From: a virus
Reading direction: 5' to 3' (one strand)
Virus record (IMG/VR): IMGVR_UViG_3300031825_000378
Location: 1 to 38,255 of that record
DNA: 38,255 bases
Shown: piece after piece, positions 1 through 38,255 of the stretch
Numbering within the stretch: the first letter of the stretch is position 1
How the letters are laid out: each line of letters opens with the position of its first letter
The notes under the pieces: generated by a model
Told to the model about the DNA's origin: nothing
Seen by the model: the letters and a program-made list of their open reading frames with translations, nothing else
Databases searched by the model: none
Program-made: the position numbers and the translations under genes

Positions 1-219
1 ATGGAAGACAACGGAATCCTGGAGCAAGTCCCCGGCCTGCACGTGTCCGAGGCCAAGCAGTCGCTGCCGCCCGCCGCCACCGCCGAAGGTCGGGACTGCC
101 CGGTGGAGATCGACGCAGGCCATGCCGGCCGCGTGCGCCTCTTCTTCCGCAAGCAGAAGGCCAAGCGCGGAAAGTTCAGCCACTGGTTCTGGGTGGCGGT
201 ACGGGCTGAGCGGGCTTAG
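1..219 (+). CDS. small basic phage protein of unknown function
   Basis: A 72-aa protein whose ATG is the first base of the window, so its ribosome binding site cannot be seen. The C-terminal half is rich in Lys, Arg and aromatics (RLFFRKQKAKRGKFSHWFW), which suggests nucleic-acid contact, but no family is assigned. If the window ends are joined it lies directly after ssb on the same strand and would be the last gene of the rightward early arm. It ends tail to tail with the i-spanin gene, the two stop codons overlapping at 216-219. I do not recognise a function. Confidence 0.6.
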   Translation: MEDNGILEQVPGLHVSEAKQSLPPAATAEGRDCPVEIDAGHAGRVRLFFRKQKAKRGKFSHWFWVAVRAERA

Positions 220-680
220 GGCGCGACGCCCAGGCCGCGGATGTAGCCCTGCAGACCGTTTACCTGGTCTGCCCATCGAGCAGCATCTTTTCCCAGCTGC
301 TCATATCGTCCGACACACGACCCAATAATTCCGATCCAGTCGGGGCCGGTTGCATCAGGTCCGCCGCCGGCGCCGGTAGTCTCGGCGCGCCGCTGGGCAA
401 GCTGGCGGAGCAGCCCGTCAATCCGGCCACGCTGAGCGGCAACAGTTTTTTCAGCAGCTTCTCGCGCCAGGACGGCGCCGCGGTGTTTGGCATCAGCACG
501 GTCTCTTTCCTCCTGCCAGGCGCGCTCGATGGCAGCCTGGCGCTTCTCGATTTCTGCCTGGCGTGCGTCACCGCCCGCCCGGTACTGGCCGGTGCCGTAC
601 CAGCGCACGCCCAGGATGACGACCACTACCAGTGCGGCACCAATCAGGTACGGCGCCGCGGCGCGCAGCAGCGGGTTCAT
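216..680 (-). CDS. Rz-like i-spanin
   Basis: A 154-aa inner-membrane spanin subunit, last gene of the lysis cassette. Residues about 5-25 form a single N-terminal signal-anchor (PYLIGAALVVVVILGV), followed by an Ala/Arg/Glu-rich periplasmic helix (about 35-100) of coiled-coil type. This is the standard i-spanin layout. A lipoprotein gene with a strong lipobox is nested in another frame, as in lambda Rz/Rz1. The start chosen is the ATG at 680, because the open frame continues upstream without membrane character. It overlaps the endolysin end by 4 nt. Spanins fuse inner and outer membranes in the final lysis step. Confidence 0.85.
   Translation of the reverse strand: MNPLLRAAAPYLIGAALVVVVILGVRWYGTGQYRAGGDARQAEIEKRQAAIERAWQEERDRADAKHRGAVLAREAAEKTVAAQRGRIDGLLRQLAQRRAETTGAGGGPDATGPDWIGIIGSCVGRYEQLGKDAARWADQVNGLQGYIRGLGVAP
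260..493 (-). CDS. Rz1-like o-spanin lipoprotein, nested in Rz
   Basis: A 77-aa protein fully embedded in the i-spanin gene in another frame. It has a basic N-terminus, a hydrophobic stretch and a lipobox (VAGLTGC), so the mature lipoprotein would begin at the Cys. The mature part is proline-rich (SLPSGAPRLPAPAADLMQ), as in o-spanins. The nesting and lipobox together make the assignment strong. The chosen ATG at 493 gives a signal peptide of usual length. It would work in the outer membrane, pairing through the periplasm with the i-spanin. Confidence 0.85.
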   Translation of the reverse strand: MPNTAAPSWREKLLKKLLPLSVAGLTGCSASLPSGAPRLPAPAADLMQPAPTGSELLGRVSDDMSSWEKMLLDGQTR

Positions 681-1087
681 GGCCGCCCCTTCCAGTCGCG
701 CGGAATCTGGAAGTGCGGGCCGTCCTTGAACGACTTCCAATCGCCACCCCACTCCACTGGCACGCCCAACTCTGAGGCGCACGCTTTGATCACCGCGGCC
801 AAGTCGGCAAACGCTTGCCAGTCGTTCCAGGGAATCCCACCGCCCACCAGCGGCGCCAGATCAACGGCGTGGCCCAGACCGTCGGCCTGCGGAAGGTGGT
901 AGCTGTTCATGGTCTTGCTGGCGCCGCGCTCGACATACTCGCGCTGCTGCGCGACCGTCCGGACACCCTCCACCACCGTGAAATCCACCGAAGTCCGCTG
1001 GATGGCCAGCTTCACGACGGCGATCAAGTCAGGATGAACGCCAACCAGACGCGTCAGGCTTCGCTGAGAAAGTTGGAACTGGCTCAT
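677..1087 (-). CDS. endolysin, M15 family L,D-peptidase
   Basis: A 136-aa zinc peptidase of the VanY/T5-endolysin M15 type, which cuts the peptide stems of peptidoglycan. The metal site is visible: His64 and Asp76 in SYHLPQADGLGHAVDL, His125 in DGPHF, with Asp122 as probable catalytic acid. There is no signal sequence, so export must come from the holin. The ATG overlaps the holin stop as ATGA at 1084-1087, indicating translational coupling. Length matches single-domain M15 endolysins. Confidence 0.9.
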   Translation of the reverse strand: MSQFQLSQRSLTRLVGVHPDLIAVVKLAIQRTSVDFTVVEGVRTVAQQREYVERGASKTMNSYHLPQADGLGHAVDLAPLVGGGIPWNDWQAFADLAAVIKACASELGVPVEWGGDWKSFKDGPHFQIPRDWKGRP

Positions 1088-1374
1088 TTCGAATCACCTC
1101 CCAGCTTGAACGAGATGAGCCGGCGCGCCGCCAACTCCAGAACCTGCTCACCCAGGATTCCCAAGCCCGCGCCCGCTCCGATCACCACGACCTGAGGCGC
1201 GTCCGGAAACGGGATATAGATCAGCGCCGCCACCGTGCCCAGGGCACTGCCCAAAATCGTCCGCCCCAGCACAACCCGCCACGACAGCTTCTCCTGACTG
1301 GTCAGCGCCCGTCCCACGGCGATCAGGGCGCCCATACCCGCCAACCAGGCGATCGTCTTTTCAAAATCGTTCAT
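1084..1374 (-). CDS. holin (LydA-like)
   Basis: A 96-aa membrane protein with about three hydrophobic segments (near residues 8-25, 35-55 and 60-80) and a charged C-terminus (RRLISFKLGGDSK). The WRVVLGRTILGSALG and GAGAGLGILGEQVLE stretches resemble phage holins of the LydA / Phage_holin_3 type; family assignment is by eye. It begins the lysis cassette holin-endolysin-Rz/Rz1 and is coupled to the endolysin by a 4-nt overlap. Its ATG lies 17 nt after the U-tract of a hairpin (1392-1414), so it either has its own promoter or depends on read-through or antitermination. Confidence 0.8.
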   Translation of the reverse strand: MNDFEKTIAWLAGMGALIAVGRALTSQEKLSWRVVLGRTILGSALGTVAALIYIPFPDAPQVVVIGAGAGLGILGEQVLELAARRLISFKLGGDSK

Positions 1375-1391
1375 CGCGTCCCCTATAGACG

Positions 1392-1414
1392 AAAAAAAGC
1401 CCGCCGAAGCGGGC
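1392..1414 (-). terminator. cUUCGg hairpin with U-tract upstream of holin
   Basis: On the minus strand a perfect 6-bp stem GCCCGC/GCGGGC with a UUCG loop is followed by seven T. It lies between the tail-fibre chaperone stop and the holin ATG. It has the form of an intrinsic terminator separating tail and lysis genes; placed just before a start codon it could also be a 5' stabiliser. Confidence 0.75.
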
Positions 1415-1417
1415 GGG

Positions 1418-1837
1418 TTATGCGGCCTGGTCGGGTCGCTCCGGCCATACAAAGTCACTCGGGTATCCCGGTTGCTGCTCAATGCGATTGAGAGCGACGC
1501 GATAGCGTTTCCACGCAAGCAGCTTGGCGTCCTCTTCCTCCGTAGCCACGCCAAGATCAACCGCGTCCTGCAGCGGAGCAATGCGGGTGGCCGCGTCCCT
1601 CAGCAAGCGGTCGCGCTTAATCAAAGCCGCCGCCGCCAATTGCTCAGCCGTGGGCGGCGGCGGATCGGCCAGCATCGGATGGCCGTCCTCACCGGCAACG
1701 ATCATCTTGCCTTGCGATTGCCCTCCCATCAGGGATGCGTAAAGCTCATCGCTTATTTCTCCGGCATCCTCCGGGATCGCATCGCCGTGAATTTCACGGG
1801 TATAGAAACCACCAGTGCTTTGAGAAAAAAAGTACAT
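1418..1837 (-). CDS. tail fibre assembly protein (Tfa-like)
   Basis: A 139-aa protein with the usual N-terminus of caudoviral fibre chaperones (MYFFSQSTGGFYTREIHG) and a C-terminal half with PPPPTAEQLAAAALIKRDRL and a terminal W-P segment, typical of the Tfa family. Such proteins help the fibre trimer fold and may stay on its tip. It directly follows the tail fibre gene, which is the usual order. A hairpin terminator follows it. Confidence 0.85.
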   Translation of the reverse strand: MYFFSQSTGGFYTREIHGDAIPEDAGEISDELYASLMGGQSQGKMIVAGEDGHPMLADPPPPTAEQLAAAALIKRDRLLRDAATRIAPLQDAVDLGVATEEEDAKLLAWKRYRVALNRIEQQPGYPSDFVWPERPDQAA

Positions 1838-1841
1838 AGTC

Positions 1842-2504
1842 TTATCGCCCTATTGCGAGATAACGAACGCTGACCTGGCCAGCCACTGAAGATTGGACGC
1901 CGCCCACGAAAACGGAAGCCGTGCAATTCACGACCGAGGGCACGCCAACCAAGGTAGCCGACATATCGACATCGGGGGATAACGTGCCAGCGGTAGACAG
2001 AACTCCCCATACCTCGGTTGGGAACGATATGGGGTAAGTCCACGGCGCAAAACCGCTAATGTTGTTAAGGACAGTTGACCATTGCAGTATCACGCCGCCA
2101 GGAAGCTTCTGATAACCAGGGGAAGTCAACGATTGATTGGTGCCGGCGAATGCATCCGCCAGCTTCTTCGGCGTCATCAGCACCGTATCGTCGGCCATGG
2201 CTTGGGCCTGAGCGGTAGTTGCGACCTGACCTTGCATTTGGGCCTTGAGGGCCGCAACAAACTTGGCTAGAAGGCCGGGGAGATTCCCGTCATCCAGCAC
2301 ATCAACCGCCGCCGTATCAGCGATGAACTGACCAATCATCGCCGCTACAAATGCCGACTGTCGGAGCGGTGTATTCACCTCTTTGGACTTCGCCACTCCA
2401 GAAAGAAATCCAGAGGCACGCGCGACAAGCGCGCTGTATTCTGCCGGGGTCAAAACGTTTGCGCCGGCGCTCGCGCCAAACTGCAAGATCTGATTGGTGG
2501 CCAT
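1842..2504 (-). CDS. tail fibre / receptor-binding protein
   Basis: A 220-aa, rather short, fibre. The N-terminal half is Ala-rich and helical (about 1-100). A repeat-like MTPKKLADAFAG segment precedes a C-terminal domain (about 130-220) that starts GYQKLPGGVILQWS, the signature of the gp53-like tail-fibre C-terminal domain. This domain probably touches the host surface. It lies 2 nt after the DUF2612 gene and just before the chaperone. The short length suggests a small fibre that attaches directly to the baseplate. Confidence 0.8.
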   Translation of the reverse strand: MATNQILQFGASAGANVLTPAEYSALVARASGFLSGVAKSKEVNTPLRQSAFVAAMIGQFIADTAAVDVLDDGNLPGLLAKFVAALKAQMQGQVATTAQAQAMADDTVLMTPKKLADAFAGTNQSLTSPGYQKLPGGVILQWSTVLNNISGFAPWTYPISFPTEVWGVLSTAGTLSPDVDMSATLVGVPSVVNCTASVFVGGVQSSVAGQVSVRYLAIGR

Positions 2505-2506
2505 TG

Positions 2507-3178
2507 CTACTCCTGTAATTGGATGAGATCACCCCAGACCCCAATATCGAAGCCTGCGATGTACTGATTTCCCACGTCAAAGCCAAATAAAGGCCCTTCC
2601 ACATCCGGGACGATGTAATAGTTCACGCGTACACCCTCAGGCTTGATAGGGATGTAGCCGCCGACCAAGAGCGCAAGGAACACCGCTGAAGGACGAACTC
2701 CAGCGACACCTATGTCGATCGACATATCTCCGTTGTCTTGGATGAAGACGTGCGTACTGTCGCCAAAGATCAGCTTCAAGATCGCCGCGGACCCATCCAG
2801 AGTGCCATCCCAGTGGTTGGCGCCAATCTTTGCCCGTATAAGCAAGCGATACGTGTCATCGTCAAGGGTCGTGACACCTGAGTCTGGATCGAACGGTCCT
2901 TTCCACACGCCTTCATCAAAGCCTAGGCCGGAGACGTCAAGCGAGAAGTACACGCCCTCAAGTGGAGTCCTGACATGCCGAGAAACGCCGACCCAAAGGC
3001 CTACCGCATCAAGTTGGACCCCTACAGCCAGGTCAAGGTCATACCCCGGGATGAAGCCGGTAAAGACAGCCTGGGCATCGACGAACGACTGCGATACTGC
3101 GCCGACCATCGCAGAGAACTTCGGCTTGTCACGATGTAAAGCAGTGATCAATCCAAGGTACTTTTCGTTGTCGGCCAT
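2507..3178 (-). CDS. baseplate protein, DUF2612 family
   Basis: A 223-aa protein that fits the DUF2612 phage family, which follows gpJ in this kind of myovirus and has the role of P2 gpI. The N-terminus (LITALHRDKPKFSAMVGAV) and the VQLDAVGLWVGVSRHV segment are characteristic. It probably links baseplate wedge and tail fibre. It is adjacent to the baseplate J gene without a gap and lies 2 nt before the fibre gene. Confidence 0.8.
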   Translation of the reverse strand: MADNEKYLGLITALHRDKPKFSAMVGAVSQSFVDAQAVFTGFIPGYDLDLAVGVQLDAVGLWVGVSRHVRTPLEGVYFSLDVSGLGFDEGVWKGPFDPDSGVTTLDDDTYRLLIRAKIGANHWDGTLDGSAAILKLIFGDSTHVFIQDNGDMSIDIGVAGVRPSAVFLALLVGGYIPIKPEGVRVNYYIVPDVEGPLFGFDVGNQYIAGFDIGVWGDLIQLQE

Positions 3179-4360
3179 CTAGATCACCGTCAGCGTGACA
3201 GCCGCAGGCGTCATGTCTGCGGCCGCGTTGAATGCAAGGGGCACGTCTGGCGCTCCAGCCCCTCCGGGCCCCGACAGCGCCAGCGAGACCAGCTTGTAGA
3301 CGACACCGCCGCCGATTGAATTTGCTGCGGTAATGGCATCGCCCCACTCGACAGAACCGCCCAGCCCTCCACCGATCTCCACCGCATTCACATAGTCGGC
3401 GATGGCTTGCTTGATCTGATCGCCAATCATCGTTGTGTAGCCCGTCAACGCCCTGATGGTCAGCGCCGCGGTGATGGGAGCGGCCACCGGCCGGAAGAAG
3501 CGGATCGGATGCGCAATCCCGTAGATGTCGGTGACGATCTCGGTAGTGGTCCCATAGGTGCCAGTTCCCGGCGTTTTCTTGGCTGCGATAGCACTGGCGA
3601 TAGCCATCGCATCCCCGCCGTCCACCACGAGGCTGATGGAGTGAGCTGGGATGCCGTTTGCATCCGTAGTATTCGTGTCGTTCTCATAGGCTCGATAGCG
3701 CGCCACGCCTGCGATGGAGGCCACAGCACCCACCGTCCCTTCCAGCACCGTGCGAGACGGCAGTGCAACGGAAACGGCCTGACGCACGCGCAATGCGGCG
3801 TCGCTCTCGACTGGCGCACCCAGCGTGGCCGCGGCGGGGTTGGTCACCGACTGCCAGCCCCGCGTGGGGGTTCCGATCTGAGTAATCGTCCCTGCCGGTG
3901 CCGCTAGGGCTCCCTGCACAGTGTTGGTTGCCGTCACGGTCACCTCGCCAGCGGGCGGGATAATCACCGTTGCAGGAAGCGCCCATTGCTGCTGGTTCGC
4001 GTCCTTGGCAATGCCGTTCTGGATCGTCGTGCCTGCCTGGCCAACAATCCGCAGATCGACCGTCGACGCGCTCGCGGAGGCCCGGCTGATGCCGTTGATC
4101 TTGACGTTGCTGGATAGCGCCGCGCCGATACCCTTGGCCGGCGAGAAGGAGTTGTACACCTGGACGGCTGCGGTATTCGTATCGTTGATCGCCGCGGCGA
4201 TGATCGCCAGGAACTGGCCGTCCTGGCTGTCGGCCTCCAGATACGTGTCGGCGCCATAGATCGCCCGGAACTGGGACTGCAGGAAAGCCAGAACTTCCGC
4301 ATAGGTCGGTGCGTGGATGCCGGTTGCGTCTACCGTCGGCGCCGTAGTAGTGATGGCCAT
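3179..4360 (-). CDS. baseplate J-like wedge protein
   Basis: A 393-aa protein of the baseplate J family (P2 gpJ / T4 gp6 relatives), the main wedge component. The N-terminus (PTYAEVLAFLQSQFRAIYG, then LEADSQDGQFLAIIA) and the middle VESDAALRVR motif are typical. The start is the ATG at 4360, which shares one base with the gp25-like stop (TGATG) and has GAGGA upstream; the codon before it is TTG. It lies between the gp25-like and DUF2612 genes, the standard wedge order. Confidence 0.9.
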   Translation of the reverse strand: MAITTTAPTVDATGIHAPTYAEVLAFLQSQFRAIYGADTYLEADSQDGQFLAIIAAAINDTNTAAVQVYNSFSPAKGIGAALSSNVKINGISRASASASTVDLRIVGQAGTTIQNGIAKDANQQQWALPATVIIPPAGEVTVTATNTVQGALAAPAGTITQIGTPTRGWQSVTNPAAATLGAPVESDAALRVRQAVSVALPSRTVLEGTVGAVASIAGVARYRAYENDTNTTDANGIPAHSISLVVDGGDAMAIASAIAAKKTPGTGTYGTTTEIVTDIYGIAHPIRFFRPVAAPITAALTIRALTGYTTMIGDQIKQAIADYVNAVEIGGGLGGSVEWGDAITAANSIGGGVVYKLVSLALSGPGGAGAPDVPLAFNAAADMTPAAVTLTVI

Positions 4361-4713
4361 CAAATCCTCGCCTGTACCGTGGTCTGTCCATAGACCGTAT
4401 TAATCGTCGCCGCTACGGCCACGTGCCGCGCCTCCGTATCGAGGTCGCTGCTATAGGCCACCAGCTCCGTCACCCCAGGCGTGCCGAGGATGCGCTGGCG
4501 GATAGCCGCGTCATAGGTCGAGCGCGTGTTCTTGCCCAGGATCTCCTGCATCCAGGGCGCTCCGTCTGTCGTGTCCAGGAACCATTCCCCCCGGAACAGC
4601 ATCAGCCTCGTCTGGACCGCCTGCGCCACCGCCATCGGCGTGTCCCGGAAATAGTCGAGCTGTTGCCCGCCGAACGAGTAATCCCCGTTAGCGTCTAGCT
4701 TTCGATACCTCAT
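4360..4713 (-). CDS. gp25-like baseplate wedge protein
   Basis: A 117-aa protein positioned as gpW/gp25 before gpJ. It shows RYRKLDANGDYSFGG at the N-terminus and the TRLMLFRGEWFLDTTDGAPW segment found in gp25-like proteins of this phage type. The family initiates sheath polymerisation at the baseplate. Overlap with gpJ is one base. Confidence 0.8.
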   Translation of the reverse strand: MRYRKLDANGDYSFGGQQLDYFRDTPMAVAQAVQTRLMLFRGEWFLDTTDGAPWMQEILGKNTRSTYDAAIRQRILGTPGVTELVAYSSDLDTEARHVAVAATINTVYGQTTVQARI

Positions 4714-4721
4714 GGAGTCTC

Positions 4722-5468
4722 CTACACAACCGGCCCGGAGTTGGACGAACCACCCTGCACGCCGCTATGTGTGTGCGTGTCGTCGATGCGCTTACCGTTC
4801 GAGGTCAGCGACCCGAAGAAGTTGATGGCGCCCGTGATCGTCGCCGCGGCACCGGACACTGCGCTGCCAATCAGGCCACCCAGGAAGGTAAAGAGGCCAG
4901 TTACGGTCACCTTCTCGCTGAACGTGGCGTGCGGCGTAACCACCTCCAGGCCGCCAGGCGCTACGATGCGTAGCTTGTGGCTGTTCGGGTCCAGCTCAAA
5001 GAACGCCTGGCCGTCATCGCTACGCAACTGGGTGGCGCTCGTACTGATGCCTGGAATGGTGCGCGGCTGGGACCGGACGCCGACGAAGACGAAGCCGTCC
5101 GACAGGTCATGCATGCGCCGCTCAGCCTGCTCCTGAATGCCGCCCGACTGCCACCAGCTGTCGATGCAGCGCGACGAGAAAACGACAAGGCATTCGTCGC
5201 CGGCCTTGACGGGGAACGTCAGCGTACAATTCCCGCCAGATGGGAAGTGAACCGGGCAGTCCGTCAGTAGCGGCAACGCCGTGGCGACGAACTTCTCGTC
5301 CTCCCCGCGGATCGGCATCATGATCGACGGCTGCACGACACAGGTCTGCGCGGCTGGGTCGAACGATTGCACGATGCCGGGCAGCGCCGTCCAAATTTCC
5401 GCCTGCGACCCGCGGAATGACTGCCGAAAGGCCAGCTCAGGGTCGTTGGTTCTTTCTTGTCTGATCAT
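4722..5468 (-). CDS. baseplate spike, Gp138-like membrane-puncturing protein
   Basis: A 248-aa protein with an N-terminal OB-fold region like Gp138 (about residues 20-130, including ALPGIVQSFDPAAQTCVVQP) and a C-terminal beta-helical spike that ends in DDTHTHSGVQGGSSNSGP. The HTH motif near the tip is typical of the spike apex that binds an iron ion. It would form the trimeric needle that pierces the outer membrane. In related phages it follows the hub gene directly. Here a gene on the opposite strand lies between them. Confidence 0.85.
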   Translation of the reverse strand: MIRQERTNDPELAFRQSFRGSQAEIWTALPGIVQSFDPAAQTCVVQPSIMMPIRGEDEKFVATALPLLTDCPVHFPSGGNCTLTFPVKAGDECLVVFSSRCIDSWWQSGGIQEQAERRMHDLSDGFVFVGVRSQPRTIPGISTSATQLRSDDGQAFFELDPNSHKLRIVAPGGLEVVTPHATFSEKVTVTGLFTFLGGLIGSAVSGAAATITGAINFFGSLTSNGKRIDDTHTHSGVQGGSSNSGPVV

Positions 5469-5477
5469 GGTGGTGAT

Positions 5478-5843
5478 ATGAGAAAGGTTGTTTTGACCGT
5501 ACTGGCCTTAACGTGCATGTCCGCGAACGCGGAAGAGGTCTACATGCCGCGCAACTACCAGCTCAAGGTCGGCCAGGTGTTTGAAGACAAATTCCCGACG
5601 ATTTACTACATCAAGCAACCCTGCGGCTTGCCTTTGGTGAACAAGGAGCACATGCGCAAGTACACCTCGTTCCGAGGCGTGCTGGACGTCGGCTGCTGGG
5701 GCGAAACTATCGATGGAGATGTATTCACCGTCGTGCCCAAGATGGCATCCTCAACAATGCCAAAGAAGCTCTTGATGCGTGTCGATACGGTAGGAGACGG
5801 GAAGTTCAAAGTGCTTGACCTTCCGAGGCTTCAAGTTCCCTAA
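5478..5843 (+). CDS. exported moron protein on the opposite strand
   Basis: A 121-aa protein read against the whole surrounding late operon. Residues 1-18 form a signal peptide (MRKVVLTVLALTCMSANA, cleavage before EE). The mature part has Cys in QPCGLP and DVGCWG that could form a disulfide. It starts 10 nt beyond the spike start, head to head, and overlaps the hub stop by 4 nt. The start at 5478 gives a normal signal peptide; an ATG at 5457 is in frame. No family is recognised. Orientation and export suggest a lysogenic-conversion (moron) gene, which is inference. Confidence 0.7.
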   Translation: MRKVVLTVLALTCMSANAEEVYMPRNYQLKVGQVFEDKFPTIYYIKQPCGLPLVNKEHMRKYTSFRGVLDVGCWGETIDGDVFTVVPKMASSTMPKKLLMRVDTVGDGKFKVLDLPRLQVP

Positions 5844-6862
5844 AGATTGGTCTTTACGATCGCCAGCGCTGGGTCCACAACTTCGCCTTGCCGCACGAAG
5901 CTTCTAAAAGCCGTCACATCGGCGGCCAAGCACACGACCTCTGTGTACCAGTCGTTGCCCCGCGTATCTCCCCAGTGCTCGGCCAGCATCACGTAATACA
6001 GCCCCTCGTCGTTCAGAGCACTCTGCATTTCTATATTGCCATTCTCGCTCTGCTGCTTGATGTCTGGGTTGTACTCGTATAGTTGGATCGCCTCGTTCTT
6101 CAGCTGAATCAGCGTCCCGATCTTGACACTGGGATTCAGCAACATACGCGCTGTAATGCCGTTCGAAGTCTGCTCGGGCAAGCCGACCAGCCCAGTCTGA
6201 GGACTGATCACCGGTATGTCGCCAGGGTTGTAGGACGTTTCAGGCCAGAGGACTGCCTTACCATCCTGGATACTCCACACCGACTGCGTAGTCCTGGCCA
6301 CCCCCTCCATGAACTTTCGCGCCAGGCCAAACATCACTTTTCCTCGGGCGAGCCTCTGCTCAGTGAGGAACGCCATGTACCCGCGAGTAACACCCTTTTT
6401 TTCCATGGCCTTCATGGATGCATCCACCACGTCCCTCATCGTGGCGCCGGCCGCTAGGGTCTGGTTCACAAAACCAAAGTTGTATGCGCTGTCGCCGTCG
6501 GCGGCTGTGATGTCAACGTAGGTGTCGGTCTGGTTCTCTCGCCCGATCCGGACCTGAATGATGGTGCCATCGAAGATGATGCCGTAGTTGCCCTCATACC
6601 CGGCTTGCAGAACGACACGGGTGAATTCCTTCATAGTGCGCAGCGCCGTCTGCTCGGAAACGTTGTAGACACGAACGCGCAATGTGTTCGGCGTCTGGGT
6701 ATCGCCGCGCTTGATACGAAAGATGAAGCGCAGATCGGACAGGTCCAGCGCATCTTCGGTGCCGACGATCAGCGAGGCCTCGCGGATCCATTGTTCGGTG
6801 TCTTCGGCTGCCGTGACGTCGTCGCCGTAGGTGGTGATGGCGGGTAGTTCTTGAAAGGACAT
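5840..6862 (-). CDS. baseplate hub protein (gpD/gp27-like role)
   Basis: A 340-aa protein, beta-rich, with a DLRFIFRIKRGDTQTPNTL start region and a GYEGNYGIIFDGTIIQVR segment, typical of the conserved phage protein that forms the baseplate hub in this myovirus type. It would ring the tube end above the spike. AAGGA lies before the ATG. Between it and the preceding gene is a cUUCGg terminator, so the hub either has its own promoter or needs read-through. Assignment is from context and overall similarity. Confidence 0.75.
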   Translation of the reverse strand: MSFQELPAITTYGDDVTAAEDTEQWIREASLIVGTEDALDLSDLRFIFRIKRGDTQTPNTLRVRVYNVSEQTALRTMKEFTRVVLQAGYEGNYGIIFDGTIIQVRIGRENQTDTYVDITAADGDSAYNFGFVNQTLAAGATMRDVVDASMKAMEKKGVTRGYMAFLTEQRLARGKVMFGLARKFMEGVARTTQSVWSIQDGKAVLWPETSYNPGDIPVISPQTGLVGLPEQTSNGITARMLLNPSVKIGTLIQLKNEAIQLYEYNPDIKQQSENGNIEMQSALNDEGLYYVMLAEHWGDTRGNDWYTEVVCLAADVTAFRSFVRQGEVVDPALAIVKTNL

Positions 6863-6903
6863 CAGCTTTCCTTATGATCGGTCCAGTAAGATTGTTGCCG
6901 ACC

Positions 6904-6928
6904 AAAAAAAAGCCGCCCGAAGGCGGCT
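6904..6928 (-). terminator. cUUCGg terminator after DUF2335 gene
   Basis: Minus-strand perfect 7-bp stem AGCCGCC/GGCGGCT with UUCG loop and a run of eight T. It closes the transcript coming from the DUF2335 gene and stands 41 nt before the hub ATG. Confidence 0.85.
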
Positions 6929-6938
6929 GATGCGGGGT

Positions 6939-7487
6939 CTATTCCTGAGGCTTTGGGGGCCTACCGGCGGCTCTTTCACCGGGGGTTGGCCCAACTCGGT
7001 TTCTAACGGCCTGCACCATTCCAAGAACAGGCAGGGATACAAGCGCCACGGGTATCAACCAGTACCATCGAGAGGTCACGCCGTACGCCACACCCACGTA
7101 GGCAGTCGTGGCGGCAGCCAGCAAAGCGATCGCGGAAACAGCTGCCCCCAGGAGTTGGCCAGTCTTGTCGCTCGCAAAAATGCCGGATAGCCTGTCCCCC
7201 TCGATCCGGGTCAACGTTTGCCGATGCGCGATATCGGATTCAAGTTGCTGACGCTCCATCTCGCGCCGGTGTGCAGCCTCACCCTCCGCCATTGCAATAA
7301 TGCGGTCTGCGGCGCCAGGGGAAAGCTGATCGTACTGGCGGAGAAGTTCAGGCGGGGGTAACGGACCCTGATGAAACTGGGCCTGCATCATCATCTGTTG
7401 ATGAACGACCTCGCTTGATTGCTGACCGATCGGACGAGGTGGTGGCTGAACGCTGGCGCGGTGGTTCTGCTTACCGCGAGCCATCAT
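6939..7487 (-). CDS. DUF2335 membrane protein
   Basis: A 182-aa predicted inner-membrane protein. The N-terminal part carries the DUF2335 signature (FHQGPLPPPELLRQYDQL followed by AADRIIAMAEGEAAHR), then a helical segment, then two transmembrane helices (about residues 110-130 and 137-157) and a Pro/Arg-rich tail. The family is common in prophages and mobile regions; its function is unknown. It is the last gene of the module that starts with the antirepressor and is closed by a terminator. Confidence 0.8.
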   Translation of the reverse strand: MMARGKQNHRASVQPPPRPIGQQSSEVVHQQMMMQAQFHQGPLPPPELLRQYDQLSPGAADRIIAMAEGEAAHRREMERQQLESDIAHRQTLTRIEGDRLSGIFASDKTGQLLGAAVSAIALLAAATTAYVGVAYGVTSRWYWLIPVALVSLPVLGMVQAVRNRVGPTPGERAAGRPPKPQE

Positions 7488-7692
7488 GCCGCTTTATTGA
7501 ACGGCCGAAGTCATCCCCGATGCGGCGCACGTCATTGCGCAGCGCTTCGTTCGACGAACGGGCCGGGCGATAAAGTGGGCTGATCTGAGGCTCGTGGACG
7601 GTCGGCGCCGAGAAGTTCGAAAACAGCGCCAACGGGGCAGCAACTCCACCCCAAAACCCGCCCCAAAAAGCCTTTTTGCTACGCTTTTTCAT
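7471..7692 (-). CDS. small basic protein with one hydrophobic segment
   Basis: A 73-aa protein, basic at both ends, with a Gly/Trp-rich hydrophobic stretch (AFWGGFWGGVAAPLALF). It overlaps the DUF2335 start by 17 nt, suggesting coupled expression. The start at 7692 gives a lysine-rich leader typical of membrane insertion; the open frame runs further upstream but across a probable promoter. Function unknown. Confidence 0.6.
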   Translation of the reverse strand: MKKRSKKAFWGGFWGGVAAPLALFSNFSAPTVHEPQISPLYRPARSSNEALRNDVRRIGDDFGRSIKRHDGSR

Positions 7693-7752
7693 AGGTCTAC
7701 CAGTGTGCTCTGAGGAATCCGTCTTGAACGAAAATGACCTCACCACAGCGAA

Positions 7753-7784
7753 AATATAGCAGATTGCTAATTTTTCGAGCAATC
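7753..7784 (-). promoter_or_regulatory. candidate promoter with inverted repeat
   Basis: The minus strand shows TTGCTC, 18 bp, TATATT ahead of the 73-aa gene. The -35 and spacer overlap a perfect 7-bp inverted repeat GATTGCT/AGCAATC separated by 9 bp (7762-7784). The layout looks like a repressible promoter for the 73-aa and DUF2335 genes. The -35 match is weak. Confidence 0.4.
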
Positions 7785-7823
7785 ACAATCCAAATCCGGG
7801 GATGTATCTATCCCTCCCCAAGC

Positions 7824-7847
7824 AAAAAGCCCCTCCGAAGAGGGGCT
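7824..7847 (-). terminator. cUUCGg terminator after 96-aa gene
   Basis: Minus-strand perfect 8-bp stem AGCCCCTC/GAGGGGCT with UUCG loop and five T. It ends the arc-antirepressor operon. Confidence 0.85.
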
Positions 7848-7872
7848 ATCGATGGCGTCCAATTTCTGGACG

Positions 7873-8163
7873 TCATCCCGTCCGGCGCTGCCCCTTCTCG
7901 TACTCGGCAAGCCGACTCCGCGTCAAATCCAGCGTGCACTGCATCATGTCCAGCATGCGGTAGGCTGCGGTCAGAGGGTCCATAGGATCAGCCACGATCT
8001 GGGGCGGCTCCGCCGCCTCTCGAGGCTTCCTCATCACGGCGACGCCCTTCGGCAAACGTCCGCGCCGGGGCGGGTTCACCACCGGCGCCATGCCGGCCGT
8101 GGGCAGGTACGTCACCTCAGCCACCCGTTGCTCATGGGTTAAAATGATGCTACCGTCTTTCAT
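7873..8163 (-). CDS. hypothetical phage protein in antirepressor operon
   Basis: A 96-aa protein with no recognised domain. The first part is proline- and arginine-rich, the C-terminal third a helix (DPLTAAYRMLDMMQCTLDLT). AAGGA lies 8 nt before the ATG. It is the last gene of the operon led by the Arc-like repressor and is followed by a terminator. Function unknown. Confidence 0.65.
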   Translation of the reverse strand: MKDGSIILTHEQRVAEVTYLPTAGMAPVVNPPRRGRLPKGVAVMRKPREAAEPPQIVADPMDPLTAAYRMLDMMQCTLDLTRSRLAEYEKGQRRTG

Positions 8164-8189
8164 GTGATTTTTCCTTATTCGTCTAGGAC

Positions 8190-8336
8190 TTATCGCAGAT
8201 TCAACGCCTCGATGGTTGCCGCCGTCGAGGCGTTTCCTTTTGGGTCTGCCAAATCAATATGCCAGACCACATCGCCATTCCAAAACTTTTTGGCAGCTTT
8301 TGCACCCCTGATCAAAAGAAATTTCAGGGTTGACAT
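8190..8336 (-). CDS. 48-aa mini-protein with strong RBS
   Basis: A short gene beginning MSTLKFLLIRGAKAAKKFWN and ending IEALNLR. It has one of the best ribosome binding sites in the window (AAGGAGGAACC before the ATG) and overlaps the preceding gene by 13 nt. Its 3' end contains an 8-bp inverted repeat (CGCCTCGA/TCGAGGCG). No family is recognised. The RBS and the close packing are the main support. Confidence 0.6.
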   Translation of the reverse strand: MSTLKFLLIRGAKAAKKFWNGDVVWHIDLADPKGNASTAATIEALNLR

Positions 8337-8668
8337 GGTTCCTCCTTCTCGACCTGTCCAGAACATAATGACAAATCGCTGGGGGTAGATTCAAGTCCGG
8401 ACTGCAGCCGCCCTTCGCGGTTGACTTCAACCATGTGGCGCAGGACCTGATCCAGCACGGCGTAGTACAGCCAAACCAGTTCCGCGCACGCGCCATTCGG
8501 CAGAGCTGCTTTCAAGAGAGAGAACGCCTTGTGCGGCTGGGCATACGACTGTTGTGCCACATCATTGAGGATGCGAGCTTGGCTCTCGCGCTCGGCAAAC
8601 GCTTGGAACAAGGCCATATCGAATTCCATGTGCCCGGCCGGTGGCTGATAGTGCGTCGATGCGCTCAT
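8324..8668 (-). CDS. hypothetical protein coupled to antirepressor
   Basis: A 114-aa, mostly helical protein (MALFQAFAERESQARIL, then ELVWLYYAVLDQVLRHMVEV). Its ATG overlaps the antirepressor stop (ATGA), so it is translated with it. No family assignment. Position suggests a role in the induction pathway, which is inference only. Confidence 0.65.
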   Translation of the reverse strand: MSASTHYQPPAGHMEFDMALFQAFAERESQARILNDVAQQSYAQPHKAFSLLKAALPNGACAELVWLYYAVLDQVLRHMVEVNREGRLQSGLESTPSDLSLCSGQVEKEEPCQP

Positions 8669-9318
8669 TTCAAGAATTCCACGCCCAGAAGTGGCAATTG
8701 CGAAGGCTCGCCGTACAGCTTGAGTTGGTTGTCTTCGATGCGCTGCATATCCGCCGCCGTCTCGCCATTGGATTTCAGGCGGCCGCTGAATCCGAGCGTC
8801 TCGCTGATCTGCAGCACCGTCATCCCGCTCAATCGCTTGACGCCGATCCACCGGTTCAACGCGCCATACACCTTGGAAAGCGCAATCCTACGAACAGCTG
8901 CTATGTCGATCGCATCATGGTGTAGGGGTGCCCGGTCCAGCATTGTGCTGCGCCGGTCGCGGTTGCTGAAGTAGCTGTCCTCGAGTAGCTCAAACACGTC
9001 CCAGGCCTTGTCCGTCTCCAACATTTTGGCGTGCCGGGCAGCGCCACGCTCTGTCCACAGAATCAGCGACCGGGCTCTCGCACCGACAACAGGGTCAGAA
9101 TGGCTGACCCAGACAGCTTTGAAATCGTGAAGATCCTGCCCGGCCAACAGAAAGAAGTGCTTCCCTTCGACAAAGCGGGTCTTGTTGCTGTTGAAATTGC
9201 TCTTGATGTTGGTCGGCGCCGTTCCGTAGAGCGAGGCTAGGCATTCGCTCGTCACAACCGGCACACCCTTCCACGCTACGCGCGGCAGCTTCTGAGGGGT
9301 AACAGTGACGGAGGTCAT
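8665..9318 (-). CDS. ORF6N-domain antirepressor
   Basis: A 217-aa protein. Residues about 15-105 match the ORF6N domain (VAWKGVPVVTSECLASLYGT, then the FVEGKHFFLLAG segment) found at the N-terminus of phage antirepressors; the C-terminal half is helical and variable. It follows the Arc-like gene with an ATGA overlap and has AGGAGG before its ATG, the same arc-ant order as P22 immI. By analogy it would inactivate a prophage repressor; which one (CI or the Mnt-like protein) cannot be told from sequence. Confidence 0.8.
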   Translation of the reverse strand: MTSVTVTPQKLPRVAWKGVPVVTSECLASLYGTAPTNIKSNFNSNKTRFVEGKHFFLLAGQDLHDFKAVWVSHSDPVVGARARSLILWTERGAARHAKMLETDKAWDVFELLEDSYFSNRDRRSTMLDRAPLHHDAIDIAAVRRIALSKVYGALNRWIGVKRLSGMTVLQISETLGFSGRLKSNGETAADMQRIEDNQLKLYGEPSQLPLLGVEFLK

Positions 9319-9479
9319 TGGCGGGCCTCCTGGGGTTGTTCGGCTTGGCGGCTTTCCTCCAGCCGTTTGGTGATTTCCGCGTTCAGACTCCGGAAGTTGC
9401 GCTGCGCCTGGTCGGTGAGCCAAATCTTCAGGGTGACCGGCAGACGAAGCGGGTAGGAAACGGCTTGAGGGGTGTTCAT
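9315..9479 (-). CDS. Arc-like ribbon-helix-helix repressor
   Basis: A 54-aa protein with a short basic/hydrophobic strand (YPLRLPVTLKIWLTDQA) followed by two helices ending in RSLNAEITKRLEES, the Arc/MetJ ribbon-helix-helix pattern. P22 Arc has 53 residues. It is the first gene after the operator array and would dampen its own promoter and antirepressor synthesis. GGAGA lies before the ATG. Confidence 0.85.
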   Translation of the reverse strand: MNTPQAVSYPLRLPVTLKIWLTDQAQRNFRSLNAEITKRLEESRQAEQPQEARQ

Positions 9480-9494
9480 GGGTTCTCCATTAGA

Positions 9495-9509
9495 ATGGCT
9501 CAGTGCCAT
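9495..9509. promoter_or_regulatory. immI-like operator site 1
   Basis: ATGGCTCAGTGCCAT, a 15-bp site with perfect 5-bp arms. It lies just downstream of the predicted start of the arc-ant transcript, so a bound repressor would block that promoter. A degenerate reversed copy overlaps its right side. Confidence 0.7.
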
Positions 9510-9516
9510 AGAGCCC

Positions 9517-9546
9517 ATCATATGGCTCAGAGCCACCTAGAGTCCA
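9517..9546 (-). promoter_or_regulatory. predicted arc-ant promoter
   Basis: Minus strand: TGGACT (-35, 9546-9541), 18 bp, TATGAT (-10, 9522-9517), giving a start near 9510 and a leader of about 30 nt to the Arc ATG. Operator 2 fills the spacer. Confidence 0.55.
9522..9536. promoter_or_regulatory. immI-like operator site 2
   Basis: ATGGCTCAGAGCCAC; its core TGGCTCAGAGCCA is a perfect 13-bp palindrome. It sits between -10 and -35 of the predicted arc-ant promoter. Confidence 0.7.
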
Positions 9547-9554
9547 GTCGATAT

Positions 9555-9569
9555 ATGGCTCATAGCCAT
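9555..9569. promoter_or_regulatory. immI-like operator site 3
   Basis: ATGGCTCATAGCCAT with perfect 5-bp arms. It lies just upstream of the repressor promoter and of the arc-ant -35, so it could serve either promoter. Confidence 0.7.
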
Positions 9570-9580
9570 TGTATTTTTCT

Positions 9581-9595
9581 ATGGCTCTATGCCAT
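9581..9595. promoter_or_regulatory. immI-like operator site 4
   Basis: ATGGCTCTATGCCAT with perfect 5-bp arms. It overlaps the -10 (TATGAT, 9595-9600) of the Mnt-like gene, consistent with autoregulation. Confidence 0.7.
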
Positions 9596-9606
9596 ATGAT
9601 TCGATC

Positions 9607-10341
9607 ATGAACGAAGAACGCAAACCCCAGTCTGCCGATAAGTACATCATTCGCTTCCCTGACGGCATGCGCGATCAAATCGCTGAGGCCGCAAAGAAGA
9701 ACGGGCGAAGCATGAATGCCGAGATTATTCAGCGGCTGGAACACAGTTTCACCCCCTGGCAGGAACGCCCGTGGGAAGAGCGCATGGTGACCGACGTAAA
9801 CCGCGCCATGCTGAAGCTGCTGACGAAGGACGAGTACGGCATGCTCCTGGATCGCGTGAAGGCAGCCGGCGGCGCTGATACGGTTAACGGGTACCGAGCC
9901 GCAGTTGTACGCTCGGACGACGACTTGCAGCCTCCAATCCCCGACGGCCCTCGCCTGATGGAGATGGTGGCCAGCCTACCCCCGTCCGAATCAGAGAAAG
10001 ACGCGATAGCAACGCAGCTCGCTCTGGCGGTGCTGCGCCTGACCGGCAAACTGCCAGAAGGCTCGCACGATGGACCTGTCCTAATCCAAACTTCGCGCGA
10101 CGCTCTCTTGAAGCCGCTGGAGACGGTACGGCACATCGCCGAAAGCGGCCAAATTCGTTCCCGTACCCCGAAGATCCCCGGCCAGAACGCGCCTAAGGAA
10201 GGCTTGGGCGCCGCTCCAAAGGCTGAAAAACCCAAGAAGGAAAAGCCCGTAATCACCAAGAAGAAGGTGTTCGAGAAAGATGCGGGCGCAGAACCGATGA
10301 AGTTCGACCACACAACGAAGCCCGACCGCGGCGACAAGTAG
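9607..10341 (+). CDS. enlarged Mnt-like ribbon-helix-helix repressor
   Basis: A 244-aa protein. Residues about 10-50 form an Arc/Mnt-type ribbon-helix-helix (KYIIRFPDGMRDQIAEAAKK, then RSMNAEIIQRLEHSF). P22 Mnt is only about 82 aa; the extra about 150 residues here have no recognised domain and end in a Lys/Pro-rich tail (KAEKPKKEKPVITKKKV). It diverges from the Arc-like gene across the four operators. The ATG at 9607 has no ribosome binding site and lies 7 nt after a TATGAT -10, so a leaderless message is likely. An in-frame ATG at 9589 overlaps the operator and is less likely. Confidence 0.8.
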   Translation: MNEERKPQSADKYIIRFPDGMRDQIAEAAKKNGRSMNAEIIQRLEHSFTPWQERPWEERMVTDVNRAMLKLLTKDEYGMLLDRVKAAGGADTVNGYRAAVVRSDDDLQPPIPDGPRLMEMVASLPPSESEKDAIATQLALAVLRLTGKLPEGSHDGPVLIQTSRDALLKPLETVRHIAESGQIRSRTPKIPGQNAPKEGLGAAPKAEKPKKEKPVITKKKVFEKDAGAEPMKFDHTTKPDRGDK

Positions 10342-10355
10342 GCAGCGCGGCCACC

Positions 10356-10658
10356 CTACTCCCTCGTCACCCAGTACACCTTCGACCCAAACCCCAGGTC
10401 CTCGAACGTAGGCAACGCGTCGGGACCGGCGGCACCCTGCACGAACAGGCCACCCTGGAATCCCAGGTGCCTGAACTGCTCCAGCAGATCCGCGCCGGTA
10501 ACAAGCGGGATACCGCCCACCAGAGGGTTGCCGCCTCCATCGGCGATATCCACCGTCCAGCCGCCGCGATACAGCAGCGTCAGCCGGTAATCGACGCCGC
10601 CCAGCGTGATGCCGAAGGTCTGAGGCGCTGGCGTCAGCGGGATCTCGTATACCGCCAT
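10356..10658 (-). CDS. baseplate plug protein
   Basis: A 100-aa protein matching the phage baseplate plug family: start YEIPLTPAPQTFGITLGGV, then YRGGWTVDIADGGGNPLVGG. It would fill the centre of the baseplate between tube and spike complexes. It follows the Dit-like gene by one base, with GGAGG before the ATG. In related phages the hub gene comes next; here the immI-like block intervenes. Confidence 0.8.
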   Translation of the reverse strand: MAVYEIPLTPAPQTFGITLGGVDYRLTLLYRGGWTVDIADGGGNPLVGGIPLVTGADLLEQFRHLGFQGGLFVQGAAGPDALPTFEDLGFGSKVYWVTRE

Positions 10659-10659
10659 A

Positions 10660-11262
10660 TCAACCTCCAATAGAACTGGGAACCGGCAGCGCCCCGCCTG
10701 GTGCCGGCGTGCCTGGCAGGGGCGCCTTTGCTCCCTTGTTCTCCGTCTCCGCGGTGGCTGCCGGGTCTTCCTGCACATCCCGCGGAGGCAGGGTCGTCGC
10801 CTTCGTCTTGACGATAATCACCTCGCGCAAGGTCGCCGTGACCATCAGCGCGCCAGACGTCTTATCGTCGTTGATCACCATCAGGCTCTGGATGAGCATG
10901 TTCGAGTACTGCCGCCGGCAGGTGACCAGGTCGAACGGCTTGCGGGACTCCTGCAGGGCCAGCAGCTGGGAGTAGACGGCGTCCACGTAGGTAGACGTCG
11001 CCGGCATGCCGTTGTTCACCTTGGCCGGCGTCCCACCGAGGATGGCCGTGTAGTCGGAGTTGCTCCATCCACATTTGATGATTACCTCGTTGGGCCGCTT
11101 GAACGCATGATCGTTGATGTTGGCGCCGTTCTCGACGGGATGCTCCGTGATGGTGAGCTCGTCGTGGTAGACCTCTTCCAGCGTGGCCGATATCGTGATG
11201 TCGCCGATCTTCTTCGACGACAGCAGGATCATGTCCAGGCCCAGCGAGTCGATAATGCTCAT
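10660..11262 (-). CDS. Dit-like tail / baseplate protein
   Basis: A 200-aa protein. The N-terminal about 150 residues (GDITISATLEEVYHDELTIT, then the HAFKRPNEVIIKCGWSNSD segment) fit the N-terminal domain of Dit-like phage tail proteins; the C-terminus is a Pro/Ala-rich tail. Its ATG overlaps the tape-measure stop (ATGA), the expected place for the protein joining tube to baseplate. Confidence 0.75.
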   Translation of the reverse strand: MSIIDSLGLDMILLSSKKIGDITISATLEEVYHDELTITEHPVENGANINDHAFKRPNEVIIKCGWSNSDYTAILGGTPAKVNNGMPATSTYVDAVYSQLLALQESRKPFDLVTCRRQYSNMLIQSLMVINDDKTSGALMVTATLREVIIVKTKATTLPPRDVQEDPAATAETENKGAKAPLPGTPAPGGALPVPSSIGG

Positions 11263-13199
11263 CCTTGTGCCCCACCGATGGTTCGTACCGCCGCGTCATT
11301 GACGCGCCCTTGCTCGCTGGCCACTGCTTCAGCAACCGCCATCGGATCGCGGGCGCCGCTGACGTAAATGGTGGTGTTGGCGCTCATCGAAACAGCCTTC
11401 GATTTATCTGCGGTGACTGCGCGGCCCTGGTCGGCCCCGGCGTAGTACCCCTGCCACGGCTGTTGGTCCAGCCTGCTGAGCACGTCGCGGTAGTACTTCT
11501 GCGATTCGGCCGGCATACCGTCCAGGCCAAGTTTGCCAAGGTTCCCGATGCCGCCGTTGTAGGCCGCCAGCGCCTTCTTAAGATCACCGCCAGTCTGCCC
11601 AAGCAACCATTTCAGGTAGCGTGCCGCGGCGTTGGCTGACTGCTCCAGGTCATTCGGATCCTTGAGCCCCACTTCCTTGGCCGTCGCCGGCATGAATTGG
11701 AAATGGCCCTCCGCCCCGGCCGGAGACAGCATGTTCTTGCCGCGTCCCGATTCCTGCAGCCAAACGCTGTCCAGCAAGCCCTGAGGCAAGCCGTATTGCT
11801 TCTCCAGGTTGTCGAACAAGGCCCCCGCCATGGGGTTCGGTGGAGCGCTGATTTGAGGGGTGGGAGCAGGTGCGGCGGCCGGCGTAGGCGCGGGCACTGG
11901 CGCCGGTACGGCTTTCAACTGCTCAAGCTTCTTTGTGTACTCGGCGATATCCCGCTCCAGCGGAATCTTCTCTGCCTGGTACTTCGCGGCATTGCGCGGA
12001 TCCAGTTCGATCAGCTCATCCTTCTCCTTGATCCGAGCCTGACGGTCGGCAATGCGCTGCTTGATGCCCTCTTCCGTGCCGGTCATCTGGTGCTGCACGT
12101 AGGCCCCCCCGATGGCTATAGGAGCGCCGATAGCTGCCGCAGCCAGTGCGGTCGTGCCGATCGTCGCGCCAGCAGCTACGCCAGCGCCAGCTGCCGCAGC
12201 ACCACCCGCCGCCGCTCCGGCCTGGGCTGCCGCTGCCGCCCCGCCCACACCACGCAGTGCTGCCGATAGCTTCCCAAGGCCACTCAGGATTTGGAAGCCA
12301 CCAAGGGCCTTCAGCGCGGCCACCGCCAGCAAGATGTTGGTCGTCCAGCCGTTGGTTGCCTTGTCCCACTCGACAAACTTCTCGATGACGGCGCCCAGGA
12401 CGGGCAAGATCGTCTCAGCCATCCGCAGTACAACCTGGGCCACGTCGGAAATGCGCTTTGCGATTTCCGGCGCATTGTCCTTGAACCATGCCGAGAACCG
12501 CTTCAGCTCAGGCCCGACCTTCTGCTGCAGGTCCGCCTGGATCAGCGTGAACATGTTGTCCGCAGTGCGGCCCAGCTCGCGGATCGAGTTCATCAGCTCG
12601 TGGGCGTCTTTAGCCGCCCGCGACATGCCGTTGTTCTCGGACTCCTTACGGATCTGCTGCAGGCGTTCGACGAAAGCCGGATCCCGCATTGCGAGCATCA
12701 GGTTCTCATCGATCCCGAGCACACTGCTGTACTGGCTGGCCAGCCACGTGGGCTTTGCGGCCATCACGCGCCCGATGTCCGCGACGAGGTCGACCGTGTC
12801 GCGCAGATTGCCGTTGGCATCCCGCGTCTGGACTCCCAAGCTGGCGATGTACGACTCGCCCGCTGGGTTGTTCCGCATGAACTTGGCGATAGCCTCCACA
12901 CTGCCCAGGGCGACGTCGGCGGACACGCCGAAATCGCGCGCCGCGCCACCGAGCGCCCGCAGGCTATTCTCGGTGGCGCCGACGCGACGGCCGACGAAAT
13001 ACAGGCTCTCGATCTTGGACGCGAAGCCGGCGACGCTGGCGCCGATGGTCAAGGCGGCGCCCTGGATGGTTGCCACCAGGCGCACAACGCCCTTCGTGGA
13101 ATCCTCGACCCCCTCCTTGAAGGTCTTGAGCCCCTTCTGGTCGACCTTGAAGCCAAGGGCGACCAGGAATTCGCGGATCACTTCAGCGTTGCCGGCCAT
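11259..13199 (-). CDS. tape measure protein with SLT transglycosylase domain
   Basis: A 646-aa protein that sets tail length. After an N-terminal helical region come hydrophobic Ala/Gly-rich segments (about 295-370), a charged helix, a Pro-rich linker (VPAPVPAPTPAAAPAPTP) and, at about 455-560, a lysozyme-like transglycosylase domain with the catalytic Glu in WLQESGRG, then GHFQFMPATAKEVG and AAYNGG. The domain would open peptidoglycan during DNA entry. The start at 13199 has GGGAAGAAGG upstream; it overlaps the frameshift product's end by 17 nt. Confidence 0.9.
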   Translation of the reverse strand: MAGNAEVIREFLVALGFKVDQKGLKTFKEGVEDSTKGVVRLVATIQGAALTIGASVAGFASKIESLYFVGRRVGATENSLRALGGAARDFGVSADVALGSVEAIAKFMRNNPAGESYIASLGVQTRDANGNLRDTVDLVADIGRVMAAKPTWLASQYSSVLGIDENLMLAMRDPAFVERLQQIRKESENNGMSRAAKDAHELMNSIRELGRTADNMFTLIQADLQQKVGPELKRFSAWFKDNAPEIAKRISDVAQVVLRMAETILPVLGAVIEKFVEWDKATNGWTTNILLAVAALKALGGFQILSGLGKLSAALRGVGGAAAAAQAGAAAGGAAAAGAGVAAGATIGTTALAAAAIGAPIAIGGAYVQHQMTGTEEGIKQRIADRQARIKEKDELIELDPRNAAKYQAEKIPLERDIAEYTKKLEQLKAVPAPVPAPTPAAAPAPTPQISAPPNPMAGALFDNLEKQYGLPQGLLDSVWLQESGRGKNMLSPAGAEGHFQFMPATAKEVGLKDPNDLEQSANAAARYLKWLLGQTGGDLKKALAAYNGGIGNLGKLGLDGMPAESQKYYRDVLSRLDQQPWQGYYAGADQGRAVTADKSKAVSMSANTTIYVSGARDPMAVAEAVASEQGRVNDAAVRTIGGAQG

Positions 13200-13431
13200 T
13201 GCCTTCTTCCCTTGCCCGCCGCGCGAGCACTTCATTGTCAGCCTGCACGGCCGCCGCGTCGTTCATGAGCGCGATGTCGGCCAGGTCGATCGAGCCGTCC
13301 AGCAGCTTGTCGTAGTGGATGTGACCGCGCAGGACTGGCGCCAGCAGCCAATCCTCGCCGTCCGGCAGGCTGGCCCAGGCTATTGCGCTTCGGCCGGCCC
13401 GCTCCCTTGGCTGGTAAGCAGGCCTTGCATA
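13183..13431 (-). CDS. C-terminal extension of tail chaperone (-1 frame)
   Basis: An 82-codon reading frame (from YARPAYQPRE) with protein-like content: LPDGEDWLLAPVLRGHIHYD and IDLADIALMNDAA, resembling DUF6889-type phage proteins that sit between tail chaperone and tape measure. It has no convincing own start codon or RBS. It is reached from the chaperone gene by a -1 shift at the CCCTTTT heptamer, giving a 212-aa fusion. An independent non-ATG start (for example CTG) is the alternative. Confidence 0.75.
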   Translation of the reverse strand, partial: YARPAYQPRERAGRSAIAWASLPDGEDWLLAPVLRGHIHYDKLLDGSIDLADIALMNDAAAVQADNEVLARRAREEGNGRQR

Positions 13432-13820
13432 AAAGGGCCGAGGTTCTGGGTGATGACGCGCACGATCAGCGGCAGAATCACGCCCAGATCCATGTCTTGG
13501 AACATGCATACACCCTGGCTCGTGCTCCACACGTTGGCCCATGCGCCGTTCTGCTGGCGCTGCACCACGCTGAGGCAGACGCCCATGATGTAGTCCGCGT
13601 CTTCGTCCTTCATCGCCGCCAGGCCGTCGGTGAACGGCTGCAGCAGCTCACCGAGGCTTGAAGGATCGTCCATCAGCGGTGTTCCGCCCTGGGCCAGACG
13701 CAGATACACCGGGATAAGGGGCGGAATGACAGGCGCGATCCGTCGCGACAGGTGAAACTGCTGCTTCGCGTTCAGGCGCCCGATGGAGTAGCGGTTCCCG
13801 GAAAGCTCGATTTCAGCCAT
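13380..13820 (-). CDS. tail assembly chaperone, zero-frame product
   Basis: A 146-aa protein in the lambda gpG position between tube and tape measure. It is mostly helical (NAKQQFHLSRRIAPVIPPL at the start). Its ATG shares one base with the tube stop (TGATG). Codons 129-130 (CCT TTT), preceded by C, form a -1 slippery heptamer, so part of the ribosomes should make a longer form. Such short and long chaperones coat the tape measure while the tube grows. Confidence 0.85.
   Translation of the reverse strand: MAEIELSGNRYSIGRLNAKQQFHLSRRIAPVIPPLIPVYLRLAQGGTPLMDDPSSLGELLQPFTDGLAAMKDEDADYIMGVCLSVVQRQQNGAWANVWSTSQGVCMFQDMDLGVILPLIVRVITQNLGPFMQGLLTSQGSGPAEAQ
13431..13437 (-). other. -1 programmed frameshift site CCCTTTT
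   Basis: On the minus strand the heptamer reads C CCT TTT in the chaperone frame, matching X XXY YYZ. The tRNAs for Pro and Phe can re-pair after a one-base backward slip (CCC, TTT). The -1 frame is open from 13542 to 13183, so the shift yields a 212-aa fusion. GC-rich sequence follows, but I see no clear stimulatory pseudoknot. Confidence 0.8.
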
Positions 13821-14260
13821 CAGTAGGTCCCCAGCAACGTGTCGATTTTCATGGCGTCGAATACCCATTCGACGATGTCGCCATCCTTGGCGTAAGTCAG
13901 ATCCGGCTTTCGCTTGAAAGCACAAGACCGGCAGGCCGTGACGTCATTGCTGGCGCTGTTGGTGACCGTGATCAGGTTCTTGCCCCACAGGCGACTGTCC
14001 AACGACTGGGCGTCATACAGCGCCTGCAGCAGGGCATTGGTGGGCGACGTCTTCAAGTACCGCAGTGTGACCTGGCCGGACTTGTCGGCGTGCAGACTAT
14101 GCATGCCCTCGCCGTCCGCCCCGATCATCATGGTGTTCTTGTCCGCGCCTGGCGCGATCGTGATCCCCTCTTCTGCGTTCGCCGAGCCATATCCAAGGCT
14201 GAACGCGCCGCCGGGCCCGACCAGATTGGCGGACACATCCATAAAGCTGTAAGTGGTCAT
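13820..14260 (-). CDS. tail tube protein, DUF3277 family
   Basis: A 146-aa protein with the usual tube start (MTTYSFMDVSANLVGPGGAF) and DKSGQVTLRYLKTSPTNALL in the middle, as in the DUF3277 family that follows DUF3383 sheaths. It would form the inner tube. Length and order (sheath, tube, chaperone, tape measure) fit. Confidence 0.85.
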   Translation of the reverse strand: MTTYSFMDVSANLVGPGGAFSLGYGSANAEEGITIAPGADKNTMMIGADGEGMHSLHADKSGQVTLRYLKTSPTNALLQALYDAQSLDSRLWGKNLITVTNSASNDVTACRSCAFKRKPDLTYAKDGDIVEWVFDAMKIDTLLGTY

Positions 14261-14269
14261 GCTTGCCCC

Positions 14270-15745
14270 TTATCGGTTGACCGTGACCAGAACGTCGACG
14301 GTATGAATGGCGCCCGCCTCCTTGGCGGCGACCTGGAACGGAACGGCCTTGCGCGCCTCGCGGTCGGCCTGCGACTGCGTAGCGATCGCCGGCGCGTAGA
14401 CGTAGTAGCCCTTGGCCAGCGTCTCGCCCTGCTTCAGCGCGCCGAAACCTCCAGAGTTCCACACACCTGGCGCCAGGTAGCCGTTGTTGACCGCGGCTTC
14501 GCAGGCCGCCTCGATAACCGAGGCGATCAATTGATTGCCAGCGTCAGTCTGGGGCACTTTCGTGGGGCTGGTGTACAGCAGGTTGTAGACGTCCGTCTGC
14601 ACACGGTTGCGGAACCAAATCGCGTTGTAGACCGAGTCGATGAAGATCCCGCTGGGCGTCACGCCGTACTGGATGATGGCCGTATCGTTGTCGTAGGCCA
14701 CGAACACGTTGCAGCGTTTGGCCTCCAATGTGTTGGCCTGCGTGCTCGTCAACGTCTCGGCCACAATCCCCGGCTCCTGCTTGTACATGAGCGTGATCGT
14801 GGTGTTGTTGGCGTTGAAGTTCACCGTCAACAGACGCCCCAGCAGAGAGGCGGCGGCATACGAATTGCTGCTCGAGAACTGCACCATCGAGTACTTGTAG
14901 CTGAGCGCCTTGAACTTGCTCGCGATATCGGTCGTGGAGACAGGATCCAGAACCTGGGCGGCCTTCGTGCTGACCGCGTACAGGTGGCGCTGATCGGCCT
15001 CGATCAATGCAGCCACCTCCAGATGGTCGCTGTCTTCCATAGCGGCATCGGCGAAGGTCAGGCCCAGGAACTTGTTGGCGAAACGATCCAGGAACACCGC
15101 CACGGCATCGACAGGGCTTTCTGCGACGATGCCAGCCTCAGGCGCACTAGCTTGCGTCGAGGTCAACCCGAGCATGGCGGAAACGTCGGTACCCGTTGCC
15201 GGGGCGGTCGCGTAGCCAATGGTCGAAGCAACGCCCGTCGTGTCGGAGGTAACCACAAACTGCGATCCATTCCAGACCACCGCCGCACCGGTCAGCGCGG
15301 TGTCGATCTTGCTGGCTACGCCATTGAGATTGGTCTCCGTCGAAAAGTCCAGGGCAGCGACGGTTTTTTCCGCCCCGTCGACCTGAATCTTGAAGCCACC
15401 AGCCGTCACGGCGTTCCATGCCGCCATGTCTTTCTGAGCGGCGGACAGCACGGCGCCGCGAAGCGAACCCGCACTGGCGGTCTTGGCCCAACGGCCGATA
15501 TACACCTGGGCCGGCTGGGGCGTTTGCTGGAAGTAAAGTGCCGCGGCCAGATACTCGGGAGCAGTCGTCCCGAAATCCGCCGCGACGGCATCGATGTCCC
15601 CATACGCCCGCATGCGCTCGCCCGTGCCGATGACGGGAGAAGCGCCCAGAAGCAGCGCGGTGTTCAAGTTCGCGCCCTGGGCGGCCAGGGGTGACATGTT
15701 GATCGATACGTTGATCAGACGAGATACGGGCAGTCCATTGGCCAT
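14270..15745 (-). CDS. contractile tail sheath, DUF3383 family
   Basis: A 490-aa protein of the DUF3383 sheath family (start [34 protein letters not shown]; conserved C-terminal region with [20 protein letters not shown]). Its presence shows a contractile tail. The ATG at 15745 has AGAGGA upstream and lies 17 nt after a hairpin/U-tract. It is one of the most highly made late proteins in this phage type. Confidence 0.9.
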
Positions 15746-15762
15746 GGGATCCTCTGCGATCA

Positions 15763-15790
15763 GAAAAAGAAAAGCCACCCGGAGGCGGCT
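15763..15790 (-). terminator. hairpin with U-tract upstream of sheath gene
   Basis: Minus-strand stem AGCCGCC/GGTGGCT (one mismatch) with UCCG loop, then TTTTCTTTTTC. It separates the tail-terminator gene from the sheath gene. Confidence 0.65.
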
Positions 15791-15809
15791 GAATACGGTG
15801 CTTTGGGGC

Positions 15810-16394
15810 TTATGGGACGGAGTCCACTACCGCCCCGCCGGCCTCGGTGTGCGTCGTCGTCTCCGCGCTCAAAAGGTTGAGAACGGAATAGGTGCGGCTG
15901 ATCTTCCGACGCAGAAAAATGATCAAGTCATAGCGGCGAACCCATACGTTGTTGACCAACTCCGGCACCGCTCGAATCGGACCAGTGCCGATCACGGCCA
16001 TTTCTCGCAGACCCAGCGCCTCACGGTTCTGAGGGATACCCACGCCATCAGCCAGTGCTTGGGCCCGCATCTTCGCCTGAGCCCCATAGAACGTACACAG
16101 CAGCTCGATGTCCTGATGCCGCCAGTAGATGTCTCGCCCATCGCCGGCTGGATCGTGCAAGATCGCCGGCGATGCGTCGGGAGTCTGGTCAGAGATTCCA
16201 ATAGCGCACCAGTTTTCGTCTGGGCTCGGCGGCTGCTTCGGCGTTGTGGGCTGCCAGCGCGGACGGACAGCTCCCTCTGGCAACCCGGAGATACCCCTGA
16301 CCATCTGGCTCAGAAGCCGATCCAGCTCCAGATCTTCCTCGGGCGGCGTCGCGGCGGCTGGTGAGAGATAGCCTCCCGTGGAACTGTCGGTCAT
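15810..16394 (-). CDS. tail terminator / neck protein (gp12-like)
   Basis: A 194-aa protein located between head-tail connectors and sheath. The segment [20 protein letters not shown] followed by [15 protein letters not shown] fits the phage neck/terminator family seen in DUF3383 phages. It would cap the tube at the head-proximal end. The assignment rests on position and general similarity. Confidence 0.7.
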
Positions 16395-16397
16395 AGC

Positions 16398-16772
16398 TCA
16401 CCCGGTGAAAGGGGTCTTCAAGTCGCAGGTAGCGCAGACGAAGCCGCGCCCAAAATGCGAATAGTCATTGACGTTAACCACCGTGTAGGTACGTCCCTGC
16501 CACACGATCTCGTCCGCGTCCTGGCCTGCACTGCCATCCGACAGACGAAAGATCGTGTGGACCGTTATCGAGCCGACGATGCGCGACCCGTCTGCATTGC
16601 GATGCAGGAGGTCGCCTTTGTCGCTGGTCACGACCGCGGCAAATGGCTGTGCGGTTGCCGTGTTGGTGGCGATCCCGTCAGCGTCAATGGTCTGGGCCAT
16701 CCGATTGCAGACCAGGCCGGTATCCATGAAGTCCGGATCAAGCAGAACGTCGGAGACATCAAGAAGCGCCAT
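16398..16772 (-). CDS. head-tail connector protein
   Basis: A 124-aa beta-rich protein (MALLDVSDVLLDPDFMDTG, then QGRTYTVVNVNDYSHFGRGF) in the neck gene cluster. The fold and place fit stopper or adaptor proteins of phage necks. It lies 2 nt after the gp10-like gene and 3 nt before the terminator gene. Confidence 0.65.
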   Translation of the reverse strand: MALLDVSDVLLDPDFMDTGLVCNRMAQTIDADGIATNTATAQPFAAVVTSDKGDLLHRNADGSRIVGSITVHTIFRLSDGSAGQDADEIVWQGRTYTVVNVNDYSHFGRGFVCATCDLKTPFTG

Positions 16773-16774
16773 CG

Positions 16775-17254
16775 CTATCCCTTCTTTCGAACTACATGGG
16801 TAATCGAGTTTCGGTACTGAGCGGTGTCGACCAGCGTGTTCTCGCGCGTCACGCCTCGCCGGCGCCGATCGGCAAGCGTCCGCTCGGAAAGCGCCGGCTG
16901 AACGTTGCTGTTGATCTTCGCCTTGACCGCGCTTGCCGCCACGATCCCGGCCCGGTTCAGACGGGTATCCACCATCTGCACATCACCGTCAAGCGCAGCA
17001 TTTACGCCGGCTTGTAGTTCGGGTTCGACCTTGGGACGCGCGTCCTGCACGCCTGGCAGTAGATGCGGCCGCGGCGGCAGGTTGTTCGCCGGAGAGCCAT
17101 GCTCCAGGATGTAGCCGATCTGGGCGTTAGACAGCGGGCCTTCCTTACGGTCTGGCGCGCTATCGGGAACACCAACCAGGACCTGCTTCTTGACCAGCTC
17201 GTTGATCGAGGCCAAGACGCCACCCAGGCGATCGACTCGGAACTTCCCGCTCAT
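16775..17254 (-). CDS. HK97 gp10-like neck protein
   Basis: A 159-aa basic protein with GYILEHGSPANNLPPRPHL, the conserved HGSP.N.PPRP motif of virion neck/assembly proteins. Its ATG overlaps the DUF4054 gene's end region (ATGA). The family is thought to act in head-tail joining. Confidence 0.75.
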   Translation of the reverse strand: MSGKFRVDRLGGVLASINELVKKQVLVGVPDSAPDRKEGPLSNAQIGYILEHGSPANNLPPRPHLLPGVQDARPKVEPELQAGVNAALDGDVQMVDTRLNRAGIVAASAVKAKINSNVQPALSERTLADRRRRGVTRENTLVDTAQYRNSITHVVRKKG

Positions 17255-17634
17255 AGCTGCACGCCTCCAGCGCCGAACAACCGCGCCAACTGCAGAAACC
17301 GGATCCCGTAGGTGGTCAGGTTCCAGAACCCGCCGTCCTCAAGCGCGACCGAGCCCGCGTCATATCCGACGCTGACCTTGTCAACCGCCTTGGACGTTAC
17401 CGGCCCCTTCACGGCGCCCGGAATCGCCCCAACGCTGCCCGCCAGATCGTTCTGCCGACCGATTGCCAAATGGTGCGCGACGAACAGCTCGATCGCGTAG
17501 GGCAGCATTTCTCCCCACCGGCACTCAGGAAGCAGCTTTTCCGCCACCCGAAGGTAGAAATCGACCTGCGAATCCGGGTAGATCAGCTGGTCCGAGAACT
17601 CAGGAAAGTCCTGGCGGAAGGTGGCTGCATCCAT
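17251..17634 (-). CDS. head-tail adaptor, DUF4054 family
   Basis: A 127-aa protein with the DUF4054 features: an N-terminal DAATFRQDFPEFSDQLIYPD, a helical YAIELFVAHHLAIG and GPVTSKAVDKVSVGYDAGS. The family docks on the portal. It heads the neck gene block after the capsid genes. Confidence 0.85.
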   Translation of the reverse strand: MDAATFRQDFPEFSDQLIYPDSQVDFYLRVAEKLLPECRWGEMLPYAIELFVAHHLAIGRQNDLAGSVGAIPGAVKGPVTSKAVDKVSVGYDAGSVALEDGGFWNLTTYGIRFLQLARLFGAGGVQL

Positions 17635-17643
17635 TGTGCGTCT

Positions 17644-18006
17644 CTATTTGGTGGGTTTCGTCTTGCCTGCGGCGCCCTGATCGGCATTGTCTGCCGCCTG
17701 CTCGCGCTGGGCCACGGCCTTTTCGCGTTCGTCCAGGCTGGCCTCGCGCTTATCGGCCGCCTGCTCGCGCTGGGCGACCTTCAACTCGGCATCCTGAAGC
17801 ACCTTGGCGCGCGCGTCCAGCTCCGAAAGCAACGCATCCGCCGCGGCACTCGTGTCCGGGTCCAGCGCCGGCTCGTCGCCGACGTGCGCCTTCACATACC
17901 AGTGGCTGGCGGTTTCGGCGTCCACGGTGTGGTTGCCGACCGTGAAATGCCGCTTTTCCCCGCCCAGCTGCAGCGTGAATTCGCGGTTGACGTAGATTTT
18001 CGGCAT
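17644..18006 (-). CDS. small structural-region protein with coiled coil
   Basis: A 120-aa protein. Residues 1-45 form a compact beta-rich part (MPKIYVNREFTLQLGGEKRH, then HTVDAETASHWYVKAHVG); residues about 55-110 are a coiled coil with repeats EQAADKREASLDEREK and AQREQAADN. AAGGAG precedes the ATG. Such proteins are common after the major capsid gene in DUF2184 phages; function is not established. Confidence 0.7.
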   Translation of the reverse strand: MPKIYVNREFTLQLGGEKRHFTVGNHTVDAETASHWYVKAHVGDEPALDPDTSAAADALLSELDARAKVLQDAELKVAQREQAADKREASLDEREKAVAQREQAADNADQGAAGKTKPTK

Positions 18007-18016
18007 GCCGTTCTCC

Positions 18017-19039
18017 TTAGATGCCGTCGCGGTAGCCCAGCGTTTCCGGGTACACAAATTCGACGGCGCCCAGACGGCCGAAGTAGGTCGTCATCTGGTA
18101 GATGCTGCGGTATTCCAGCGGAGTACGCTGCAGAGGCACCAGCGGGAAGCGCACGCGCTGCTGGTCTTGCGTGTAGACCATCATGCGGTTGGCGTTGCTG
18201 GCGCCGCGCTGATACAGCCACTTCAGCGGCTGGATGTCCAGCGGCCGGCCGTTGACGCTGTTGGCTAGGCTGTTCTGGCGCAGGAATTCCAGCACCGAGA
18301 TATTGCCAGCGCTGGACACCAGCGTACCGACCAGCTTGGAATACTGGATCGGCGGCAGCAGCAGCTTGCTGGGGCAGATCGCATAGCCGGATGCGGCCCA
18401 AGTGCTGTTGATCAGCTCGTTCACGTCGTCCAGCATCTGCTGCGGCGTGGCCGTGGCCCAGTTGCCCGTCTGCGCATTGCTGGAGTTCGTGACCTTCGGG
18501 CTGTTGACCAGACCGTACAGGCCCAGCGTGGCGTCACCGATATAGACCTGCTCATCGATGTCCATGTTGTGCTTGAGCTGCATGCCGGCGTACTTCTGCT
18601 GGTCGACGGGTCGGCCCAGCTTCTGCGCAGACTCCAGCTCGGGGATGGTCCAGCCCAGTTCCATGCCCCACAGGGTCAGGGGGCTGGCCGTCTTGCCGAT
18701 GTCCAGCGCCAGGCCCTGGATGGAGTTGGCGTCCTTGCCGATCCAGCTCTTGCCAGTGGGCGACGGGCCGCCCGCAGCGGCAAAGCTGGAATTGGTGAAC
18801 GACGAGGTTTCGTCGGCGATGGACACGTCCTCACGCAGGTCGATGTCGCGGGACCAGGTCACGGACGCCAGCGGCGCGTGCAGCGTCTGGTCGAGGCGTT
18901 CAAGTTCGCCGATGAGGAAGGCACCGGCCGAGTCGATCGTCTGGCGGTCGAAAGTGATCATGCTGTCCGTGGTCCGGGCACGCGTCAGACGGCGAGTCGC
19001 ATCCATCACGGCCGCCAGTTCGGTTTTGCTCAGGTTCAT
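18017..19039 (-). CDS. major capsid protein, DUF2184 family
   Basis: A 340-aa HK97-fold capsid protein of the DUF2184 type: YGLVNSPKVTNSSNA, NELINSTWAASGYAICPSKL and the C-terminal QRTPLEYRSIYQMTTYFGRL are typical. It follows protease-scaffold and cement genes in the usual order. GGAG lies before the ATG, which is 18 nt from a hairpin/U-tract. Confidence 0.9.
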   Translation of the reverse strand: MNLSKTELAAVMDATRRLTRARTTDSMITFDRQTIDSAGAFLIGELERLDQTLHAPLASVTWSRDIDLREDVSIADETSSFTNSSFAAAGGPSPTGKSWIGKDANSIQGLALDIGKTASPLTLWGMELGWTIPELESAQKLGRPVDQQKYAGMQLKHNMDIDEQVYIGDATLGLYGLVNSPKVTNSSNAQTGNWATATPQQMLDDVNELINSTWAASGYAICPSKLLLPPIQYSKLVGTLVSSAGNISVLEFLRQNSLANSVNGRPLDIQPLKWLYQRGASNANRMMVYTQDQQRVRFPLVPLQRTPLEYRSIYQMTTYFGRLGAVEFVYPETLGYRDGI

Positions 19040-19057
19040 GTTTGCTCCGTAGGGGCG

Positions 19058-19082
19058 AAAAAAAGGCCACCCGAAGGTGGCC
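19058..19082 (-). terminator. cUUCGg hairpin with U-tract upstream of capsid gene
   Basis: Minus-strand perfect 7-bp stem GGCCACC/GGTGGCC, UUCG loop, seven T. It stands between the cement gene stop and the major capsid ATG. Confidence 0.75.
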
Positions 19083-19099
19083 CGTTCCCGTGATGGGGA

Positions 19100-19585
19100 T
19101 CAGTTGCGGAAGGAGATCTCGACGTTGCCGTCCGCGTCGGCGGCCGACAGGAAGATGGCATTGATGGCGACGGTGTTGGTGCTGTCGGCTGCACCTTCGA
19201 AGCCGCCCAGCGGCTTGCCGGAGGCCGCAGCGGCCACGCGCACATAGACCGGGGCACCCGCCGCTACCGTGGCGCCGCCATTCAGCTTCACGGTCATGTA
19301 CCCGCGGCGCAGGACATCGCCCGGGCCGGAAGTGGGCGGCGTCGCCGTGCCCAGGCCATCAGTGCCCGAATTGGTCGGGAACGGCCGGACCAGGACGCCG
19401 TACGCGTCGGTGGCAGCTTCGCCGCCAGCGAAGGGCACGAACTTGCCTGCGGCCATCTTGCCGACCAGGCCATAAGCCGAGAACGGCAGGGACGCGTTCA
19501 GGATCTGGGTCTCAACGACCGAGTTTTCCTTACGGCTGACATCGCCCGGAATGCCGGACGGCATGCGATAGAGATATGCGACCAT
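19100..19585 (-). CDS. capsid cement / decoration protein
   Basis: A 161-aa protein with the start MVAYLYRMPSGIPGDVSRKE and GYMTVKLNGGATVAAGAPVY typical of phage structural cement proteins (DUF2190-like). It would stabilise the shell. AAGGA lies before the ATG. It sits directly upstream of the capsid gene. Confidence 0.8.
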   Translation of the reverse strand: MVAYLYRMPSGIPGDVSRKENSVVETQILNASLPFSAYGLVGKMAAGKFVPFAGGEAATDAYGVLVRPFPTNSGTDGLGTATPPTSGPGDVLRRGYMTVKLNGGATVAAGAPVYVRVAAAASGKPLGGFEGAADSTNTVAINAIFLSAADADGNVEISFRN

Positions 19586-19597
19586 GATTGTGGTTCC

Positions 19598-20326
19598 TTA
19601 TTTGGTGCCCGTCCGGGCGTCCCAGAACTTGCGGTTCTGTTCGTTGATGCTGCTGACCGTGGAGGGCCGGCCGAAATCCCGCGTGGTGATGCCGCTGCGC
19701 ACGCCGGACGCGTTGTTTTGGTGGCGGCGCAGGGCTGCCGCGCCATTGAAGATCGTGGACACGGAGGAAGCATCCATCGTGCCGAACTCCGGCGCGCGGC
19801 CGGCAAGGAAGGGGTCGATGGCGGCGCGGCCCGCGTCCGTCGCATAGGCCGTTTCCAGGGCCTTGCGCTGGCAGGCGCAAACCGCGTCCGCCGTCTTGAC
19901 CTTCTTGCTGTCGTAGGTGGGAAGCTTGATGCCAGGCGCCAGGATCTCAGCACCGGAGCGAACCATGGCCATGTCGCCGGTATAGATTTCGCCCTTGGCT
20001 TCGGAGTTGTGCTCGGCTTCTTCCGCTTCCAGGACCGTGTCCTTGGTTTCCTTCTCTTCGTCCTTCTCGTCCATCTTGGCTTCCATGTCGCCGACGCGCT
20101 TGGTCAGCTTCTGGACAGCGCCCAGGATGGCGTCGAGGGTGGCGCCGTCACCGGTCTTGGCCGACTTGTCGTCGTCCTTGTCCTTGTCCTTGTCCTTGTC
20201 CTTGTCGTCGTCATCGCCGTCAGCGTCCGCCGTTTCCGCGTCCTCGAGCGCTTCTTCAAGCGCGGCCTCGTCCTTGGACTTGAAGGCCGCGCGGATGCGG
20301 TCCCAGGTACTCTTTTTCTTGCTCAT
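19598..20326 (-). CDS. nested scaffold protein from internal start
   Basis: A 242-aa in-frame product inside the protease gene, beginning MSKKKSTWDRIRAAFKSKDE. The internal ATG has its own ribosome binding site (AAGGAAAGCGAT). The product would be acidic and helical with an Asp/Lys linker, then a conserved C-terminal part. This is the lambda C/Nu3 arrangement, where the scaffold is made alone in excess of the protease fusion. Confidence 0.6.
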   Translation of the reverse strand: MSKKKSTWDRIRAAFKSKDEAALEEALEDAETADADGDDDDKDKDKDKDKDDDKSAKTGDGATLDAILGAVQKLTKRVGDMEAKMDEKDEEKETKDTVLEAEEAEHNSEAKGEIYTGDMAMVRSGAEILAPGIKLPTYDSKKVKTADAVCACQRKALETAYATDAGRAAIDPFLAGRAPEFGTMDASSVSTIFNGAAALRRHQNNASGVRSGITTRDFGRPSTVSSINEQNRKFWDARTGTK

Positions 20327-20908
20327 ATCGCTTTCCTTATCTCCGATTGCGCAACGCGGGCCGCAGCGGCCACGCTCTACCAGCGCCGTGTGGTTGCCGA
20401 TGATGTTGCGCTGTACCCCGCGCCCGGGTTCAATCTGTTCGTAGTCCGCGTCGTAGCCGCAGGAAACCTCGCGGATTAGCTTCTTCCCTGGTTCCTTAGG
20501 GTCGAATCGCACCGCATCGATGGCCGCGCGGTCTGTAATCAACATGTCGGCCAGGATGAAATCCGCGTCCACACCCTCGCCGCGGCGAACGTTCTGGGTG
20601 ATCCCAACCGCCAATTGCCGCCACGTGTCCGGCGTCACGAACTCGGCGGGGTGGTCCATCGTGACCGGCTTCCCTTCGAAACTGGCTAGGGTCTCCGGCC
20701 GGAATACCTCTTCAGGCGTGCGATCGATGCGGATGATCCCGTCTCGTCCAGCCTCGACCGGCACTTCCCCGTCGGCGTACAGCAGCTCGCCGATGCGCGC
20801 GATCGGTACGCCCTCGCACAGCAGGAATCCGTCATTGGTGACGGACTGCCGCGCGCCCAGGCGTTCGACCGTGTAGAAGCCGCTGGCCATTCGGTCAGTG
20901 GTATGCAT
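19598..20908 (-). CDS. head maturation protease-scaffold, DUF2213 family
   Basis: A 436-aa protein. Residues about 1-180 match DUF2213 (FYTVERLGARQSVTNDGFLL, then FEGKPVTMDHPAEFVTPDTW and IREVSCGYDADYE), a capsid protease type; the MDHP and SCGY segments hold candidate catalytic His and Ser. An acidic DKDKDKDKD linker joins it to a scaffold-like C-terminal half. The start at 20908 has AAGGA at good spacing; an ATG at 20914 overlaps the upstream stop. Confidence 0.85.
   Translation of the reverse strand: MHTTDRMASGFYTVERLGARQSVTNDGFLLCEGVPIARIGELLYADGEVPVEAGRDGIIRIDRTPEEVFRPETLASFEGKPVTMDHPAEFVTPDTWRQLAVGITQNVRRGEGVDADFILADMLITDRAAIDAVRFDPKEPGKKLIREVSCGYDADYEQIEPGRGVQRNIIGNHTALVERGRCGPRCAIGDKESDMSKKKSTWDRIRAAFKSKDEAALEEALEDAETADADGDDDDKDKDKDKDKDDDKSAKTGDGATLDAILGAVQKLTKRVGDMEAKMDEKDEEKETKDTVLEAEEAEHNSEAKGEIYTGDMAMVRSGAEILAPGIKLPTYDSKKVKTADAVCACQRKALETAYATDAGRAAIDPFLAGRAPEFGTMDASSVSTIFNGAAALRRHQNNASGVRSGITTRDFGRPSTVSSINEQNRKFWDARTGTK
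20174..20203. repeat. five GTCCTT hexanucleotide repeats
   Basis: Five exact tandem GTCCTT units (30 bp). On the coding strand they encode alternating Asp-Lys in the linker of the protease-scaffold. Copy number could vary by slippage without breaking the frame. Confidence 0.9.
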
Positions 20909-20910
20909 GC

Positions 20911-21696
20911 TCATTCCTTTGCCAAGATCGGCTCCGCGTAGCACCGGCAATTCCAGATCTCCCCTGGGTGATGCCGTATCCAGTTCGGACGTTTCGCGTC
21001 GCCCTCGTTCACCATGGGCGGGTCAGCCCAGGCGAACACCTTGCCGTTCATCTGCCGATGGCCGGCCCGCACATCAGAATCCCCGGACGTGCGCCAGATG
21101 TAGTGGGTACTGCCGACCGCCTGGGCGCGCGCCTCGGTGAGCTTGGCCGCCGTCCTGGCCACCTCGGTGCGGGCGATCAGAAGCGCGCGGCTCTCGGCCA
21201 CCTCCCCTGAACGCATGATTTCCTTGGCGATCTCCGCGGCGCGCGTGCTGTCCAGCAAAGCCTCGGACGTCAGGACATGAACCCGTTTGGCTGCCTCAAT
21301 CGGAATGCTCTTGATGAGGTCGACCTGTTCAGCCATCAACTGCCGCATCACACGGCCTGTCTCGGCATTGCGTAGCTCCTGCCGCAGTCCCGCCGACAAG
21401 TCCCGAGCTCGCGCCATGAAGGCATCACGGTCGCGCCGGTTCACGTCCGTCACCATCTGCAATGCGGTGGCGCGCGCCCATTCGCTCAATGTCTCCGCGT
21501 AGGCGTTCAGCACGGCCGTCATAGGAGGGATTGCGTTGGGCTCGTCGGGCGGAAACGCGTTGATGATCCGCCCGACGTTCTGCGCCACCCGCTTCAACTG
21601 CCGCCCATATGGCCCCTCAGCTTTACGGGCATTTACTGGGTCACGCCGGCGCGGCTGCTTGCGCCCCTGGTGCTTGTCCCGGGTTCTTCCCGACAT
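20911..21696 (-). CDS. minor head protein, Mu gpF-like
   Basis: A 261-aa protein with the gpF-like C-terminal domain: ALLIARTEVARTAAKLTEAR, YIWRTSGDSDVRAGHRQMNG and HPGEIWNCRCYAEPIL, the Cys pair of this family included. It acts in head morphogenesis next to the portal. The start is uncertain: the ATG at 21696 overlaps the portal end by 56 nt and has only a weak RBS. Longer readings add a portal-overlapping tail of low likelihood. Confidence 0.8.
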   Translation of the reverse strand: MSGRTRDKHQGRKQPRRRDPVNARKAEGPYGRQLKRVAQNVGRIINAFPPDEPNAIPPMTAVLNAYAETLSEWARATALQMVTDVNRRDRDAFMARARDLSAGLRQELRNAETGRVMRQLMAEQVDLIKSIPIEAAKRVHVLTSEALLDSTRAAEIAKEIMRSGEVAESRALLIARTEVARTAAKLTEARAQAVGSTHYIWRTSGDSDVRAGHRQMNGKVFAWADPPMVNEGDAKRPNWIRHHPGEIWNCRCYAEPILAKE

Positions 21697-23092
21697 CGAG
21701 CCCAGGTATGTCGACCTCGCCAGGTTCGGGCGGCTCGTCGTCTGCGGCATCAATCTCTTCCTCGGTGATCGTGGCGAAGACGCCTGTCTTGTGGCCCGAT
21801 TTGCGCAGCTCGGAAAGCGCCGTCTTGCGGCCGATGATGCCCTTGTCGTAGGCGTCAGCAACAGCGGTTTCGACGTCCTTGGCGACTGTCGCCTTCTCGG
21901 TGTCCGTCAGCTGCCAGCAGGAACGGAACTCGAATCCGAACTTGTCGTCTGGCGGCCGGCCAAGGGTCGATCGGTGCACGACATCCAGTAACACGCTCAT
22001 GCCGGCACGCAACTGCTTGTCCTGGCCGTTCGCGACGTTGTCGTAATAGGTACGCAGGTCAGAATCCCCAGAGGCATTCAGCCCGGCCGGAGACTGCCCG
22101 AAGAGGCGCACCAGCGGGATCTGGAGCGCGCCGGAAATCTGCTGGCCGAACTGCAGTAGGACGTTGTCCAGGCCGCTGAACGTGTACTGATGGGCTTCGA
22201 ATTCGTCATCCGCATCCATGAGGGTTATTCCCTCGTTGGACTGAAAGCGTCGAATGAAGTCGATCTGCTTCATCAGGCCAGCCTCGGCCGGGCCACCCAT
22301 GGACAGGATTTGGCGCAAATTCTTGACCTTGTACGTGCGCAAGTGGGCTTTGTAGACCAGCTGCGCGGCCCCCTCGGTCGTGCTGTCGAATGCCAGCAGT
22401 CGGTCCCATAGACGCTCCAGGACCGACTGGCCCCACAAGTTCTCAGCGATGCGCTGCCAGTAAGGCAGCTTCAGGCCCTCCAGGCGGATCACACGGCTGT
22501 AGTGCACGCGCTTGCCAGCCAGCGCCGGCGCAGCGATCAGCACGTCGTAGTATTCGGGCTTGCCCAGGTCAGGGCCGTACTCGCGCACCAGATGCGTCAG
22601 CGACGGCTGTACCAGCCAGCGATCGAGCGGCAGCAGCCCCTTGAACTGGCCTTTGCTGATGGTGTCCAGCTTGAGGGGCGTGCTCACGTCCTGGCCATCG
22701 ACCAGCATGACCGCTATGGCGCCGCCATATAGCCGCGACCACTTCACCGTGTCGCACAAGGCGTCCCATACCTGGAATTGCTCGATCGTCGACTGGATAC
22801 GCTCCACATCGTCCGGGTCAATGTCGCTGGCCAGCTCGATACCCGCGCGCGTCATGTCTTCGGCGACGGCGTCAACGGCCATCCCACAGATCCAGGACGA
22901 CCGATAGGCCGCCTCCATCTGGATGCGGTTGCGGCTGACCAGGTCGAACGTGTAGCGCCCCTGGGACGCCTGGTTGTTCGTCTGGATTCCGACGCGCGCC
23001 TCGATGTTGGCGAAGGAATCGCGGGCCGGCGCGGTGACAGTGGCCGGAGCGTCTTTACGCGCTGCGACCTTTCCGAATGAGCGACGGCCCAT
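21641..23092 (-). CDS. portal protein, DUF1073 family
   Basis: A 483-aa portal with the DUF1073 pattern: YRSSWICGMAVDAVAEDMTR, WSRLYGGAIAVMLVDGQD, and SGALQIPLVRLFGQSPAGLN followed by DLRTYYDNV. It forms the dodecameric DNA gate. The ATG at 23092 has AAGGA overlapping the terminase stop. The C-terminus is acidic then Ala/Pro-rich. Confidence 0.9.
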   Translation of the reverse strand: MGRRSFGKVAARKDAPATVTAPARDSFANIEARVGIQTNNQASQGRYTFDLVSRNRIQMEAAYRSSWICGMAVDAVAEDMTRAGIELASDIDPDDVERIQSTIEQFQVWDALCDTVKWSRLYGGAIAVMLVDGQDVSTPLKLDTISKGQFKGLLPLDRWLVQPSLTHLVREYGPDLGKPEYYDVLIAAPALAGKRVHYSRVIRLEGLKLPYWQRIAENLWGQSVLERLWDRLLAFDSTTEGAAQLVYKAHLRTYKVKNLRQILSMGGPAEAGLMKQIDFIRRFQSNEGITLMDADDEFEAHQYTFSGLDNVLLQFGQQISGALQIPLVRLFGQSPAGLNASGDSDLRTYYDNVANGQDKQLRAGMSVLLDVVHRSTLGRPPDDKFGFEFRSCWQLTDTEKATVAKDVETAVADAYDKGIIGRKTALSELRKSGHKTGVFATITEEEIDAADDEPPEPGEVDIPGLDVGKNPGQAPGAQAAAPA

Positions 23093-23100
23093 GGTTTTCC

Positions 23101-24507
23101 TTATGCTGCGAGTCGCGCCCAGACCTCCAGGCTGCGATCGCGGGGCGCAAAGCACATGATGAGCGCGTCCGCGAGGTTTGGAGACTTGACCGGGCCGCCC
23201 TCACGATTGGGCTTAGCTAGGTCCTTCTTGCTTTCGACCTTCACGCGGCCATTCTGGTCATAGTCGCGCTTCGGGGTTGATAGCTCGTCGATAAGCTTCT
23301 CCAGGTGCGGGCAGTCACTGGATATGCTGATCAACTGGTCATCGGCGAACTTCTCGCCGCGGTGCACGGCGTTGTAGGTGTTGCGGAAGCGATCAGCCAC
23401 TTGCCACCACGCCTGCGCCTTAATATTCGAGAACATGTCCTTGTTCGTCGTGCCAGGCAGATACATCTCATCGGGTTCGAACACTGCCCCGCCCGCATTG
23501 AATTTCTCGTACAGCACGGGCTGGTTGTCGCTTTCCCCGCGACGCGTCTCGTTGATCTCGCCGAACTTAGCCCCGCAGCCAGCCCCTACGCCAATAGAGT
23601 CATAGGTGACGCCTGCGCCGCGCTCACGTGCCGCTGCGTAGGTCCGCGTGCAGCTCTTGAGCAGTTCGTCCTCGGCCGCTTTCCATTCGTCCGCCCAGGA
23701 CACCACCGAACCATGCGCGTAGACGTTCGCGCACTTGTCGTCGCCGCTGTCGGCCACGTCAAAGCCGATCCGCTTGTCGCCCGCGGCCTCAAAGCCAAGT
23801 TTCAGGTGCGCGTCGATCGCGGCCATGATCCAGGCCCGGCGGATGATTACGCCATCGTCACTGTCCCGTGGCACGCCCAGGTACACATGAGCGTACTCGT
23901 CGTAATCCTCGGCCTTCGCCGCCTCGATGATGTCTCGCATCGTCTGCGACAGAAACGGGTTCTCGTCGTAGTTGATTTGGCGCACCACCGTGTTGGGCGG
24001 CGGGTTCAGCACGAAACGCTTGTAGGCGAAGTCGGTCGCCAGTTTGGGGTTAAAGATGATCCAGATCTGTGACCCAGCCTTGCGGATGGTCGGTTCAAGA
24101 ATTTCCCACTGCTCGGCGGTCAGGTTGTGGGCTTCCTCGATCCAGAGGATGTCGATGCCTTCCAGCGACTTGATTTCGTCGATCGAGCGCCACAGACCGT
24201 AGAACAAGAATTCCGTCTTGGTCCTGCGGTGGTGGATCTTGTTGTCCAGGATCCGGAACTGTGGGTTCAGCCCGAATCTCTCGATCTGGGTCTTCAGCAG
24301 CGTGTAGACCGATTCTTCGATCTTGTTCTGGAACTGCCGGACGCAGAGGATGCGGAGCTTGTAGTTGCTGGCCAGGAAGGTGGCGAAGCCCGCCGCGTCC
24401 CAGGATTTCGTGGACGCCCGGCCACCATGCAGCACTCGGTTCCGGGCCGGCGTCTGCCAGAACTCACGCAAAGCCGGGTTCAGCGTAGGACGGTCAATGA
24501 CCTCCAT
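23101..24507 (-). CDS. terL: terminase large subunit
   Basis: A 468-aa packaging motor. The ATPase has Walker A HGGRASTKS (about 27-35) and Walker B DILWIEEAHN (about 119-128); the nuclease has Asp residues in GFDVADSGDDK and TYDSIGVGAG, and near the C-terminus SPNLADALIMCF. It resembles PBSX-type terminases. The ATG at 24507 overlaps the small-subunit end by 14 nt; an upstream TTG at 24519 is possible. Confidence 0.9.
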   Translation of the reverse strand: MEVIDRPTLNPALREFWQTPARNRVLHGGRASTKSWDAAGFATFLASNYKLRILCVRQFQNKIEESVYTLLKTQIERFGLNPQFRILDNKIHHRRTKTEFLFYGLWRSIDEIKSLEGIDILWIEEAHNLTAEQWEILEPTIRKAGSQIWIIFNPKLATDFAYKRFVLNPPPNTVVRQINYDENPFLSQTMRDIIEAAKAEDYDEYAHVYLGVPRDSDDGVIIRRAWIMAAIDAHLKLGFEAAGDKRIGFDVADSGDDKCANVYAHGSVVSWADEWKAAEDELLKSCTRTYAAARERGAGVTYDSIGVGAGCGAKFGEINETRRGESDNQPVLYEKFNAGGAVFEPDEMYLPGTTNKDMFSNIKAQAWWQVADRFRNTYNAVHRGEKFADDQLISISSDCPHLEKLIDELSTPKRDYDQNGRVKVESKKDLAKPNREGGPVKSPNLADALIMCFAPRDRSLEVWARLAA

Positions 24508-25105
24508 AGAAATGGTCAAGCCCGGAAGGGGCGTCCTCAGTGGGGTCAGCTTCGCCGGAGGCTAGGCCGTATGCCTCGCGCTCCAGGCCGACCAGGTTCT
24601 TCAGGGTCTCGGCCAGCTTCTTCATGCCGTCCACCCGGCTCGGGAGCGACAGCACGCGGGCGAACAATTCCTGGCGCCGATCTTGCCCGCCTTCGCCGTC
24701 CTCGTTCAGGAGTTCGGCAAGCTGCTCGAATAGATCGAGGTCGCCGGTCTGGATTTCCAATTCACCCAGCAACCGCATAGCTAGGCTGCGCGCCTTGGCG
24801 ATGTCCCGGCGGTGAGTCAGCCGGATATCGGCGATCACCTTGGCGTTCGCCTCAACGATCTGCCTGTCAGTTTCCAGCGTTTCCGTGGAAACTTCCTTGG
24901 AAACCGTCTGCTTGGAAACCAGCTCCTCGGCCTTAGCCTGGATGCGCTTGGACAGGTCACGGACCCATCCGTGCGTCTTGGCGCGCTTGTTGATGGCTGT
25001 ATGGGATACGCCATGAGCGGCGCCGATTTCCCTCACCGACAACAGGCCGGCACGATAGTCCGCTTCGACACGCTCCCAGTCGGTCTTCTTCTTTGCTTCA
25101 GTCAT
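24494..25105 (-). CDS. terS: terminase small subunit
   Basis: A 203-aa protein with an N-terminal helix-turn-helix (LSVREIGAAHGVSHTAINKR), followed by helical oligomerisation regions, placed just before terL. It would recognise the packaging site. The start is uncertain: the ATG at 25105 lacks a good RBS, in-frame ATGs lie at 25126 and 25213, and a GTG at 25225. The packaging site is probably in or near this gene, but I cannot place it. Confidence 0.8.
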   Translation of the reverse strand: MTEAKKKTDWERVEADYRAGLLSVREIGAAHGVSHTAINKRAKTHGWVRDLSKRIQAKAEELVSKQTVSKEVSTETLETDRQIVEANAKVIADIRLTHRRDIAKARSLAMRLLGELEIQTGDLDLFEQLAELLNEDGEGGQDRRQELFARVLSLPSRVDGMKKLAETLKNLVGLEREAYGLASGEADPTEDAPSGLDHFYGGH

Positions 25106-25260
25106 GGAATTCTCGATTGCCCCCATCCGTCTACCCGCCTGGGCGAGCTGGGCGCCGCGGTTCTCGTCGTGCTGGCCACCGGCGACAAGACCGGCAAGAA
25201 GTGTCCCGCGCATTTGCCCCTGCACGGGCGCCAGGCCTGCTGAGGCGAATCATGGGGGAA

Positions 25261-25443
25261 TTACTTGGCGGGAAGGAAGCAGTCCCAGTACCAGCCGTGC
25301 CCGGGAACATAGGAGAGCCGCCCCATATCAATTCGGTCGCGAGCTTCCTGCCATGTGCCGCCCGGGACTGGAGAGGCGCTATGGCCTTCGATCTCGTCTG
25401 TCAGGACGACTCGTCCGTCTGCATGGGTGCAGCGATAGAACAT
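25261..25443 (-). CDS. small hypothetical protein before terminase
   Basis: A 60-aa protein (MFYRCTHADGRVVLTDEIEG at the start, GWYWDCFLPAK at the end) with two Cys. GGAG precedes the ATG, which is 14 nt from a hairpin/U-tract. It resembles the small Gly/Trp-rich proteins often found just before terminase genes. Function unknown. Confidence 0.65.
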   Translation of the reverse strand: MFYRCTHADGRVVLTDEIEGHSASPVPGGTWQEARDRIDMGRLSYVPGHGWYWDCFLPAK

Positions 25444-25457
25444 GGCGGCTCCAATGC

Positions 25458-25483
25458 AAAAGCCCCAGCGCATGGCCGGGGCT
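25458..25483 (-). terminator. weak hairpin with U-tract before 60-aa gene
   Basis: Minus-strand stem AGCCCC/GGGGCT with a long loop, followed by TTTTG. It lies at the early-to-late boundary and would be a fitting target for a Q-like antiterminator. Confidence 0.45.
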
Positions 25484-25565
25484 TCAATTCTTAAGGGCGC
25501 AAGAGCCCGGCGCTAGTATCCCACAATGCGGGGTACTTTCCGGAATGTCCGTGTCCCACTTTTCC

Positions 25566-26300
25566 TCACGTTGCCCTCAGCTCGAAGGGGATTCCAAGCT
25601 TTAGCATGGCTTGCACCTGCTCATATGTGTATTGAGGCGGTGGGCGATTCGCTACCGCTTCAGCCATGGCAATCAATTCCGCCCGACGCCGCGACGTCAG
25701 GCTGGCAACGTCCGCTTCCTTTTTGGCCGACCCCACGTAGTCGGCCATGTTGCCCCGGATCGTTGTCAGGTAGATATTGCCGACGGCATACGGACCCGTG
25801 TCTCCGTAACGGCCCATGCAGAGATCGTTAGGGCCGCTGCCACGCAGGTGATAGTGGTCTTGCCAGAACTCCCACCATTCGGCGAAAGTGAGTTCGAAGC
25901 CTATGCCGCGGCCAGCGGATCGGGTCTTCTGCTTCATGAACGCGTGGTATGGATCAGATAGCTTCTGGCTCTTGGCATGGGCTCGAATTCTCGCGAGAGC
26001 TTCCGGACTCAGATCGCCAAGGACGCTGGCGATACGGTCCTCGCCAGGCGCATCGTCCGGAATTGCATAGCTTTTCAGCCGGTAGGTCGCATAGCCGCCA
26101 CGCTCATGGATGGGCGCGATGCGGATCAGGCTGCCGCCGTTCTCCATCGCCTGCAAAACGCGCGTGACGGCCTTCCGGGCGGACTCCCGGTCTTGTCGAT
26201 TCTTGTTATCGCCAAGGATGTAATTGACGATCTCCATCATCCTGAAGTCTCGCTTGGGATACGTTCCCAGCAAATCAAGAACCTCGGTGGCGTATTTCAT
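25566..26300 (-). CDS. hypothetical protein with HNH-like C-terminal motif
   Basis: A 244-aa protein. The N-terminal about 70 residues look like a winged helix (MKYATEVLDLLGTYPKRDFR, then RKAVTRVLQAMENGGSLIRI). The middle (RGIGFELTFAEWWEFWQDHY, then GDTGPYAVGNIYLTTIRGN) has the spacing seen in HNH- or AP2-associated phage proteins (GPY.VGN.), but a complete HNH Cys/His set is not visible. A DNA-binding or nuclease role is possible, not shown. GAGGAAG precedes the ATG. Confidence 0.65.
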   Translation of the reverse strand: MKYATEVLDLLGTYPKRDFRMMEIVNYILGDNKNRQDRESARKAVTRVLQAMENGGSLIRIAPIHERGGYATYRLKSYAIPDDAPGEDRIASVLGDLSPEALARIRAHAKSQKLSDPYHAFMKQKTRSAGRGIGFELTFAEWWEFWQDHYHLRGSGPNDLCMGRYGDTGPYAVGNIYLTTIRGNMADYVGSAKKEADVASLTSRRRAELIAMAEAVANRPPPQYTYEQVQAMLKLGIPFELRAT

Positions 26301-26653
26301 CGAATCTTCCTCTCCACTTCATTTCGGAACATACCTAGGTAAATCTTGTATTCAGTTTCAGTGAGTGCGACGCCCGTCGTCTTGGCGATCCATTCCCGCG
26401 CAGCCTTGACCCGGCCCCGGGCGTCAAGGTGGCCGAACATGGGGCGCTTCTGTGGGTATTCGGCAATGATCACCATGCGCTCATGCCAGGGAAGCGCCGC
26501 ATGCATGCTCTCAACCGCCAGGGCGTGGTCCGTCAAGATTGGGCGATGGTCGTCTTCCCAGGACACATACGGCGTCATGTTGCCCACGGTGGCGCCTGAC
26601 CATACCCAGCGGCTCCAATTCCAAAGCAGATCATCCCCAGTCAGCCTACTCAT
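26297..26653 (-). CDS. Q-like late antitermination protein (candidate)
   Basis: A 118-aa protein, last but two before terminase, where lambdoid phages carry Q. The C-terminal part (LPWHERMVIIAEYPQKRP, then ARGRVKAAREWIA and LTETEYKIYLGMFRNEVE) recalls the helical layout of Q-family proteins (lP..R.vi..EY ... y...l ... r..v). GAGG precedes the ATG at 26653. It would let RNA polymerase pass the late-region terminators. The assignment is tentative. Confidence 0.5.
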   Translation of the reverse strand: MSRLTGDDLLWNWSRWVWSGATVGNMTPYVSWEDDHRPILTDHALAVESMHAALPWHERMVIIAEYPQKRPMFGHLDARGRVKAAREWIAKTTGVALTETEYKIYLGMFRNEVERKIR

Positions 26654-26846
26654 CGGCAACCTCGTACCGGTTGCACTTCTTGCCGTAGGGTTTGCCCTTC
26701 AGGCAGCGCGTAACCGTGTCGCCGAATGGGGTTTCGATGGCCTTGGCATGGGCGCAGCCCTTGCACGACCGATTTAGCGCCGCCTGCTGCCGGCTCATCA
26801 CTACCAGCATAGGGTCGCGGAATTCCCACTTCATGAGGTCGACCAT
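26646..26846 (-). CDS. small Cys-rich protein, possible zinc binder
   Basis: A 66-aa basic protein with four Cys in a zinc-ribbon-like order: CKGCAHAK ... TRCLKGK ... KKCNRYE. GGAG precedes the ATG, whose A is also the last base of the 28-aa gene's stop. This kind of CxxC...C...C mini-protein is common near phage Q and RusA genes; function unknown. Confidence 0.7.
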   Translation of the reverse strand: MVDLMKWEFRDPMLVVMSRQQAALNRSCKGCAHAKAIETPFGDTVTRCLKGKPYGKKCNRYEVADE

Positions 26847-26932
26847 CAGAGAATCTCCAGGGACCAGAGGAATATCGCCAAGCACGAGGTGAAACACGCT
26901 ACGGCCCCCAGGCACATCAACCATCTGTTCAT
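26846..26932 (-). CDS. 28-aa membrane mini-protein
   Basis: A 28-residue peptide, one transmembrane helix (CLGAVACFTSCLAIFLWSL). It is tiled exactly between neighbours: ATGA overlap with the RusA stop and TGATG overlap with the next gene, with GGAG before its ATG. The tiling and RBS are the evidence that it is translated. Function unknown. Confidence 0.6.
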   Translation of the reverse strand: MNRWLMCLGAVACFTSCLAIFLWSLEIL

Positions 26933-27303
26933 CGTCCGATCTCCACGAGCACGAAGCCCTTCTTGTCTACGTCCAGCGCGCCGTCCAGCGTGAGGGGCCG
27001 GAACTGGCTGTCATCGATTCCCAGCGCCGCGGCGATGCCGTCCAGCCGCGGCTTCTCTGCCGACAGCAGGCCGTCCAAGTCGCGGCGCACCTTGTTGGGC
27101 GCGACCCAGGTAATCGACACTGGCACGTGGCCGGCGGACGCCAAGCTGTTCCGGCCCAGCGCCTCCTTAGCCGCGAAGAACGCGGACTCGCGCGCGCGCA
27201 CCTTGGCCGCATGGCTGACGCCCCAGTGCTTGCCGCCCTTGCGGTTTGCCATGAGGCTGGTGTCGGGCCACGGCAGGCGGATGGTCAGGCGGTCTAAAGT
27301 CAT
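26929..27303 (-). CDS. rusA: RusA-like Holliday junction resolvase
   Basis: A 124-aa nuclease of the RusA family, which cuts four-way junctions made by recombination and replication. The signature region is visible: KVRRDLDGLLSAEKPRLDGI followed by GIDDSQF, with the metal-binding Asp residues. Its ATG overlaps the stop of the 54-aa gene and its stop overlaps the 28-aa gene. Length is normal. Confidence 0.85.
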   Translation of the reverse strand: MTLDRLTIRLPWPDTSLMANRKGGKHWGVSHAAKVRARESAFFAAKEALGRNSLASAGHVPVSITWVAPNKVRRDLDGLLSAEKPRLDGIAAALGIDDSQFRPLTLDGALDVDKKGFVLVEIGR

Positions 27304-27464
27304 GCGACCTCCCCCGCGCTTAGATCCAAACCCAGCGCGCGCTTAGCCATGACCAGGACGGTGATGGCATAACGCTTACCGCCCTTACGCTGATGCTCTT
27401 GCAGGATCTTTAGCGCCCAGCGGCGCTCGCTCGGCACTGAAGTTGCTTCCGGCAGGTCGATCAT
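27300..27464 (-). CDS. 54-aa hypothetical protein tiled between dnaC-like gene and rusA
   Basis: A basic 54-residue protein (start MIDLPEATSVPSERRWALKI, end LGLDLSAGEVA). Its ATG overlaps the loader stop and its TGA overlaps the rusA ATG, both as ATGA. The precise tiling supports translation. No family recognised. Confidence 0.65.
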   Translation of the reverse strand: MIDLPEATSVPSERRWALKILQEHQRKGGKRYAITVLVMAKRALGLDLSAGEVA

Positions 27465-28258
27465 GCTTGCCTCCGATAGCTGGGCCAGTCGAACACGACC
27501 ATCCGGCCGCCGCCCTCTCGCAGACGATCGATGACGCGCTCGCCCAGGTACTCGGTCAGCGGCTCCTTGGCCAGATTGCTGATCACGATCGTCGGCTTGA
27601 GCCCTTGATATCGGCCGTTGATAACCTCGAACAGGTACATCTTTTCCGTCTCGCTGCCGAACTGCACGCCGACCTCATCGAGAACCAGCAGATCCGGATC
27701 GACGAGGTTCTTGATGGCATCGGCCTCGGTCAGCTCAGAGCCTTTTCGATACGTCTCCTTGATGGACCGAACGGCCCCAATAACCGACGAGAACACCGCC
27801 ACGCGGTCAAGCGCGATGACTTCGTGGCAGACGCCGACGGCCAGGTGAGTCTTGCCCGCTCCCACTCCGCCGCAAAAGATCAGGCTCTGGCCGGTCTTTT
27901 GGCATTCAGCGAAGTTCGCCGCGAAGTCCTTGGCCACCGCCAGCGCTTTGGCCGGCCCTTCGGCATGAGACACGAAGTTGTCCAGCGTCTTGTCCGCGAA
28001 CCGAGGCGGGATGGCGGCGCGTCCCAGCAACTCTCTTACGCGGCGCTGCCGCAACTCAACCTGCCATTTGGCGTGAGCCTCAGCCGCTTCGCGCTCCTGC
28101 TGCTGCTTGATGCAAACGGGACAGCCAGACGTGTGACCCATGTACGTGATCGCGGTGTAGTCGCCATGCTGCTCGCAGCGCTGGCTGGATTGCTCAGTCT
28201 TAAAACGTGCCATCGGCTGCAACCCCGGCGTGGTAATCCTGCTCGTTGAAGTTTCCAT
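27461..28258 (-). CDS. DnaC-like helicase loader ATPase
   Basis: A 265-aa AAA+ protein. The N-terminus has a Cys/His cluster (RCEQHGDYTAI ... GCPVCIKQ) that may bind zinc. Walker A is FCGGVGAGKTHLAVG, Walker B LLVLDEVG, and sensor-1 region IVISNLAKEPL. It would load the host replicative helicase at the phage origin together with the initiator just upstream. The ATG at 28258 has GGAG; a second ATG at 28213 is possible. It overlaps the initiator by 59 nt. Confidence 0.9.
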   Translation of the reverse strand: METSTSRITTPGLQPMARFKTEQSSQRCEQHGDYTAITYMGHTSGCPVCIKQQQEREAAEAHAKWQVELRQRRVRELLGRAAIPPRFADKTLDNFVSHAEGPAKALAVAKDFAANFAECQKTGQSLIFCGGVGAGKTHLAVGVCHEVIALDRVAVFSSVIGAVRSIKETYRKGSELTEADAIKNLVDPDLLVLDEVGVQFGSETEKMYLFEVINGRYQGLKPTIVISNLAKEPLTEYLGERVIDRLREGGGRMVVFDWPSYRRQA

Positions 28259-29270
28259 GCGCTGTCACTCCATTCGGTTTCGTTCGGGTTTGGGCCCGGG
28301 GCGGGTATAGGCCTTGGTAGCCGCTGGCAATGCTGTTGGCGATCACCGCGCTCGGCTGATGGCCTTCTGCGCGCAGGTCCGCCAGCTGCTTCAGCTGCAG
28401 CTTGGCGGCCTCTTGCGTCACCGGCTTCTTGCGGGCCTTCCGGTCGGCAACCCAGATGACCCAGTCTTCACGGTCAAGCCAGTCCGGCAGATCGATCGCT
28501 GAGGCATCGAATCCGTTCCCCCGCTTGCGGGGGTTAGGGGGTGTTTGTTTTTCTTCTTTATCTTTATCTTCTTCTTTATCTTTATCTTTCGTAGTTGCTA
28601 CGGTATCTACGCCAACTACGGGTATGGACTCGAACTCGCTCTCTGGTAGGGAAGACAAGAACGTCAAGGTCTGCTCGTAGGTGATCAGGTCTTTGGAATT
28701 TGTCTTAGAAATCAGAGAGTTCAGCGCGGCACTGCGGTTGAACCACTCGCCATTCAGGCGGCTCGATTCGAAGAATTTGTGAATGGCCCTTTCGTTTCGC
28801 TCGTCGGTTTTAAGCGTGGCGAGCAGGACGAATTTCGATGCGGAACCTGTCTGTAGATCCTTCACGCGGGACCAAGGATTCCTACTAATTCCTATCTTCA
28901 CTACGTCGTTATCCGTAGAAGCTACGTAGTAGATGTAGTTGCATCCGGACGACTTCCCCTTTCCATCGGCACCGTCTTCCCTACTCGGCTGCCGGCGCTC
29001 CCAGCCAGTGAGGCGTTTCCCATCCAGGACGCGGCCTTGCATAGCCTGTGTGATTGCGCACACAGCCTCATCGCTCTCGTTCAGCGCGCTCGCAATGTCC
29101 TCTTCCAGAACGTCGTAAGTACCGCGCTCGCTGTTCTGGGACGCCGAAGCAAGAATTTGTAGCCACACAGCTTGCACGGTCGATATCGACTGCCCGGAAG
29201 CACGCGCGATCGTTCTCCATTTAGGATCGTTCGGCATGTCGTGCCATAGCCGGAACCATTCATTCGCCAT
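28200..29270 (-). CDS. replication initiator with inserted GIY-YIG domain
   Basis: A 356-aa protein. The N-terminal about 95 residues (MANEWFRLWHDMPNDPKWRT to LTGWERRQP) are the winged-helix part of phage replication proteins that act as lambda O/DnaD-like initiators. Residues about 108-190 form a T5orf172-type GIY-YIG domain (NYIYYVASTDNDVVKIGISR, SRVKDLQTGS, ERAIHKFFES, GEWF). A charged linker (KDKDKEEDKDKEEK) leads to a C-terminal DnaD-like helical part (WLDREDWVIWVADRKARKKP). GGAG precedes the ATG. The domain insertion is unusual; the initiator role rests on the N-terminus and the loader neighbour. Confidence 0.8.
   Translation of the reverse strand: MANEWFRLWHDMPNDPKWRTIARASGQSISTVQAVWLQILASASQNSERGTYDVLEEDIASALNESDEAVCAITQAMQGRVLDGKRLTGWERRQPSREDGADGKGKSSGCNYIYYVASTDNDVVKIGISRNPWSRVKDLQTGSASKFVLLATLKTDERNERAIHKFFESSRLNGEWFNRSAALNSLISKTNSKDLITYEQTLTFLSSLPESEFESIPVVGVDTVATTKDKDKEEDKDKEEKQTPPNPRKRGNGFDASAIDLPDWLDREDWVIWVADRKARKKPVTQEAAKLQLKQLADLRAEGHQPSAVIANSIASGYQGLYPPRAQTRTKPNGVTAHGNFNEQDYHAGVAADGTF
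28542..28620. other. candidate replication origin: A+T-rich tract and CTACG iterons
   Basis: A 48-bp pyrimidine-rich, A+T-rich tract with repeated TCTTTAT units (28542-28589) abuts an inverted CGTAG and three CTACG motifs in direct 9-bp spacing (28598, 28607, 28616). It lies inside the initiator gene, as the lambda origin does inside O. A second cluster of CTACG/CGTAG lies at 28901-28929. The function is inferred. Confidence 0.4.
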
Positions 29271-29724
29271 GGCGGACTCCGTACACGGTCATGTAGCCAA
29301 TCTCGGCCTCAAGAGGCCAGAGCCCCAGCACAATCAGGGACAAGCGGGTTTCTTGAAATCCAGCCTCCCACAGCGCCACCTTCTCTTCGTAGCTGGCACC
29401 GGTTTGGTTCTGATCGATATAAGCGTGGCACGTAACGCAGCCCCACGCGGTGGCCCAGTCGTGCGCCTTCAGCCATCCGGCCTTCCCATGACGCGACTGG
29501 TTTGAGTGACACGCGACCACGGTTGCGGCGTCACCGCAGCACACATCAGGCACCTGAAGCTTGCAGGGCATCCCCTTGGCCAGCTTCAACAGCGCCAGGT
29601 TGCGGTACATCGTCTTGGTTGAGCGTACGGTCTTGCGCTTCGCGGGCAGCTTGGCCGTGCCGCGCTTCATCGGCGCCTTCGCGCGCAGCGGTGTCGACCG
29701 CTTGAGGGCAGAGTTGCGGATCAT
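29260..29724 (-). CDS. YbcO-like nuclease, DUF1364 family
   Basis: A 154-aa protein with a basic N-terminus and the DUF1364 core: PCKLQVPDVCCGDAATVVAC, then HSNQSRHGKAGW and CVTCHAYIDQ, including the Cys and His ligands of this HNH-type fold. The family acts in phage recombination in place of NinB/NinG-type proteins. Its ATG overlaps the DUF1367 stop (ATGA) and its stop lies inside the initiator start region. Confidence 0.8.
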   Translation of the reverse strand: MIRNSALKRSTPLRAKAPMKRGTAKLPAKRKTVRSTKTMYRNLALLKLAKGMPCKLQVPDVCCGDAATVVACHSNQSRHGKAGWLKAHDWATAWGCVTCHAYIDQNQTGASYEEKVALWEAGFQETRLSLIVLGLWPLEAEIGYMTVYGVRHGE

Positions 29725-30242
29725 TCTCCAAATCCTTGCAAGACGAGTTCCAGCATTTCGCTGGCACGCGCGGCCGGCAGATGCGGCCACATAGTTTTCT
29801 GGGCGTGCGCCGTGCGCAGGAAGGCAACAGCGTCCTCGTGGAATTGCTCCATGTCGGCCTGCTCCAGCTTTGCGTAGCTGATTGACCGCGGCACGGGGAT
29901 GACACCGCCCTTCGGGCCCGGGTACCAGTCCACGAAGCCACTACCGGTCTTCAGCCAGGCGCGGAAGGCTTCGAACTCCTCAAATCGGTCTTGTGCCTCG
30001 AAGAGGGCCGACTCCAGCGCCATGTGCTTGCGGTGGTACCACCCAGTACGCTCTTTGTGCGTAGTGATCGACAGCATCTCGCCCGGCTCAAGCCGAACCA
30101 GTTGATTCCACAGCCGGCGCCATTGTTTGCGCCCGCGCTCACCCAGGCCGTCGACCATGCCGAAGATCATTCGGCGTGCGGCTTCCTTTTCCTGCTCGGA
30201 GACTTGGACAGGCTGCTGACGAACCAGGGTGATATCGGCCAT
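29721..30242 (-). CDS. DUF1367-like protein
   Basis: A 173-aa protein with the DUF1367 features: a YHRKHMALESALFEAQDRFE region, FRAWLKTGSGF and VPRSISYAKLEQADMEQFHE. The family lies next to YbcO/NinB-type recombination genes in many lambdoid phages; function unknown. AGGGA lies before the ATG inside the CII-like gene's end. Confidence 0.75.
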   Translation of the reverse strand: MADITLVRQQPVQVSEQEKEAARRMIFGMVDGLGERGRKQWRRLWNQLVRLEPGEMLSITTHKERTGWYHRKHMALESALFEAQDRFEEFEAFRAWLKTGSGFVDWYPGPKGGVIPVPRSISYAKLEQADMEQFHEDAVAFLRTAHAQKTMWPHLPAARASEMLELVLQGFGE

Positions 30243-30243
30243 G

Positions 30244-30558
30244 TCAACGATCCCTGTTGTGGTTTTCGATCTCGGACTGGAGGTACTTAGCCAGCATCGT
30301 CTTCATGGCGAATAGCTCGTGCCGACTGATGACCACCGCGTTAGACGGGGACAACTGAAAGCCGAGAGCTGCCAAAAGGTGGCAAAACCGATCCATTCCA
30401 TCCTTCGAACGACTAAGCGTGCTCGCATCAACGTCCATGCAAGCGGCTGCACGCTCCTGCGTGAACTCCGCAAGCCGGCGCAAAATCTCGCCTTGAATCC
30501 TTGCGCCGTTCTTGCGTGTGCTTTCCACATGCTCAGCTGATACTGGTTGCGTGCTCAT
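30244..30558 (-). CDS. CII-like transcription activator
   Basis: A 104-aa protein of the CII type: IQGEILRRLAEFTQERAAAC then MDVDASTLSRSKDGMDRFCH, a helix-turn-helix, followed by LLAALGFQLSP as in lambda CII, and a helical C-terminus for tetramer formation. It is the second gene after PR, as in lambda. AAGGA lies before the ATG at 30558. It would favour CI synthesis during establishment of lysogeny. Confidence 0.75.
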   Translation of the reverse strand: MSTQPVSAEHVESTRKNGARIQGEILRRLAEFTQERAAACMDVDASTLSRSKDGMDRFCHLLAALGFQLSPSNAVVISRHELFAMKTMLAKYLQSEIENHNRDR

Positions 30559-30596
30559 CGAGTACTTCCTTATGAACAAAGAGCGAGGTGTGTTTC

Positions 30597-30761
30597 GTGA
30601 CCGAAACGGAAAAGTTGTTGATCAGCGCCCAGGACTTGGCCCGCAGGGTCTTTGAAGATCCGAGCGAAAAGGCAGTCATGGACTTGTTTCAGGAGCTTTG
30701 CGCCGAGCGTGACCGCATGGCGTGGGCGACCGAAGGGCGCGAGAGCGCGACGGTGCATTGA
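30597..30761 (+). CDS. 54-aa protein on opposite strand between cro and cII
   Basis: A GTG-started 54-residue protein (VTETEKLLISAQDLARRVFE, then AVMDLFQELCAERDRMAW) with amphipathic-helix character and normal high third-position GC. AGGTG lies before the GTG. It reads against cro and cII and ends 3 nt from the cro stop, tail to tail. A transcript running toward CI would carry it. No family recognised. Confidence 0.5.
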   Translation: MTETEKLLISAQDLARRVFEDPSEKAVMDLFQELCAERDRMAWATEGRESATVH

Positions 30762-30763
30762 TG

Positions 30764-31027
30764 TCATGCCGCAGTCGCCTCGTGTGCTCGACGCTGGCGT
30801 TTCGGCTTGCGAAGCACGTCCCATCGAAAGCTGGGCAACAGCTCTTCGCAGCGCACGCCGGTGGCCTCCTCGATCAGCGGACAGTGCTCGGAGGGGAGCG
30901 GACGCTTGAGATTCACCCACTCATGAACGCTGACCGGCGTCACCTTGAGAATGCGAGCGAGGGCGGATTGCCCGCCGGCTATGTCGCATGCTCGGGCTAG
31001 GGATTCGTGTCGTTTTTTCATGTCCAT
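30764..31027 (-). CDS. Cro repressor, YdaS-like
   Basis: An 87-aa helix-turn-helix protein of the YdaS/Cro type: ARACDIAGGQSALARILKVT followed by VSVHEWVNLKRPLPSEHCPL. It is the first gene of the leftward arm, facing CI across three operators. The ATG at 31027 falls at the predicted transcription start of PR, with no RBS, so the message is probably leaderless; an ATG at 31021 is also in frame. Confidence 0.85.
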   Translation of the reverse strand: MDMKKRHESLARACDIAGGQSALARILKVTPVSVHEWVNLKRPLPSEHCPLIEEATGVRCEELLPSFRWDVLRKPKRQRRAHEATAA

Positions 31028-31032
31028 GCCGC

Positions 31033-31061
31033 ATTATTAGGCGTCGCCTAATGTATGTCAA
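31033..31061 (-). promoter_or_regulatory. PR promoter for cro
   Basis: Minus strand: TTGACA (31061-31056), 17 bp, AATAAT (31038-31033). Predicted start is about 31027, the cro ATG itself. Operator OR1 fills the spacer and OR2 touches the -35. Confidence 0.8.
31036..31052. promoter_or_regulatory. operator OR1
   Basis: ATTAGGCGTCGCCTAAT, a perfect 17-bp palindrome about a central T. It overlaps the spacer and -10 of PR. An identical copy is at OL. Confidence 0.85.
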
Positions 31062-31076
31062 TAGGAATTGCCTAAT
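31060..31076. promoter_or_regulatory. operator OR2
   Basis: AATAGGAATTGCCTAAT matches the OR1 palindrome at 13 of 17 positions. It is 24 bp centre to centre from OR1 and lies between PR and the CI promoter. Confidence 0.7.
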
Positions 31077-31081
31077 GCGGC

Positions 31082-31087
31082 TATACA
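31082..31087 (+). promoter_or_regulatory. -10 of the CI maintenance promoter
   Basis: TATACA lies between OR2 and OR3. The -35 is poor, as expected for an activator-dependent PRM. The message would begin near 31094 with a leader of about 10 nt and no RBS. Confidence 0.5.
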
Positions 31088-31095
31088 AGGCGAAA

Positions 31096-31112
31096 GTTAG
31101 GCAATGCTTAAT
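31096..31112. promoter_or_regulatory. operator OR3
   Basis: GTTAGGCAATGCTTAAT matches the palindrome at 12 of 17 positions and covers the CI start codon. Binding here would shut off CI synthesis. Confidence 0.65.
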
Positions 31113-32204
31113 GGAACTGACCTCGGAGCTGCCATTAAGGCAGCCATTGAAAAGAAGATCGCCAGCGGAGCCGTCGCTTCGCAGGCCGCGATCGCACGTC
31201 ATTTCAATGTCAGGCCACCTTCCATCCACGACTGGATAAAGAAGGGCTCGATCTCCAAAGACAAACTCCCGGAGCTGTGGCGCTATTTCTCGGACGTCGT
31301 GGGCCCGGAACATTGGGGCCTAAAGTCTTGGCCAGACATGGGGTCGTCCATAGCATCAGAGTCGGCGCCTCAGCACAAGCCGTGGCCTTTCAAGACGATC
31401 CCCGAAGACCAGATCCATGAGCTACCGGAGTCCCAGCTAAGCGCCCTTGAGGGCGCAATCCAGCTGGCTATCGCCCAGATGAGGCTCGGGATCCAGGTTT
31501 CAGCGCAACCGCTCGCTACGCCGACCCGAGTTTCTGTACCGATTCGTTCGCACAAGCCGGGCGGCCTAGTCGATATGGACCATGCCGACGATCCATTCCC
31601 CATGCGAATCCAAGGCCTCCCCCCTGCCCCGTGGGAAGGCGGAAATACAACACACCAGGCAGAAGCCAATCCCAAGATCCGGATCAGCACCCAAACTGGG
31701 GTGATCGCAAATGTCGGCCCAGGCGAACCTTACGCAGCGAACGACAAGTTCGACAAGGTGCCAGAGATGGCCGACGTGCGGCTTGCCGCCGGCGATGGCA
31801 TCGAGAACCACATCGAGGAACAGACTGGCGTGATGCACTTCCGCCGCTCGTTCCTGCGCGCAGTGGGTGCAGATGCCGGGAAAGCCAGGGTTGTCTACGC
31901 CAAAGGCGATAGCATGGAGCCCATCATTCGTGATGGAGCTGCGCTGCTAGTCGTGCCGAACGAGGATCTGACCGTACGCGACCTCGCCGCGGGCGGCGTC
32001 TACGCCATCAACTACGACGGCAAGATGATCGTGAAGACGGTGACGCGGGATCGCCTGACGAAGCAATGGGTGGCGCGGTCATTCAATCCGGCTTACCCCG
32101 ACATCCCACTTGAGAATGGCACGCCTGTGCGCGTGCTGGGCCAGGTTGTCTGGTCTGGCGCCAGGTTGCGGGATGATGAGGCGGGACAGTGGGTGAGGTC
32201 CTGA
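31104..32204 (+). CDS. CI prophage repressor, S24 autocleaving
   Basis: A 366-aa repressor. Residues about 18-50 are a helix-turn-helix (GAVASQAAIARHFNVRPPSI). The C-terminal S24/LexA domain holds Ser270 in YAKGDSMEPII and Lys311 in MIVKTV, with a probable cleavage bond Ala229-Gly230 in RLAAGDG. RecA-stimulated self-cleavage would induce the prophage. It is long for a CI (lambda 237 aa) because of an about 130-residue linker. The ATG at 31104 lies within OR3, with no RBS. Confidence 0.9.
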   Translation: MLNGTDLGAAIKAAIEKKIASGAVASQAAIARHFNVRPPSIHDWIKKGSISKDKLPELWRYFSDVVGPEHWGLKSWPDMGSSIASESAPQHKPWPFKTIPEDQIHELPESQLSALEGAIQLAIAQMRLGIQVSAQPLATPTRVSVPIRSHKPGGLVDMDHADDPFPMRIQGLPPAPWEGGNTTHQAEANPKIRISTQTGVIANVGPGEPYAANDKFDKVPEMADVRLAAGDGIENHIEEQTGVMHFRRSFLRAVGADAGKARVVYAKGDSMEPIIRDGAALLVVPNEDLTVRDLAAGGVYAINYDGKMIVKTVTRDRLTKQWVARSFNPAYPDIPLENGTPVRVLGQVVWSGARLRDDEAGQWVRS

Positions 32205-32208
32205 AATG

Positions 32209-32229
32209 AAAAAACCGCCTCAAAGGCGG
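32209..32229 (-). terminator. terminator of the membrane-protein cassette
   Basis: CCGCCT/AGGCGG stem with a 3-nt loop; on the minus strand six T follow. It lies between the converging CI and 102-aa genes and mainly ends the minus transcript. Confidence 0.8.
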
Positions 32230-32230
32230 C

Positions 32231-32539
32231 TTAACTGATCTTGTCGGCTTGCCCGTTCGTCTTCTCGAAAGTTCGCTTTAGAATCACGATGAGGGAGAAC
32301 AGCCCAGCCAAGGAGATGACAATCTTGTTCCCGGTCAGCAGCATCTGCAAGGCCTTGGTGGATATGGCCGTCAGGGATAGTAGCAGCATGGGAAAGATGA
32401 CCACGCCATAACTCACGTCACCAGCAAACGATTCCCACGAACGCCGACATTTGTCCAGCCAGCAACGGAACGCTGCATAGAGAATGGCCACCGCGATGGT
32501 GGCCATATCTACCCAGTTACCGTCTACTAACTCCGACAT
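32231..32539 (-). CDS. three-helix membrane protein in lysogenic cassette
   Basis: A 102-aa protein with hydrophobic helices at about 12-28, 43-60 and 72-88 and a charged C-terminus. Its ATG shares a base with the stop of the 62-aa membrane gene (TGATG), so the two are coupled. It converges on CI. No family recognised. The place beside CI, opposite to lytic genes, suggests expression in the lysogen, for example as an exclusion protein. Confidence 0.65.
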   Translation of the reverse strand: MSELVDGNWVDMATIAVAILYAAFRCWLDKCRRSWESFAGDVSYGVVIFPMLLLSLTAISTKALQMLLTGNKIVISLAGLFSLIVILKRTFEKTNGQADKIS

Positions 32540-32727
32540 CAGACGAGATGAACCACCTTGACGAGCAATGCCGTCGCAATGCCACCGACGATTGCGCCCA
32601 TCGAGTTCATGTCCAAACCCGCCAGATTGACATCAAATTTTCCCAGAAAGGCCCCAGCCGCAGCCGCGCCAAAGATAGCGCCCGCGACAACCCAACGCGC
32701 GTACTCTAGTTTCTTGACTGGTTTCAT
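32539..32727 (-). CDS. two-helix glycine-rich membrane protein
   Basis: A 62-aa protein with a basic start (MKPVKKLEYARW), then two Gly/Ala-rich helices (VVAGAIFGAAAAGAFLG and GAIVGGIATALLVKVV). AAGGAG gives a strong RBS before the ATG at 32727. Small paired membrane genes beside a repressor recall lambda rexAB by position only. Confidence 0.65.
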   Translation of the reverse strand: MKPVKKLEYARWVVAGAIFGAAAAGAFLGKFDVNLAGLDMNSMGAIVGGIATALLVKVVHLV

Positions 32728-32784
32728 GGCTTTCTCCTTTCTGCACAAGGGCTCCCTCCGTTTCGTATAGGCGTGACAATGCAT

Positions 32785-33004
32785 CGAAAGGGGTGGGGAG
32801 TGGTCCTGGAGGTGACTAAGCCGCCTCTCCGGCTACTGCGAAACCCCAGTTGCTGGGGCCTTAGTTGCTCAAATAAGAGCAAGTCCAGAATATAGCCGAT
32901 CCATTCGAAATTCAATAGCTCTGCTTATATTTAGGGACATAACAAGCCACCTCCGGGTGGCTTTTTGTTGGCCGTTGCGTCGCGCGTGGCGCTACCGTGC
33001 TTGC
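32785..33004. other. 220-bp intergenic region with hairpins
   Basis: No convincing gene. It holds a CCCCAG/CTGGGG hairpin (near 32844-32858), a perfect inverted repeat TTGCTC/GAGCAA with a 6-bp centre (32865-32882), an A+T-rich stretch (32886-32942) that could contain the promoter of the membrane cassette, and a terminator at its right side. Confidence 0.5.
32945..32966 (+). terminator. hairpin terminator
   Basis: AGCCACC/GGTGGCT stem, TCCG loop, then five T on the plus strand. The stem resembles those before the sheath and capsid genes. It has no plus-strand gene just upstream; it may end CI read-through, end a small RNA, or work from the minus side behind the zinc-ribbon gene. Confidence 0.65.
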
Positions 33005-33529
33005 TTAGTTGAGCCGCCCTTCTTTCGCCCGGACCGCCAGCACCGTCTTGTTGTCTTTCGCCAAGTCGCACTCGTAGGTCACGGTGGTGAAGGCGCCGAA
33101 GCCGTTCTGGAACTGAGCCTTGTCACCAATATAGGTAATCACCCCGGACTTCTTGTCCTTCCAGCGGAAACGGTCGAACTTGGATTCTAGGAAGCTATCC
33201 GTCCACTTGAAGTCATGCTTTGCTAGCTTCTCGACTTCTCGGGCGCAGTACACGCCGGCCGATACAACACCCGCATTCCCCAAGCATGTTAGATCCGTCG
33301 CGTCGCAGGACGACGCCTCGGTTTTGGATGCGGACGCACCTGGCTTGGAGGCATCACCTTTATCCCCGCCAAGCACAAAATAAACGATCCCGAGGGTGAC
33401 GACCCCGATCAGCAGCGGGTGCGCCTTCTTCTTGGGGATTGAGATCTTGACGGGCGCGCCACAGCTAGCGCATGTCTTGGCCTTATCGCTGACCTCTTTG
33501 CCGCATTCCTTGCAAGTGATGAGAGCCAT
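33005..33529 (-). CDS. zinc-ribbon membrane protein in lysogenic cassette
   Basis: A 174-aa protein. Residues 6-24 are a zinc ribbon (CKECGKEVSDKAKTCASC); one transmembrane helix follows at about 37-54 (HPLLIGVVTLGIVYFVLGG); then a soluble domain with four Cys (SSCDATDLTCLG, VYCAREV, TYECDLA). The C-terminal domain is thus probably exported with disulfides. AAGGTG precedes the ATG. It lies between CI and OL on the minus strand; function unknown, exclusion or conversion likely by position. Confidence 0.75.
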   Translation of the reverse strand: MALITCKECGKEVSDKAKTCASCGAPVKISIPKKKAHPLLIGVVTLGIVYFVLGGDKGDASKPGASASKTEASSCDATDLTCLGNAGVVSAGVYCAREVEKLAKHDFKWTDSFLESKFDRFRWKDKKSGVITYIGDKAQFQNGFGAFTTVTYECDLAKDNKTVLAVRAKEGRLN

Positions 33530-33662
33530 CTACTACACCTTGTAATTAGACGATTCAGCATGATAGCCGATACGGTCTAAGCCTCTTTCCTTCCGGCTCC
33601 GCCCTCCCTCGCAACTCAGACGCCCCACCTAGCGCGGGCTTTTCTGTGTCCTCGCGAAAAAT

Positions 33663-33679
33663 ATTAGGCGACGCCTATT
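33663..33679. promoter_or_regulatory. operator OL2
   Basis: ATTAGGCGACGCCTATT matches OR1 at 15 of 17 positions. It overlaps the start of the PL -35. Confidence 0.8.
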
Positions 33680-33706
33680 GACGAAACATTAGGCGTCGCC
33701 TAATAT
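33678..33706 (+). promoter_or_regulatory. PL promoter of the rightward arm
   Basis: TTGACG (33678-33683), 17 bp, TAATAT (33701-33706), with a predicted start near 33713. OL1 covers the spacer and most of the -10, and OL2 the edge of the -35, so CI would fully repress it. Confidence 0.8.
33688..33704. promoter_or_regulatory. operator OL1
   Basis: ATTAGGCGTCGCCTAAT, identical to OR1 over all 17 bp, 25 bp centre to centre from OL2. Confidence 0.85.
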
Positions 33707-33712
33707 TCACCC

Positions 33713-34070
33713 ATGCGCTGCAAACACAGCGAAGCAAGACCTCCACGGAGCCGCACCCTCGGGACACCTCGGCGGCAGACGTTAGCCCACACACATAAAG
33801 AGTCGGCATGGAGAAGAGGCAGCAGCACCAGCAGTACCGCTCTTTACTCGCCTGGGAGACCAACCAGGCCGTCGTTGGCGAGGACAGTAAATCGCACTGC
33901 AGCCACCCGGGCTGGATATGAATAGCGGGGAGCCGTGGAGGCCCGGAAACGGACAAGACGGGGCAGCGAATGAAAGCTCGCTGCGATGAAGGGTGGTAGC
34001 CCCACCCTTCCAGATTCATCTGAATGCCAACTCATCCGAGTTCCGGCATTTTCATGAACTTGGAGAAACC
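33713..34070 (+). other. PL leader with hairpins and mini-ORFs
   Basis: About 360 nt between the PL start and the DUF1566 gene. It holds two strong hairpins, GCAGCGA/TCGCTGC (33963-33984) and AAGGGTGG/CCACCCTT (33989-34009), a weaker one at 34011-34022, and a chain of mini-ORFs joined by ATGA overlaps. This is where lambdoid phages keep nut-like sites or an N gene; I cannot identify either with certainty. Confidence 0.5.
33808..33921 (+). CDS. 37-aa leader mini-protein
   Basis: A 37-residue protein (start MEKRQQHQQYRSLLAWETNQ, end SHCSHPGWI) with about 83 percent GC at third codon positions, like true genes here, and AAGAG before its ATG. Its stop overlaps the ATG of a 23-codon ORF. The basic, Gln-rich N-terminus could bind RNA. 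It lies in the N-gene position, but no antiterminator family can be named. Confidence 0.4.
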   Translation: MEKRQQHQQYRSLLAWETNQAVVGEDSKSHCSHPGWI

Positions 34071-34523
34071 ATGAGCAACGCATTCGTAGTTGGCCAGTAC
34101 GCAGAAGGCCAGGGCGGCATCTACATCGGGCTGACAGCCCAAGGTCGCCACCTGTTCGCCGCGGCTGCCCCGCTGGATGGTGAATTCGAATTCGGCGGCT
34201 ACGGCGACAAGCTGGAAGGCTATTCCGACCTGGATGGCGCCGAGAACACCCGCAAGCTGCTGGAGCGCGGCAACCACCCGGCGGCGCTGGCTGCATCCGA
34301 GTACGCCGCCGACGGCCACAAGGATTTCTATCTGCCGTCCCATCGCGAACTGCTGCAAGTAGTGGCTGCGGAGGGCTTTGATGACGACGGCGAGTACACC
34401 TGGACCTCGACGCCCTACGGCTCCAACGACGCCTGGGCGGTGTATTTCGAGAACGGCCTCGTCGACGACTGGAGCCGCAACTTCGAGTTCCGAGTTCGTC
34501 CCGTCCGCAGCATCATCGCTTGA
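34071..34523 (+). CDS. DUF1566 domain protein
   Basis: A 150-aa protein with a C-terminal DUF1566 domain, a C-type-lectin-like fold: KDFYLPSHRELLQVVAAEGF, YTWTSTPYGSNDAWAVYFEN and FEFRVRPVRSI. There is no signal peptide. GGAG precedes the ATG, and it is the first substantial gene of the PL arm. The fold often binds ligands, but the role of these small phage proteins is unknown. No reverse transcriptase is present, so it is not a visible diversity-generating target. Confidence 0.75.
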   Translation: MSNAFVVGQYAEGQGGIYIGLTAQGRHLFAAAAPLDGEFEFGGYGDKLEGYSDLDGAENTRKLLERGNHPAALAASEYAADGHKDFYLPSHRELLQVVAAEGFDDDGEYTWTSTPYGSNDAWAVYFENGLVDDWSRNFEFRVRPVRSIIA

Positions 34524-34782
34524 TCAATTCATCCCTTTGCCCCGGCTTGCCGGGGCGATCCTCTCTCGGCTGCTCAGGCCGGCGCATCCCGCTCCCTCCC
34601 TTACGTCCTCCGTCAGCCTTCCCCAAGGCTGGGGGTGCGCCGCCCTGAGCATCTACTACTTACGCAGCCCTCCCCCACCTATCCAAGCAATTCGCCTAAA
34701 GCAATCCCGGGCCCGGGAGCGTGATCGGTGATGCGCCGTGACTGGATGGCTGGAGGCCTGCACCTTTTCCTGCGGAGCAGCC
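34524..34782 (+). other. intergenic region with hairpins, no convincing gene
   Basis: It contains GCCCCGG/CCGGGGC with CTTG loop (34539-34556) without a T-tract, and a perfect 14-bp palindrome TCCCGGGCCCGGGA (34705-34718). No ORF has both RBS and normal codon use. Confidence 0.5.
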
Positions 34783-34860
34783 ATGTTCCACAACTTCAAA
34801 TACTGGGCGCCCTATCTGCTCGTGCTGTTCGGCGTCCTATTTCTTCTGATCGGGTGGTGA
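34783..34860 (+). CDS. 25-aa membrane mini-protein
   Basis: A 25-residue peptide that is one hydrophobic helix (YWAPYLLVLFGVLFLLIGW). GGAG lies 5 nt before the ATG, and its stop is 1 nt from the next gene's ATG. The RBS and tight spacing support translation. Function unknown. Confidence 0.55.
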   Translation: MFHNFKYWAPYLLVLFGVLFLLIGW

Positions 34861-34861
34861 T

Positions 34862-35134
34862 ATGGACCGAATCCACGGTGACGAACACCTAGAAGTCTTG
34901 ACGACTTCGCCTCAAGAAGTTGGCGAGGTCATGCAGTCAATCCATGCCTGGGATTCTGATGGGCATAACTCGCACTGGTGGGCGGCACGGTTGATGGAGA
35001 CGGATCTATTCCGCGACCTGGATGTGTACGACGCCGAGCACATGCTGCGCGCAGTGATGCGCAGTGGCGATTCTCAGATAGCACGGCTCCAGCGAAAGAT
35101 CCTGGACGCGGTGCAGATTGAACTGGACGGCTGA
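34862..35134 (+). CDS. hypothetical acidic early protein
   Basis: A 90-aa acidic protein (MDRIHGDEHLEVLTTSPQEV, then AEHMLRAVMRSGDSQIARLQ) with no recognised domain. It starts 1 nt after the 25-aa gene's stop and ends 1 nt before the next gene. Function unknown. Confidence 0.65.
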   Translation: MDRIHGDEHLEVLTTSPQEVGEVMQSIHAWDSDGHNSHWWAARLMETDLFRDLDVYDAEHMLRAVMRSGDSQIARLQRKILDAVQIELDG

Positions 35135-35135
35135 C

Positions 35136-35288
35136 ATGCGAACTCTTATCCGAACTCATTGGGAAGGCATCGTGATGGCCCTCCTAATGACCATCGCCTT
35201 CACTCTCGCTGGCATGTTGGACGAGCCGGCCCCCACTCTCACCGCTAAAGACGACGGCCGACCGACGGCATACGCATCCAAGGAATGA
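35136..35288 (+). CDS. 50-aa membrane protein
   Basis: A 50-residue protein with one transmembrane helix (IVMALLMTIAFTLAGML) after a short basic start and a polar C-terminus. It fills exactly the space between its neighbours, 1 nt on each side. RBS is weak (GGACGG). Function unknown. Confidence 0.55.
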   Translation: MRTLIRTHWEGIVMALLMTIAFTLAGMLDEPAPTLTAKDDGRPTAYASKE

Positions 35289-35289
35289 C

Positions 35290-36387
35290 ATGACCGAAGC
35301 AACCCAACTTGCCGAGCTGCCGCCGCAGGAATCGGCCCTGGAGGTGTATTCGAAGCCCAGCGGCCTGGAACCCTGGCTCGACAAGATCCGCGCCGAGGTG
35401 TCGGGCCACGTGCCGGACATGACGACCAAGAAAGGCCGGGATGCCACTGCCAGCTTGGCGTTCAAGGTGCGGAAGTCCAAAACCGCTCTGGACGCGCTGG
35501 GCAAGAAGCTGGTGGACGACCTGAAGGATGTGCCGCGGCGAATCGACGCCGAGCGCAAGCGCATGCGTGACACGCTCGACGCGCTGGCCGACGAGGTGCG
35601 CGCACCGCTGAACGCCTGGGAGCAGGCCGAGGACGACCGCGTGCAGCGGCACAAGGATGCGATCGAGGGGATCGTCTCCCTGGCTACCGACTGCGGCGAA
35701 ACGGTCGAATCTATCCGCGCCGCCATCGCGGCGGCCGAAGCCGTCGCCATCGGGCCCGAGTGGGAAGAGTTCGAACCGGAAGCCGCCCGAACCAAAGATA
35801 AGGTGCTGTCTGGCCTGCGCGGCTGTCTCGCGGCGCGCGAAAAGTACGACGCCGAGCAGGCCGAGCTGGCCCGCTTCCGCGCAGCAGAAGCAGCGCGCGA
35901 GCAGAAGGAACGCGAAGAGCGCATCGCCCGCGAAGCCGCCGAGAAGGCACAGCGGGAAGCCAACGAGCGGGCCCAGGCCGAGCGCGACGCCGCCACGCGC
36001 CGCGAAGCTGAAGCGCGGGAGGCCGCTGACAAGGCGCGCCTGGCTGCCGAGCTGGCCGATCAGCGCCGCGAAGCAGCGGAAAAGCAAGCGGAGATTGACC
36101 GCCTGGCCGCCGCCGAACGTGAGCGCGTGGCCGCTCAACAGGCCGAGCAGCGCCGGATCCAGGCGGCCGAGCAGGCCGCGGCGGCCGAACGCCAGCGCAT
36201 CGCCGACGAACAGGCCGCCGAGGCCGCCGAAGCCCGGCGCCGAGAGGCCGACCTGGCACACAAGGCCAGCATCAACCGCGCCGCCCTGAATGCCTTCGTC
36301 CTGGGCGGCATGCCCGAGGACTGCGCCAAACAGGCGGTCACGCTGATCGCCAAGGGCCTGATCCCCAATGTCCGTATCACCTACTGA
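35290..36387 (+). CDS. coiled-coil protein upstream of ERF
   Basis: A 365-aa protein. The first about 115 residues form a conserved helical part (SGLEPWLDKIRAEVSGHVPD, then KKLVDDLKDVPRRIDAERKR); residues about 190-315 are an Ala/Glu/Arg-rich coiled coil resembling TolA by composition; the C-terminus (VLGGMPEDCAKQAVTLIAKG, then IPNVRITY) is a recurrent ending in phage proteins next to ERF or RecT. Probable partner in recombination or replication; not shown. Confidence 0.7.
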   Translation: MTEATQLAELPPQESALEVYSKPSGLEPWLDKIRAEVSGHVPDMTTKKGRDATASLAFKVRKSKTALDALGKKLVDDLKDVPRRIDAERKRMRDTLDALADEVRAPLNAWEQAEDDRVQRHKDAIEGIVSLATDCGETVESIRAAIAAAEAVAIGPEWEEFEPEAARTKDKVLSGLRGCLAAREKYDAEQAELARFRAAEAAREQKEREERIAREAAEKAQREANERAQAERDAATRREAEAREAADKARLAAELADQRREAAEKQAEIDRLAAAERERVAAQQAEQRRIQAAEQAAAAERQRIADEQAAEAAEARRREADLAHKASINRAALNAFVLGGMPEDCAKQAVTLIAKGLIPNVRITY

Positions 36388-36394
36388 GGACGCC

Positions 36395-37174
36395 ATGACC
36401 GAAGTTATCGACGCCCCGGCCCGCGCAGTGGCCATGCAACCCGAGCCGGTCGCCGGCCAAGTCGCTGTACTCGCCGCCAATTCGCCCATGGGCATGATGA
36501 TGGCTGCCGTGAAGCAAGGCATCCCCCTGGATCAGATCAAGGAAATGATGGCGATCCAGCGGGAATGGGAGGCGGACGAAGCGCGCAAGGCCTTCAACGA
36601 TGCCTTCGCCGCGTTCAAGTCCGAAGCGGTGGAGATCATCAAGCGCAAGCAGGTCGAGTTCAAGACCGACCGCGGCACCACCAGCTACAAGCACGCCGAG
36701 CTGTCCGATGTAGTCACGGCCGTGGGCCCTGCCCTGTCCAAGCACGGCTTCGCTTGGGGTTGGGACGTCGAACAGAAGGACGGCCGGATTCACGTCACCT
36801 GCACGCTGGTGCACCGCCTGGGTCACGAGAAGTCTGTGACCCTGAGCGCGCCGCCGGACGAAAGCGGGAAGAAGAACACGATCCAGGCCATCGCCTCGAC
36901 CACCACCTACCTTGAGCGCCACACCCTGAAGGCGGTCTGCGGCATTTCCGAAAAGGGCGACGACAACGACGGCGCCGGCGCGGATGACGCAGCACTGGAT
37001 TTGCGCGACGAATGGATCAGCAAGCTGGCCCAGGCCGAGACGATGGAGGCTGCGTCCGAGATTTGGCAGGCGGGCTGCAAAGCGATCGAACAGACCAATA
37101 ACCTCGCGGCCTTTGCAGCTTTCAAGCAGGCCTATGGCGACAAACGCAACATGCTCAAGCAGGAGGCCAAGTAA
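36395..37174 (+). CDS. erf: ERF-type single-strand annealing protein
   Basis: A 259-aa recombinase of the ERF superfamily: ARKAFNDAFAAFKSEAVEII, TTSYKHAELSDVVTAVGPAL, KHGFAWGWDVEQ and NTIQAIASTTTYLERHTLKA. It anneals complementary strands exposed by the exonuclease encoded next. GAGGA lies before the ATG at 36395. Its stop overlaps the exonuclease start by one base (TAATG). Confidence 0.9.
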   Translation: MTEVIDAPARAVAMQPEPVAGQVAVLAANSPMGMMMAAVKQGIPLDQIKEMMAIQREWEADEARKAFNDAFAAFKSEAVEIIKRKQVEFKTDRGTTSYKHAELSDVVTAVGPALSKHGFAWGWDVEQKDGRIHVTCTLVHRLGHEKSVTLSAPPDESGKKNTIQAIASTTTYLERHTLKAVCGISEKGDDNDGAGADDAALDLRDEWISKLAQAETMEAASEIWQAGCKAIEQTNNLAAFAAFKQAYGDKRNMLKQEAK

Positions 37175-37809
37175 TGGACCCGATCATCCACACCGCCCCG
37201 CAAGGGTCTCAGGAATGGCTGGACGCCCGCCGCGGCGTCATAACCGGCAGCCGCTTCAAGGATGCACGGTCCAAGCTGAAAGCCGGGGGGCCGTCGAAAG
37301 ACTGCCTCAAGTACGCGATGGATGTTGCGCGCGAACGTGTCGGCGGCCGAGCACCGGAAATCTTCGCGAACGCAGCTATGCGTACCGGCACGGAGCAGGA
37401 GCCTTTTGCGCGGGCTGCCTACGAAGCGAAGACGGGCAACTTTGTCGATGAGGCGGGATTCATCACCACGGGCGACGGCCTGTTTGGCGTGAGCGTGGAC
37501 GGCCTCGTCGACGACGACGGCGTCATCGAGATCAAGACCATGGTTTCGTCCGACACCCTGTTCACCGCAGTGGTCGACGGAGATATCAGCGCCTACACCG
37601 ACCAATGCAACGGCGCCATGTGGCTGCTCGGCCGCAAATGGGTCGACCTCATCCTGTGGGCGCCCGACCTGGATCCTATCGGACGTCAGCTCACGATCAT
37701 CCGCATCGAGCGTGACGACGACATCATCGAAGAACTCGAAGGCGACCTAATGGCATTCGAGCGCCTGGTCTCCAAGTACGAAAACCTGCTGCGCAAGGAG
37801 GCAGCTTAA
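37174..37809 (+). CDS. YqaJ / lambda-exo type exonuclease
   Basis: A 211-aa nuclease of the YqaJ recombinase family. Visible motifs: GSQEWLDARRGVITGSRF, GTEQEPFARAAYE, GVSVDGLVDDDGVIEIKT (with the D...ExK catalytic set) and YTDQCNGAMWLLGRKWVDLI. It would resect DNA ends 5' to 3' to feed the annealase. Gene order annealase-exonuclease-SSB is a standard recombination module. Confidence 0.9.
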   Translation: MDPIIHTAPQGSQEWLDARRGVITGSRFKDARSKLKAGGPSKDCLKYAMDVARERVGGRAPEIFANAAMRTGTEQEPFARAAYEAKTGNFVDEAGFITTGDGLFGVSVDGLVDDDGVIEIKTMVSSDTLFTAVVDGDISAYTDQCNGAMWLLGRKWVDLILWAPDLDPIGRQLTIIRIERDDDIIEELEGDLMAFERLVSKYENLLRKEAA

Positions 37810-37811
37810 TC

Positions 37812-38255
37812 ATGGCTCAACTGTTTGGCCTGGCCCGCATCGGCCGCGATGTTGTTGTCCGTCACACGCAAGGCGGTGAGCCGGTGGCGAACCTGGCGCT
37901 GGCTTTTGCCTACGGCAAGAAAGACGCCGACGGTAAGCGACCGACTCAATGGGTGGACGCCTCACTGTGGGGCCAGCGCGCCGAAGCGCTCGCGCCGTAT
38001 CTCACGGTCGGCATCAAGGTCAGCGTCACCATCGATGAAGTGCACATCGAAACCTACGAACGGCAAGGCGGCGAGCGCGGCGCCAAGTTGGTTGGCCGCG
38101 TTTCCAACATCGAGTTCGGTGGTGCGCCGGCTCAGCAACAACCGGCCGCAGCGGAACCGCCGCGCCAGCAAAGCCAACCCGCTCCGCAACGCAGCGCCGC
38201 CCAGCCTTCCCAAGCCTCAACCCTGGCCGATATGTCAGACGACGTGCCTTTCTGA
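37812..38255 (+). CDS. ssb: single-stranded DNA-binding protein
   Basis: A 147-aa SSB with an N-terminal OB fold (about 1-105: QWVDASLWGQRAEALAPYLT, GIKVSVTIDEVHIETYE), a Gln/Pro-rich linker and the acidic C-terminal tip DMSDDVPF that recruits partner proteins. It begins 2 nt after the exonuclease stop. Its TGA is the last codon of the window. Confidence 0.9.
   Translation: MAQLFGLARIGRDVVVRHTQGGEPVANLALAFAYGKKDADGKRPTQWVDASLWGQRAEALAPYLTVGIKVSVTIDEVHIETYERQGGERGAKLVGRVSNIEFGGAPAQQQPAAAEPPRQQSQPAPQRSAAQPSQASTLADMSDDVPF

Follow-up and report, generated by a model that had tools for sequence, protein, structure and literature searches.

The 38,255-nt sequence of a temperate phage analysed here (IMG/VR record IMGVR_UViG_3300031825_000378, positions 1 to 38,255; hereafter the window) carries genes of repressor and antirepressor type between the plug and hub genes of its baseplate, which raises the question if this block is an inserted regulatory module or an ordinary part of the late operon. 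The initial annotation had described it as an immI-like module, and Pfam and PHROG matches recovered each part that it had named, i.e. the Mnt-like, Arc-like, ORF6N and DUF2335 genes (Table 1). The Mnt-like ribbon-helix-helix (RHH) repressor is encoded on the plus strand, opposite to the Arc-like, antirepressor, small and DUF2335 genes, all on the minus strand. Arc and the antirepressor gene thus run with the late genes, the repressor gene runs counter to them, and a terminator lies ahead of the next late gene. Two details were corrected: the small genes number four instead of three, and of the two terminators, both taken to be internal, one is internal and the other closes the block; both are predicted from the sequence to act in the late (minus-strand) direction. 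A megablast search of the block against named phages returned zero matches, as did tblastn with the 96-aa gene product.

Table 1. Features of the block, its borders and the CI/Cro region, in window positions
Feature	Position	Strand	Evidence or remark
Block between plug and hub	6863-10355		hub on one side, plug on other
Plug (baseplate), left border of insertion	10356-10658	-	Pfam Pam3_gp18 E 4.6e-23
Mnt-like repressor, RHH head, long body, basic C-terminal tail	9607-10341 (ORF from 9589)	+	Pfam Arc E 3.6e-16
Operator-like palindrome 4, immediately upstream of TATGAT 9595-9600	9581-9595	.	palindrome match
Operator-like palindrome 3	9555-9569	.	palindrome match
Candidate arc-ant promoter TGGACT-18-TATGAT	9517-9546	-	consensus match only, weak
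Operator-like palindrome 2, within spacer of candidate arc-ant promoter	9522-9536	.	palindrome match
Operator-like palindrome 1	9495-9509	.	palindrome match
Arc-like repressor, 54 aa	9315-9479	-	Pfam Arc E 2.2e-5
ORF6N antirepressor, 217 aa	8665-9318	-	Pfam ORF6N E 8.8e-17; best PHROGs anti-repressor E 2.5e-47
114-aa gene	8324-8668	-	family search without match
48-aa gene	8190-8336	-	also 3' of antirepressor in L005, L103, L105
96-aa gene	7873-8163	-	also 3' of antirepressor in L005, L103, L105
Terminator at end of cassette transcript, kept in L005	7847-7828	-	fold -16.2 kcal/mol, z -1.9
Putative AT-rich promoter TTGCTC-18-TATATT before DUF2335 unit	7753-7782	-	read from sequence; consensus scan missed it
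73-aa gene overlapping DUF2335	7471-7692	-	family search without match
DUF2335, predicted membrane protein, accessory slot	6939-7487	-	Pfam E 6.3e-17; PHROG category moron
Block-closing terminator ahead of hub	6928-6911	-	fold -14.3 kcal/mol, z -3.4
Hub (baseplate), right border of insertion	5840-6862	-	Pfam E217_GP41; PHROG baseplate hub E 7.7e-67
CI repressor, S24 domain, RacR-type N-terminus	31104-32204	+	presumed antirepressor target
YdaS/Cro-type gene, divergent from CI	30764-31027	-	

The putative operators are four palindromes (ATGGCTCNNNGCCAT) restricted to the divergent region between arc and mnt (9480-9606). On both strands of the window the palindrome is matched 7 times compared to 0.22 expected, a number reached by none of 100 shuffles. 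The sister cassette of L060 has a palindrome of another sequence, arrayed almost identically, the start spacings being 26/34/24 versus 27/33/26 in the window, and TGGC half-sites are common to the window, L060 and phage GF-2. Repeats are likewise shared by L103 and L104, which have similar repressor heads. A general rule by which the β-strand sequence of the repressor sets the operator half-site is nevertheless not claimed: the DKF..RFPDGMR motif recurs in phages SPN3UB and ST11-VIM1phi8.1, the repeats of which are different, and the rule was therefore dropped. The repressor is indeed oversized, as noted initially, with about 245 aa as compared to 83 aa for P22 Mnt, i.e. about three times longer, and towards its L103 relative the body is 80% identical, the head 27%. 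AlphaFold gave an unusable model of this protein (pLDDT 42). Downstream of the divergent region, the arc stop and the antirepressor start overlap by 4 nt (ATGA), and we infer that both genes are cotranscribed. The structure model of the antirepressor is confident in the C-terminal helical part only, and Foldseek found nothing for it in the PDB at E 0.001 or better.

To the question if the block belongs to the baseplate genes the relatives give a clear answer. The premise that plug and hub normally adjoin holds for 75 of the 96 scored loci of hub relatives, where the gap is ≤15 bp (Burkholderia phages BgManors32 and Magia are among them); 11 loci, counting the window, have a cassette of the window layout at this junction, and 10 have other genes. 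Being missing from most relatives, the block is an insertion, as had been proposed, and the opposite outcome, a block present in all relatives as ordinary baseplate genes, was not seen. On the hub tree the cassette label requires six changes, at least five of which are forced by starred branches. The plug-hub junction is thus an optional, recurrent insertion site. All cassettes seen there have one common orientation, and several antirepressor families have been exchanged: the antirepressor of the L077 sister cassette has a P22_AR_N domain, and in L052 the repressor pair is present while the antirepressor was not recognised.

Exchange is visible in the relative L005, the hub and plug of which are 98.5% and 94% identical to those of the window, whereas repressor, operators and antirepressor are all replaced. 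Homology extends over window positions 10297-16968 (with an interruption within the tape-measure gene), 7828-8346 and 2287-6924; it is absent from 8347-10296 and 6925-7827, so that the breakpoints are located at the end of mnt and at the terminators. Cassettes are hence exchanged wholesale between near-identical phages. The same comparison separates DUF2335 from the switch. The gene lies in the block, as annotated, but as L005 has an unrelated gene in its place, matching the candidate-defence model PDC-S31, it is better regarded as an accessory slot of its own, with a terminator on either side, than as a component of the immunity switch. A literature search on the function of DUF2335 turned up no paper; by analogy to sieA of P22 it is perhaps a superinfection-exclusion gene.

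The block resembles immunity I of P22, which has been called the 'ant moron' of P22-like phages (PMC2629481). Layout and orientation agree with the annotated P22 and GF-2 genomes, in support of the immI-like assignment: a Mnt-type RHH gene, directed against the late genes, diverges from arc-ant, a small Arc-type RHH gene directly precedes the antirepressor gene, and both run along the late genes within the late operon. Moreover, operators (here operator-like palindromes) lie in the divergent region, a terminator stands ahead of the next late gene, a putative exclusion gene adjoins (sieA in P22), variation between relatives is high, and presence is optional at an otherwise intact junction, which is empty in most loci. 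Two contrasts to P22 drawn initially do not hold. Location among late genes is no difference, as in P22, too, immI is a segment of the late operon, flanked by genes 16 and 9, and occurrence in a myovirus has precedents in the already sequenced GF-2, vB_PyeM_Pyei1 and Edno5. The actual differences are others: the insertion point here is the plug-hub junction of a contractile tail, whereas the P22 cassette precedes the tailspike gene; where P22 has a single operator each for Arc and Mnt, the block has four near-identical palindromes; the antirepressor gives a Pfam match to ORF6N and none to P22_AR_N, the domain of P22 Ant; and the overlap of arc and the antirepressor gene leaves no space for sar, which P22 has between arc and ant. 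Since both a P22-type Ant and room for sar are absent, the block would act like immI, yet is not P22 immI in the strict sense.

Further counterparts exist in other phages. GF-2, a temperate Edwardsiella myovirus, has Mnt(-), Arc(+) and Ant(+) in its baseplate operon, where plug and hub follow downstream, but the insertion is one gene ahead of the plug, the antirepressor is of Bro-N type and Mnt is short (89 aa). In the temperate Edwardsiella myovirus Edno5 ImmI has been named in print (PMC6372524), and CI, Cro and CII homologs are reported for these Edwardsiella myoviruses. The cassette of phage WC36-2, present in identical form in L053-L055, occupies the same plug-hub junction in the same orientation as in the window and encodes a Mnt-like protein, an Arc-like protein, a P22_AR_N Ant and Rha; it differs in the antirepressor N-terminal domains, the length of the Mnt-like protein (79 aa) and the repeats of the divergent region. 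Paracoccus phage vB_PyeM_Pyei1, Salmonella phage SPN3UB and Klebsiella phage ST11-VIM1phi8.1 carry Mnt(-)/Arc(+)/antirepressor(+) co-directionally in the tail operon, but before the tape-measure gene and with other antirepressor types. A location in the tail operon, checked as a rule on a few named phages, does not hold throughout: the related genes of JLK-2012 and PhiR5_1 lie in the early region.

The analysis shows how the genes are laid out, that operator-like arrays and terminators are present, that the block is optional and that it is swapped wholesale. We consider it probable that an Mnt/Arc/antirepressor cassette of the P22-immI-like ant moron kind, accessory and exchangeable, lies between plug and hub, accompanied by a separate accessory slot. 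Arguing against this are the weakness of the promoter matches, the lack of an integrase in the window (a linear record that may be incomplete), the missing sar and P22-type Ant, and L052, where a repressor pair stands without a recognised antirepressor. In a lysogen the Mnt-like repressor would occupy the four palindromes, keeping the candidate arc-ant promoter silent, with site 2 in the spacer of its -35 and -10 elements, and would tune its own promoter through site 4. Upon infection of a naive cell or failure of repression, arc and ant would be expressed together, from a single mRNA with translational coupling; the ORF6N protein would inactivate CI, tipping the phage toward lysis, and Arc would soon close the arc-ant promoter again. 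The terminator at 7847-7828 would stop the arc-ant transcript ahead of the late genes; late transcription, having the same direction, would have to pass through it. DUF2335 and the 73-aa gene, flanked by the two terminators, would form a separate moron expressed in the lysogen. The CI/Cro region assumed by the initial annotation to complement the block is real, and CI is the target that we infer for the antirepressor.

That target is where the strongest alternative departs. The cassette may be regulatory, with an antirepressor directed at repressors of other prophages or of the host, and thus be a moron for lysogenic conversion or prophage competition. Free swapping of antirepressor families at a junction where most relatives have none is in line with this, as antirepressor targets may be other than the phage's own CI. 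However, this phage possesses its own CI/Cro region and in P22 Ant inactivates C2, so we regard this alternative as rather unlikely. A toxin-antitoxin or defence island made of RHH proteins and small genes is improbable and was rejected as the main explanation: the RHH domains match antitoxin models weakly, and the gene in the L005 slot has its candidate-defence match, but the window block has no toxin or defence family except for a weak match of the ORF6N domain to the candidate-defence model PDC-S05 (E 3.6e-4), and the divergent order of Mnt and Arc-antirepressor equals that of P22 and GF-2. Helper-embedded PICIs are a precedent for satellites in late genes (PMC10111431), and a block that sits among late genes and is missing from most relatives could be such a satellite or an integrated mobile element. 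This is largely refuted and very improbable, as the window, possibly an incomplete linear record, has no integrase, Pfam and PHROG matches within the block revealed neither replication nor packaging genes, its borders lack direct repeats, and the L005 breakpoints coincide with the mnt end and with the terminators. Finally, fixation as ordinary baseplate genes, suggested by the location between plug and hub, has practically no chance, being refuted by the synteny survey and by near-identical phages that differ in content.

For the exchangeable cassette, the kind itself is known; the newer point is that close relatives swap it as a unit at the exact plug-hub spot. Tentatively, and with a good deal of doubt, the junction may even be a switch of immunity type in this lineage of Burkholderiales-linked myoviruses: DNA-binding repressor head, operators and antirepressor would swap as a matched set while part of the repressor (its body or tail) remains constant, together with the virion genes and both small genes further downstream, and nearly identical virions would therefore become heteroimmune. 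The body and tail under varied heads would then be a shared platform with a role beyond DNA binding. The pair of window and L005, with near-identical plug and hub but different cassettes, makes immunity-type switching by exchange directly testable. In 2008 it was asked why the ant moron has one location in P22-like phages, and whether one old insertion event lies behind this or no other site is tolerated (PMC2629481). The lineage studied here contributes data to this question, as its cassettes, of that kind too, sit at another tail junction and recur on branches dispersed over the hub tree.

The genes that the initial annotation had listed for the block between the baseplate plug and hub were recovered: the plus strand encodes a ribbon-helix-helix (RHH) repressor some 245 aa long, and the minus strand encodes an Arc-like RHH protein (54 aa), an antirepressor of the ORF6N type, the start of whose gene overlaps the arc stop, and a predicted DUF2335 membrane protein. 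The three small genes claimed proved to be four, all on the minus strand (114, 48, 96, and 73 aa). The CI/Cro region was located as well.

Features of the block, its surroundings and cassettes of relatives (window positions unless a relative is named)
Feature	Coordinates	Strand	Remark
Baseplate plug	10356-10658	minus	border of block
Baseplate hub	5840-6862	minus	border of block
Intrinsic terminator	7847-7828	minus	
Intrinsic terminator	6928-6911	minus	
CI	31104-32204		S24 domain
Cro/YdaS-type gene	30764-31027		
Palindromes ATGGCTCNNNGCCAT	starts 9495, 9522, 9555, 9581		operator-like
Shared antirepressor C-terminal helical domain	8665-8960		ORF6N
Same domain	L053:9325-9930		Rha
Same domain	L005:7245-8012		KilA-N
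WC36-2 (= L053-L055) cassette			Mnt-like, Arc-like, P22_AR_N Ant, Rha
L077 cassette			Mnt-like, Arc-like, P22_AR_N Ant
L060 cassette			Mnt-like, Arc-like, KilA-N+ANT
L062 cassette			HTH_3 repressor at Mnt position, Arc-like, KilA-N+ANT
L005 cassette			Mnt-like, weak Arc candidate, KilA-N
L052 cassette			two Arc-family proteins

We gathered hub homologs from viral contigs and bacterial genomes and measured the plug-hub gap in each. Among the 96 scored loci, which include several near-copies and were sampled by hub similarity, plug and hub adjoin in 75, identifying the block as an insertion; 11 have this cassette layout and 10 carry other genes. Insert-free junctions occur in Burkholderia phages BgManors32 and Magia and at loci in Cupriavidus and Burkholderia genomes, indicating that the cassette is dispensable to these phages. 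The hub tree requires six changes of cassette label, five of them forced by starred branches, which implies repeated gain and/or loss. Other inserts encode proteins without Pfam family (L042:8786-9947, L016:8375-9535, L014:9299-9814, L061:1063-1545); the 254-aa gene of L042 seems split into two frames in L016. Between hub and spike, a small gene on the opposite strand (5478-5843, plus) encodes a putative signal peptide; Magia gp21 is 48% identical to part of its product, and a plus-strand gene occupies the matching position in BgManors32. The baseplate operon may have its second accessory slot here.

The cassette has been exchanged between the window and L005, a relative with 98.5% identical hub and 94% identical plug. 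Their DNA is homologous at 10297-16968 (interrupted in the tape-measure gene, 11397-11900), 7828-8346 and 2287-6924. Unrelated are 8347-10296, comprising the repressor minus its last ~15 codons, operators, arc, antirepressor and most of the 114-aa gene, and 6925-7827, the DUF2335 slot, with breakpoints at the mnt 3' end and both terminators. In this slot L005 carries an opposite-strand, weakly DUF2971-like gene (L005:8791-9696) matching the PADLOC candidate-defence model PDC-S31 (E 6e-10). DUF2335 may be expressed in the lysogen.

In all cassettes at this junction the repressor runs against the late genes and the remaining genes along them, and the gene families differ; the architecture is thus constant and its parts are exchanged. 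L066/L067 are close to L062, and no antirepressor was recognised beside the L052 Arc-family proteins. The antirepressors of the window, WC36-2 (Rha) and L005 have a common C-terminal domain, for which no PDB match was found, and differ in their N-terminal domains, which are of three kinds. In relatives L103 and L105, where the antirepressors are of the Bro-N and Rha types, the antirepressor is likewise followed by the 48-aa and 96-aa genes. Hub and cassette proteins of the UNVERIFIED Phage WC36-2 record (L002, OL791266.1) are 100% identical to those of the three IMG/VR contigs L053-L055, which come from other sources. In L052, a stretch resembling Rha (44% to WC36-2 Rha) is found between the spike and wedge genes (L052:12390-12680), indicating that the plug-hub junction is not the only point of entry for regulatory genes into this baseplate operon.

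Between the window and L103 the Mnt-like repressor is 80% identical in its body and 27% in its head, and the upstream repeats differ; L105:9434-10264 joins an HTH_3 head to the basic C-terminal tail of the window repressor (70% identical). The body and the tail thus each occur in combination with different DNA-binding heads, and these heads appear to have been exchanged while the tail stayed constant. Structure prediction for the repressor gave no usable model, and in named phages similarity to it is confined to the RHH part and the stretch next to it.

Seven two-strand ATGGCTCNNNGCCAT-type matches were counted in the window against 0.22 expected, and the palindrome has no match elsewhere in the window with one mismatch allowed. 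Site 2 falls within the spacer of a candidate arc-ant promoter, and site 4 lies directly upstream of a mirrored TATGAT (9595-9600) that is six bases ahead of the ATG at 9607. In L060 an almost identical array is built from a different palindrome, RTGGCGACTCGCCAY. The palindromes are putative repressor-binding sites; Mnt and Arc would act in repression, and CI would be the target of antirepression.

The contrast with P22 drawn in the initial annotation, a myovirus host and a location inside late genes, fails, since P22 immI has the same layout within the late operon (annotated order 16 - sieA(-) - mnt(-) / arc(+) ant(+) - terminator - 9) and the myoviruses GF-2, Edno5 (PMC6372524) and Pyei1 carry such cassettes. 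In SPN3UB and ST11-VIM1phi8.1 they precede the tape-measure gene, and Paraburkholderia prophage phi437 has consecutive Arc, Arc and Ant genes (PMC5567305). The paper that named the P22 region the ant moron distinguished ten types of it among sixteen genomes and noted that the passage of late polymerases through it influences the tailspike level (PMC2629481). Late transcription would read through the window block. Strict identity with P22 immI, judged by P22_AR_N Ant and sar, was ruled out. Gene layout, terminators, operator-like arrays at the level of sequence, optional presence in relatives and exchange were all observed. The block is real and inserted, and is a member of a broader immI-like kind, putatively working like P22 immI. 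This kind is already known, and the window and L005 represent an instructive natural exchange of the cassette.

Follow-up and report, generated by a model that had tools for sequence, protein, structure and literature searches.

The window, which is the whole 38,255-base IMG/VR virus record, carries two divergently oriented genes for ribbon-helix-helix (RHH) proteins, both matching PF03869, that flank a gap of 127 bp (9480-9606). The minus-strand gene, RHH1 (9315..9479), encodes an Arc-like protein of 54 aa (PF03869, E 2.2e-5) with the DNA-reading triplet S-P-R, and its ATG (at 9479) has a Shine-Dalgarno-like GGAGAA upstream. Downstream of RHH1, on the same strand, lies ant (8665..9318), coding for an ORF6N antirepressor-like protein of 217 aa (PF10543, E 1.2e-16; phrog_4792 anti-repressor, E 3.8e-47; the family searches used the longer ORF 8665-9423, and the 217-aa frame was taken from its ATG). 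The stop codon of RHH1 and the start codon of ant overlap as ATGA (9318-9315), with no gap between the genes. The plus-strand gene, RHH2 (9607..10341), encodes 244 aa, with an AmrZ/Arc-type RHH domain at the N-terminus (PF03869, E 3.4e-16; triplet K-I-R) followed by a long C-terminal part without a recognised fold; an AlphaFold model of this protein (5 sequences) was discarded (mean pLDDT 46).

A gene for the baseplate hub (5840-6862) lies on one side of the cassette and one for the tape measure (11259-13235) on the other, with a tail sheath gene further along (14270-15778). Near the cassette, this tail-gene stretch also encodes a DUF2335 membrane protein (6939-7487, minus strand; PF10097, E 6.3e-17). 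A CI-like repressor with a UmuD-like region (31104-32204, plus strand; phrog_4, E 1.9e-32) is encoded far from the cassette and constitutes a candidate target of Ant. DNA similarity of the cassette to known phages was confined to part of ant.

Within the gap, four sites of the form ATGGC-N5-GCCAT start at positions 9495, 9522, 9555 and 9581 (i.e. 27, 33 and 26 bp apart), exactly as a sequence-only reading of this DNA had placed them, between divergent RHH genes. Three of them match ATGGCTCNNNGCCAT exactly, while site 2 differs by ending in CAC, and the palindrome is better written as ATGGC-N5-GCCAT; each 15-bp site comprises two GGC half-sites spaced by about one helical turn. With at most one mismatch in the 10 fixed bases, the pattern occurs nowhere else in the 38,255 bp. 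Dinucleotide shuffling of the window (300 times) yielded on average 2.07 sites, with two or fewer within 110 bp every time, and shuffling of the 127-bp gap (2000 times) never produced four sites (0/2000). The array is more than chance. A repeat search of the gap showed no other repeat family worth noting (one operator type is present, in four copies), and nothing convincing as a separate RHH1 operator was found among the repeats of the gap or, by eye, in 20 intergenic stretches. Two TAGAG(C/T)CC stretches were spotted by eye between the array sites.

The predicted promoter for RHH1-ant (P_left; 9517..9546, minus strand) consists of TGGACT (9546-9541), a spacer of 18 nt and TATGAT (9522-9517), adding up to 9 of 12 consensus bases; a second minus-strand promoter-like match (ATGGCA-N16-TACAAT) spans 9595 to 9568. 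For RHH2 we predict a -10 element TATGAT (P_right; 9595..9600, plus strand) located 6 nt before the ATG at 9607, with a T-rich gap upstream (9570-9580) and no clear -35. The predicted operators, to which no strand is assigned, are arranged around these elements: site 1 (ATGGCTCAGTGCCAT, 9495..9509) falls just downstream of the P_left -10, in the start-site region; site 2 (ATGGCTCAGAGCCAC, 9522..9536) within the spacer between the P_left -35 and -10; site 3 (ATGGCTCATAGCCAT, 9555..9569) upstream of P_right; and site 4 (ATGGCTCTATGCCAT, 9581..9595) takes up the spacer that leads to the P_right -10. The sequence-only reading had proposed that sites 1 and 2 bracket the -10 and spacer of the arc-ant-like operon, which holds when 9546-9517 is taken as P_left (site 2 in the spacer, site 1 past the -10), and that site 4 overlaps the repressor -10, which is correct for the single shared base (9595) and wrong for any wider overlap. 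Its general picture of an operator array next to an arc-ant-like operon, overlapping the promoters, is supported, the promoters themselves being predictions.

The closest solved structure to RHH2 is that of AmrZ from Pseudomonas aeruginosa (3qoq, E 1.7e-10). According to the accessible text of PMC3325190, AmrZ contacts two 5'-GGC half-sites (amrZ1 being GGC-AAAAC-GCC) through Lys18, which reads two G, Arg22, which reads the opposite G, and Val20, which packs on C; changing each GGC of amrZ1 to GTC weakens binding 9.8-fold. The two proteins share the RHH domain, the K-V/I-R contact triplet (DKYIIRFPDGMR in RHH2 vs DKFVVRLPEGMR in AmrZ) and the GGC-N5-GCC operator, found in the window near the promoter of RHH2 itself; the autorepression known for AmrZ would by analogy extend to RHH2. 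RHH1 of the window (S-P-R), in turn, has no counterpart of the lysine that reads GG in AmrZ. AmrZ differs in being a bacterial regulator of virulence genes that lies outside any antirepressor cassette, and the accessible text of PMC3325190 describes no four-site array between divergent RHH genes.

The association between array and gene type was assessed by scanning a collection of viral contigs for pairs of ATGGC-N5-GCCAY sites separated by 8-22 bases, with genes ignored. The pattern was recovered in 61 viral contigs. In 34 of these an RHH gene begins at the array, and in 29 the array separates two divergent RHH genes; a control palindrome of the same bases gave 26 contigs, none of them with an RHH gene. 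In the remaining 27 of the 61 contigs an RHH gene was undetected, and many such matches lie inside ORFs; in six of the pattern contigs lacking a detected RHH gene (L032, L057, L065, L067, L071, L076) the gap between the paired sites contains GTCAAG or its reverse complement CTTGAC, and these are possibly decayed cassettes. After removing two RHH-flanked contigs that have the L029 sequence at the array (L052, L069) and adding the window, 33 arrays were available. All 33 are flanked by an RHH protein with K-[IVM]-R (19 KIR, 13 KVR, 1 KMR), a count that is partly by construction, since whichever flanking protein matched the D-K-type RHH better was named RHH2. The opposite partner, RHH1, could be identified at 28 of these 33 arrays and has 13 different triplets (S-P-R in the window). 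The sampling of close RHH2 relatives by genome scans was thin (5 loci; 6 of 250 genomes; 10 of 369 genomes, with 11 loci), and in the 250 scanned genomes the array pattern appeared in 2, one of them beside 1 of the 6 RHH2 relatives there.

The 33 arrays contain 113 sites scoring at least 8/10, whose neighbour spacings are bimodal: 40 fall at 23-27, 27 at 31-37, only 2 at 28-30, and 11 outside 23-37. As the search itself required one spacing of 23-37, the range carries no evidential weight and the split does (binomial P ~3e-5 if spacings were uniform over 23-37, the arrays not being independent). Four sites at ~26/33/25 recur in 11 of the 33 arrays, the window included, despite differing RHH1 types, and by eye a similar four-place layout written in other letters is seen in L005 (mostly GTC-type sites) and L119 (GGC/AGC-type). 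Read with RHH2 rightward, the layout opens with site 1 and the P_left -10; the P_left spacer, containing site 2, and the P_left -35 follow, then site 3, the T-rich gap and site 4, and finally TANNNT, 5-7 nt and the ATG. Since the last site, TANNNT, 5-7 nt and ATG follow one another in 17 of the 18 arrays examined (of 33), the repressor mRNA looks leaderless.

To remove the bias of a DNA-based choice, loci were selected by protein alone, using an alignment of 13 RHH domains and the best 80 of 521 relatives, from which 12 duplicate upstream regions were removed to leave 68 loci; neither this set nor the held-out one below depends on the better-match labelling of RHH2. GGC half-sites accompanied K[IV]R repressors at 19 of 22 loci and the others at 0 of 46 (Fisher 4.6e-14, overstated because the loci are related). 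RIR went with GCC (6/6) and KMR with GTC (11/13), while KNR gave 0/9 in this half-site grammar. In a smaller protein-selected set (33 loci), GGC-N5-GCC was present upstream of the repressor for 4 of 6 distinct K[VI]R vs 0 of 26 others; two of the four are doubtful (L126, where other phage genes run the same way upstream, and L133, which may be an amrZ gene of the host), and leaving both out gives a p of 0.03. The three rules were then fixed beforehand and applied to 80 viral loci (of 546 relatives) and 9 of 11 genome loci, which, once 34 already-seen loci, 2 duplicates and L229 (no domain detected) had been excluded, amounted to 52 held-out loci. All three rules recovered their half-site preferentially (GGC 6/10 vs 1/42; GCC 3/5 vs 0/47; GTC 5/10 vs 1/42), and the four K[IV]R misses of this set (L220-L223) are K-V-R genome loci with no divergent RHH1 detected. 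Further exceptions are the K[IV]R loci without GGC (L175, L176, L187), together with L134 and L137, and two KMR loci with GGC arrays (L029, L310). Such exceptions show that residues beyond the triplet matter. At L310, a K-M-R RHH2 and a divergent K-I-R RHH1 flank a four-site GGC array, which RHH1 might own. Judging from these pairings, the sequence of the operator repeat appears to be largely predictable from two amino acids of the repressor.

The cassette shares with the immI region of P22 (mnt / arc-ant, NC_002371) a divergent RHH repressor next to a small operon that joins an RHH gene to an antirepressor gene. The accessible part of PMC8022706 places immI between genes 16 and 9 of the late operon, so that a position within late structural genes is also common to both. 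The differences are nevertheless substantial: in P22, Arc and Mnt have a single operator each and the two differ in sequence, whereas the window has four copies of one operator; the P22 promoters overlap, unlike those of the window cassette; P22 has a 68-nt arc-ant gap with sar RNA, in contrast to the ATGA overlap; and the window repressor (244 aa) has AmrZ-like DNA-reading residues and not Mnt-like ones, as in P22. The same divergent gene order beside an antirepressor-type gene was found in phages SPN3UB, GF-2, ST11-VIM1phi8.1, KP12, PhiR5_1, MinM1, Pyei1 and UFJF_PfDIW6 (triplets K-N-R, K-M-R, R-N-R, Q-M-R, R-I-R and Q-N-R), upstream of whose repressors a GGC-N5-GCC array was not found. A literature search that covered few subscription papers returned only the ingredients (P22 immI and GGC recognition by AmrZ); what is identified here is a recurrent module for antirepressor control whose four-site layout is conserved.

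We consider it very likely that the array serves the AmrZ-type repressor RHH2 as its set of operators, within a P22 immI-like cassette in the tail-gene region of a tailed prophage, because the type of array tracks the DNA-reading residues of RHH2. Sequence statistics establish that the array exists, how it is laid out and that it is linked to these residues; binding and repression by RHH2, autoregulation and the target of Ant are what we infer. With RHH2 on sites 1 and 2, the RHH1-ant promoter would be obstructed in its start region and in its -35/-10 spacer, and from sites 3 and 4 RHH2 would act as the repressor of its own promoter, an apparently leaderless one. In the lysogen, ant would hence be silenced and the level of RHH2 held steady. 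Where the infection is new and RHH2 absent, or where RHH2 has been lost, RHH1 and Ant, whose genes overlap by ATGA, would be made together, and Ant would interfere with a lysogeny repressor. RHH1 would act as a second, Arc-like brake with a site of its own, probably limiting ant at this stage as Arc does in P22.

The sequence-only reading had instead suggested that two RHH proteins compete for the one array, as a compact switch; taken as a bistable switch, this would have each protein binding all four sites. Both genes do flank the array, and elsewhere in the family such competition is plausible, given that RHH1 is K[IV]R in 5 of 28 arrays and K/R-[IVLM]-R in 12 of 28. At the window locus, however, RHH1 carries S-P-R, and its relatives in L005 (65% identical) and L007 (41%) adjoin other operator types. 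Moreover, among 51 loci with both proteins, GGC follows K[IV]R in RHH2 at 13/13 vs 0/38, and is linked only weakly to K[IV]R in RHH1 (3/4 vs 10/47, p 0.046), whose triplets vary freely. The mutual information between RHH1 and operator type did exceed that of all 5000 shuffles (kinship ignored), which we read as shared ancestry, as RHH2 alone explains nearly all of it. We therefore rejected competition as the leading model for this locus, where it seems improbable. An equally small likelihood is given to mixed RHH1-RHH2 dimers or a joint complex, with RHH1 as a co-regulator that does not itself read GGC. RHH proteins are intertwined dimers, both are made here from the same control region, and the array stays constant across differing RHH1 proteins; the great diversity of RHH1 across arrays that keep one RHH2 type nonetheless argues against such partnerships.

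Repeated RHH-bound sites also occur in plasmid partition, and a role outside RHH repression could be imagined for the array, for example as a partition (centromere-like) site or as terminator stems, since one array site resembles a weak terminator stem and PHROGs calls two related families (phrog_795, phrog_2685) 'partition protein ATPase'. We find this hardly credible: an antirepressor and an RHH repressor are encoded beside the array, the sites occupy fixed places relative to both predicted promoters, and the label is unreliable, because the P22 record gives Mnt the same name. The name is attached to Mnt-type proteins (among them P22 mnt, L219) and looks like a wrong one that was passed on.

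Beyond the attribution of the array to RHH2, we think it rather probable that these cassettes make up a large family of modules for secondary immunity in phages, with the half-site set by two strand residues (K-[IV] for GGC, R-I for GCC, K-M for GTC, and Q-V often for CGC or AGC) and the arrangement of several sites and two promoters, together with a leaderless repressor message, kept fixed. If so, a phage could move to another immunity type through one or two residue changes accompanied by corresponding changes in the operator, or through transfer of a whole DNA-binding domain onto the conserved C-terminal part. This provides a rule, open to testing, that links an Arc/AmrZ-type phage repressor to the operator it reads, and the 521 and 546 relatives found point to hundreds of natural protein-operator pairs.

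Domain exchange is visible among the relatives of RHH2. The C-terminal tail (motif TPKIPGQNAPKEGLG) is kept in L005, L006, L008, L009, L011 and L107, with the N-terminal part swapped between AmrZ-like RHH, Mnt-like RHH and CI/Cro-like helix-turn-helix domains. A Mnt-like DNA-binding part (Q-N-R) is joined to an RHH2-type C-terminus in L006, L007, L009 and L107, with AAAGCACCGTGCTTT-type sites, and a helix-turn-helix-like domain (read by us from the sequence) is so joined in L008 and L011; in the RHH cases the operator changes along with the DNA-binding domain. The K-N-R repressors of enterobacterial phages (L127, L128, L130, L131) stand outside this half-site grammar, and in three of these four loci repeats such as GGCCATAATGCCACC and TGGCAATATGGCACC were noticed by eye.

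Follow-up and report, generated by a model that had tools for sequence, protein, structure and literature searches.

A conserved two-gene membrane protein family in the rex-equivalent slot of a phage genome: a candidate exclusion system

The superinfection-exclusion membrane proteins of prophages, such as P22 SieA, P22 SieB, and HK97 gp15, are small and reside in the inner membrane, and each is encoded in a temperate phage as a unit of its own. They act as single proteins (SieB with an internal Esc), and P22 sieB lies just beyond OL. In lambda, where the map order is OL-rexB-rexA-cI-OR, the rexAB genes are cotranscribed with cI. Lambda RexAB, P. putida RexAB, CarolAnn gp43/44, and Sbash gp30/31 all consist of two genes, include a membrane component, and occupy the CI-OL or a repressor-linked slot, and in RexAB, CarolAnn gp43/44, and P. 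putida RexAB a membrane effector is paired with a soluble sensor (PMC6426606, PMC12894663). In BstA and other defense hotspots, an accessory slot by the prophage repressor holds defense genes, and a short DNA element, aba, precedes bstA (PMC8585504, PMC9122126).

Here, we analyze a locus of this type in a 38,255-bp virus sequence (IMG/VR record IMGVR_UViG_3300031825_000378), the whole of which we call the window. Three genes, A, B, and C, lie on the minus strand between CI and OL, convergent with CI. B and C resemble the Sie proteins in being small, predicted inner-membrane proteins that form an independent unit, but they are a pair, whereas SieA, SieB, and gp15 work singly. With the Rex-type systems they share the two-gene makeup, the membrane component, and the repressor-linked slot. 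Unlike them, B-C has no soluble DNA-binding sensor (RexA-like or DUF4747), both of its products being transmembrane (TM) proteins, and RexB is a four-TM effector, whereas C has three TM segments and B two. In addition, B-C is on the strand opposite to CI in the window, in contrast to rexAB, although it is codirectional with CI in two relatives (L031 and L033). The BstA system consists of one protein, which is not a membrane protein; the leader upstream of B-C is common to unrelated cassettes, and aba-like activity is not known for it.

The locus between CI and OL

Table 1. Positions of the genes and signals at the locus within the window.
Feature	Position	Strand	Details
Gene A	33529-33005	-	174 aa; open reading frame
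Gene B	32727-32539	-	62 aa, counted from the ATG preceded by a Shine-Dalgarno sequence
Gene C	32539-32231	-	102 aa
CI-like repressor	31104-32204	+	S24 peptidase domain; convergent with C
OL	33664-33703		Two CI-type operator palindromes around a PL-like promoter
PL-like promoter at OL	33678-33706	+	TTGACG-17-TAATAT
OR	31037-31111		Matching operator palindromes in the interval between a Cro-like gene and CI
Leader directly upstream of B	32724-32843	-	Core TTCGCAGTAGCCGNNGNGGCGGC
Intrinsic terminator right after C	32212-32232	-	9-bp stem, then TTTTTTCATTT

The repressor matches both PHROG_4 (E 1.9e-32) and Peptidase_S24 (E 1.2e-13). The operator TTAGGCGWCGCCTAA occurs four times with ≤3 mismatches, at 31037 and 31097 in OR and at 33664 and 33689 in OL, a count reached in 0 of 100 shuffles, and the assignment of OL made in the initial annotation is borne out by these copies. 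As a 15-bp palindrome, TTAGGCGTCGCCTAA occupies 31037-31051 and, in degenerate form, 31097-31111 in OR, as well as 33664-33678 and 33689-33703 in OL (four observed vs 0.6 expected by chance). Its recurrence at OL and OR gives a candidate operator code for the CI repressor. The sole sigma-70-like promoter found between 31.9 and 34.1 kb is the one at OL, which is directed away from A, and no CI operator was found upstream of B.

By map order, the A/B/C slot corresponds to the rexAB slot of lambda, so the earlier description of this as a place for lysogeny genes such as rex holds, but B-C runs against CI. Since the two are convergent here, B-C is not read from the CI promoter, unlike rexAB.

Just downstream of PL, an Lcl_C/DUF1566-like protein (PHROG_4245) is encoded at 33993-34523. 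The sister phage L002 has several partial or full PHROG_4245-type copies (701-2280, 6967-7479) with similar C-terminal ends, and the family could be one on which diversification or duplication acts.

The B-C pair and the resident gene A

Coordinates, strand, and hydropathy confirm that B and C are two coupled small membrane proteins opposite to CI. The mechanical open reading frame of B starts at 32784. In the window the start of C overlaps the stop of B (TGATG), and a comparison with L012 (IMG/VR 2765235877), where B and C are 81% and 66% identical in amino acids, shows that both loci keep this overlap (TGATG/TAATG) along with a GGAG ribosome-binding site. Between the same two loci, dN/dS is 0.13/1.69 (∼0.08) for B and 0.23/2.46 (∼0.09) for C; both are genuine genes under strong purifying selection.

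By hydropathy, B has two TM segments forming a glycine-rich hairpin, with G20, G25, G29, D39, G44, A45, and G48 invariant. C has three, preceded by the N-terminus (I/V)DGNW(V/F)D, and its invariant residues are D6, G7, N8, W9, D11, Y21, F49, P50, S60, K72, A78, G79, and L83. Hydropathy and charge together suggest an N-in/C-in topology for B and N-out/C-in for C; the AlphaFold model of C is of low quality, with a pLDDT of 60.6.

A profile built from just these two C proteins led to five further loci (L029-L033) at 25-39% identity. B had no part in that search, and yet a B-like gene of 58-65 aa lies directly upstream on the same strand in all five. A two-sequence B profile detects four of these distant B proteins at E ≤1.5e-3 and the one in L029 at 0.41 only. 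In the reverse direction, profiles from the five distant members rank window B first at E 3.5e-9 and window C first at E 4.6e-21 across all six frames. A B homologue thus precedes C in seven of seven loci, which belong to otherwise different phages, and the pair is kept down to ∼30% identity. B-C is a self-contained two-gene unit, separable from A, and constitutes an undescribed and searchable membrane family.

A repressor gene adjoins the pair in five of the seven loci (the window, L012, L029, L031, and L033). In L031 and L033, B-C is downstream of and codirectional with CI, while in L012 and L029 it is convergent with a repressor. The remaining two members are outside the immunity region: that of L030 precedes the terminase genes, and that of L032 is close to RusA. 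A search with C of phages, plasmids, and genome contigs gave no match, nor did a DNA similarity search of phages with 29-37 kb. Searches with profile A5 found none in 399 Burkholderiales and 369 Gammaproteobacteria genomes, a sample of 768 that may contain few likely hosts (Bordetella, Achromobacter). One weak match with profile A1 was dropped (three stops).

Searches of Pfam, PHROGs, and PADLOC turned up nothing credible for either protein and no known toxin or antitoxin domain, and C has no match among PDB sequences. Profile alignment of B and C with RexA, RexB, SieA, SieB, gp15, gp17, and GtrA by hhalign, for which true family members score 96-99%, gave no relation: the probability is ≤1.0% for RexA and 0.7% and 0.1% for RexB, and E is 0.19 or worse for the Sie proteins (SieA, SieB, and gp15). 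The statement in the initial annotation that no known exclusion system is similar in sequence therefore stands for PADLOC and for the proteins aligned here.

Gene A had been read as a zinc-ribbon, TM, Cys-rich protein, and we agree: it matches Pfam Zn_Ribbon_1 at 30.2 bits (cut-off 25) and has one TM segment at 36-54 and four further Cys residues. It is modeled as a cytoplasmic zinc ribbon, a TM segment, and a periplasmic alpha+beta domain, the latter C-terminal and confident (pLDDT ∼80-92 beyond residue 80). A fold search with A found nothing significant in the PDB and two matches at E<1e-3 in BFVD, a Gordonia phage lipoprotein and a zinc-ribbon protein.

What does not survive is the view of the three genes as one cassette. 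A is present at 87-100% identity in the sister phages L002-L006 (100% for the L002 protein), all of which are without B-C, whereas L012 has B-C and no A. This rules out A+B+C as a single cassette; A is the resident and B-C the swappable insert. Because the A block of L002 shares 99% DNA identity, ending near the terminator downstream of A, vs 77-84% for the flanking genes, the comparison points to recombination around A. Distant A relatives (L007, L008, and three contigs of Burkholderiales, L013-L015) share their strand with an HTH or S24 repressor and lie just downstream of it, which suggests lysogenic expression of the A family.

Upstream of B-C in L012, a secreted 123-aa protein (7317-7688) has PHROG_38187 in common with A; A matches the N-terminal zinc-ribbon half of this family and the L012 protein the C-terminal half.

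The exchange slot and the leader

The sister phages differ in what lies between A and CI. L002 holds DUF1828 and DUF6978 genes, which match the PADLOC candidates PDC-M24B and PDC-M24A (E 1e-15 and 1e-7), together with a PHROG_16260-type gene. L003 has a HigBA-like pair, made up of a toxin-like gene and its HTH partner, L004 a ParA-like ATPase and a PHROG_16260 gene, and L005 a 201-aa gene; L006 has no annotated insert and is the empty example. PDC-M24A/B thus occupy the same A-CI slot, but they are soluble and unrelated to B-C, and, as with all inserts in L002-L005, they are codirectional with CI. Like B-C in the window, the inserts of two further phages, L042 (a DUF4760 membrane protein) and L043 (HicBA), converge with CI. 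In the Bordetella avium phages IFTN1, 6, and 7, the second gene after the repressor belongs to the TerB family.

To judge from this gene content, the slot is an exchange site for toxin-antitoxin pairs and candidate defense genes. The arrangement is that of a moron: A and CI flank differing content in L002-L006, one of them empty, and a terminator follows C. L002 and L042 match Bordetella and Achromobacter phages, which suggests a Bordetella/Achromobacter host lineage. In phages of this type, the rex-equivalent slot is the exchange site, with two inserts behind the B-C leader or its core.

A single family lies directly downstream of CI in L002 (9954-10616), L004 (9896-10576), and L005 (8614-9219). 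The L004 member is PHROG_16260, and those of L002 and L005 share a similar C-terminus, ...WCPNFHPEEFRKL. Behind each of these PHROG_16260-type genes, the sister phages have different further genes.

The 120-bp leader of B is 89% identical in L042 (5625-5744), where it stands before the DUF4760 gene. Its core also precedes B-C in L012 and HicBA in L043 (2967-2989). Further core matches were judged coincidental: those in L038 and L041 are inside an unrelated coding gene, and that in L039 is at the start of a small open reading frame in the tail region. A scan of the leader revealed no consensus sigma-70 promoter, its DNA was found in none of 399 genomes, and its RNA folding is not exceptional (z -1.1 and -0.7). 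Rfam gave nothing at the gathering threshold on the window, and weak matches to MIR6297 and P9 are due to chance.

Candidate functions of B-C

According to the initial annotation, the locus is worth exploring for an undescribed anti-phage function. This is reasonable for B-C, a good candidate for a system that shields its host cell against other phages; A is a separate family, although it too is linked to repressors in other genomes. The slot and the signature of the pair also offer a concrete place to find more prophage-encoded exclusion systems.

Our preferred explanation, which we hold tentatively and at slightly less than an even chance, is that B-C is a moron-type accessory pair, transcribed in the lysogen, whose products form one inner-membrane complex that blocks infection by other phages. 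The pair would have been plugged into the equivalent of the lambda rex slot and is probably expressed by the prophage. Because a CI operator is absent upstream of B-C, we infer that a promoter of its own, within the leader, drives its transcription in the lysogen. B, a hairpin, and C, a three-TM protein whose DGNWxD end is predicted to lie on the periplasmic side, would assemble in the inner membrane, and the complex would then block a step of infection. This could be an entry block, as for SieA or HK97 gp15, or a triggered leak of the membrane, as for RexB; since a soluble sensor gene is absent, we favor the entry block, without strong grounds. Superinfection exclusion is the likeliest inferred role, and it is supported by the toxin-antitoxin and candidate defense genes in the same slot of sister phages. 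Against a defense reading, slots next to a repressor also house non-defense genes.

An alternative, rather unlikely in our estimation, is that B-C is a lysogenic-conversion pair with another role, in envelope or stress physiology or in blocking a surface function, and has no direct anti-phage action. Envelope proteins do occur in the same positions, namely A, the secreted 123-aa protein and a BamE-like lipoprotein in L012, and Adhesin_E in L031, and these neighbors are expected to be expressed in the lysogen; the swappable content of the slot, however, leans to toxin-antitoxin and candidate defense genes. An abortive-infection or toxin-antitoxin-like pair, in which C probably permeabilizes the membrane when released or triggered and B keeps it closed, would agree with the fixed order and translational coupling, as expected of a stoichiometric pair, and has repressor-linked precedents in RexAB, CarolAnn gp43/44, and P. 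putida RexAB (PMC6426606, PMC12894663). Those precedents carry a soluble sensor (RexA, DUF4747-like), whereas B is a 62-aa membrane protein, and with the lack of any hhalign relation to RexA or RexB we regard this mode of action as improbable.

As small proteins with two and three TM segments, B and C could also tune lysis as a second holin/antiholin-like pair. The hhalign score of B with the holin of the window is 19.1, marginally above the null maximum of 16.8 among ∼75 unrelated TM open reading frames, and one C member weakly matches the holin family PHROG_1299 (E 0.15). The window, however, has a complete lysis cassette at 216-1371, apart from B-C (holin PHROG_175, 3.5e-26; endolysin, 7e-61; Rz/Rz1), and with the lysis genes elsewhere and B-C adjoining a repressor, convergent with CI, we give a role in lysis hardly any credence. 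In the L012 phage, which has no family match to the endolysin and holin families of the window, a lysis-like block (judged by eye) is ∼27 kb from B-C. Scarcely more credible is the idea that the genes in the slot are for the most part transient passengers with no function under selection in the phage: turnover in the slot is high, with one empty example (L006), but B-C is under strong purifying selection and conserved to ∼30% identity.

A broader form of the exclusion reading, which we consider a long shot, is a plug-in system in which the common leader would signal lysogenic expression or aba-like self-immunity and drive interchangeable anti-phage modules; B-C would then be a new, sensor-free class of two-protein inner-membrane exclusion. 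In L042, homology to the leader extends as far as the start codon; in that phage, the codon begins an open reading frame of 20 codons that overlaps the DUF4760 gene.
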